Assembly (NCBI GenBank): GCA_937934275.1
Contig: CALHAM010000013.1
Span: 1-35,588 of the forward strand
Origin: an uncultured Saprospiraceae bacterium
GTDB taxonomy: Bacteria; Bacteroidota; Bacteroidia; Chitinophagales; Saprospiraceae
DNA: 35,588 bases
Reading direction: 5' to 3'
The translations under genes and the position numbers were made by a program. The notes beneath the pieces were generated by a model that was not told the DNA's origin, did no database searches, and saw only the letters and a list, made by a program, of their open reading frames with translations. Below are positions 1-35,588 of this stretch, piece by piece; position 1 is the stretch's first letter; every line of letters begins with the position of its first letter.

Positions 1-2
1 AA

Positions 3-164
3 TACTGGAGCACCTTTTTGGATTTCGGGGTGTACGGTAACAGAGGTACACTGTTGTCTCACGGCTACTGCTTGCGGTTTAGTGAACAAAAGCCTCGGCA
101 TGGGTCGGAGCATACCGCTCCTTCTGTAGGGGCAAAAAGCGGATTAGTAAAAATCAGCGGCTAA
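3..164 (+). CDS. 3' end of an unidentified protein (partial)
   Basis: An open frame runs in from the left edge and stops with TAA at 162-164, giving the last 53 residues of a protein. The first half is rich in aromatic and glycine residues with alternating hydrophobic positions (WSTFLDFGVYGNRG, then YCLRF), as in the final strands of an outer-membrane beta-barrel; the last 25 residues are polar and low in complexity. A second frame is also open over part of this stretch, so the call rests only on composition. It converges on manC. No family can be named from so short a tail. Confidence 0.4.
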   Translation, partial: YWSTFLDFGVYGNRGTLLSHGYCLRFSEQKPRHGSEHTAPSVGAKSGLVKISG

Positions 165-199
165 TGTAAAAAAGATTTTTGAATGCCGAAAAAAGCCAG

Positions 200-228
200 A
201 AAAAAACGGTGAGGTTACAAAAAAACCT
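200..228 (-). terminator. Possible intrinsic terminator of manC, overlapping its stop codon
   Basis: Read on the minus strand, GAGGTT (from 228) pairs with AACCTC (to 211) around a short T-rich loop, then a spacer of four bases leads to seven T residues (206-200). The manC stop codon (217-215) lies inside the hairpin. The stem is only six base pairs, so the call is tentative. Confidence 0.4.
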
Positions 229-1300
229 CTCCAAATTGACGTTCTACCTCTGCGCGGGCTTGTTTGATGGCTTGCTCTTCGGATTTGGGCCAGATGAGCA
301 GCACGTCGCCCTCGTCTACGACAATGTAGTCCTGTAGCCCGCGCAGCACGAGCAATTTGCCTTCTGGAGCGCGCACAAGTGTATGCTCTACGTCGTAGAG
401 CAGGGCGGTTGGCGTTTGCACGACATTCCCATGAGCGTCTTTTGGCGACTCTTGGTGGAGACTTGCCCAGGTGCCTAAATCCGACCATCCGAAGTCGGCG
501 GGCAAAGTGAAGACGTTGTTGGCCTTTTCCAGGATGGCAATGTCCACGGGAGTTTTTCGGGTAGTGGGGTAATGTTCCTGTAAAAATTCGGCCTCTTTAG
601 GCGTGTTATAGGCATCTTTTCCTTGGTGCAGCACTTCGTAGATGTCTGGGGCGTATTGTTCGAAAGCGCGCAGGATGGCGGGCAGTTGCCAGATAAAGAT
701 GCCAGCGTTCCACAGGTACTGACCAGAGCTGAGGAAGCGCTGAGCGGTTTGGAGGTCGGGTTTTTCGGTGAAGCGCTCGACGCGGAAGATGCCGTCGGCC
801 TCGAGTGGCCCCACTTGGATGTAGCCGTAGCCGGTGTGTGGGTGCGTAGGCTGAATACCGAGGGTAATTAGAGCATCGCGTTGGCGGGCGAAATTGATGG
901 CACGGCGCAACAGGTTTAGGAAGGCTTCGGGCTGTAAGACGATGTGGTCAGAGGGCGCGATGACGAGGGTAGCATTGGGGTTGAGGCCTGCTAATTTGAA
1001 GGCTGTGTAGGCGATGCAAGGGGCAGTGTCGTTGCGGGTGGGTTCGCCCAAAATTTGGTGAGGAGACAGCTCGGGCAATTGTTCGGCTACCAGGTGCGTG
1101 TAGGCGGCATTAGTTACGACAAAAATGTGAGAAGCCGGGCATAGGCCGAGAAAGCGCTCGAAGGTGAGGCGCAGTAAACTTCTACCCACGCTCAGGATGT
1201 CTTGAAATTGTTTGGGGCGCCGCTCGCGGCTGCCGGGCCAAAAACGGCTGCCTACGCCACCGGCCATGATGGCGACATAAACGTCAGAAGTGTTTTGCAT
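215..1300 (-). CDS. manC: Mannose-1-phosphate guanylyltransferase
   Basis: A 361-residue nucleotidyltransferase that makes GDP-mannose from mannose 1-phosphate and GTP, feeding GDP-sugar and surface-polysaccharide synthesis in the cytoplasm. The signature loop is at residues 13-32 (AGGVGSRFWPGSRERRPKQF), followed by the nucleotide and sugar binding motifs LGEPTRNDTAP, HTGYGYI, FTEKP and LWNAGIFIW, all usual for the family. The length fits the single-domain form without the isomerase domain of bifunctional enzymes. I chose the ATG at 1300 because the family starts a few residues before the glycine loop; an in-frame extension of 20 residues upstream looks unrelated. A near-match to the -7 promoter element (CAACTTTG on the minus strand) lies about 20 bases upstream. 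The gene stands alone at the end of a minus-strand block. Confidence 0.93.
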   Translation of the reverse strand: MQNTSDVYVAIMAGGVGSRFWPGSRERRPKQFQDILSVGRSLLRLTFERFLGLCPASHIFVVTNAAYTHLVAEQLPELSPHQILGEPTRNDTAPCIAYTAFKLAGLNPNATLVIAPSDHIVLQPEAFLNLLRRAINFARQRDALITLGIQPTHPHTGYGYIQVGPLEADGIFRVERFTEKPDLQTAQRFLSSGQYLWNAGIFIWQLPAILRAFEQYAPDIYEVLHQGKDAYNTPKEAEFLQEHYPTTRKTPVDIAILEKANNVFTLPADFGWSDLGTWASLHQESPKDAHGNVVQTPTALLYDVEHTLVRAPEGKLLVLRGLQDYIVVDEGDVLLIWPKSEEQAIKQARAEVERQFGEVFL

Positions 1301-1375
1301 GTCTGAATCGGAATATGCGGCAAAGTTGCACACGAGCGGGCAATCGCTGCTTCTGTGCAAGCCTAAAATACGCTA

Positions 1376-1783
1376 CTACTGCAGCACTTTGGGCAGGGTG
1401 TCGGTGCTTGCCCGCCGAAAGTGCAACTCAAAGAGCATACCGCGCAGCGACAAGTTCAGCACTAAGGTGCTGTCGGTATGTTGAATTACTTCGTATGTCG
1501 TAGGAGGCGAGGTCTGATGCCGTATGGTATTTTGGTGTATTTCGAAGGGAAACGGGGCTTCTATGCCAATGGGCAGATTAGTGGTCAGTTTGCCGTCGGC
1601 GCTAAAAGCGAAATAGGTGCCGCTCAGAGTTTGCGTCTCGCGTTGGTTGCGGAAGCTGCGCGCCAGCTCCCAGCGGCCTTCCAAGTCGGCTACAGTAATT
1701 TCGTTTTTTTTATGAGTGATGTCGCACCTCCATCCCAGCAGAAGGAGCATAGAACAGAGGGCTAGAGGATAAGAGCGAGGCAT
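1376..1783 (-). CDS. Small putative lipoprotein, lipocalin-like
   Basis: About 135 residues from the ATG at 1783. The N-terminus is a short basic segment and a leucine-rich hydrophobic stretch ending in GWRC, a weak lipobox whose cysteine could be lipidated. The mature part begins VADLEGRWELA and continues with alternating strands (SGTYFAFSADGKL, TYEVIQHTDSTLVLNLS), the pattern of small lipocalin-like or META-like beta-barrels of Bacteroidota that start with a 'G-x-W' strand. I do not recognise the exact family. An in-frame start 27 residues earlier exists, but it would put charged sequence ahead of the signal. It sits between cas6 and manC with gaps of about 80 bases on both sides, so co-transcription is possible. 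The likely place is the periplasmic face of a membrane. Confidence 0.7.
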   Translation of the reverse strand: MPRSYPLALCSMLLLLGWRCDITHKKNEITVADLEGRWELARSFRNQRETQTLSGTYFAFSADGKLTTNLPIGIEAPFPFEIHQNTIRHQTSPPTTYEVIQHTDSTLVLNLSLRGMLFELHFRRASTDTLPKVLQ

Positions 1784-1864
1784 GGCAGTACTGTTTACTG
1801 TTGTTTCAGGTCTGATGAGCAAACGCCTTTTAAGGGCTTGCTGTTTCAAAGGGGTAGCCCTCAT

Positions 1865-2662
1865 TCACGGAGTTTTGAGGTCTACACATCCGAAGCCGAG
1901 GTATGGATACTCGCCAAAGCCGGCGTAATAACAAAATTCCATGAGAGGTTTAGGCATGCTGACTTCGAACTCGTAAAGGAAGCCGCGCAGTTGCGCCAGC
2001 CCATCCATGTTAGGCTTGAGGTGAATGAGGCGGGATTTGGCCTGCCCCAAAAGCCGATATTGCATGGGAAAAGACGGGTCGAGTAGCCCGAGAGCCATCA
2101 ACGAGCGATATTGCATAGCGGCCTTAAAGCGCCGGACAGCGTGGTTGAAAAAACTGATGTCGTAGGCGTCGCTATCGGGCAAGAGAAACTGATGGACGTT
2201 TTTCCCCTCTTCTACACCTGTGATGGATATGGGCGACAAAGCGCGAAATTGCATCGTGTCTTTGAGCAATGCTTTGGGCTGTACTTGCCAGTGTTTGACG
2301 TTGAACTGCGCCGGACCGCCCTCGAAAACGCCCAGTTCTAGAGGCGTATACCGAAACAACTGGATCACCTGATATTCATAGGCTGGGTCGAGATAGAGCG
2401 AAACAGTCAGCTTTACTTGTTGGCCCAGCAGCTTGAACTCTTGCCGCGCTTGGTCCATCTCATAAGGGTAGATGGCTAGAGGGCTAAAGGTGAAAAGCCG
2501 AAAGGTTCGCGTTCCTACGTCGAAGCCTAACTGCTGAATGTGTTGGGACAGCTCCGAACCCGCTTTAGAAAGCACCGTAAAGACCCAGTTTGAGATCTCA
2601 GACTGATAATTGATCGGAATAACGGTGCCCTTTTGGCATGAGAGGCTAAACTGAATGCGCAT
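1865..2662 (-). CDS. cas6: CRISPR-associated endoribonuclease Cas6
   Basis: 265 residues with the features of the Cas6 RAMP family, which cuts CRISPR precursor RNA within each repeat in type I and type III systems. The N-terminus (MRIQFSLSCQ, then IPINYQSEISNWVFTVL) matches the first ferredoxin-like strand and the helix typical of Cas6. FRLFTFSPL follows near residue 54. The C-terminus has the glycine-rich loop with the pattern GFGEYPYLGFGCV (about residues 248-260), a hallmark of the family. A histidine near residue 41 (HIQQLGF) is a candidate catalytic residue, though Cas6 active sites vary. No other cas gene and no repeat array lie in this window, so it would act in trans on an array elsewhere or be a remnant. 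The reading frame is intact. ATG at 2662 is the only sensible start. Confidence 0.85.
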   Translation of the reverse strand: MRIQFSLSCQKGTVIPINYQSEISNWVFTVLSKAGSELSQHIQQLGFDVGTRTFRLFTFSPLAIYPYEMDQARQEFKLLGQQVKLTVSLYLDPAYEYQVIQLFRYTPLELGVFEGGPAQFNVKHWQVQPKALLKDTMQFRALSPISITGVEEGKNVHQFLLPDSDAYDISFFNHAVRRFKAAMQYRSLMALGLLDPSFPMQYRLLGQAKSRLIHLKPNMDGLAQLRGFLYEFEVSMPKPLMEFCYYAGFGEYPYLGFGCVDLKTP

Positions 2663-2863
2663 AAAGGGTGTGCGTTGTGATTAAAGAGGAGATTATGCCC
2701 AACGATTTTGGGCCTAACCGCGTTTTTCAAACATTTGCTTCGATTTTACCGCGAAAAGTACGCAGACTTTAGATGTGGCTCAAAAAAAATAAGAAACGGG
2801 TGCTTTCACTCAAGAAACGGCGGGTTGTGGCGCTATTTTTTCGATGGCTTATGGTGAGCTAAA

Positions 2864-3898
2864 TCAAGATTCAAAGAAGGCGTCGTATTGGTTGCGACCG
2901 CGCGCCTCTTTTTTGGGGGGGTGGGCAGAGGCGTTGAGGTCGAGCACATTTTTAGGGTCTTCTGCCTGAGCAATTAAGGCATTTTTCTCTTTACCTAATA
3001 GGAAAGACACTCCTTCCTTTTCCCATTTTTCCAGCATGCGCAAGCCTTCTTCCTCGAAGACGCCGTTTTGCAAGTCGATGGAGTCCATAAAACTCTTCGA
3101 TAGATCCATAAAGCGCTCCATTTCACCCACTTTGCGCCCTACGTCTTCGGCCATAGCTTCCAAGGCCATGTCGTACATGTAGCGCTTGTCGCCGCTGCCC
3201 GTCAGGATGGACATAGCTGAGCGGATGGCCGAATGGCTAGCTTTTATGGCCTTGTACTCTTGCTCCTTAACGACGACTTGATCTTGCAGGTCCTCGAGCA
3301 TGATCTCGGAGGTTTCGTACATCTTGGTCAGCACGCGATAGAGCACCTCCATGCGCTTGTAAAGGTCTTCTAACTTCATATTGGACTCTTGCAGGCGACC
3401 CGCTCGGCGCGCTTTAAGCACCATAAGAGCATCCTTGCCGCTTTCCTTGGCCCGGCTAGCCATGCCCAAACTCGTCTGTATTTCGCGCTGGTTCTGTTTG
3501 ATCATTTCGCCCAATCGGTGCATCTGGCCGCGCAGCTGGCTGATCTGAGCGTTCATGTTCACCAAGTTTTTCTTCAAGTCTTCGATGTAGCTCTTCAAGA
3601 TGCCGATAGGGTCGAGCTGGACGAACAGGCCCGTGATCCAGCGCATGACGGACTTGTACATGAACCAAATCAAGTTGCGCATCTTAGGGTCTAACACCAC
3701 GTAGAGCAGACCGGCCAAAAGGGCCAGCAGACCGGCCAGATAGAGGGTATTTTCGGCCAGTTTGATCAGCGTAGGCAGCACTTGCACGAACAGGTAGCCA
3801 CCGCCGATGACAAGAGCCAACAGGAAAATAGCGCCCGTAATGCCTTCGGGGCGTTGCCAGAAGCTTTTGGGCTTGAGTGGTTGCATTTCGGCTTGCAT
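2864..3898 (-). CDS. Membrane-anchored coiled-coil protein, PspA-like
   Basis: 344 residues from the ATG at 3898 (a TTG two codons upstream is less likely). Two hydrophobic segments (about residues 20-45 and 50-68) precede a cytoplasmic region of nearly 250 residues dominated by long helices: LDPIGILKSYIEDLKKNLVN, heptad-rich QISQLRGQMHRLGEMIKQNQ, then EDLYKRMEVLYRVLTKM and so on. The layout and residue pattern recall the PspA/Vipp1 (ESCRT-III-like) helical fold, here with its own membrane anchor, but the similarity is of pattern only. The tail is charged and probably disordered. It lies 35 bases downstream of a small two-helix membrane protein and both are read leftward, suggesting one unit. 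A structural or membrane-stress role is plausible but not shown. Confidence 0.7.
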   Translation of the reverse strand: MQAEMQPLKPKSFWQRPEGITGAIFLLALVIGGGYLFVQVLPTLIKLAENTLYLAGLLALLAGLLYVVLDPKMRNLIWFMYKSVMRWITGLFVQLDPIGILKSYIEDLKKNLVNMNAQISQLRGQMHRLGEMIKQNQREIQTSLGMASRAKESGKDALMVLKARRAGRLQESNMKLEDLYKRMEVLYRVLTKMYETSEIMLEDLQDQVVVKEQEYKAIKASHSAIRSAMSILTGSGDKRYMYDMALEAMAEDVGRKVGEMERFMDLSKSFMDSIDLQNGVFEEEGLRMLEKWEKEGVSFLLGKEKNALIAQAEDPKNVLDLNASAHPPKKEARGRNQYDAFFES

Positions 3899-3933
3899 AA
3901 CCAATAATTAGAGGCGTTGAGAAAAGGTGTAAT

Positions 3934-4125
3934 TTAGTAAAAAAGTCGCATAAAGAATAGTCGCACCGATCGGCGAAACCGCTCATTGAAAATAAAGAGC
4001 AGAACGAAGGCCAAAACGACCACCCAAAATTCACTGACGACGACCTTTAGTACTTTGAAGGCCAGCCACAAAAACAAAAGGCCGGCGATGAAAACGGCCA
4101 TAGGATTTTTCAGCAGATCGTTCAT
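3934..4125 (-). CDS. Small two-helix membrane protein
   Basis: 63 residues, ATG at 4125. Almost all of it is two transmembrane helices: MAVFIAGLLFLWLAFKVL and, after a short turn, VVVLAFVLLFIFNERF, followed by a basic tail (RRSVRLFFMRLFY) likely to stay in the cytoplasm. It is the first gene of a probable two-gene unit with the anchored coiled-coil protein that follows 35 bases downstream. I know no named family. The pairing suggests that the two proteins form a membrane complex; that is inference from position. It is divergent from the glycosyltransferase gene on the plus strand. Confidence 0.6.
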   Translation of the reverse strand: MNDLLKNPMAVFIAGLLFLWLAFKVLKVVVSEFWVVVLAFVLLFIFNERFRRSVRLFFMRLFY

Positions 4126-4246
4126 ACGTATGGATGATGAAGGCCTTTAAACAGCGCTGACGCGATTTCAGCCTGCAAGTTACACGCATGTGGAAAATTC
4201 AAGGCTATCTATGGGGCACAAAACCGCTCGGCCTATCGTCGTCCAC

Positions 4247-4254
4247 TACCTTTG
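4247..4254 (+). promoter_or_regulatory. Bacteroidota -7 promoter element for the glycosyltransferase gene
   Basis: TACCTTTG matches the TAnnTTTG -7 consensus of Bacteroidota. No clear -33 TTG is seen. Its position argues that translation begins at or after 4263 rather than at the earlier in-frame ATG at 4188. Confidence 0.6.
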
Positions 4255-4277
4255 CGGCTCAAATGGATAATGCCTGC

Positions 4278-5003
4278 ATGCTCACCTTTGACGTTACCCT
4301 ACCCGTACTCAACGAAGAAGCCACCCTGAAGCGCCAAGTACACGTACTACATCAATTCTTGTGCGAGCATTTTCCGGCGCGTCGGCGCCAATGGCAAATC
4401 GTCATTGCCGACAACGGCAGCACCGATGCCACACCGCGCTTAGCGCTAGAGCTCTCCGACGAGTTGGCAGAAGTGAGGCTGGTTCGTGTGCCCAGCAAAG
4501 GTGTAGGGCTGGCGCTCAAAACCTCTTGGAGCCAAAGTGAGGCCGATATGGTGGGTTATATGGACTTAGACCTCGCTACGGACCTGAGCCACTTCATACA
4601 GGCGTATCACGCTCTGGCTACGGAAGGATACGATTTGGTCTACGGTACGCGGCTGCATCCTCGGGCGCGCGTGGTTGGGCGTACGTTCAAGCGCGAGATC
4701 ACCTCGCGGGTCTTCAATTTCATTGTTCGCCATTACTTGGGCACGCACTTTTCCGACGGTATGTGCGGCTTCAAATGGCTCAAACGCGAGTACGTGCCTG
4801 TTCTCATCGCTGGGGGTGCAGTCAGCGACGGCTGGTTTTTCAGCACCGAACTGCTCGCTGTGGCCGAGTGGCAAGGGCTGAAGATGTGCGAACTGCCCGT
4901 TCACTGGACCGATGACGCTGCTAACAGTAAGGTAAACATTCCTAAACTGGCCCGGCAATACTTAAAAGCCATGGCTGTTTTAAAAAAAAGAAAACCGCGA
5001 TGA
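4278..5003 (+). CDS. Family 2 glycosyltransferase (dolichyl-phosphate-sugar-synthase type)
   Basis: A GT-A fold transferase that would move a sugar from a nucleotide donor, most often to a polyprenyl phosphate. The core shows DVTLPVLNEEATL, VIADNGSTDAT, the K-G-x-G-x-A motif (SKGVGLALKTS), the metal-binding MDLDLATDL and YGTRLHPRARV. It ends with basic KKRKPR and no transmembrane anchor domain. About 241 residues from the ATG at 4278. The ATG at 4263 is equally in frame, and one at 4188 lies upstream of the likely promoter element, so I disfavour it. The stop overlaps the start of the aldo/keto reductase gene by four bases (ATGA), so the two are translationally coupled. Acceptor and donor cannot be told from sequence. 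Confidence 0.85.
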   Translation: MLTFDVTLPVLNEEATLKRQVHVLHQFLCEHFPARRRQWQIVIADNGSTDATPRLALELSDELAEVRLVRVPSKGVGLALKTSWSQSEADMVGYMDLDLATDLSHFIQAYHALATEGYDLVYGTRLHPRARVVGRTFKREITSRVFNFIVRHYLGTHFSDGMCGFKWLKREYVPVLIAGGAVSDGWFFSTELLAVAEWQGLKMCELPVHWTDDAANSKVNIPKLARQYLKAMAVLKKRKPR

Positions 5004-5926
5004 AGGCCAAACAATTACTGTTGGGTACGGCCCAATGGGCCTGGACAGTGAGCCGAGAGCAGGCATTCCAATTGCTCGATGAATGGCTCAAGGCCGGTCA
5101 AAGAGGCATAGACTGCGCCACCAACTACCCCATCGACAAAAACCCGGCGCATTTCCGCGCCGCCGAGGGTTTTTTGCTGGAATACCTCCGAGCGCACGGC
5201 CTAAGCAATTTACAGATTACGATGAAAATCGGCGCTCTCGACAACTTGCGCTCGCCCGAAATCAACCTATCGCCTTCCTTCGTGCGCATGATGACCGCCG
5301 AATACCGCCGCCTGCTGGGCAGTAACCTACACACCGCCATGCTCCACTGGGACAACCGAGACGACCCAGCGACCATTGCCGACACTTTGGAGGCCCTTCT
5401 CGATGCCTGTCGACAAGAGGGGCTCCGACCAGGGCTTTCCGGTATCCGGTATCCAGACGTGTATGCGCCCGTCGTGGAAGCCCTTCAGGCGTCGTTGGAT
5501 ATCCAACTCAAGCACAACGTACTCCACTCCGACCTACCTCGATACGCTCCCTTTCAGCGCTCGGCCCATCGCTACTTCGCCTACGGCATCAACGCTGGCG
5601 GGCTTAAGTTGAAGGGCGAATACACCTCCAACAGTGCCCTTAAAGCGCGCGGCGGCGACCCCTCGGCTGCCGAAGCCCTATTGGCCCGCATGCGCGCGGC
5701 AATACCCCAATGGAATACGGCTTTCGTTCGCCCACCCATCACGGGCTTTTACCAAATAGGCCTGCTGTTCGCTGCGCTCCAACCTCGTCTGGACGGCATT
5801 GTCTTGGGCTGCTCCTCCGCTGCGCAATTGCGCCAAACGCTCAACTTTTGGCGCGATTTGGAGACGTTCGACTATGCCGATGTTTTCGCGCAGTTGGAAA
5901 AAATGACCGCCCAACAAGCGACATGA
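5000..5926 (+). CDS. Aldo/keto reductase family protein
   Basis: 308 residues with a TIM-barrel aldo/keto reductase layout. The four catalytic residues of the family are all present in order: D38 and Y43 (RGIDCATNY), K76 (ITMKIG) and H116 (AMLHWDN). Enzymes of this kind use NAD(P)H to reduce carbonyl groups of sugars and other small molecules. The N-terminal LLLGTAQW is the family's first strand. It is coupled by a four-base overlap to the upstream glycosyltransferase, so it may work on a sugar or sugar nucleotide for the same glycan. A role as an oxidoreductase in an unrelated pathway is also possible. The end of the protein (FAQLEKMTAQQAT) is complete. Confidence 0.85.
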   Translation: MKAKQLLLGTAQWAWTVSREQAFQLLDEWLKAGQRGIDCATNYPIDKNPAHFRAAEGFLLEYLRAHGLSNLQITMKIGALDNLRSPEINLSPSFVRMMTAEYRRLLGSNLHTAMLHWDNRDDPATIADTLEALLDACRQEGLRPGLSGIRYPDVYAPVVEALQASLDIQLKHNVLHSDLPRYAPFQRSAHRYFAYGINAGGLKLKGEYTSNSALKARGGDPSAAEALLARMRAAIPQWNTAFVRPPITGFYQIGLLFAALQPRLDGIVLGCSSAAQLRQTLNFWRDLETFDYADVFAQLEKMTAQQAT

Positions 5927-6088
5927 CTCAGCCTTCGTTCACTGCCCAACCCTAACCTTTGAGCCATGCCCTCTTTGCTCCAGATCGCAAAAACTCTCAC
6001 AGGGGAAAAACGCAGATTTGCCGACCTTTGCTCCAACGCAAACGATAAAATGCGCAAACAGCGCTAACCAAACACGCTCAGAATCACT

Positions 6089-6451
6089 GTGGAAGATTGG
6101 GAATTAGATTTTGAGTGGCTGCGTGTGCGGCATGAGGTGAAAGACGCCATGAAGCGCGAAGCGCTTCCTGATCTGAACACTATGCTGTTTCTTATCGGCA
6201 TTCAGGAATTAGGGCGCTGGAAAAAGCACTTCACCAAAGAGGAAAAACAGGACCTCATGCACATTGCTGTCTGCCGACTGTTGGCCTACGAGGGCTACTA
6301 CGAGTTTGTAGGGCGCGACGCCGACGGCTGGCCTCACTGGCGGCAAGTAGGCGGTCTTCAGCCCCTGTCTTTGCCTCAGCAAGAGCGCTTGCTCAAGGAA
6401 AAAATTATTCAATATTTCAAAGACTTGGAAGCAGAGCGAAATCAGGAATGA
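6089..6451 (+). CDS. Conserved hypothetical protein, GTG start
   Basis: 120 residues beginning at a GTG codon; an in-frame stop at 6065-6067 leaves no room for an earlier ATG. The protein is soluble, acidic and aromatic-rich (EDWELDFEWLRVRHEVKDAM, LIGIQELGRW, YEFVGRDADGWPHW), with no signal peptide or membrane segment. I recognise it as the type of small protein common next to housekeeping genes in Bacteroidota, but know of no function. The stop overlaps the start of the cyclophilin gene by four bases (ATGA), so the two are probably made together. The 160 bases upstream hold no clear gene; a 33-codon frame at 5966-6067 is possible but unsupported. Confidence 0.7.
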   Translation: MEDWELDFEWLRVRHEVKDAMKREALPDLNTMLFLIGIQELGRWKKHFTKEEKQDLMHIAVCRLLAYEGYYEFVGRDADGWPHWRQVGGLQPLSLPQQERLLKEKIIQYFKDLEAERNQE

Positions 6452-7086
6452 AAGCTCAGGCCTTACTTTTTTCCCTTTTGATGTTATGGGCCGGTTGCCA
6501 GCCTCAGCCGGTGGTGGTCCGTATCGAAACAAACTTCGGCGATATTCGCGTGCGGCTCTACGATGAGACGCCGCTGCATCGCGACAACTTTCTGCAGCTC
6601 GTCCGCTCGGGCTTTTACGATAGCTTGCTGTTTCACCGCGTTGTTCGGGACTTCGTCATTCAGGGCGGCGATCCTACGTCGAAGTATGCAGCGCCGGGTG
6701 CAGTGCTGGGTACGGGCGAAGTAGGCTACACCATACCGGCAGAAATACGCTTTCCGCACGTGCGCGGCGCGCTGTCGGCAGCGCGTCTATCGGATGCCGT
6801 CAATCCACAGCGCGCTTCGGACGGCAGCCAATTCTACATCGTGCAAGGGCGCGTGCACACCGATGCCTCCTTAGATGAGTTAGAGCGGCTGATGGGCATC
6901 CGATTTAGTCCACAGTGGCGCGCTCAATACAAAACTGTAGGCGGAACACCCCAATTGGACGGGCAATACACGGTTTTTGGCCAAGTCATTTCGGGGCTTG
7001 AGGTGGTGGACCGCATCGCCGCCTTGCCCTGCGACGCCAACGACCGACCGCTAGAAGACGTCCGTATGAAGGTGCGCATCGAATAA
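6448..7086 (+). CDS. Peptidyl-prolyl cis-trans isomerase, cyclophilin type, lipoprotein
   Basis: 212 residues. The first 17 form a lipoprotein signal with the lipobox LWAGC, so the mature enzyme is anchored in the periplasm, where it would assist protein folding by turning proline peptide bonds. The cyclophilin core follows directly: VRIETNFGDIRVRLYDETP, the active-site strand FHRVVRDFVIQGGDP, DGSQFYIVQG and TVFGQVISGLEVVDRI. An insert of about 30 residues (LDELERLMGIRFSPQW) between the last motifs is usual in Bacteroidota members. Start ATG at 6448 overlaps the previous stop. Confidence 0.92.
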   Translation: MKAQALLFSLLMLWAGCQPQPVVVRIETNFGDIRVRLYDETPLHRDNFLQLVRSGFYDSLLFHRVVRDFVIQGGDPTSKYAAPGAVLGTGEVGYTIPAEIRFPHVRGALSAARLSDAVNPQRASDGSQFYIVQGRVHTDASLDELERLMGIRFSPQWRAQYKTVGGTPQLDGQYTVFGQVISGLEVVDRIAALPCDANDRPLEDVRMKVRIE

Positions 7087-7155
7087 CACCTTAGGCGCTT
7101 CTCGTATCCAGAACGGTGAGAAGGTAAGGGCTACGGCTTAAGCGATAAAAAGCGC

Positions 7156-7184
7156 TTGCAGCGCCAATAGGCGTGCTACCTTTG
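7156..7184 (+). promoter_or_regulatory. Bacteroidota promoter for the sugar-acid gene cluster
   Basis: TTG at 7156-7158 and TACCTTTG at 7177-7184 are 18 bases apart, matching the -33/-7 promoter pattern of Bacteroidota. The first start codon follows at 7211. This is the best candidate for the transcription start of the cluster that begins here. Confidence 0.7.
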
Positions 7185-7210
7185 CCGCGCTTTCCATCAA
7201 AACACGACTC

Positions 7211-8248
7211 ATGAGCAGGAAAAAGATCCTATTTGTAGTGGGTTCTCCCAACCAAACCACCCAGATGCATCAGATTGCCAGCCACCTGCAGGAGGAATTT
7301 GAGTGCTGGTTTACGCAATTCTTCCCAGACTCACCCTTAGAAAAATGGGCGCTTAAGGCCGGCTTATTGGAAAATACCATCATGGGTGGCAAATTCAAAG
7401 CGTATGCCGACCGCTATTTGAGCGAGCACCGCCTTCAGATGGATTATATGGGGCAGCGCAACCACTATGATTTGGCTGTGTTGTGTTCCGACTTATTGGT
7501 GCCGCGCCGCCTGCGGGCCATTAAGACCGTTTGGGTGCAGGAGGGCATGACTGACCCGGCGAATTTCTTGACGCATGTGGTGCAAAAGGTGCGTGTCCTG
7601 CCCCGCTACTTAACGTTCAACACTTCTCTCAATGGCGCCTCCAACCTCTGCGACATCTACTGTGTAGCTTCCGAAGGCTATAAGGAGCACTTTGCTCGCA
7701 TGGGTACTGAACCAGCGAAAATCGTCGTTACGGGGATGCCCAATTACGATGACCTACACCGCCATTTGGACAACGACTTTCCGCACCGGGGCTACGTGCT
7801 GGTGGTTACTTCCGACATTCGCGAGACCTTCCGCTACGAAAATCGGCCGGCCTTCTTGCGCAAGTGTGCGCGCATTGCGGCGGGCCGCCCTATGATATTT
7901 AAATTGCACCCCAATGAAAATGCCGAGCGCGCCGTGCGCGAAATTCGGGAAGTTATCGGCCCTGAGCCGTTGATATTTGCTGAGGGGGATGCTTACGCTA
8001 TGATCGCCAACTGCGATGAGCTCATCTGCCAGTATTCCACGCTGGTCTATGTGGGCATTGTATTGGGCAAAAAAGTGCATTCCTATTTCGACTTAGAGCA
8101 ATTGCGTCGGTTAGCCCCTTGGCAAAACGGCGGCACTTCGGCTCGGCGCATTGCCGACTTTTGCCGGCAGTATTTGGCCTTTCCCGAAAAAAATGGCCCT
8201 GCGTTTCTGCGCAGCATAGGCATAACAGAAACTGCTCTTTTGGCGTGA
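7211..8248 (+). CDS. GT-B fold glycosyl- or glycerophosphotransferase-like protein
   Basis: 345 residues in a Rossmann-type two-domain arrangement: an N-terminal KKILFVVGSPNQTTQMHQIASHL typical of GT-B enzymes, and a C-terminal donor domain with PMIFKLHPNENAERAVREI, the 'HPNE' motif seen in CDP-glycerol glycerophosphotransferases, capsule transferases and UDP-GlcNAc 2-epimerase-like proteins. The donor site near IANCDELICQYSTLVYVGI is also of that type. It probably transfers a CMP/CDP- or NDP-activated residue to a glycan, perhaps the very sugar made by the next genes, but an epimerase-like role cannot be ruled out. First gene of the cluster, behind a good promoter; its TGA overlaps the GTG of the cytidylyltransferase. 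Confidence 0.65.
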   Translation: MSRKKILFVVGSPNQTTQMHQIASHLQEEFECWFTQFFPDSPLEKWALKAGLLENTIMGGKFKAYADRYLSEHRLQMDYMGQRNHYDLAVLCSDLLVPRRLRAIKTVWVQEGMTDPANFLTHVVQKVRVLPRYLTFNTSLNGASNLCDIYCVASEGYKEHFARMGTEPAKIVVTGMPNYDDLHRHLDNDFPHRGYVLVVTSDIRETFRYENRPAFLRKCARIAAGRPMIFKLHPNENAERAVREIREVIGPEPLIFAEGDAYAMIANCDELICQYSTLVYVGIVLGKKVHSYFDLEQLRRLAPWQNGGTSARRIADFCRQYLAFPEKNGPAFLRSIGITETALLA

Positions 8249-9039
8249 GACACATCGTTACCGTCGTTCAGGCGCGCGTAGGCTCCTCCCGCCTTCCGGG
8301 TAAAGTGCTGCTCGACCTCGTCGGTCAGCCGCTGCTGCTGCGCATGGTTGAGCGCGTGCAAGCCGCCCAACGCGTGGGCACCCTCGTGGTGGCTACTACC
8401 GCAGAGCCTACCGACGACCCTATCGAGGCCCTATGCCTTCAGCATGGCCTGCCCTGCTACCGCGGCAGCACCGATGACCTGCTCGACCGACATTACCAGG
8501 TCGGCCTTCTGTGGAAAGCGGACGCTGTGGCTAAAATTCCCTCAGACTGCCCTCTGATCGACCCTGCCGTTATTGACCGCGTCTTCGAGGTTTTCCTGCA
8601 AAATGCGTTTGACTACGTCAGCAACCTGCACCCTGCTACTTATCCCGATGGCAACGACGTAGAAGTCATGACTATGGCCGCCTTAGAAACTGCCTGGAAA
8701 GAAGCACAACGGCCCTTCGAGCGCGAACACACCACGCCGTTCTTGTGGGAAAACCCCGAGCGCTTTTCGCTGGGCAACGTCTGCTGGGAAACTGGCTTAA
8801 ACTACTCCATGACGCACCGCTGGACGATTGACTACCCTGAAGATTACGCCTTCATCCGCGCCGTGTATGAGGAACTGTACCCGAAAAACCCGCGCTTCGG
8901 CCTGCAGGAGGTGCTCGACTTGACTGCGCGCCGACCCGATATCTTTGCCCTCAACAGCCAATATGCCGGTGTCAACTGGTATCGGCATCATTTACACGAA
9001 CTCAAAACCATCACTGCTGACCAAACTCGACAAGTGTGA
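8245..9039 (+). CDS. SpsF/NeuA-like cytidylyltransferase
   Basis: 264 residues from a GTG that overlaps the previous stop (GTGA). The signature loop VVQARVGSSRLPGKVL (residues 7-22) is that of the CMP-sugar synthetase group containing SpsF, NeuA and KdsB, followed by VVATTAEPTDDPI, STDDLLDRHYQV and KIPSDCPLIDP, the metal and sugar binding region. It would activate a 2-keto sugar acid as its CMP derivative with CTP. Pairing with the PEP-condensing synthase and the phosphatase downstream is the standard three-gene set for ulosonic acids. Earlier in-frame starts lie inside the upstream gene and code for a sequence without family features. Its own stop overlaps the GTG start of the next gene. Confidence 0.85.
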   Translation: MRHIVTVVQARVGSSRLPGKVLLDLVGQPLLLRMVERVQAAQRVGTLVVATTAEPTDDPIEALCLQHGLPCYRGSTDDLLDRHYQVGLLWKADAVAKIPSDCPLIDPAVIDRVFEVFLQNAFDYVSNLHPATYPDGNDVEVMTMAALETAWKEAQRPFEREHTTPFLWENPERFSLGNVCWETGLNYSMTHRWTIDYPEDYAFIRAVYEELYPKNPRFGLQEVLDLTARRPDIFALNSQYAGVNWYRHHLHELKTITADQTRQV

Positions 9040-9908
9040 CGACCGTAAGCTCTTCTCCTTCCACCCCCGCCGAATTGGCCTCCTTAGCTCTGCGCGTGCG
9101 CGAGCATATCCTACGTCTCTCAACTGACGGCGGCTGTTTCACGGGCGCTTCGCTTTCCTGTGCCGACTTGTTCGTCTTCCTCTATACGCGCTTCTTGCGC
9201 ATTCGGCCGGATGGTTTACAAGATCCGGAGCGCGATTACTTGCTGCTTTCTAAAGGCCACGACGTGCCCGCCCTTTATGCTACCTTAGTCGAGCTGGGCT
9301 GGATGCCCCCTGAGCGTCTGCAAAATCATCTGAAAACCAACGATCTCATTTATTGGCACCCCAACCGCCACATCCCTGGAGTAGAGTTTCACTCTGGCTC
9401 TCTGGGCCACTTGCCCGCCGTTGGGCTGGGCATAGCCCTCGATATCCGGCTGCGCGGTGGGCCAAACCGCGTCGTCGTGGTTACGGGCGATGGCGAGCTC
9501 GACGAAGGCTCCGTTTGGGAGGCGCTGCTGGTGGCTTCCGCTTACCAGCTAGACAACCTCATCATTGTGGTGGACCGCAACCACTTTCAGGCCAATGTGC
9601 GCACCGAGGAGCTCATCCCTCTGGAACCGCTCGTGCCCAAATTCGAGGCCTTCGGCTGTGCGGTAGAGCGCATTGATGGCCACGACTTTGCCCAAATGGA
9701 AGCGGCCTTCAGCCGCGTGCCCTTCCAAGCCGGTAAGCCCAGCGTCATCGTGGCCGACACAGTGCGCGGCAAAGGCGTGCCCAGCATCGAGGCGCGTGCC
9801 GATCGCTGGTTCTGCAACTTTACCCACGAGGAGGTGGAAGCCCTCGTGCGCGAGTTACGGGGCGAAGCCCAAGCTCACTTGACCTCAGAAACCCTTACCG
9901 TCCGCTAA
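9036..9908 (+). CDS. Transketolase, N-terminal (thiamine diphosphate binding) half
   Basis: 290 residues from a GTG overlapping the previous stop. This is a separate first subunit of a split transketolase. The thiamine-diphosphate motif is complete: GDGELDEG at 151-158 through N182 (VVDRN). Other family motifs: LSKGHDVPALYATLVELG, FHSGSLGHLPAVGLGIAL and DTVRGKGVP. Such enzymes move two-carbon ketol units between sugar phosphates. The cofactor's second-side glutamate is on the next gene's product, so the two must act as a complex. Full-length household transketolase is a single chain of about 660 residues, so this pair is a pathway-specific version. Confidence 0.93.
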   Translation: MTTVSSSPSTPAELASLALRVREHILRLSTDGGCFTGASLSCADLFVFLYTRFLRIRPDGLQDPERDYLLLSKGHDVPALYATLVELGWMPPERLQNHLKTNDLIYWHPNRHIPGVEFHSGSLGHLPAVGLGIALDIRLRGGPNRVVVVTGDGELDEGSVWEALLVASAYQLDNLIIVVDRNHFQANVRTEELIPLEPLVPKFEAFGCAVERIDGHDFAQMEAAFSRVPFQAGKPSVIVADTVRGKGVPSIEARADRWFCNFTHEEVEALVRELRGEAQAHLTSETLTVR

Positions 9909-9923
9909 CGCCACCCACAATAC

Positions 9924-10823
9924 ATGAACTATCAGGAACTCATCCGCCAGACGGCCCTTAATGACGAGCGCATTATCGTGATGACCGCTGAAAACCGCGC
10001 CGTGCTGCGCGAATTGCCGCCGGTGTTGGGGCCGCGCTTCCTCGATGTAGGCATTGCCGAGCAAACCCTGATCGGCGCTGCTGCAGGCTTAGCCCTGCGC
10101 GGGCGTATCCCCATTTGCCACGCTCTGGCGCCTTTCCTCATCTATCGCGCCTACGAATTCGTGCGCACCGACGTGGGCATTGCCCACCTGCCCGTCAAGC
10201 TGAGCAGCTGGATTGCCGGCTTCCTCTCCGAAGCCAACGGCCCTACCCACCAAGCCATCGAAGATGTGGCTCTCATGCGCGCCATCCCGGGCATGACGGT
10301 CTTCTGCCCAGCCGATGAGGCCGATATGCTGGCCATGTTGCCGGCCATTTGGGCCTCCCCTGACCCCGCCTACGTACGCCTCATTGTGCGCAAGACGGAC
10401 TACACCCACGCTCCTTTTGAAATAGGGAAAGCCGAAGTGGTCGCTCAAGGGACCGACGTTACGCTGCTCGTCTATGGCCTGCTCTTCGACGAAGCTCGCC
10501 AGGCCGCTCGCCTGCTCGAGCAAGAGGGTTTAAGTGTGGGCCTGATTAACATGCGCTCGCTCAAGCCCGTTGATGAGGCCGCTATTGTGCGCGCTGCTCA
10601 AGAGTCGAAGAGACTTATAACCATCGAAGATCACCTGCTCACCGGAGGCCTATACAGCATCGTGGCTGAGGTGCTGCTCAAACACCGCATTACCGCCGAC
10701 GTACAGCCGCTCGCTTTAGAGGAGCGCTGGTTCCGACCGGCGCTGCTGCCCGATGTGCTGGCCTTCGAAGGCTTTACGGCCGAGCAAATCGCCCGGCGTA
10801 TTACCCTGCCCATTTGGGTGTGA
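9924..10823 (+). CDS. Transketolase, C-terminal (pyrimidine binding) half
   Basis: 299 residues, ATG at 9924, 15 bases after the N-terminal half. It carries the pyrimidine-binding domain with FLDVGIAEQ, where E46 should activate the cofactor, then FLIYRAYEFVRTDVGI, NGPTHQAIEDVALMRAIPGM and the substrate-binding VFCPADEADM. The C-terminal domain (VTLLVYGLLFDEARQAARLL, IEDHLLTGGLYSIVAE) is present. With the preceding gene it forms a two-subunit transketolase. The coupling inside a cluster with an aminotransferase and a PEP-condensing synthase implies that it makes or uses an unusual, probably amino-substituted, sugar phosphate. That substrate is inferred. Confidence 0.93.
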   Translation: MNYQELIRQTALNDERIIVMTAENRAVLRELPPVLGPRFLDVGIAEQTLIGAAAGLALRGRIPICHALAPFLIYRAYEFVRTDVGIAHLPVKLSSWIAGFLSEANGPTHQAIEDVALMRAIPGMTVFCPADEADMLAMLPAIWASPDPAYVRLIVRKTDYTHAPFEIGKAEVVAQGTDVTLLVYGLLFDEARQAARLLEQEGLSVGLINMRSLKPVDEAAIVRAAQESKRLITIEDHLLTGGLYSIVAEVLLKHRITADVQPLALEERWFRPALLPDVLAFEGFTAEQIARRITLPIWV

Positions 10824-10995
10824 GGGCGTTGCTAAGCACAGCCCGCCAAAGGAGGTTGCTGGCTTTTGCGAAAGCAGCGACGCAGGAGCAAAGCCCGCCT
10901 TACATTCCTTTGCACCAACCTTTGTGCTCTTCAAGCCGCTTTTATTTTCAAACTAACAGGCCGAGCCAACTCGGTCGTCAAAACACGGTAACGAC

Positions 10996-12309
10996 ATGCC
11001 CAACACGGTATCGCTCAATGCAGATTACCCCAACATTTCCAAATCGCAGGAACTACTGGCTAAGGCCCGTCAAATTATGCACCCCGTCACTCAGACGCTG
11101 GCCAAAGGCCCAGGGCAGTGGAGCCGTGGAGTGGCTCCGGTGTACTTAGAGCGCGGCAAGGGCGCTCGCGTGTGGGATGTGGACGGCAACGAGTACCTCG
11201 ACTACACCATGGGCGTTGGCCCCATTTCGCTGGGCTACTGCTACGAGCGCGTAGACGCCGCCATCCGCGAGCAATTGGAGCGCGGCATCACTTTTTCGCT
11301 TATGCATCGGTTGGAGTACGAGGCCGCGGCGGCCGTTCAACAAGCGGTGCCCTACGCCGAAAGCGTGCGCATTTCGAAGACGGGTTGCGACGTAACTTCC
11401 GCAGCTGTCCGTCTGGCTCGGGCTTTTACGGGGCGCGATGTCGTCGTGTGCTGTGGCTATCACGGCTGGCACGATTGGTACATCAGCACCACGCCGCGCA
11501 ATGCCGGCATTCCGGAGGCAGTACGCCGACTGACGCGTACGTTTTCCTACAACAACCTCGACAGCTTGCGCGCTGTGCTCGATCAAGACGTGGCCTGCGT
11601 CATCTTAGAACCAGTGGTGTTCGAAGCACCGCGCGACAATTTCTTGCACGAGGTGGCGCGCTTAACGCGTGAAAACGGCTCACTGCTCATTTTCGACGAG
11701 ATGTGGACGGGCTTCCGTCTGGCGGTGGGGGGGGCGCAAGAGTACTTCGGCGTTCAGGCCGATTTAGCCTGCTTCTCTAAAGCGGTGGCCAACGGCATGC
11801 CCATCTCGTTCTTGACGGGTCGCCAAGACGTCATCAGCCAAGGGGAGCACGACGTGTTCATCTTCACTACTTTCGGTGGCGAGGCCCTCTCGCTGGCGGC
11901 CACCATCGCCACTATTGCCGAAATTCGGGAAAAGAACGTGCCGGCCTATTTGGCCCAACAGGGCAAAAAACTGAAAGACGGTTACAACGCCCTGGCGGCG
12001 CGGTTTGAACTCCAAGGCGCTACGCACTGTATGGGTTTCGACTGCCGCACTCTCATCCACTTTACCGGGCAGGGGGGCGACCCACTCGTACTCAAAACCC
12101 TTATGCAGCAAGAGATGCTCAAGCGCGGCGTGCTGTGGGGCGGTTTCCATAACCTATCCTTTAGCCATACCGATGCCGATATAGCTTACACGCTGGAGGC
12201 CTATGAGGACGCTTTCCCAGTGCTCAAAAGCGCTATCGAAAGTGGAAAGCCGGAGCAGTTCTTGCGCGGTGAGGTGCTGGAAATGGTGTTTCGGAAAACG
12301 AAGTACTAA
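10996..12309 (+). CDS. Class III (glutamate-1-semialdehyde type) aminotransferase
   Basis: 437 residues with the fold-type I PLP layout. Visible features: substrate gate VWDVDGNEYLDYTMGVGPISLGY, phosphate site SKTGCDVTSAAVRLARAFTG, D234 (FDEMWTGFR) that holds the PLP ring nitrogen, and the Schiff-base lysine K262 (CFSKAVANGMP). The sequence resembles GSA-aminomutase-like proteins, but hemL itself is normally in a haem cluster, and the setting here argues for amination of a sugar. A 172-base gap separates it from the transketolase; it includes a small hairpin (CCGAG/CTCGG near 10964-10977) and a near-match to the promoter element (AACCTTTG near 10917), so it may have its own promoter. Confidence 0.9.
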   Translation: MPNTVSLNADYPNISKSQELLAKARQIMHPVTQTLAKGPGQWSRGVAPVYLERGKGARVWDVDGNEYLDYTMGVGPISLGYCYERVDAAIREQLERGITFSLMHRLEYEAAAAVQQAVPYAESVRISKTGCDVTSAAVRLARAFTGRDVVVCCGYHGWHDWYISTTPRNAGIPEAVRRLTRTFSYNNLDSLRAVLDQDVACVILEPVVFEAPRDNFLHEVARLTRENGSLLIFDEMWTGFRLAVGGAQEYFGVQADLACFSKAVANGMPISFLTGRQDVISQGEHDVFIFTTFGGEALSLAATIATIAEIREKNVPAYLAQQGKKLKDGYNALAARFELQGATHCMGFDCRTLIHFTGQGGDPLVLKTLMQQEMLKRGVLWGGFHNLSFSHTDADIAYTLEAYEDAFPVLKSAIESGKPEQFLRGEVLEMVFRKTKY

Positions 12310-12327
12310 CAGTAGCGCTGCGCCTAA

Positions 12328-13143
12328 ATGCCTTTCGCTATGGATCTCTTTTCTTTGAAGAACAAGACTGCTGTAGTAACGGGAGCCTGTGGCCTTTTGG
12401 GCCGCGAACACTGCTGCGCCTTAGCCGAAGCAGGCGCGTCGGTCGTGGCTATCGATGTAGACGAGGATGCCTGTCGGGCTTTGGCCTCAGCGCTGGGGCC
12501 TCAGCACATGGGCCTAAAGGCCGATGTAACGGATCGCGCTTCGCTAGAATGCGTGCGCGATGCCGTCTTAGCGCACTACGGCTCGATAGATGTGTTGGTC
12601 AACAACGCTGCCATTAACGACATGTTTGAAAACCCAGCGCTGGCCGCTCAGCAGTCGATGTTTGAGCATTACCCGCTCCAGATGTGGCGCCAATCGCTGG
12701 AGGTAAACGTTACGGGCGTCTTCCTGTGCGCTCAGGTGTTTGGCACCGTGATGGCCCAACAAGGGCGCGGCAGCATCATCAACATCGCTTCCACCTACGG
12801 CATGGTAGGCCCCGACCAAAGCATCTACCAAAACGAGCGCGGCGAGCAGACGTTCTACAAGTCACCGGCTTACCCGACTACGAAAGGAGCCATCCTCAAT
12901 TTTACGCGCTATTTGGCAGCCTACTGGGGCCGCAAGGGTGTCCGAGTGAATACGCTCTCTCCCGGCGGCGTAGAAAACAACCAGGAGCCTTTCTTCATTC
13001 AAAACTACGCGCGCAAGACAGCCCTGGGGCGCATGGCGCAACCCTCCGACTATCGCGGCGCCATCGTCTTTTTGGCTAGCGATGCCTCGGCCTACATGAC
13101 AGGGGCCAACTTAGTGGTGGACGGCGGTTGGACGGCGATGTAG
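12328..13143 (+). CDS. Short-chain dehydrogenase/reductase, PtmA-like
   Basis: 271 residues from ATG 12328 (267 from the ATG at 12340, which begins right at the family core; both are possible). The coenzyme loop is TGACGLLG, a variant of TGxxxGxG also seen in flagellin-modification PtmA-type oxidoreductases. LVNNAAIND and, counted from 12340, the catalytic S151 (IASTYG) and Y178-x3-K182 (YPTTK) are present. A longer linker than usual ([18 protein letters not shown]) lies between serine and tyrosine. The end [19 protein letters not shown] is typical. It would oxidise a sugar hydroxyl, producing the ketone for the neighbouring aminotransferase, or reduce one. Confidence 0.88.
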
Positions 13144-13250
13144 CGCAGGAAAAAATACTGCCTGCTCTTGGCATTCAACGCTTGCTCACAAAAATGAGGA
13201 CATGACGCATTCTCCTTCTTCTTGCCTTAAACACTCCAAACGCTTGGCGT

Positions 13251-13775
13251 ATGGCGACTCACACTGACGAGGTGCTTGCCGAAAAAGCCGCTCGCCTTCG
13301 GCTGCTACTGACCGACTGCGATGGAGTACTGACGGATGCCGGTGTGTATTACTCGGCTGAGGGCGAAGCCCTTAAGCGATTTTCCATCCGCGACGGCATG
13401 GGCGTGGAGCGCCTGCGCCAGCTTTGTGGCGTGGACGTGGGCATCATGACGGGCGAAAACTCGCCCATTGTAGCGCGAAGAGCGGAGAAGTTGCACATCA
13501 CGCACCTGTACTTGGGCGTCAAGAACAAGGCGGCTCGCTTGAGCGATATTTTGCAGGCCCACCACCTGCAGCCCGACCAGATCGCTTTCATTGGAGACGA
13601 CATGAACGACTGGGAAGTGCTGCAACTCGTCGGTTTATCTGCTTGCCCTGCCGACGCATTGCCACCCATCAGAGCCGTCGTAGACTATGTTTGCGCCCAG
13701 CCGGGAGGCCATGGCGCCTTTCGCGAGTTTGCCGAATGGATCATTCACCTAAGAACAAATACTCCGCAGCTTTAG
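13251..13775 (+). CDS. KdsC-like HAD phosphatase
   Basis: 174 residues, the size of C0-type HAD phosphatases such as KdsC. Motif I is D22-x-D24 (LLTDCDGVLTD), motif III/IV is GDDMND at 115-120, and VKNKAARL supplies the motif-III lysine. Such enzymes remove the phosphate from 8- or 9-phosphate ulosonic acids after the PEP condensation, before CMP activation. The active enzyme is usually a homotetramer. No cap domain is seen, as expected. ATG at 13251 follows a 107-base spacer without a gene; the stop is 44 bases before the synthase gene. Confidence 0.88.
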   Translation: MATHTDEVLAEKAARLRLLLTDCDGVLTDAGVYYSAEGEALKRFSIRDGMGVERLRQLCGVDVGIMTGENSPIVARRAEKLHITHLYLGVKNKAARLSDILQAHHLQPDQIAFIGDDMNDWEVLQLVGLSACPADALPPIRAVVDYVCAQPGGHGAFREFAEWIIHLRTNTPQL

Positions 13776-13819
13776 GCTGTTCTTTTCACCTACATACGCA
13801 CAAGCATAAACGCATCTGT

Positions 13820-14695
13820 ATGAGCATCATCGAATTGCCTAATGGCCGCAAAATTGGTCGCGGCCAACCCTGTTTTCTCATCGCCGAAATTGGTATCAAC
13901 CACAACGGCTCCTTGGAATTGGCCTTGCGCCTCATCGAAGAGGCAGCGAAAGCCGGCTTTGACGCAGTGAAATTTCAGAAGCGCACTCCTGAACTGTGCA
14001 CCCCGCGCGACCAGTGGGACATCATGCGCGACACCCCGTGGGGGCGCATGCGCTACATCGACTACCGCTATAAGGTAGAACTGGGCGAGGCTGAATACGC
14101 CGCCATTGACCAGTTCGCTCGCCAGCACGACATCCTCTGGTTTGCCTCGTGCTGGGACGAGCCTTCGGTGGACTTCATCGAGCAGTTCAACGTGCCGCTG
14201 TACAAGGCCGCTTCTGCTTCGCTGACGGACATCGCCTTGTTGAAAAAGAAAAAAGCCACGGGCAAGCCGCTCATCCTTTCTACCGGTATGTCTACCATGG
14301 AAGAAATCGAAGCGGCCGTGGCGGCCGTAGGCACCGACCGCTTGCTCCTTGCTCACGCCACATCGGCCTATCCGTGCGCCGTTCAGGAGTTGAACTTGCG
14401 CATGATCCACACCCTTCAACAGCGTTATCCCGACGTGCCCATTGGCTATTCGGGCCATGAGACTGGCTTGGCCCCCACGTTGGCGGCTGTAGCGCTCGGA
14501 GCCTGCTTTGTGGAGCGCCACGTAACGCTCGATCGCGCGATGTGGGGCTCTGACCAGGCCGCCTCGGTCGAACCCGTAGGTATGGCTAAATTGGTGCGCG
14601 ATATTCGCGACATTGAAGCCGCCTTAGGCGACGGCGTCAAGCGCGTTTACGAAAGCGAAATGGGGCAGCGCCAAAAGCTGCGCCGGGTCAAGTAA
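13820..14695 (+). CDS. NeuB-like PEP-condensing synthase without SAF domain
   Basis: 291 residues from ATG 13820. The TIM-barrel core of the N-acetylneuraminate synthase family is complete: FLIAEIGINHNG (E23, H28), DAVKFQKR, ILWFASCWDEPSVDF, YKAASASLTD, LILSTGMSTMEEI, GYSGHETGL and the metal/substrate region FVERHVTLDRAMWGSDQAASVEP (H234). It should join phosphoenolpyruvate to an aldose to give a 3-deoxy-2-ulosonic acid. Most NeuB, LegI and PseI proteins are about 340 residues long and end in an antifreeze-like SAF domain that completes the active site of the partner chain; here the protein stops at KRVYESEMGQRQKLRRVK, just where that domain would begin. No frameshifted SAF remnant is evident downstream. 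An in-frame start upstream lies within the phosphatase gene and is rejected. Confidence 0.9.
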   Translation: MSIIELPNGRKIGRGQPCFLIAEIGINHNGSLELALRLIEEAAKAGFDAVKFQKRTPELCTPRDQWDIMRDTPWGRMRYIDYRYKVELGEAEYAAIDQFARQHDILWFASCWDEPSVDFIEQFNVPLYKAASASLTDIALLKKKKATGKPLILSTGMSTMEEIEAAVAAVGTDRLLLAHATSAYPCAVQELNLRMIHTLQQRYPDVPIGYSGHETGLAPTLAAVALGACFVERHVTLDRAMWGSDQAASVEPVGMAKLVRDIRDIEAALGDGVKRVYESEMGQRQKLRRVK

Positions 14696-14747
14696 CTACC
14701 CTTAACTTTCGCCGAAAAAGGTATTTCCAATAAATGCGGAGAACGAT

Positions 14748-15701
14748 ATGGACTTGCTCACCCTAACTACAGCGATCCTCTTAGGCTGGATGCTGTTCAT
14801 CATCGCTTTAGAGCGGCGCTTTCCCTACACGCCTGGGTTGAAGCTTTTCCGCGAGGGCTGGTGGCTCGATTTGGTGTGGTATACGCTCATTCAGAGCTAT
14901 CTGCTGAAGATTCTTATCTTCGACTACCTGATTGCGCCCGCTAAATCGGCCTTGGGGTTTTCGGAAATGGGCTACCTGTCGCATTGGCCTGTGTGGGCCT
15001 TGGTCCTGCTCTTTCTTCTGACTCACGACCTGTACATTTATTGGTTTCACCGCTGGCAACACCACAACAAAGTGCTGTGGCGCACCCACGAGGCGCACCA
15101 TTCAGTTAAGACGGTGGACTGGCTGGCCGGCTCGCGCTCTCATGCGCTGGAGATCATCATCAATCAGACCGTAGAGTTCGCGCCCATCGTCTTCTTACTC
15201 GACAACAAGACGGCTGCTGTGGTCATTCCTATAAAGGCACTCATCGACGCCATGTGGGGCATGTGGATCCACGCCAATATTGATGTGAACTTGGGCAAGT
15301 TGCAGTATTTCATCAACGGCCCGCAAATGCACCAATGGCACCACGCCAACCACCGCGAGGTCTTCTACGCCAACTATGCCACAAAGTTTGCCTTTTTCGA
15401 TTGGATTTTCGGCACGGGCTTTTTGCCCGGCCTTAAGCCGCTCAAGTACGCTATCTTAAAACCGCGTGAATACGGCTTGCCCTACGACTATCCGCGCGAC
15501 TATTTCCTCCAACATTGGTTTTCTTTTTGGCGCTTCGATGTGAAAAAGGTGGAAAGCCATCCGTGGGTAAGGCCCTACCTCGAGTGGCGGCAAACGCTGC
15601 TGCGCGGGTTGGGTTTTGGGAAAGACCGCCATCCACAAACTGCCGCCGAAACGCCGCCTCCCACTGCCGATCTGGTGCCAACTTCTGTGCCTCCGCCATG
15701 A
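14748..15701 (+). CDS. Fatty acid hydroxylase / sterol desaturase family membrane protein
   Basis: 317 residues, ATG 14748 preceded by a purine-rich GCGGAGAACGAT. An integral membrane di-iron oxygenase of the fatty-acid-hydroxylase superfamily. The histidine clusters are all present: HDLYIYWFHRWQHH (from H93), HEAHHS (H114-H118) and MHQWHHANH (from H195). At least four hydrophobic segments lie between about residues 5 and 180. Proteins of this family hydroxylate or desaturate lipids; no substrate can be named. The C-terminal 20 residues are proline-rich. It ends in a four-base overlap with the transporter gene, so the two are coupled, and follows the synthase by 52 bases. Whether it belongs to the sugar-acid pathway is unclear. 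Confidence 0.9.
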   Translation: MDLLTLTTAILLGWMLFIIALERRFPYTPGLKLFREGWWLDLVWYTLIQSYLLKILIFDYLIAPAKSALGFSEMGYLSHWPVWALVLLFLLTHDLYIYWFHRWQHHNKVLWRTHEAHHSVKTVDWLAGSRSHALEIIINQTVEFAPIVFLLDNKTAAVVIPIKALIDAMWGMWIHANIDVNLGKLQYFINGPQMHQWHHANHREVFYANYATKFAFFDWIFGTGFLPGLKPLKYAILKPREYGLPYDYPRDYFLQHWFSFWRFDVKKVESHPWVRPYLEWRQTLLRGLGFGKDRHPQTAAETPPPTADLVPTSVPPP

Positions 15702-16081
15702 ATCCTTGGTTTGCTTTAGCTATTGCCTCTGGCATGGAGGTGTGCTGGATTTACAGCCTTAAGTGGCTCGATTTCAGGCGCATCGCTGCTTTTGGCCTTC
15801 CGCGTCTTTTGCTGGAGTGGGAAGGGTGGTTGGCCCTGATGCCGCTGTTGGGCTACATCGCCTTCGGCCTAGCCAACATCTATTTTTTTTCGCTGGCTAT
15901 GAAAGGCATTCCGCCCTCTACGGCTTTTGCTGCCTGGATGGGCTTGGCGCTGGTGGGCACGAAAGTCGTCGGCGTCGCCTTATTTCGGGAAGAGTGGAGC
16001 TGGACACAGGTGCTGTTTATCGCCCTCATCTTGGTGGGTGTGGTGGGGTTGAAATACGGGGAAAAGGCGGGCAGCGAATAG
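15698..16081 (+). CDS. Small multidrug resistance (SMR/EmrE-like) transporter
   Basis: 127 residues with four transmembrane helices. The first helix MNPWFALAIASGMEVCWIYS carries the conserved membrane glutamate (E14) that exchanges protons. The last two helices (TAFAAWMGLALVGTKVVGVALF and VLFIALILVGVVGLKY) match the SMR end. Members pump cationic drugs, guanidine-like metabolites or, in the ArnE/ArnF relatives, lipid-linked sugars. The start overlaps the previous stop (ATGA). The family is usually about 105-110 residues long; the extra length is in the loops. A role in moving a lipid or lipid-linked sugar made nearby is a guess from position. Confidence 0.85.
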   Translation: MNPWFALAIASGMEVCWIYSLKWLDFRRIAAFGLPRLLLEWEGWLALMPLLGYIAFGLANIYFFSLAMKGIPPSTAFAAWMGLALVGTKVVGVALFREEWSWTQVLFIALILVGVVGLKYGEKAGSE

Positions 16082-16195
16082 CCGGTGCAAGCCTCCGCAC
16101 GCCTCCTTCAGTGCTGTTTCGCTTCACAGGAGGCAGGTAAGGTCGTCTCTTGTTCAAACGGCCGTCTTTTGCTCTTTTTAGAGGGGCCGATAGGG

Positions 16196-19100
16196 CTAGT
16201 TCTTGCGCTTTTTTAGTGGATTCCACTCTTCCAGTTTCTTTTTGGCCTCGTCGGTGCGGAGTATTTCCTCGGCCTTTTTGCCAGCTTCTTCGCCCACGGT
16301 GCGGCTAACCTCCTGTATGGCTTTTTCCTTAGCTTCCTCTGCCTTTTGCGCGGCAACCTGTTTGGCCGAGTCCAGGGCTTTTTCGGCGGCGGCTTCGGCC
16401 TGTTTTTTCATCTCCTCTGCTTTTTGGGTAATGACGGTTTGCAGGGTGTCCTTGGCCTTTTGTGCGAGGTCCTGAGCGATGTCGCTGCTCTCTTCTTTGA
16501 GGGTGCGCTCGCCGTCGCTGGGCAAGATTTTGAAAGCGACTTTGGGGTTGGCCAGCGTGCCGGTAATGTCGAAGCGGACGTTGAGGTATTCGCCTTGGGC
16601 TACGTTGACGCCGAATTTGGCGGCTTCTCCGGAGATCCAGCGCAAGCCGCTGTTGGCAGCGCTGCCGGCGGCCGTCTTCTCTAAGGCTTTTCGCGGGGTT
16701 TTAGTCAGAATCTGGTAGTTCATCTCCGAGTTGAGGCTGTGTGAGCCGCCGATTTGCAGGGTTACATCGCGCATTTGGGTGGTGAAGGGCCTCAGGGTTA
16801 TGCGGCCGTTTTGGATTTCGAACCAGTTGCGCGTGTTTTGCAGTTCTAATCGGTTCAAGTAGGCCAAGTTGAGGCGCTGGCTGATTTCGGCCAGCGGCTT
16901 GAAGTTGTTGACGGCAGCGTTAATCGTTTCGATAAAGCCAGCGGCGTTGAGCGTGCCAAAGTCAGGGGTCATGTCTTTACCCAAGACGCCGCTCATGGTC
17001 AGGGTGGTGTTGAACTTGCCTTCTATGTATTGAGCAATAGGAGCAAGGGTTTTGAAGGTAACAAAGCTTTGGTAAGCGTCGCGAAAGCCCATGCCCTGAA
17101 GGGCTATATTGATGTCGAAGATAGGTTGGTGGGGTTGTTGGGTGTTATACGAGCCGGCCAGTGCGATTTGGCCGCCGAGAATATCGGCAGTTAGGTCGCG
17201 CAGGGAAGCGATGCCGTCTTTGATGGTAATTTGTCCTTTGAGGTTTCGCAGTTCGTGTTGGGTGTATCGGATGCGTTTGAATTCGGCGTCTAAAGTCATG
17301 TCTGCGTTTTTGGGCACTAAGAAGACAGACTCGGCAGGCGCTGCTTCCGTAGTGGGGGCTTTGTCGGTCATAAATGGGTTGAGGTCGAAGAAGTCGGATT
17401 TGAGGGTGAGGGTGCCGTAGACGGTTTCGTTGTCAAACAGGTAGTTCCAGGCGTTGAGCAGGCGGCCGTTGCCGCGCAGGTCGCTGTCGCCGATGCGCAG
17501 ACCGAATTGGTCGAGGGTCATTTTGTTGGGGGCAAAGTGGCCTCGCAAGACGAGGTCAGTCAGGGTGTATTCGTCGTAGAGGAGTTTGCCGATGGCTCCG
17601 TCTATGGTGAAGTCCCAGCGGTCGAAGATTTTTTCGGTGGTTTCTGGGTTGGCGGAAGGTGTGGGGGAGGAGGCGGTTTCGCCTTCGGTAAGCCATTCGT
17701 TGGCGTCGAAATAAGCGGAGCGGAGGTTGAAGGAGCCGGTCATGGTTTTTTTAGGAGCGAAATAGGCCAGCACGTTGTCGATGCGGCCGGAGGCGCGCAG
17801 GTCGCTTTTGCCCAGGCGGGCGTCGAACAGGGGGACTTCGACGCGCTGGGGCGACAGGCTGGTCGTCAGCGCGAGAATGCGGACGGGAGGTGTGCCAGCA
17901 GCGCGGTAGCTCAGGTTTTGGATGCGGAAATGTCCGTCCATGTTCACTTGGTCGTATTTGCCGGCGTCTATTTGCTGCATGGAGGCTTTTGCCGTGATGT
18001 CGGTTTCGATGAGGCCTGCCAGTTCTTGCACTCCTTCCATAGGGAAGGCTTTGGCGAGTTCTGCCAAGTTGATGCGGCCGCTAACTCTGGTATCTACGGT
18101 GGGGTTGGTTTCGGGCGTTTTCAGGAAGAAGCGGCCCTCGATGGGGTTTGTACCGATGCGCAGGGCAAAGCGGGGGATATTGATGGTCATGGCATTCAGG
18201 GTGGTAGAAGGGCTATTGATGCTCACGTCTGCAAAGATGCCGCTGACGCCCAGGGGCAAGCTGGGGTATTTGAAGCTGCCGTTGTCCACCTTGAGGTCAA
18301 TTTTGAAGGCCGGATAAGTCGTCTCGTTGTAGCGCCCGCGCACGAAGCCTCCGAATTGCACGGTGCCGCTGGCCTGTACGCCTTCGAAGTCTTGGGTGTA
18401 GGCGCCCGGGATGAGCGAGAGAAAGTTTTTGAATTCGTTTTGCGGCGTGCTGAAGCGCAAGTCCATTAGATAGTCGGTATCGTTGGGCATTTGGAACCAG
18501 CCGTCGAGGGCTAGTTTTAGGGCGTTCAGCTGCAGGTCGCTCTCTTGAAGGGTAAACTTCATGTCGGGCATGTTGACATTCAGCGTAGCTTTCCAGTTGG
18601 CTTTGGCTTTGCTGAGGTATTGCACGCCATCGTAGCGCACCGACAGCTGTTCAATGTTAGTGTTGGTTACAAGGTCGTAAATGTCGGTAGTGAACGCTCC
18701 TGAGCCTTCGTGTTGGAGGCCCCACAGGTCGGCTCGCATCGGCAAGGAGCGGTCGTCGTAGTGCACTTCGCCGTTGCGAATGGCGTAACGCTCCAGGCGA
18801 ACGCGCGTGCTTGAGGTTGAGGCCGTTTCGGGCGCATCTTCCGAAGGTTTGGCGATGTCGTAATTCGCCGTGCCGTCGGGCAACACGTAAATGTTGACTT
18901 TGGGGCGTTCTAAGTAAAAACCCTTTACAGCGACTTCACTGCCAAAGACAGCCGACCACAGATCAACGGCCACGTCTAAGCGCTCGCAGTCTAACAATTT
19001 TATGCCCTCGAAAGGTCCTGTGCCGGTGATGGTTAGTCCGTCTAAACCTATGGCCAGTTTGGGGAAATGCCGAAACACCGACACGCTCACGTCTTGGAAA

Positions 19101-19240
19101 TCCAACTTAGCAGTCAGGTTTTCATTAGCAGCTGCTTTGATTTGGGCTACAATTTCGTCTTTGAACAAATACGGCAGCGCCATTAGGGCGCCAACAAACA
19201 GCACGAGAACAACGGCAATGCCAGCAAGAACTTTTTTCAT
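16196..19240 (-). CDS. AsmA-like large membrane-anchored protein
   Basis: 1014 residues. An N-terminal helix (VLAGIAVVLVLFVGALMALPYL, residues 4-25) anchors it in the inner membrane; the rest is a long beta-rich body in the periplasm. The AsmA-family opening is clear: LTAKLDFQDVSVSVFRHFPKLAIGLDGLTI and the repeated DLSLNA/ALDGW strands. Such proteins are thought to form grooves that carry phospholipid toward the outer membrane. The last ~110 residues are an Ala/Lys/Glu helix (repeated QKAEE and AAEKAL units) ending in basic KKRKN, an amphipathic coiled coil not present in most AsmA proteins. The gene is monocistronic and convergent with the SMR gene. Confidence 0.85.
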   Translation of the reverse strand: MKKVLAGIAVVLVLFVGALMALPYLFKDEIVAQIKAAANENLTAKLDFQDVSVSVFRHFPKLAIGLDGLTITGTGPFEGIKLLDCERLDVAVDLWSAVFGSEVAVKGFYLERPKVNIYVLPDGTANYDIAKPSEDAPETASTSSTRVRLERYAIRNGEVHYDDRSLPMRADLWGLQHEGSGAFTTDIYDLVTNTNIEQLSVRYDGVQYLSKAKANWKATLNVNMPDMKFTLQESDLQLNALKLALDGWFQMPNDTDYLMDLRFSTPQNEFKNFLSLIPGAYTQDFEGVQASGTVQFGGFVRGRYNETTYPAFKIDLKVDNGSFKYPSLPLGVSGIFADVSINSPSTTLNAMTINIPRFALRIGTNPIEGRFFLKTPETNPTVDTRVSGRINLAELAKAFPMEGVQELAGLIETDITAKASMQQIDAGKYDQVNMDGHFRIQNLSYRAAGTPPVRILALTTSLSPQRVEVPLFDARLGKSDLRASGRIDNVLAYFAPKKTMTGSFNLRSAYFDANEWLTEGETASSPTPSANPETTEKIFDRWDFTIDGAIGKLLYDEYTLTDLVLRGHFAPNKMTLDQFGLRIGDSDLRGNGRLLNAWNYLFDNETVYGTLTLKSDFFDLNPFMTDKAPTTEAAPAESVFLVPKNADMTLDAEFKRIRYTQHELRNLKGQITIKDGIASLRDLTADILGGQIALAGSYNTQQPHQPIFDINIALQGMGFRDAYQSFVTFKTLAPIAQYIEGKFNTTLTMSGVLGKDMTPDFGTLNAAGFIETINAAVNNFKPLAEISQRLNLAYLNRLELQNTRNWFEIQNGRITLRPFTTQMRDVTLQIGGSHSLNSEMNYQILTKTPRKALEKTAAGSAANSGLRWISGEAAKFGVNVAQGEYLNVRFDITGTLANPKVAFKILPSDGERTLKEESSDIAQDLAQKAKDTLQTVITQKAEEMKKQAEAAAEKALDSAKQVAAQKAEEAKEKAIQEVSRTVGEEAGKKAEEILRTDEAKKKLEEWNPLKKRKN

Positions 19241-19341
19241 AACAACGGCTGAACTTAGGTTTAGAACGGAAGAGGCACTTCACAAAAAGATGGCTACGCA
19301 AAGATGCGGAGTACAACTCGACTACATAAACGGAAGCAATC

Positions 19342-19349
19342 TACTTTTG
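19342..19349 (+). promoter_or_regulatory. Bacteroidota -7 promoter element for rnd
   Basis: TACTTTTG fits TAnnTTTG. The ATG of rnd follows only four bases after the element, so the transcript would be almost leaderless. No -33 TTG at the normal spacing is visible, so the element is weaker support. Confidence 0.45.
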
Positions 19350-19353
19350 GCGC

Positions 19354-20535
19354 ATGAAGTACCAAGTGCATTTTTTAGACAAACCCGCCGCTTTCGAGCG
19401 CGCCATGGATGAGTTGGCTACTTGCCCCTGGTTTGGCTTCGACACAGAGTTTATCGGTGAAAAAACGTTTGTGCCTGTGCTTTGCTTGGTGCAGATTGTC
19501 GTTGAGCAACATATTTATCTGGTAGATGCCCTACGCCTTCCCGATTTGCGTCGCTTCGGCCAATTGATCGAAAATGAGGCCATTCTAAAAATTACGCACG
19601 CCGGCGACAACGATTATCGGCTGCTCAATATGCTCTACGGCATTGTACCGTCCAACACCTTCGATACCCAACTGGCTGCGGGCTTTGTGGGTTACAACTA
19701 TCCTGCCTCTTTTGCCAAGATCGTAGAGCGCGAGTTGCGCATTTCGCTGGCCAAGAGCCACACCGTAACCAATTGGGAAGCCCGCCCCATTGACCCTAAG
19801 GCACTTGAATACGCCGTAGAAGACGTCAAGTACTTGCCTGCGCTCTACCACAAATTGACCCACAAACTGCGCCTGCTGCGCCGCGAGGCTTGGGTACGCG
19901 AAGAAAGCCGCAAATGGGAACAGCCCGACTATTATCAAAGCGAACCCTACAAAGAGGCCCTGAACAGCGACTACCTTCATCAGCTCGATTTTAGAGAAAA
20001 GGTTTTCTTTTTGCGCCTTCACCGTTGGCGGCGCGATAAGGCCCAACAGCTCAACGTGCCTAAGGAAAGCGTCTTGCAAAGCCGCCACATTAGCAGCATT
20101 GTCAAGGCCGTAAAGGGTGGTCAAAACGCCTTTAAGGCCAATCGAGTGCTCCACGAAGGCATCTGGCGCCGCCATCTGATCGAGTGGGAGGCCCTTTGGA
20201 AGACGCCGCCTACCGACGAGGAAAAAGCCCTCATCGAAAGCTTGCCTACGCCTGCTCCCGACGACCCTGAGCGCGAATGGGCCATGGAGTTGCTCTACCA
20301 CTTGGTGCGCTATCGGTGTTTGGAGCACGAAATCAGCCCCGCCCTGTTGTTGCCGCGCGGCGACTTCAACCGCCTGAAGAACGGCCATGGCTTCGACCCT
20401 ACCTTACTAGAGGGCTGGCGCGCCGAACTGCTCGGCGAGCCGCTGGTGCGCTGGCTGCGCAGTCAGGGTACTTTGTCGGTCGAGTGGCAGGCCCAATCTT
20501 GTACCTTGTACATGAAAGGAGGGCGGCCGTCTTAG
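19354..20535 (+). CDS. rnd: Ribonuclease D
   Basis: 393 residues. A 3'-5' exoribonuclease of the DEDDy group that trims the 3' ends of tRNA precursors and other structured RNAs. The exonuclease motifs are complete: ExoI with D30 and E32 (GFDTEFIGE), ExoII with D85 (HAGDNDYRLL), and ExoIII with Y153 and D157 (YAVEDVKYL). The C-terminal half is the HRDC-type helical region (LHRWRRDKAQQLNVPKESVL) plus a poorly conserved tail. The length fits. The gene is divergent from the AsmA-like gene, with a -7 element just upstream, and a possible terminator follows. Confidence 0.93.
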   Translation: MKYQVHFLDKPAAFERAMDELATCPWFGFDTEFIGEKTFVPVLCLVQIVVEQHIYLVDALRLPDLRRFGQLIENEAILKITHAGDNDYRLLNMLYGIVPSNTFDTQLAAGFVGYNYPASFAKIVERELRISLAKSHTVTNWEARPIDPKALEYAVEDVKYLPALYHKLTHKLRLLRREAWVREESRKWEQPDYYQSEPYKEALNSDYLHQLDFREKVFFLRLHRWRRDKAQQLNVPKESVLQSRHISSIVKAVKGGQNAFKANRVLHEGIWRRHLIEWEALWKTPPTDEEKALIESLPTPAPDDPEREWAMELLYHLVRYRCLEHEISPALLLPRGDFNRLKNGHGFDPTLLEGWRAELLGEPLVRWLRSQGTLSVEWQAQSCTLYMKGGRPS

Positions 20536-20570
20536 CGGCTTCGGAGCGGTGAAGCAGCAGGGGCTATTGA

Positions 20571-20590
20571 GGCCTTCAAGGCCCTATCTT
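20571..20590 (+). terminator. Possible terminator after rnd
   Basis: GGCCTTCAAGGCC is a small palindrome (20571-20583) followed by CTATCTTTT. It lies between the convergent rnd and lipoprotein genes. The stem is short and the T-run interrupted. Confidence 0.4.
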
Positions 20591-20596
20591 TTAGTG

Positions 20597-21361
20597 TCAG
20601 TGCGCATCCTCTGCGCCAAAGGCCTTCGCTGCTCGGCGCTCCAGTTCGCTCATCGAGAAGCGCTCGCGCAAGCGAAAAGCCAGTTGAATTTGCCCCTCTG
20701 AGCCAAAAGTTTTGCGAAAGTAGACCAATCCCAGCCCTTTAGCGTACCACTCTTCTCCCGTACCCTCAATTTCAGCGGCGCCTTCCGCTTGGTGGCCCAC
20801 TGCCTCGCGTAGGGCAAAGCGAAGGGTAGGGTGTTTTTTCCCTTCAAAGTCGAAGTCAGGCCCGCGCCCCACATAGCGCCGGTTGCGAATGAGGTAGATT
20901 TCGGCCGAAGTATCGAACGGAGGGCGGTATTTGAGGCGATAGAGAAAGACACCCAACGAGTCGCGCACGCGAAAAGGAAAGAGATCGTCTGCTTCAATGA
21001 CGGCCTCAATGGGAATGCGCTTTTGCGCAGCGGTATCCGGCTCGTAGAGCAGCACTTGGCGGGCTGTAGCGCCCGTAGGGTCTATTTTTTCGCGGACGAT
21101 CTGGTTGATCTGAAAAAAATGGTCGTACTGCGTGCCCACTAAGAACAGACCACTGTCGCGCGAAAAGGTGCGATAGTACCAGTAGCGGCGCTCAGTGGTG
21201 TCGCCCACTTCAGAGGCGTAAGCATACACTTGGCCCCCGAGCAGCTCCCGAACAGGGAAGTAATATTCTCGAATGTCGGTAGTGCCATCGAAGGTGCAGG
21301 CGGCCGCCAGCGCGATGAGCAGTGCGACGATCGGGCCGTAAAGGGTAGAGCATTGGCGCAT
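20597..21361 (-). CDS. Putative lipoprotein of unknown function
   Basis: 254 residues from the ATG at 21361 (a TTG three codons earlier is less likely). The signal is MRQCSTLYGPIVALLIALAAAC, with the lipobox LAAAC. The mature protein has mixed strands and loops (YYFPVRELLGGQVYAYASEV, YYRTFSRDSGLFLVGTQYDH) and no motif I can assign. It ends in a charged helix (SMSELERRAAKAFGAEDAH). It starts 20 bases after the T9SS cargo gene ends and both are read leftward, so they are probably transcribed together and may work together at the cell surface. Confidence 0.8.
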   Translation of the reverse strand: MRQCSTLYGPIVALLIALAAACTFDGTTDIREYYFPVRELLGGQVYAYASEVGDTTERRYWYYRTFSRDSGLFLVGTQYDHFFQINQIVREKIDPTGATARQVLLYEPDTAAQKRIPIEAVIEADDLFPFRVRDSLGVFLYRLKYRPPFDTSAEIYLIRNRRYVGRGPDFDFEGKKHPTLRFALREAVGHQAEGAAEIEGTGEEWYAKGLGLVYFRKTFGSEGQIQLAFRLRERFSMSELERRAAKAFGAEDAH

Positions 21362-21381
21362 GGTTCTCAAGGGAGGTAGGC

Positions 21382-24003
21382 TCAGTGTTTAACAACCTTG
21401 CGCATCAGCACCTGATGGTCGGCAGCGATGCGCACCCAATATAGGCCGGGCGGTGCGGCCCGGAGGTCGAGCACTTCAGCAATGCGCTCGGCCTGTGGGA
21501 AGCGGTGCTCAGCCCAAAGGCGGCCCATGGCATCGAGTACCTGCACGTGCACTTCGGCGGCGCGTGGGCCTTCGCCGCGCAAGTAAGTTTGGCCAGTCGT
21601 CGGGTTGGGCCACAATTCCAATGCCCAGCCGGCCGCTTTAGGTCGTTCCGGCGCCGAGACGGTGGGCATTGCAGGCAGCTGAATGTTGTCCAGGTCAAAA
21701 TAGAAATCACCATCGCTCCAGACCCCTTCAATGCGCAAAATGACCGATTGGCCGGCATAGGCGCTCATGTCTAAGCGCAGGCGGCGCATGAGTGCGCTAG
21801 GGATGTGGTTTTGCTGGTTGATGGTATACAGCGTTTTATACGACTCGCCGCAATTGTCAGAGACCAATATTTCAAAGTACGTGTCGGGAGCCAATGCCGT
21901 CCCTACACTACCGTCGCTGTCGTAGTCGGTGATGCGGTAGTCGAAAGCCAAGGTATCGCCCAGTTGAACAGGGCCGTATCGGGCGGTGATGAGGCTAAAG
22001 GAGGGCACAAAGAAGTAGAGATTAGCGCTCAAAACAACGGAAGTATTGCCGTGGGCTGCGGTGAGGGTGCCGTCCGTCGTCCAGCTAAGAGGGAGTTGGT
22101 TACTTTCAAAGTCTTCGTATAGGGGCAGTGGAAGTGCCTCATATCGGAGGGTAGTTTGGGCCGAGTCGTTAGCGGGCTGGACATCGTCGCTGAGGCTGGC
22201 CCAAGCGTTCAGGGTAAATTGGGCATTGCGGCTATCGAAGGGTTGCGAAAAGACTACAAGCGACACGCTGTTGGGCGCTATGGTGGTGGGGCCGATGTTC
22301 TCTACCACTATTGGTCCGTTAGGCACGGCGTAGGCGATCTGATAAGCCGTGATGGGCTCGTATCCAAAATTGGCCACTTCAAGAAAGACCAGGTCGTTTG
22401 GGTCGCCACAGAGGGTAGTAGCCGCGGCGTTGTAGACGCGCAAGGCGGCAATGTCGCGCGCTGCAGGCTCGTAGATGCGCACAGCGTCGATGCCTATGCC
22501 TTCGCCAGCGAGGAAAACATCGGACTGAAAGACGAAGCGCAAGCGCACTTGGGCTTTGCCTGCCGCACCCGTCAGCAAGTAGCGGGCAGTGATCCAGCCC
22601 TCGCTTTTGCCCGACCAGGCCTCGTCTTGGAAAGAAGGCGAAAGCAAATGCGTGTACCAGTTGATGTCGTCATCTATTTGGCCCACTCGCGTCCAGGCGG
22701 TGTCGTCTTCAGTCGTCATTTCCAACCAGGCGCCGTCGTAGCCCGTTTCGGTGTCGTAGCGCAGCAGGAATTCTATCGCAGGGTCGTGCGTGAGGCCGAA
22801 AAAATCAAAACAGGGCGATTGCAAATAGGAGATTTCTCCGTTGTTGTATCGGCCCGTCAGGTTAGTTACCCAGGCTTTTTGGCCGCTGCCGGCTTTGTCA
22901 ATGGTCTCGCCCGCAGGTACCCCCCATGCCCAAGTGGGAGTGCTCTGACCCGAGCCAGAGACTGTCCAGCCGCCATCCCAATCTTCGAAGTCTTGAAAAT
23001 AGGGGGGCGTAAGGCGGTTCAAAATGCGCACATAGAAGGTGTCGTTCGAGCGGTTTTCGTCGTCTTTCAGGTCCGTCCAGGCAGCGATGAGGTATTCGCC
23101 CGGCTGCGAGAAGTCGTACAGCGTTTCAAAGGCGATGATAGCCGTGCTGTCCTTGCCCAAGATACCGGTGTAGAAACCGTCCTGAGGCTGTGGCACGCCT
23201 GCGGGTATGCTGTTAACGCTGAAGTTGAACGGGAGGAGTGTTTGTGGCGCGGCACCGTAATTGCGCAGAGCGATGGTAACGGTTTCTGTACCCAAAGCAC
23301 AGCCGCTTTGAGGGGTCAGGATAGCGCTGATGCCCACATCGTTGGTCCGATAGGTCCGGAAGCGCAGCGGGCCTCGGAGGCGGCTTAGCGAGTCGTCGGT
23401 GCAGCGTTGGCGCACGTAGGCCTCGTATTCGGTATCGGGTTGCAAGCCGGTGAGAGTTGCGCGCGGCACAGACGTGTTGGTGGTTTGGCCGCCGCCGGCT
23501 GGGTCGAAGCCCGCAGGGCCATAAATGAGTTGCCATTCAGCGGTTGGGTTGCCGCCCGAAGCGGGGGTCCAGGCCAGTCGGGCGCGGGTATCCCAGGCGT
23601 TCTCTACTCGAAAGTCCAGCGGTCGCAAGCAGGTGTAGCAAGGTGCCGAGGGCAAAATGAGCAACACCCCTGCGTTTGGGCTAGAGGCCGAAAAGATGAC
23701 CTCGCCGTCGTTGTCGTACAGCACAAAGGAAACTTCGTTGTCATAAGAGCCGGCTGACCAGGCCAACACCAACAAAGAACCTGCTTTAATGGTGATGTAG
23801 ACCGTGCTGTCGTAGCCGTTGCCCACCGCAGCCGACAGCGAAAAGGATTGTACTTGGCCACCATTGCTCACCAGCAGCGCGCCGTTGTTCCAGCCGTCGC
23901 CGTAAAGGTCGAACATATCCAGACGATATTGGCACGTTTGGGCTTCCGCTGAGGCCACCCAGCCCAAAATGCCCAGAGTGCAGCAGAGTAGCGCGTATTT
24001 CAT
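21382..24003 (-). CDS. Secreted multidomain protein with T9SS sorting domain
   Basis: 873 residues. The true start is the ATG at 24003; two codons upstream is only a TTG. A signal peptide (KYALLCCTLGILGWVASAEAQ) sends it through Sec. The last ~85 residues are the type A T9SS sorting domain: ELWPNPTTGQTYL, VLDAMGRL, LDLRAAPPGLYWVRIAA and the final KVVKH, so it is exported by the Bacteroidota-specific system and attached or released at the surface. In between are a fibronectin III-like region (LAWTPASGGNP ... LTGLQPDTEYEAYVRQRC), CARDB-like strands (NDVGISAILTPQSGC, AALRVYNAA) and a MAM/jelly-roll-like domain (YFQDFEDWDGGWTVSGSG). No enzymatic site is seen; probably an adhesion or surface-structure protein. 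Confidence 0.88.
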   Translation of the reverse strand: MKYALLCCTLGILGWVASAEAQTCQYRLDMFDLYGDGWNNGALLVSNGGQVQSFSLSAAVGNGYDSTVYITIKAGSLLVLAWSAGSYDNEVSFVLYDNDGEVIFSASSPNAGVLLILPSAPCYTCLRPLDFRVENAWDTRARLAWTPASGGNPTAEWQLIYGPAGFDPAGGGQTTNTSVPRATLTGLQPDTEYEAYVRQRCTDDSLSRLRGPLRFRTYRTNDVGISAILTPQSGCALGTETVTIALRNYGAAPQTLLPFNFSVNSIPAGVPQPQDGFYTGILGKDSTAIIAFETLYDFSQPGEYLIAAWTDLKDDENRSNDTFYVRILNRLTPPYFQDFEDWDGGWTVSGSGQSTPTWAWGVPAGETIDKAGSGQKAWVTNLTGRYNNGEISYLQSPCFDFFGLTHDPAIEFLLRYDTETGYDGAWLEMTTEDDTAWTRVGQIDDDINWYTHLLSPSFQDEAWSGKSEGWITARYLLTGAAGKAQVRLRFVFQSDVFLAGEGIGIDAVRIYEPAARDIAALRVYNAAATTLCGDPNDLVFLEVANFGYEPITAYQIAYAVPNGPIVVENIGPTTIAPNSVSLVVFSQPFDSRNAQFTLNAWASLSDDVQPANDSAQTTLRYEALPLPLYEDFESNQLPLSWTTDGTLTAAHGNTSVVLSANLYFFVPSFSLITARYGPVQLGDTLAFDYRITDYDSDGSVGTALAPDTYFEILVSDNCGESYKTLYTINQQNHIPSALMRRLRLDMSAYAGQSVILRIEGVWSDGDFYFDLDNIQLPAMPTVSAPERPKAAGWALELWPNPTTGQTYLRGEGPRAAEVHVQVLDAMGRLWAEHRFPQAERIAEVLDLRAAPPGLYWVRIAADHQVLMRKVVKH

Positions 24004-24093
24004 AGCCAAGGGAAAGGGGATGTGAATGGCGAAAAAAAGAGAAAAAAGGGAAAGAGCAGCTGTGATGAAGTAAGCCCTTGCCGGCGTAGGGAC

Positions 24094-25110
24094 TCAGAAG
24101 TGCCGCCACCCCTGAGCCTTTAGGTCGTGCAACTTGCCGCCCTTCGTGCTCAGCTTGATGCCGGCGTCGGGCGCAAGCATCTCTCCGGCAATGTAAATGT
24201 CGGGCAAAAAACGAATTTTGTCGGTGTCTCTGGGGTCAATAGTGAAAAGCAGTTCGTAGTCTTCTCCTCCGCTAAGGGCGCAGGTGATGGGGTCAAGGCG
24301 GAATTTGAGGGCCATCAGTTGCGCTTCGGGGTGTATGGGCACGCCGCTCTCTTCGATGAGGGCGCCTGTGCCGCTTTGTTTGCACAGGTGGAAGATTTCG
24401 GAGGCTAACCCATCGGAAATGTCAATCATCGCCGTAGGCACGAGGTCATTTTTTTCAAAAGCCTCAATCATATCGCGCCGGGCTTCGGGTTTGAGTTGGC
24501 GACCAATGAGGTAGGCCTGTCCTTCCAGGTCGGGCTGTACGCTGGGATTATCTTGCCAAATGCGTTTTTCGCGCTCTAAGATTTGCAAACCCAAGTAAGC
24601 AGCCCCCAGATCGCCGGTTACGCAGATGAGGTCGCCCGGTCGGGCACCGTTGCGGTAGGCAATGCGCTTCTTCTCCGCCTCGCCCACTGCCGTCACACTG
24701 ATGACCATGCCTCGAGGCGAGGAAGTGGTGTCGCCGCCCACGAGGTCTACCTCGTATTTTTCGCAGGCGGCTCGAATGCCGGCGTAGAGTTCTTCGAGCG
24801 CCTCCACCGTGTATTTGCTGGAAATAGCAATGGAGACCAATACCTGTTTAGGATGGGCGTTCATGGCGTAGATGTCGGAAAGGTTGACCACAATCGCCTT
24901 GTAGCCCAGGTGTTTGAGCGGTGTGTAGGCCAAATCGAAATGAATGCCTTCGACCAGCATATCGGTGCTGACCAGAGCACAGCGAGCGCCGCAGTCGATC
25001 ACAGCGGCGTCGTCGCCTATGCCTTTGAGCGAGGTGGGCTGGCGCAGCGGAAAGGAGTGCGTGAGGTGTTCGATGAGGCCAAATTCACCTAAAGTATTGA
25101 CGTCGGTCAT
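24094..25110 (-). CDS. thiL: Thiamine-monophosphate kinase
   Basis: 338 residues with the PurM-like ATP-grasp-type fold. ThiL phosphorylates thiamine monophosphate to the diphosphate, the active coenzyme used, for instance, by the split transketolase elsewhere in this window. Family motifs: KGIGDDAAVI (phosphate/Mg site), STDMLVEGIHF, GYKAIVVNLSDIYAMNA, DLVGGDTT, GDLGAAYLGL and IDISDGLASEI, and the ending SGGEDYELLF. ATG at 25110. A promoter element lies about 215 bases upstream, leaving a long leader; I saw none of the conserved bases of a TPP riboswitch in it. The gene stands alone. Confidence 0.93.
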   Translation of the reverse strand: MTDVNTLGEFGLIEHLTHSFPLRQPTSLKGIGDDAAVIDCGARCALVSTDMLVEGIHFDLAYTPLKHLGYKAIVVNLSDIYAMNAHPKQVLVSIAISSKYTVEALEELYAGIRAACEKYEVDLVGGDTTSSPRGMVISVTAVGEAEKKRIAYRNGARPGDLICVTGDLGAAYLGLQILEREKRIWQDNPSVQPDLEGQAYLIGRQLKPEARRDMIEAFEKNDLVPTAMIDISDGLASEIFHLCKQSGTGALIEESGVPIHPEAQLMALKFRLDPITCALSGGEDYELLFTIDPRDTDKIRFLPDIYIAGEMLAPDAGIKLSTKGGKLHDLKAQGWRHF

Positions 25111-25196
25111 GTAAACAGGAAGGAGTAGTGCGGTGTGTTAAACCTGAAAAGACGGCTGCCCACAAAAGACCCGTTCGATAAAAAAAAAGACAGTAT

Positions 25197-25304
25197 TTAT
25201 CGATAAAAAGGCACATTTTTAATAGCCCCTCGTAGAGCCAGCCCATGTGAGGCGAGGTGAGCCGGCATAAAAAACCAGTCAATAGAGGTGTTGAAGAAAG
25301 TCAT
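25197..25304 (-). CDS. Possible 35-residue protein
   Basis: A short frame from ATG 25304 to TAA, encoding a peptide with aromatic residues near the start (MTFFNTSIDWFF) and a basic end. A -7 promoter element starts about 20 bases upstream, the only reason to list it. There is no clear ribosome binding site, but Bacteroidota often lack one. No family known. Confidence 0.2.
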   Translation of the reverse strand: MTFFNTSIDWFFMPAHLASHGLALRGAIKNVPFYR

Positions 25305-25322
25305 GTCAGAGCAGTTTTTTAG

Positions 25323-25330
25323 CAAAAGTA
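25323..25330 (-). promoter_or_regulatory. Bacteroidota -7 promoter element upstream of thiL
   Basis: TACTTTTG on the minus strand fits TAnnTTTG; no -33 partner is evident. It could drive thiL through a leader of about 200 bases, or the small frame in that leader. Confidence 0.4.
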
Positions 25331-25446
25331 AATCGCAGAGCCTGCCGTTTGTGTTTAGGTGATGGCATTTTTTGATTTTATGGCGTCGAGCGGCTTGCTT
25401 TTCTGTTATCTACAGAGCCTTTAGGCCCAGGCGTTGTGTGTCAATT

Positions 25447-26904
25447 TCAGAACTTAATCAACACTAATCTCAATCGGTTTCGAAATTCGGAGGGCACTAC
25501 GCATTCGTTGGCGTTGAGCTGAAGGGCATCGCGAAAGCGCAGGCGCAAATTTTGGCCGTGGGTGTTGAGCAGGCTGTTTCGGTCAAATTCTCCCAAGGGC
25601 GTTACGATGTATTCACTACACGTGTTTTCGTATTTGACTTCGTCGTTGAAGAGAAAATGAAGGCGGTTAGGCGTGCGCAGCAGGCAGAACGAGGAGAAGA
25701 GGGCGTCGTCGTCTTGGGAATACTGTTTTTTGTGCAAGACAGTCATCCAATGAGCCGAGCCGTTGGGGTTGAGGGTGATGAGGAGCACGTCGTCGTAGTA
25801 GTAGTCCATCACCAAGCGCATGCCGTCGCGCCAAATACCGCGCCCAGCCAGCGTGCCGCGCTGGACTTCGTGGAAGAGTTCGGCCACGAGCAGGGCGCCG
25901 CCGTCTTGGCGCAAGACGATCTGCCTAACGGTAGCGTACGGGATGCCTTTAGTATCGTCGGCAACGTCTTTTTTGCGCAGCGCTGAGATGATCCGGTCAG
26001 AGAAGGACTCGTAACGCACGATGGGTTCGCCGCGCAAGGGCACGCGCACGTAGAAGACGCCGTTGGCACGGTCGCGGTTGCGTTCGCCGTAGAAGCCGCT
26101 GCCGACGAGAGCCTGGTTGAGGTTATCGAAGATGAACTTGACATCTACGGTCAGAAAGTCGGGTAGCGGTATGCGGACGATGCGACTGCTGTCGGCGCGC
26201 ACGTGAAGCACTTGGTATTCATGTGCGCCTAAGCGGCTGCGGCGGTTGTTCCACTCCGTAATCATGAAGAAGTCACCTGTGTTGCTGACTTCCATGCCCC
26301 GAACGTTCGTATCGAGGTAGACGTCGTCTAAGAGCAGGAGTTTTTCCCATAGTACTTCGAGGCGGTCTAAGCGGAAGCAGAGGGTCTCCATGCGCCCGCG
26401 TTCGGCCATATTGGCCACCACGATGCAGTTGCGATCCTCGCTGCGAAATAGTTCCAGCTCAGGGGTTGCCAGCATGCGTTCGCCGAAAGTTTTCAGCGTG
26501 ACGCTGTCGGTGCGGGTGGCACCGGCATCGTACTTGTGGACGCGCAGCTGTACCGCACCCCGCCGGCGTTGTTTGAACACCACAGAGAAGGTTTCCACTC
26601 CGCCAATGACCGCCAAGATCTGCACTCCGTTCTTGTCCAAATCCTCAAGGACGCGGTTCCAAAGAGGGCGCATGTGATTATCGAAAGCTTGAATTTCGAA
26701 GTCCTCGGCTTTGTCGCGAAACAGGAGGATGCGGTCGTGCATGCGCCCAATAATTTCGTAGCCGTAGTCGTTGCGCAGGGGAATGGCCTCCGAGATAAAG
26801 ATGCGTCGGTTTTGAGCGCTATTTTGCGCAAAAACGGCGCTGCCCAGGGCAACACATAGAAGCCACACTGGACAAAAAAGGGAGACAAAGCAACAGCTGT
26901 TCAT
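25447..26904 (-). CDS. Exported protein of unknown function
   Basis: 485 residues. The ATG at 26904 is preceded by AGAAGGATT, a fair ribosome binding site. An N-terminal signal peptide (VWLLCVALGSAVFAQ) directs it out of the cytoplasm. The mature chain is made of repeated strand-turn-strand units such as DFEIQAFDNHMRPLWNRVL and HEYQVLHVRADSSRIVRIPL, as in WD-like or beta-propeller proteins; 'D-x-N-x-R' type turns are frequent. No enzymatic motif is seen and no sorting tail, so it is probably periplasmic or outer-membrane associated. It has its own -7 promoter element just upstream and no close partner genes. Confidence 0.8.
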   Translation of the reverse strand: MNSCCFVSLFCPVWLLCVALGSAVFAQNSAQNRRIFISEAIPLRNDYGYEIIGRMHDRILLFRDKAEDFEIQAFDNHMRPLWNRVLEDLDKNGVQILAVIGGVETFSVVFKQRRRGAVQLRVHKYDAGATRTDSVTLKTFGERMLATPELELFRSEDRNCIVVANMAERGRMETLCFRLDRLEVLWEKLLLLDDVYLDTNVRGMEVSNTGDFFMITEWNNRRSRLGAHEYQVLHVRADSSRIVRIPLPDFLTVDVKFIFDNLNQALVGSGFYGERNRDRANGVFYVRVPLRGEPIVRYESFSDRIISALRKKDVADDTKGIPYATVRQIVLRQDGGALLVAELFHEVQRGTLAGRGIWRDGMRLVMDYYYDDVLLITLNPNGSAHWMTVLHKKQYSQDDDALFSSFCLLRTPNRLHFLFNDEVKYENTCSEYIVTPLGEFDRNSLLNTHGQNLRLRFRDALQLNANECVVPSEFRNRLRLVLIKF

Positions 26905-26926
26905 AATCCTTCTGCTTTATGCGGTT

Positions 26927-26934
26927 CAAAAATA
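26927..26934 (-). promoter_or_regulatory. Bacteroidota -7 promoter element of the exported unknown gene
   Basis: TATTTTTG on the minus strand fits TAnnTTTG, 22 bases before the ATG at 26904. No -33 TTG at the usual distance. Confidence 0.5.
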
Positions 26935-26991
26935 CCGATACGCGCTCAACGGTTCACCGCTGGCCGGTATTTCAGGCATTTAAGTAACCTT

Positions 26992-27046
26992 AAAAAAACA
27001 AAGGCGCCCCTGCAAGCTCCGGTAAAAATTGGCATGGCAGAGGCGC
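26992..27046 (-). terminator. Terminator of the rplM-rpsI-rpsB-tsf operon
   Basis: On the minus strand, GCGCCTCTGC (27046-27037) pairs with GCAGGGGCGC (27013-27004), ten pairs with one G-T wobble, around a 23-base loop. A T-rich run (CTTTGTTTTTTT) follows. It lies about 40 bases after the tsf stop. Confidence 0.7.
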
Positions 27047-27086
27047 TCCTCGAGAAGCCTATTCGGCTTATTAAACAAAGGGACTA

Positions 27087-27917
27087 TTACAGCGCTACAA
27101 GTTTGAAACTCGTTACTGTCAGCTCTTTGTCTAAACTTTTCAAATACTGCTCTACGGTCTGGCTTTGGTCTTTGACGTACGTTTGCCCCAGTAAGGTATT
27201 CTCTTGGAAAAACTTGTTGAGACGGCCCTGAGCAATTTTATCGAGCATGGCTTCGGGCTTGCCTTCGTTGCGGGCTTGTTCTCGGCCAATTTCGAGTTCT
27301 TTTTCAATGATTTCCGGCGCGACGTCGTCCTTACTGACCGACACAGGGCTGAGAGCGGCCACTTGCATGGCCAAGTTGCGCCCGGCTTCGTCGAAGCCTT
27401 GCTTGTTGAGGGCTAAGAGCACGGAGCGTTTGTTGTTGGAGTGGTTGTAAGTAACCACGCAGGCACCTTCGAGGCGCTCGTAGCGGCCTAATTCAACTTT
27501 TTCGCCGATGACGCCGTTTTGCTCACCCACCTTTTCGCGGATGCTGACGCCATTTTCGTACGGTTGCTCGAGGAGCTCGCTCAGCGTACTGGGAAATTTT
27601 TCCAGGGCGATTTCAGCCATTCGACGGGCCGTGGCGATGTAGCCTTCGTTACGCGCCACAAAGTCGGTTTCACACTGAAGGGCAATGATGACGCCTCGCT
27701 TTTGGTCAGGGCTGGCTAAGGCAATCACTACGCCCTCTTTAGCTTCGCGGTCTTCGCGCTTAGCCGCTTTGGCAATACCTTTTTTGCGCAACAGGTCTAT
27801 GGCTTCCTGAAAGTCTCCGTTGGCTTCCGTAAGGGCTTTCTTGCAGTCCATCATACCGGCGCCCGTCATTTCGCGGAGCTTCTGGATGTCGGCAGTAGAA
27901 ATTTTTATTTCGGACAT
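27087..27917 (-). CDS. tsf: Elongation factor Ts
   Basis: 276 residues. EF-Ts recharges EF-Tu by releasing GDP during protein synthesis. The N-terminal UBA-like domain is clear (ISTADIQKLREMTGAGMMDCKKALTEANGDFQEAIDLLRKKG), with the TDFV motif that inserts into EF-Tu (QCETDFVARNEGY) following near residue 83 and the two core subdomains after it. The length is normal. It is the last gene of the ribosomal operon, 84 bases after rpsB, and a strong terminator follows, so its level should track ribosomal-protein transcription. Confidence 0.97.
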   Translation of the reverse strand: MSEIKISTADIQKLREMTGAGMMDCKKALTEANGDFQEAIDLLRKKGIAKAAKREDREAKEGVVIALASPDQKRGVIIALQCETDFVARNEGYIATARRMAEIALEKFPSTLSELLEQPYENGVSIREKVGEQNGVIGEKVELGRYERLEGACVVTYNHSNNKRSVLLALNKQGFDEAGRNLAMQVAALSPVSVSKDDVAPEIIEKELEIGREQARNEGKPEAMLDKIAQGRLNKFFQENTLLGQTYVKDQSQTVEQYLKSLDKELTVTSFKLVAL

Positions 27918-28001
27918 TGTACTGAGTTTGTATGGCTGATAATGTGCTTGGATGCGCGGGGTTTGCTGAGGGGCATGCCCGTCGTCTGGGCGTGAGCAGC
28001 C

Positions 28002-28739
28002 TTAGGCCTCTGCTGAGGCAGGGGCACCTTCGCTCTCCTGTACCGTATTCGCTTGGCGCTCTTGCAGCCCTTCTCGGATGGCTTCGGTGAGGTAGTTGGT
28101 GATGAAGGCAATGGCCTTGGAGGCGTCGTCGTTGCTGGGCACCGGGTAATCTACGAGCGTAGGATCGGAGTTGGTGTCTACGATACCGATGGTTTTAATG
28201 CCCAGCTTGCGCGCTTCCGCCAAGGCGATGTGCTCGTGGTGGATATCCACAATGTAGACGGCTGAGGGCAGGCGGTTGAGGTTGGCTACGCCACCGAGTT
28301 GTTTGCTGAGTTTAGCGTGTTCGCGGGCCAACGTGAGGCGCTCTTTTTTGGTGATGCTGGTCAGGGTGGTGTCGGCCAGCATACGCTCAATGGCCTGCAT
28401 TTTCTTGATAGACTTGCGAATGGTCATGAAGTTGGTCATCATGCCGCCCAGCCACCGCTCAGTAACGTAGGGCATGTCTACGCTTTCGGCAGCTTTCTGC
28501 ACGATCTCACGCGCTTGCTTTTTGGTGGCTACAAACAAGATCTTTTTGCCGTTTTTAGCCAAAATTTTCATCGCCTGAGCAGCGCGCTCCAAACATTCAG
28601 CCGTGCGATTGAGGTCAATGATGTGAACGCCCTTATGCTCCATGAAAATGTAGGGCGTCATCTTGGGGTTCCACTTTTTGCGCATGTGGCCAAAGTGGCA
28701 ACCCGCTTCGAGCAGTTCTTTATAGGTAGGCTTCTGCAT
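28002..28739 (-). CDS. rpsB: 30S ribosomal protein S2
   Basis: 245 residues of typical S2. Markers: LLEAGCHFGHMRKKWNPKMTPYIFMEHKGVHIIDL at the start, FVATKKQAREIVQKAA, YVTERWLGGMMTNFMTIRKS, LPSAVYIVDIHHEHIALAEARKLGIKTIGIVDTNSDP, and DYPVPSNDDASKAI. S2 binds late to the 30S subunit near S1. Third gene of the operon, 24 bases after rpsI. The C-terminal tail (QANTVQESEGAPASAEA) is acidic and unstructured, as in many Bacteroidota S2 proteins. Confidence 0.98.
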   Translation of the reverse strand: MQKPTYKELLEAGCHFGHMRKKWNPKMTPYIFMEHKGVHIIDLNRTAECLERAAQAMKILAKNGKKILFVATKKQAREIVQKAAESVDMPYVTERWLGGMMTNFMTIRKSIKKMQAIERMLADTTLTSITKKERLTLAREHAKLSKQLGGVANLNRLPSAVYIVDIHHEHIALAEARKLGIKTIGIVDTNSDPTLVDYPVPSNDDASKAIAFITNYLTEAIREGLQERQANTVQESEGAPASAEA

Positions 28740-28763
28740 ACGTGCGTGTGAAGGGATTGAGAG

Positions 28764-29150
28764 TTAACGTTTGGAGAACTGGAAGCGTTTGCGCGCCTTT
28801 GGGCGGCCATACTTCTTGCGCTCCACCATACGGCTGTCGCGAGTGAGGAATTTTTTCTCCTTGAGCGGCTTTTTGTACTCTTCGTTCAATTTCACTAAGG
28901 CGCGGCTGATGCCCATGCGAATGGCTTCGGCTTGGCCCTTGAAGCCTCCACCGCGCACGTTGACCTTGACGTCGAAAGCCGGCTCAATGCCCGCTACAGC
29001 AAAGGGGTCTACCACATTGTGTTGGATGTGAACCTGTGGAAAATACTCACGGTAATCTTTGCCGTTGACCGTGATGTTGCCTTCGCCTTTCATCAAATAC
29101 ACTCGGGCGACAGCTGTCTTGCGGCGCCCTAAAGCATTTATCATGTCCAT
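28764..29150 (-). CDS. rpsI: 30S ribosomal protein S9
   Basis: 128 residues. S9 lies in the head of the small subunit with its basic tail touching P-site tRNA. The chain has INALGRRKTAVARVYL, GKDYREYFP, VNVRGGGFKGQAEAIRMGISRAL and the invariant C-terminus with KKYGRPKARKRFQFSKR. Start ATG at 29150; a second ATG two codons later would also work. It follows rplM by 21 bases, the usual pairing. Confidence 0.97.
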   Translation of the reverse strand: MDMINALGRRKTAVARVYLMKGEGNITVNGKDYREYFPQVHIQHNVVDPFAVAGIEPAFDVKVNVRGGGFKGQAEAIRMGISRALVKLNEEYKKPLKEKKFLTRDSRMVERKKYGRPKARKRFQFSKR

Positions 29151-29171
29151 ATTGTCGTCAGCGTATAATGG

Positions 29172-29630
29172 TTAGGAATTTTTGCTCGCTATGGGAAGCA
29201 CTTCGGGCTTTTGAGCCTCGTGTTTGTGCGTTGGGCCGGCATACACAAACAAGCGCTTAATGATTTGGCGGCCTAAGCGGTTTTTGGGCAGCATGCCTCG
29301 AACGGCGCGCTCAATGATGCGGGTGGGATCTTTTTCCAGCATTGCTTCGGCAGGCGTCAACTTCTGACCACCCGGCCAATGCGAGAAATCCTTGTATTCC
29401 TTTTGCTCCCATTTTTTGCCTGTAAAGCGCACCTTTTCGGCGTTGATGACGATGACGTAGTCGCCCGTATCGGCATGAGGAGTGTATGAAGGCTTATGCT
29501 TGCCGCGCAAGATAGTCGCAATACGGCTGCACAAGCGCCCTACTACTTGGTTTTCGGCATCCACGACGTACCAGCGGTGCTCGGCCTCCTCTTTGCTGAC
29601 CGACTTAGTGCGGTAACTCAGCGTGTCCAT
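29172..29630 (-). CDS. rplM: 50S ribosomal protein L13
   Basis: 152 residues from ATG 29630. L13 is an early-assembling protein of the large subunit that binds 23S rRNA. Signature: HRWYVVDAENQVVGRLCSRIATILRGKHKPSYTPHADTGDYVIVINAEKVRFTGKKWEQKEY, then RIIERAVRGMLPKNRLGRQIIKRLFVYAGP. A longer start at 29699 would sit on the promoter and is rejected. It is the first gene of the operon. A strong promoter (TTG and TACCTTTG) lies upstream. Confidence 0.97.
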   Translation of the reverse strand: MDTLSYRTKSVSKEEAEHRWYVVDAENQVVGRLCSRIATILRGKHKPSYTPHADTGDYVIVINAEKVRFTGKKWEQKEYKDFSHWPGGQKLTPAEAMLEKDPTRIIERAVRGMLPKNRLGRQIIKRLFVYAGPTHKHEAQKPEVLPIASKNS

Positions 29631-29696
29631 ATTTGTATATGTGTGGTTAAAAAGTGAAGATCGGGTGAAAAAATATGGCTTTTTTAAAAGCGGCGG

Positions 29697-29727
29697 CAAA
29701 GGTAAAACGACCTTGCTGCGCCTACAA
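29697..29727 (-). promoter_or_regulatory. Promoter of the rplM operon
   Basis: On the minus strand TTG (29727-29725) and TACCTTTG (29704-29697), 20 bases apart, match the Bacteroidota -33/-7 pattern. The transcript would start close to 29690, about 60 bases before the rplM ATG. Confidence 0.75.
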
Positions 29728-29863
29728 GAAAGCGCAAAAATTTGTCTGAAGATTTTTTGTAAAGCCTTGAAAATGAGGTTTCCGGTGGCGCAGATTTTTT
29801 TAAATTAGCGCAGAAGATGGCCGCTCAAGGCAGGGGCAGAGGCGTAGGTAGTAGCCTTTTGGG

Positions 29864-32782
29864 CTAAGCGGTGCGCTCGTTAGCGTGTTTGGGTAGCCGC
29901 AGTGCTGCGGCCAACACTTGGGCCGGGTGTAGCGCTGTTCGCCCGGTGGCGTCGAGAATTTGATGCCGACAGCTCGTACCTGGGGCTGCGATGATGGCGT
30001 CGGGCGGTAGGGCGCGTACGGCAGGCAGGAGGGTGAGCTCGCCAATGCGCAGGCTCACATCGTAGTGTTCGCGTTCGTAGCCAAAAGAGCCGGCCATGCC
30101 GCAGCAACCCGCCGGGATGACCGATACGGAGTAGCCCTTGGGCAAACCCAACACCCATGCGCTCGGCTCCACGCTGGCTAAGGCCTTTTGGTGGCAATGC
30201 CCGTGCAGCCATACTTGACGCCTCTCATCGCCGAAGTCGTCGGGACCGATATTGCCCTTTTGCGCCTCTTGAAAGAGGAACTCTTCAAGGAGGAAAGCAT
30301 TTTCGCCTAATCGTTGGGCCGAAGGGCGCAAGTGAGGAGGCACCAAGCGCGGGTATTCGTCGCGGAAGGTCAGCAGGGCCGACGGTTCCAAGCCGATAAG
30401 CGGCGTTTGCGGGCCAATGAGCGGCTGGAAGAGGTTTACCTGCCGAACGGCTAAGTCGCGGGCGCGTAAAAGCAAGCCCTTGGAGATGGCTGCCCGACCA
30501 CTTTCGGGGTGTTCAACGAGTTCGACCCGATAGCCCAACCCCCAGAGCAGTCGAACGGCAGCGATGCCCACCTCCACATCGGTGTAGTTGGTGAATTCGT
30601 CGCAAAACAAATAGATAAGGCCCTTCTCAAACCCATTCAGCGGCTCTTTTGCCGAATGCTTGCGGTACCATCGGCGCAAGGTCGTATGCCCCAGCGCAGG
30701 AATACTGCGCTCTGGGGCAATGCCCAGCAAGCGTTTGAGAAGTGAGGCAGTGCTCGAGTTTTTCAAAAAGAAATTAGTCGCGCCCGGAAGAGCGGCCCCT
30801 GCTCGATATAGGTCGGCAATGCGGGCGAAGAGGCGGGCGCGCCACGGGATGCCGTGGTGCTGGTAGTACTGGTGTAGAAACTCTGCCTTCATGGCCGCCA
30901 TGTCTACGTTGGAAGGGCACTCAGAAGCGCAGGCTTTACAGGATAGGCACAGGTCCATGACCTCGTACAGTTCCTCGTGGCTAAATGGGTTGGGCCGTTG
31001 GCTGCGGGTCAAGAACTCGCGCAGGGCATTTGCCCGAGCGCGAGTGCTGTCCTTTTCGTCGCGCGTAGCGCGGTAGCTGGGGCACATGGTGCCGCCGGCG
31101 AAGTCTAAGCGGCGGCAATCGCCCGAGCCGTTGCACTTCTCGGCAGCGCGCAAAATACCTTCCGGGAAGTGGAGCACGGTGTCGAAGGGGCGGTCTTGCT
31201 GGCCCTCTTCGTAGCGCAGCGATGTGTTCATGGGCGGCGCATCCACAATTTTGCCCGGGTTGAAGAGACCGTCGGGGTCCCACGTGCGCTTGATGTCGCG
31301 CAGCAGTTCATAGATTTTCGGCCCCAACACGATGGGAATAAATTCGGCTCGAACGCGCCCGTCGCCATGCTCGCCGCTGAGCGAGCCGCCGTATTTTTTA
31401 ACCAAGTAGGCCATGGCTTCGCCGATGTCGCGCAGGCGCTGGCGGTCGTTAGCGTCCTTTAGGTTTAGGATGGGGCGTAGGTGTAGTTCGCCGTCGCCAG
31501 CGTGGGCGTAGTAAACCGATTTCTGGCCAAAGCGGCTCATGAGCGCTTCAAAATCAGCAATGTAAGCGGGCAGGTCTGTAACGGCCACTGCGGTGTCCTC
31601 TATGCAAGGGATGCCCTTAGCAGCGCCCGGCATATTCGACAGCACACCGAGGCCGGCGTTGCGCAAGGCCCACACGCGTTTCGACTGTGGCGCGGGCACG
31701 ATGGGAAAAGCATAGCCGAAGCCTTGGGCGCGAAAGTCAGCCACGAGCGCTTGCGCCTTGCGCTGTGCATCTTCAGGCGTCGGGCCGCGAAATTCAATCA
31801 TGAGTACCGCTGCCGGCTCGCCCTCGATGAAGAAGCTGTTGCGCGCCTGTTCGCGGTTGGCGCGGGCACAGCTGAGAATGATCTGGTCCATCAGTTCGCA
31901 CGCCGTCGGGCGGTGTTGTACGGCCAACACTACCGCGCGTAGGCACTCCTGCAGGTCGGCAAAGTGAGCACACAGCACTGCGTCGTGCGGCTCGGGCAGC
32001 GGCACCAAATTGAGCGTAATTTCCGTGCTGATGGCCAACGTGCCTTCCGACCCAGCCAACATCTGGCAAAAGTTGAAGTCGGGGCCGCCCGGCGTGAAGA
32101 CGTTCGAGCGCAGCAACAAGTCTACAGCATAGCCCGTATTGCGCCGGTGAATTTCCGCCCTTGGGTACTGCGCGCGGATCTCAGCCTGCACTTCGGGAAG
32201 CCCAAGTGCCTCGCGGATGTGGCGATAGATGCGGCCTTCCAGGCCGTCTAACCGGCACTTCTCAGCAAATTGCGACGGCTTCAAGGCGTGAAAATGCGCC
32301 TCAGAGCCGTCGCTAAGTACCGTGCGCAGGGCCAAGAGGTGGTCGCGCGTGCTGCCATAAACCAGCGAGGTAGTGCCGCAAGAGTTGTTGCCCACCATGC
32401 CGCCAATCATGCAGCGGTTGGCCGTAGAGGTGTTGGGCGCAAAAAACAGCCCGTAAGGCTGAAGGGCTGCGTTGAGCTCGTCGCGAATCACACCGGGTTC
32501 TACGCGCGCCCAGCGTTCTTCAGGGTTAATGGCTAAAATGCGCGTCATGTGGCGCGATACATCCACTACAAGGCCGCTGCCTACACACTGCCCTGCCAGC
32601 GAAGTGCCTGCCGTCCGCGGAATGAGCGACAACCCTCGCTCACGGGCATAATGCACCAGCGCTTGAATGTCTTCTGCATCGCGCGGATACGCCACTCCCG
32701 CAGGCAATTCCCGAAAAATAGAGGCATCTGTGGCGTATAAACGCCGACGCAATTCATCCGTATATAACTCAGGGAGCTTCAT
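29864..32782 (-). CDS. FAD-linked oxidase fused to iron-sulfur (CCG-type) reductase
   Basis: 972 residues. The first ~500 are a GlcD/D-lactate-dehydrogenase-type FAD domain: PRTAGTSLAGQCVGSGLVVDVS and MIGGMVGNNSCGTTSLVYGSTRDH for FAD binding, then LAGSEGTLAISTEITLNL and YYAHAGDGELHLRPILNL. The rest is GlpC/GlcF-like. Two iron-sulfur motifs are visible: C550, C556 and C567, and C612, C615, C618 and C622 (CLSCKACASECP). CCG motifs (GCCGMAGSFGYE and HGHCHQKAL) follow near the end. This type oxidises a 2-hydroxy acid such as D-lactate or glycolate and passes the electrons on to quinone or a cytochrome. The ATG at 32782 agrees with the promoter; an earlier start at 32809 would lie on it. Monocistronic. 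Confidence 0.9.
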   Translation of the reverse strand: MKLPELYTDELRRRLYATDASIFRELPAGVAYPRDAEDIQALVHYARERGLSLIPRTAGTSLAGQCVGSGLVVDVSRHMTRILAINPEERWARVEPGVIRDELNAALQPYGLFFAPNTSTANRCMIGGMVGNNSCGTTSLVYGSTRDHLLALRTVLSDGSEAHFHALKPSQFAEKCRLDGLEGRIYRHIREALGLPEVQAEIRAQYPRAEIHRRNTGYAVDLLLRSNVFTPGGPDFNFCQMLAGSEGTLAISTEITLNLVPLPEPHDAVLCAHFADLQECLRAVVLAVQHRPTACELMDQIILSCARANREQARNSFFIEGEPAAVLMIEFRGPTPEDAQRKAQALVADFRAQGFGYAFPIVPAPQSKRVWALRNAGLGVLSNMPGAAKGIPCIEDTAVAVTDLPAYIADFEALMSRFGQKSVYYAHAGDGELHLRPILNLKDANDRQRLRDIGEAMAYLVKKYGGSLSGEHGDGRVRAEFIPIVLGPKIYELLRDIKRTWDPDGLFNPGKIVDAPPMNTSLRYEEGQQDRPFDTVLHFPEGILRAAEKCNGSGDCRRLDFAGGTMCPSYRATRDEKDSTRARANALREFLTRSQRPNPFSHEELYEVMDLCLSCKACASECPSNVDMAAMKAEFLHQYYQHHGIPWRARLFARIADLYRAGAALPGATNFFLKNSSTASLLKRLLGIAPERSIPALGHTTLRRWYRKHSAKEPLNGFEKGLIYLFCDEFTNYTDVEVGIAAVRLLWGLGYRVELVEHPESGRAAISKGLLLRARDLAVRQVNLFQPLIGPQTPLIGLEPSALLTFRDEYPRLVPPHLRPSAQRLGENAFLLEEFLFQEAQKGNIGPDDFGDERRQVWLHGHCHQKALASVEPSAWVLGLPKGYSVSVIPAGCCGMAGSFGYEREHYDVSLRIGELTLLPAVRALPPDAIIAAPGTSCRHQILDATGRTALHPAQVLAAALRLPKHANERTA

Positions 32783-32806
32783 AAAAAAGGGGCAAAAGCA
32801 ACCGAG

Positions 32807-32841
32807 CAAAGGTAGCTACGGCTGTCGTTTATTGCTACAAA
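32807..32841 (-). promoter_or_regulatory. Promoter of the FAD/iron-sulfur oxidoreductase
   Basis: On the minus strand, TTTG (32841-32838) and TACCTTTG (32814-32807), 23 bases apart, fit the -33/-7 consensus. The ATG at 32782 follows by 24 bases. Confidence 0.7.
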
Positions 32842-33160
32842 CGAGGACATTCCTATCCCTTTTCATTTTTCATGTGTAAACGGCACCGGCCCTAAAGGGC
32901 TTCTAAAGGTATTTGGAATGCAACATGCTGTAAGCGAAGCTAGGTCTAACGGCCCTCCCAACATCGCAAACCCGAAAACCCAACGCGCGCCATGCAGCCC
33001 CGTAGGAGCCGTCTCGTCTGTAGCCTACGCGTCGCCCATCGCCTGGAGCCACACCAGCAGAAGCTTGCGCACCAACAAGCCATTGGCGGGCGCAAGCAGT
33101 TGGCAATAAGGCTGAGACACCGTCTGCTCTTGTAGGTGCTTAAAAACGACGCAGTTCCGC

Positions 33161-33168
33161 TAATTTTG
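33161..33168 (+). promoter_or_regulatory. Possible -7 promoter element
   Basis: TAATTTTG fits TAnnTTTG, but the nearest upstream TTG (33130-33132) is 28 bases away, which is too far. It could serve a small transcript or hsdM through a leader of nearly 290 bases. Confidence 0.35.
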
Positions 33169-33224
33169 CCTTCCTAACCCCGCTTCCTAAGCGGTTGGAC
33201 GGATGGAAAGAAGACGAGTATCTG

Positions 33225-33335
33225 ATGACAGTACAGCTATTGAGCGAATGGCTAAACGCAGAACGTCGACAGAAAGACAACTCATTTTGGCGGATGACCG
33301 GCATGCAGGTCGTATCTCCATCGAGCGTTCAGTAG
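33225..33335 (+). CDS. Possible 36-residue protein or gene remnant
   Basis: ATG at 33225 to TAG. The peptide begins MTVQLLSEWLNAERRQKDNS and has a plausible helix. The frame stays open upstream to about 33150 without a start, which could mean a decayed longer gene. A competing 71-codon frame overlaps it. No family known. Confidence 0.2.
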   Translation: MTVQLLSEWLNAERRQKDNSFWRMTGMQVVSPSSVQ

Positions 33336-33451
33336 GCCGACCTGTCTACCCCGCCAATAGGCAGTTGCGGGCTGCCGCATCCTTTTGGAGACTCTCAAAA
33401 TTGATATTTAACTTGTAAAGCAATAAAAAAAATCAAAATTGAAGCTAAACG

Positions 33452-35167
33452 ATGGCGAAAAAACTAAAAAAGGATATTCAAGATGTCCGCTCGCGCCAGG
33501 CCAAAGCGGAGGCCGTGGAGGAACCCTTAGAAAAAAAACTTTGGAAGGCAGCCGACAAGCTCCGCAAAAACATGGACGCTGCCGAATACAAGCATGTGGT
33601 ACTTGGTCTCATTTTCCTGAAATATATCTCCGATGCTTTTGAAGAGCTTTACCACAAACTCAAAGAAGGCAAGGGCGAATACGAAGGAGCCGACCCCGAA
33701 AACAAAGATGAATATATAGCCGAGAAAGTGTTTTATGTGCCGCAAGCTGCCCGATGGTCGTACCTGCAAGGCAGAGCCAAACTGCCCACCATTGGCAAAG
33801 ACATTGACGATGCCATGGATGCCATCGAAAAAGACAATCCTTCGCTGAAAGGCGTACTGCCCAAAGTGTACGCGCAGGAAAAACTGGATAAAGGCAGTTT
33901 GGGCGGACTGGTAGACCTCATTAGCACTGCCACTTTAGGAACTAAAGAAGCCCAAAGCGGTGTCCTGAGCTTGTCGAAGGGCAAAGATATTTTGGGCAGG
34001 GTGTTTGAATACTTTTTGGGCGAATTTGCCCTGGCTGAAGGCAAAAAAGGCGGACAGTTCTACACCCCCGAAAGCGTGGTGAAGCTGCTGGTGGAAATGC
34101 TGGAACCTTATGAGGGCAGAGTTTTTGACCCTTGTTGCGGCAGCGGGGGCATGTTTGTGCAAAGCGAAAAGTTTATCAAAGCCCATCAAGATTACTACAA
34201 AAAGAATGTTTCGACAGGCTCAGCAAATAAAAAGCTTTCCTTAAACCCTGTCGATCGCATTTCTATTTACGGGCAAGAAAGCAACCAAACTACCTGGCGT
34301 CTTTGCAAGATGAACCTTGCCATCCGAGGCATTGACAGCAGCAACGTCAAATGGAACAGCGAAGGCAGTTTTCTGAACGATGCCCACAAAGACCTGAAAG
34401 CCGATTTCATTATTGCCAACCCTCCTTTTAACGACAGCGACTGGAGCGGCGAACTCCTGCAAAACGATGCCCGATGGGTATACGGCGTCCCTCCGGCCAG
34501 CAATGCCAACTACGCCTGGATACAGCATTTCCTCTACCACCTCGCTCCCAACGGACGGGCGGGTTTCGTCCTCTCCAAAGGTTCGCTCACCAGCAACAGC
34601 GGCGGCGAAGACGCCATACGCAAAGCCCTGGTAGAAGCCGACCTCATCGAGTGCATCGTAAACCTGCCTACCAAATTGTTTTTGAATACCCAGATACCCG
34701 CCTGCCTGTGGTTTATAAAAAGAAACAAGCAGCAACGCAAAGGAGAAATCCTCTTTATAGATGCCCGAAACATGGGTACGCTCATCAATCGAAGAAACAG
34801 AATCCTGACCGAGGATGACATCCAAAAAATTGCTGAAACCTACCACCGCTGGAAAGCGACGCCTGAGGCTCTCGAAGCGACGCCTGATGCTGTCGAAGCG
34901 ACGCCTGAGGCTCTCGAAGGCGGAGCATATAAAGACATCCCCGGCTTTTGCAAAAGTGCTACCATTGAAGAAGTACGAGCCTTAAACTATGCCCTCACCC
35001 CCGGACGCTACGTAGGTCTGTCCCCCGAAGAAGACGACTTCAATTTTGAAGAGCGATTCACTTCACTGAAAGCAGAACTGGAAAAACAGATGGAGGAAGA
35101 AGATGTGTTGAATGAAAGAATAAAACGAAATTTGGAAAACATAAATATTACAAAAAATTCAATATAA
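33452..35167 (+). CDS. hsdM: Type I restriction-modification DNA methyltransferase subunit
   Basis: 571 residues. HsdM transfers methyl groups from S-adenosylmethionine to adenines at the site chosen by HsdS. The N-terminal HsdM helical domain covers about residues 25-170 ([34 protein letters not shown]). The methylase core follows: [33 protein letters not shown], motif [11 protein letters not shown] (226-235) and the catalytic motif IV NPPF (323-326). Three features are odd: a short insert near residues 168-178 and another near 253-258, both containing the same small palindromic DNA word, and three tandem seven-residue repeats (ATPEALE type, 469-489). The end is a charged coiled coil. One base overlaps the next gene. 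No hsdS or hsdR fits into the window; they probably lie to the right. Confidence 0.95.
33964..33980 (+). repeat. Short palindromic repeat word inside hsdM, copy 1
   Basis: CCTGAGCTTGTCGAAGG, an imperfect palindrome (its reverse complement begins CCTTCGACAAGCTCAGG), in frame within hsdM. It codes for part of the segment GVLSLSKGK between the N-terminal domain and the LGRVFEYFL motif. Confidence 0.6.
34210..34223 (-). repeat. Short palindromic repeat word inside hsdM, copy 2, opposite orientation
   Basis: TTCGACAGGCTCAG on the plus strand; its reverse complement CTGAGCCTGTCGAA equals the core of copy 1 except for one pyrimidine change. It codes for STGSA in a loop between motif I and the YGQE motif. 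Confidence 0.6.
34856..34918 (+). repeat. Three 21-base tandem repeats in hsdM
   Basis: Units at 34856-34876, 34877-34897 and 34898-34918 share GCGACGCCTGAGGCTCTCGAA, with three... the middle unit has GATGCTG in place of GAGGCTC. They encode [14 protein letters not shown] and ATPEALE. Each unit contains CTGAnnCTnTCGAA, close to the palindromic word found earlier in the gene. Confidence 0.85.
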
Positions 35168-35588
35168 TGAACTACGACATAAAGCTCATCAATAATTACG
35201 AAGGCAAAGGCCGTATCGAGCTCGCCCGTATGGAATTTTTGGCAAAGCATATTAAAAGCATTGCCCAAAAAGCGCTGTTGCTGCAATTGTACGGTTACAG
35301 CAAAGTTTCCATGCCAAAAAATTTAAACAAATACCTCCATGTTTTTTTAACCCAAACAAAAGCAGATGACGGCAGCACCACGCTCACCTTAGATGCCGAC
35401 AACTTTCAGAACATCCCCTTGCAGTTGGATTTGTTTAAAGAAAAACAAAATCTCAGTACGCTTACGCCAATGGCTTTGGTTATCCAGTCTTTTACAGCAG
35501 CCTTGTCGGATGATGACGATAAAAATATGCTTGATGAGCCATTGATTGATGAACTTTTAAAGTTTAGAAAATTCTTTCAAAACGATAC
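35167..35588 (+). CDS. Unknown gene following hsdM (cut by the window end)
   Basis: ATG at 35167 overlaps the hsdM stop (TAATG), so the two are translationally coupled. The frame stays open to the right edge, giving the first 140 residues. The chain begins [20 protein letters not shown], is rich in lysine, leucine and asparagine, and has helices such as FLAKHIKSIAQKALLLQLYG. I see no helicase, nuclease or target-recognition motif, so it is neither HsdR nor an obvious HsdS. It may be an accessory gene of the restriction-modification locus. Composition matches hsdM rather than the rest of the window. Confidence 0.75.
   Translation, partial: MNYDIKLINNYEGKGRIELARMEFLAKHIKSIAQKALLLQLYGYSKVSMPKNLNKYLHVFLTQTKADDGSTTLTLDADNFQNIPLQLDLFKEKQNLSTLTPMALVIQSFTAALSDDDDKNMLDEPLIDELLKFRKFFQND

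Follow-up and report, generated by a model that had tools for sequence, protein, structure and literature searches.

Gene content of the locus

The window, that is, the whole stretch of DNA analysed, comprises 35,588 nt from an uncultured Saprospiraceae bacterium (GCA_937934275.1, contig CALHAM010000013.1, forward strand). Within it, a run of genes at nt 7211–14695 lies on a single strand, with intergenic gaps of -4 to 172 bases and reading frames that are all open (Table 1); the SpsF-type gene begins with a GTG start codon at 8245 that overlaps the stop codon of GTB. An initial annotation, made from the sequence alone, had named these families together in one run, and all are indeed present. 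While its genes stand, its end at 14695 does not, as the run continues to 16081 with fatty acid (FA)-hydroxylase and small transporter (SMR) genes; these two share 4 bases and are found again in relatives.

Table 1. Genes of the cassette, with positions in the window and the basis of each assignment.
Product	Position (nt)	Strand	Basis
GTB, GT-B fold protein, probable CMP-ulosonate transferase	7211–8248	+	AlphaFold, Foldseek, invariant motifs
SpsF-type cytidylyltransferase	8245–9039	+	PF02348 (CTP transferases of the KdsB/NeuA/SpsF kind) 98.5 bits, cut-off 22.6; best solved relative 6oew
TKN, transketolase N-half, acceptor-site residues replaced	9036–9908	+	PF00456 89.1 bits; closest solved sequence 6yak (split transketolase); residue tables
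TKC, transketolase C-half, phosphate-site residues replaced	9924–10823	+	PF02779, PF02780; closest solved sequence 6yaj (split transketolase); residue tables
AT3, HemL-like class III PLP aminotransferase, not HemL itself	10996–12309	+	PF00202 149.8 bits; PRK06209 below cut-off
SDR oxidoreductase	12328–13143	+	PF13561 168.6 bits; YPTTK at residue 182
KdsC-like HAD phosphatase	13251–13775	+	TIGR01670 152.5 bits (cut-off 106.95); DCDG, GDDMND motifs
NeuB-like PEP-condensing synthase without SAF domain	13820–14695	+	PF03102; closest solved sequence 6ncs, of 290 aa
FA-hydroxylase of the sterol-desaturase superfamily with distant likeness to OlsE, co-conserved	14748–15701	+	PF04116 94.2 bits
SMR-family small transporter, co-conserved	15698–16081	+	PF00893 49.6 bits

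The synthase is the sole NeuB detected in this 99.9%-complete genome. At 291 aa (292–312 aa in 78 extracted cassette NeuB, the window's included, with two extra leading residues), compared to 349 aa in the PDB chains of SiaC, it has no space for a C-terminal SAF domain, which presumably accounts for the difference in length. Genome-wide profile searches returned nothing over cut-off for NeuC/LegG (best 38.1 versus 235.9 bits) or PseB (best 51 versus 407.75 bits). The absence of UDP-sugar enzymes, first noted for the run itself, therefore extends to the whole genome for these two families, supporting the proposed CMP-ulosonate-type pathway without UDP-HexNAc enzymes; nonulosonate genes of this kind elsewhere in the genome had been named as counter-evidence. 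Ordinary Kdo synthesis was rejected, given a separate KdsA over cut-off on another contig. The phosphatase scored 161.2 bits on the KDN-9-P phosphatase model, below the cut-off of 180, and the five KDN-9-P phosphatases over cut-off adjoin NeuB proteins only 32–40% identical (one measurable at full length, 344 aa). While the cassette product may be a KDN-like acid, its synthase and phosphatase are not of the Bacteroides-type KDN cluster.

AT3 fell below cut-off on both the PRK06209 (397.9 versus 486 bits) and HemL (237.8 versus 527.3 bits) models. All 85 aligned sequences retain the PLP lysine, with HemL R24 replaced by K and E399 by W, residues we take to belong to the HemL substrate site; a HemL glutamate-1-semialdehyde aminomutase was rejected on these scores and replacements. 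The best NCBIfam matches of the SDR were generic.

The AlphaFold model of GTB (mean pLDDT 89, pTM 0.88) predicts a GT-B fold. Foldseek ranked GT-B epimerases (UDP-GlcNAc 2-epimerases) at the top, followed by a CMP-bound capsule enzyme (8a0c), TarL (8va1), and a polysialyltransferase (5wc6). Profile searches of the GTB sequence gave no family match over cut-off, with Pfam Epimerase_2 at 24.0 bits (cut-off 30.6), and HHalign found no relationship between GTB and WecB of E. coli (probability 0.3%). These results lower the case for a NeuC/WecB epimerase, even though the top fold matches are still epimerases. The HP motif of bacterial sialyltransferase-like GT-B enzymes is present (H233-P234), and the position of their D/E-D/E-G motif is occupied by Q110-E111-G112, with a non-acidic first residue; both are invariant in the 17 sequences aligned, with E-G and HP 122 residues apart. 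The corresponding E153 and H278 of the NmB polysialyltransferase lie 125 apart, and their mutation impairs activity (excerpt of PMC2169525). GTB is a probable CMP-ulosonate transferase, although the Q in this motif and the epimerases at the top of the fold ranking count against it.

Conservation and distribution of the cassette

This set of roughly ten genes is a real cassette common to several bacterial phyla rather than a chance neighbourhood, as its genes are conserved both in relatives and in a genome sample. The 382 relatives gathered had passed a threshold of E 1e-3 only, and loci L044–L123 were picked via their TKN, such that transketolase presence there reflects selection. TKC, AT3, and SDR were found in 53 of the 58 relatives with long enough loci, NeuB in 52, and the FA-hydroxylase in 48; the SMR gene was found in 51 of 98 sequences scanned, a count that includes overlapping and contig-cut loci. 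In 395 genomes of the phylum, a sample not biased toward TKN loci, presence was nested without exception at E-value cut-offs of our choosing (1e-80, 1e-120, and 1e-80): TKN (40 genomes) inside AT3 (53) inside NeuB (138).

Twelve of the 53 AT3 genomes carry otherwise complete cassettes with no cassette-type TKN anywhere in the genome at E 1e-80, and 98 of the 138 NeuB genomes lack it. NeuB occurs without AT3 in 85 genomes, mostly of one family (f34), which are therefore not independent; in the seven f34 loci retrieved, no cassette genes other than NeuB and KdsC occur, and such genomes may use another aldose. Co-occurrence holds even where cassette genes are dispersed, with AT3 found in nine of ten genomes searched, eight times away from the TKN locus and once (L121) within the cassette. 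The tenth (G063, locus L053), which lies outside the 395, is an exception, having GTB-SpsF-TKN and no AT3 match. In L187, an unrelated transketolase-like gene occupies the transketolase slot, and in Nonomuraea a NeuB of 57% identity lies next to a KdsC-like gene, unaccompanied by the other cassette genes.

The cassette has apparently spread horizontally; the AT3 tree was built by a quick method from 61 of 85 rows, with Hymenobacter thinned from 32 to 8. A phage origin was rejected, as none of 33 viral-contig stretches with the TKN pattern encodes a relative and the best of three NeuB matches in a phage collection was 46% identical. A DNA search of E. coli genomes with nt 12328–14695 gave no match. 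Judging from search listings, we found no account of this cassette in the openly licensed literature, which also did not confirm a supposed connection with the O-antigen genes of Leptospira. The cassette points to a sugar pathway of surfaces or lipids that is widespread, with cultured Hymenobacter and Mucilaginibacter strains among its carriers.

The split transketolase

In E. coli numbering, H26, R91, and H261 are replaced in all 88 cassette TKN, and H461, D469, and R520 in all 75 cassette TKC, as are R358 and S385 in the six cassette transketolases aligned. The donor and catalytic residues H66, H100, G114, E411, and H473 are retained in every cassette sequence examined. Equivalent residues bind substrate according to the available part of PMC4601599, the numbering equivalence being our own. 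In other split transketolases of the relatives, termed housekeeping on the basis of similarity, H26 and H261 are kept in 23/23 TKN, R91 in 22/23, and the three TKC sites in 11/12. The exception, L015, has a split pair that has lost the same TKC sites, though neither the pair nor the short locus around it could be assigned to the cassette; such loss is therefore not unique to the cassette. The full-length transketolase of the window's own genome keeps 13/13 sites.

An ordinary phosphosugar transketolase was rejected on these residue tables, in keeping with the earlier suggestion that the pair is unusual, for which action on ordinary pentose phosphates alone had been named as counter-evidence. 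The lost residues would be those that grip the phosphate, whether on the acceptor or on the aldehyde released, and an amino-tetrose phosphate would need such a hold. Given that the rebuilt acceptor pocket is mostly neutral and apolar and the donor and catalytic residues are kept, the most likely acceptor for the two-carbon ketol added by the pair is an aldehyde that carries no phosphate. With S385Y/D469T/R520Q, E. coli transketolase is reported to move away from phosphorylated aldehydes, towards non-phosphorylated and aromatic ones (excerpt of PMC5073344).

Proposed pathway and comparison with known systems

What is directly observed is the gene content, its conservation and nested occurrence, and the residue changes of the transketolase; from these we infer every substrate of the pathway and its product. 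At a probability of about one half, this product is a 3-deoxy-ulosonic acid activated with CMP and probably bearing an amino group, which the cassette transfers to a membrane acceptor that is probably a lipid. NeuB would join PEP to a sugar phosphate of ordinary metabolism and KdsC would dephosphorylate the product, as their families and pairing suggest. The SDR may then oxidise a hydroxyl and AT3 aminate the resulting carbonyl, the aminated sugar presumably being the ulosonic acid itself. SpsF, judging by its family, would form the CMP-sugar, and GTB, with its sialyltransferase-like motifs, would transfer the residue. Finally, linkage suggests that the FA-hydroxylase and small transporter modify and move the lipid.

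A lipid acceptor is made probable by ornithine lipid-type genes, though these were seen at only seven loci, none of which is assigned to the class of the window. L108, L109, and L183 adjoin an OlsF over cut-off, as does a second NeuB in L189, and L032, L086, and L199 adjoin pairs that resemble OlsB/OlsA and score below cut-off. Two further findings count against it. The OlsF-like gene of the window's genome is below cut-off (255 versus 620 bits) and on another contig. The FA-hydroxylase scored 82.5 bits on the OlsE model, far below the cut-off of 475, with its His residues invariant in 10/10 aligned sequences. Flippase-like genes at the cassettes differ between lineages.

The transketolase is best read as an optional step, possibly late or to the side. 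The 12 cassettes lacking it, and the occurrence of NeuB/KdsC without transketolase or AT3, indicate that it is not required upstream of NeuB, although a housekeeping transketolase could cover for its absence. It is a rather unlikely suggestion that the pair extends an aldehyde on the ulosonic acid (or a fatty aldehyde) by two carbons and AT3 aminates the ketone, giving an extended amino-ulosonic acid or an ulosonic-acid-bearing amino-alcohol lipid and so a bacterial glycolipid not seen before, with an OlsF-type aminolipid as its base. As related genomes occur with and without the cassette transketolase, its chemical role could be readable from paired lipid or glycan mass spectra.

Alternatively, NeuB, KdsC, and SpsF might make CMP-KDN or similar, while the transketolase, AT3, and SDR make a separate partner for glycosylation by GTB, such as an amino alcohol or sphingoid-like base from a fatty aldehyde. 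The mostly neutral or apolar pocket, the hydroxylase and acyltransferase links, the 161-bit KDN-9-P phosphatase score, and the Nonomuraea pair are consistent with this. However, AT3 and SDR persist in the 12 transketolase-less cassettes and are therefore independent of a transketolase product, and the KDN-9-P phosphatases over cut-off adjoin only distant NeuB proteins, leaving this reading improbable, if the best of the alternatives. Doubtful to a somewhat greater degree is the initial annotation's model, in which the SDR, AT3, and transketolase build an amino-aldose phosphate that NeuB extends, as in aminoshikimate (AHBA) synthesis. Like enzyme kinds within one operon, the missing NeuC/LegG and PseB, the constant company of AT3 and NeuB for cassette TKN in the 395 genomes, and the substitute gene in L187 all favour it, but a transketolase supplying the synthase is not supported, given the cassettes and NeuB genomes without a cassette-type one, the f34 loci with NeuB and KdsC alone, and the lost phosphate site. 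A relic or moonlighting set of pentose metabolism and surface polysaccharide without special product would suit a genome that already has a canonical transketolase and KdsA, but is very improbable given gene order, frames, and transketolase-specific changes strongly conserved across phyla.

Among known systems, the 8-amino-Kdo (KdnA/KdnB) route may offer a parallel. The AHBA pathway likewise combines a two-subunit transketolase, oxidoreductase, aminotransferase, and PEP-condensing enzyme, though its aminotransferase is DegT-type and its aminoDAHP synthase DAHP-synthase-type, whereas the cassette has Aminotran_3 and NeuB and a dispensable transketolase devoid of the phosphate site. Nonulosonic acid pathways (sialic, legionaminic, pseudaminic, B. 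subtilis sps; excerpt of PMC7439481) share a NeuB-family synthase, a cytidylyltransferase of the SpsF kind, and CMP-sugar transfer; in contrast, the cassette genome has no NeuC/LegG or PseB over cut-off, its synthase lacks SAF by length, and it adds a class III aminotransferase, KdsC phosphatase, and transketolase. With the sialyl- and polysialyltransferases described in part of PMC2169525, GTB shares the predicted fold, E-G and HP motifs, and an expected CMP-ulosonate donor, but has Q for the first acidic residue and no family match over cut-off. Of the ornithine lipid genes in the available text of PMC4484230 (OlsF, OlsBA, OlsE), OlsF adjoins four related loci and not the window's, and OlsE is of the hydroxylase's superfamily, albeit distant in score. 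The Carboxydothermus split transketolase (6yaj/6yak) has the same two-chain architecture, but not the replaced substrate-site residues. The evolved E. coli enzyme is changed at acceptor-site positions too; the cassette transketolase is natural, with H26, R91, H261, R358, F434, and H461 also changed, and natural evolution appears to have retuned it at sites where protein engineers made changes as well.

Composition and conservation of the cassette

The assembly holding the window (its contig 13) comprises 3.43 Mb and is 99.9% complete, and the closest named relatives of the window are Saprospiraceae MAGs. The enzyme families named in the initial annotation are all present, tightly packed and transcribed in a single direction, namely a GT-B-like putative transferase (GTB), a cytidylyltransferase (SpsF), the N- and C-halves of a split transketolase (TKN and TKC), a HemL-like class III aminotransferase (AT3), an SDR, a KdsC-like phosphatase and a NeuB-like synthase; two further members of the run are tabulated below. 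The NeuB-like synthase of the window cannot accommodate a SAF domain given its length of 291 aa, and lengths of 292–312 aa were noted across 78 extracted cassette NeuB sequences, the window's (taken with two extra leading residues) included. The window also carries a Cas6-type gene, near which no CRISPR-like direct-repeat array was found in positions 1–7200.

Coordinates of features in the window and in related loci
Feature	Location	Position	Strand	Remark
Hydroxylase (PF04116)	window	14748-15701		member of run
SMR protein	window	15698-16081		member of run
Cas6-type gene (PF01881)	window	1865-2662	minus	
Transketolase-like gene, 652 aa	L187 (G455)	12173-14131	minus	full length
Second NeuB copy with adjoining OlsF	L189 (G101)	9810-12727		cassette genome
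NeuB, 57% identical, with KdsC-like gene	L127, Nonomuraea gerenzanensis	17482-18834		
NeuB relative, 46% identical	L130, marine Kyanoviridae virus	10001-10813		
NeuB relative, 43% identical	L131, uncultured phage (484-kb record)	10001-10804		

Using an alignment of the transketolase N-half as the query, a scan of GTDB contigs returned 382 stretches encoding a relative at E 1e-3, the best 80 of which (loci L044–L123) carry record labels of Bacteroidota (68), Ignavibacteriota (5), Chloroflexota (2), Pseudomonadota, Bdellovibrionota and Calditrichota (1 each), or are unassigned (2); binning errors may lie behind some of these MAG labels. One contig labelled Competibacteraceae (L061) shows a GTB-SpsF-TKN arrangement of the Flavobacteriales type, possibly such an error. 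In 58 loci the sequence extends 7 kb or more beyond TKN and 2.5 kb or more ahead of it. SpsF was present in all of these, GTB in 57, TKC, AT3 and SDR in 53 each and NeuB in 52; 48 contain the hydroxylase and 38 contain KdsC. The same eight enzymes recur on a Methylomagnum plasmid, from which the hydroxylase and SMR protein are absent. This conservation exceeds chance.

Substrate sites of the transketolase and aminotransferase

The transketolase halves (E. coli TktA numbering) retain H66, H100, G114, E411 and H473 in all cassette sequences (88 TKN and 75 TKC). All 88 cassette TKN carry F for H26, L for R91 and W in the H261 column, while all 75 TKC carry V, I or F for H461, N for D469 and, at position 520, a residue other than R or K. 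Other split transketolases of the relatives retain H26, H66, H100 and H261 (23/23 TKN), R91 (22/23 TKN) and F434, H461, D469 and R520 (11/12 TKC), the sole exception being the pair at L015 (genome G043), where H26 and H261 are kept and R91, F434, H461, D469 and R520 are replaced; G043 encodes a second split TKN elsewhere in its genome. In an end-to-end alignment, the full-length transketolase of the window's genome and five other split transketolases match at 13/13 sites, and six cassette transketolases differ at eight of the 13, including R358, S385 and F434. The substrate-binding set described for the Lactobacillus salivarius transketolase comprises His28, His263, Ser384, Arg357, Arg520, His461 and Asp469 (PMC4601599), and the changes S385Y/D469T/R520Q shift the E. 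coli enzyme from phosphorylated to non-phosphorylated, then to aliphatic and aromatic aldehydes, D469 being a residue that pairs with R91 (PMC5073344). Taken with these published residues, our residue comparison is most simply read as indicating a putative ketol transferase acting on a non-phosphorylated aldehyde.

AT3 retains the PLP lysine; an assignment as HemL itself was rejected, since R24 and E399 of HemL are replaced in 85/85 sequences.

Nested distribution of the cassette genes

We sampled 395 genomes of the phylum and found cassette-type TKN, AT3 and NeuB in 40, 53 and 138 of them, respectively, with every TKN genome containing AT3 and every AT3 genome containing NeuB. In 37/40 genomes, no more than 8 kb separates TKN from AT3. 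Dispersed genes still co-occur: among ten genomes searched outside this sample, AT3 was found in nine (apart from the TKN locus in eight), with no match in G063. In two same-order genomes (L041 and L042), the cassette-type TKN is orphaned beside what we take to be tgt (queuine tRNA transglycosylase), with AT3 on a different contig.

Twelve of the 13 AT3 genomes in the sample that lack cassette-type TKN possess a GTB-SpsF-AT3-SDR-KdsC-NeuB-hydroxylase locus without a transketolase. In the thirteenth (L187), a full-length transketolase-like gene of another kind, keeping H26 and H261 and not R358, S385, D469 or R520, fills the slot of the split pair. The AT3 tree places the transketolase-less cassettes in one weakly supported group with Ignavibacteria and Melioribacter sequences, and has at least four changes of state.

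NeuB occurs without AT3 in 85 genomes of the sample, mostly in one small-genome family, f34, which from its gene content we assume to be Chlorobiaceae; of three f34 loci with listed ORFs, two contain what looks like htpG, which we take as a pointer to the same. In seven f34 loci (L174–L180), NeuB (70–73% identical) and KdsC are the sole cassette genes. Of 11 genomes with NeuB in which neither TKN nor AT3 was matched, three gave an SpsF match at E 1e-15, which was 61–62% identical in two of them. Further afield, the Nonomuraea NeuB adjoins a KdsC-like gene and a GT2 in a locus without transketolase or AT3, and the Kyanoviridae relative has an SDR and a cytidylyltransferase-like gene in its vicinity.

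Possible lipid connection and comparison with known pathways

The sole NCBIfam match of the hydroxylase was OlsE, far under cut-off. OlsF, above cut-off (710–724 versus 620 bits), adjoins the cassette in L108, L109 and L183 and the second NeuB copy in L189, and OlsB/OlsA-like pairs, under cut-off, adjoin L032, L086 and L199; these seven are all that tblastn found among the loci then collected, the own-genome match of L173 aside. Ornithine and lysine lipids have been connected with OlsF, and hydroxylation of the head group with OlsE (PMC4484230). Transporter-like neighbours differ between lineages (SMR, LPG_synthase_TM or LplT). These links lend support to a lipid acceptor or partner for the cassette but do not prove one.

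NeuB and KdsC would probably convert a common sugar phosphate into an ulosonic acid. KdsC scores above the YrbI-family cut-off and close to, yet under, that for KDN-9-P phosphatase. SDR and AT3 probably introduce an amine, SpsF would perform activation and GTB transfer. GTB gave a good predicted model of GT-B fold, matched best by UDP-GlcNAc 2-epimerases, with a CMP-bound capsule enzyme, TarL and a polysialyltransferase also among the matches. Its QEG and HP motifs are invariant and spaced by 122 residues; in bacterial sialyltransferases, D/E-D/E-G and HP are described as functional motifs, represented by E153 and H278 of the meningococcal enzyme (PMC2169525).

The nested pattern of NeuB, AT3 and transketolase fits a transketolase acting at a later or side step, and not one that feeds NeuB. 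The aminoshikimate (AHBA) analogy proposed initially, where transketolase, aminotransferase and SDR supply the aldose extended by the synthase, holds for the kinds of enzymes alone. The exclusion of UDP-HexNAc routes in the initial annotation stands for two families, NeuC/LegG and PseB, neither matching above cut-off in the window's genome. Searches of an open-licence library gave no description of the cassette. We place it within CMP-ulosonate biosynthesis, its new parts being the transketolase and the lipid connection.
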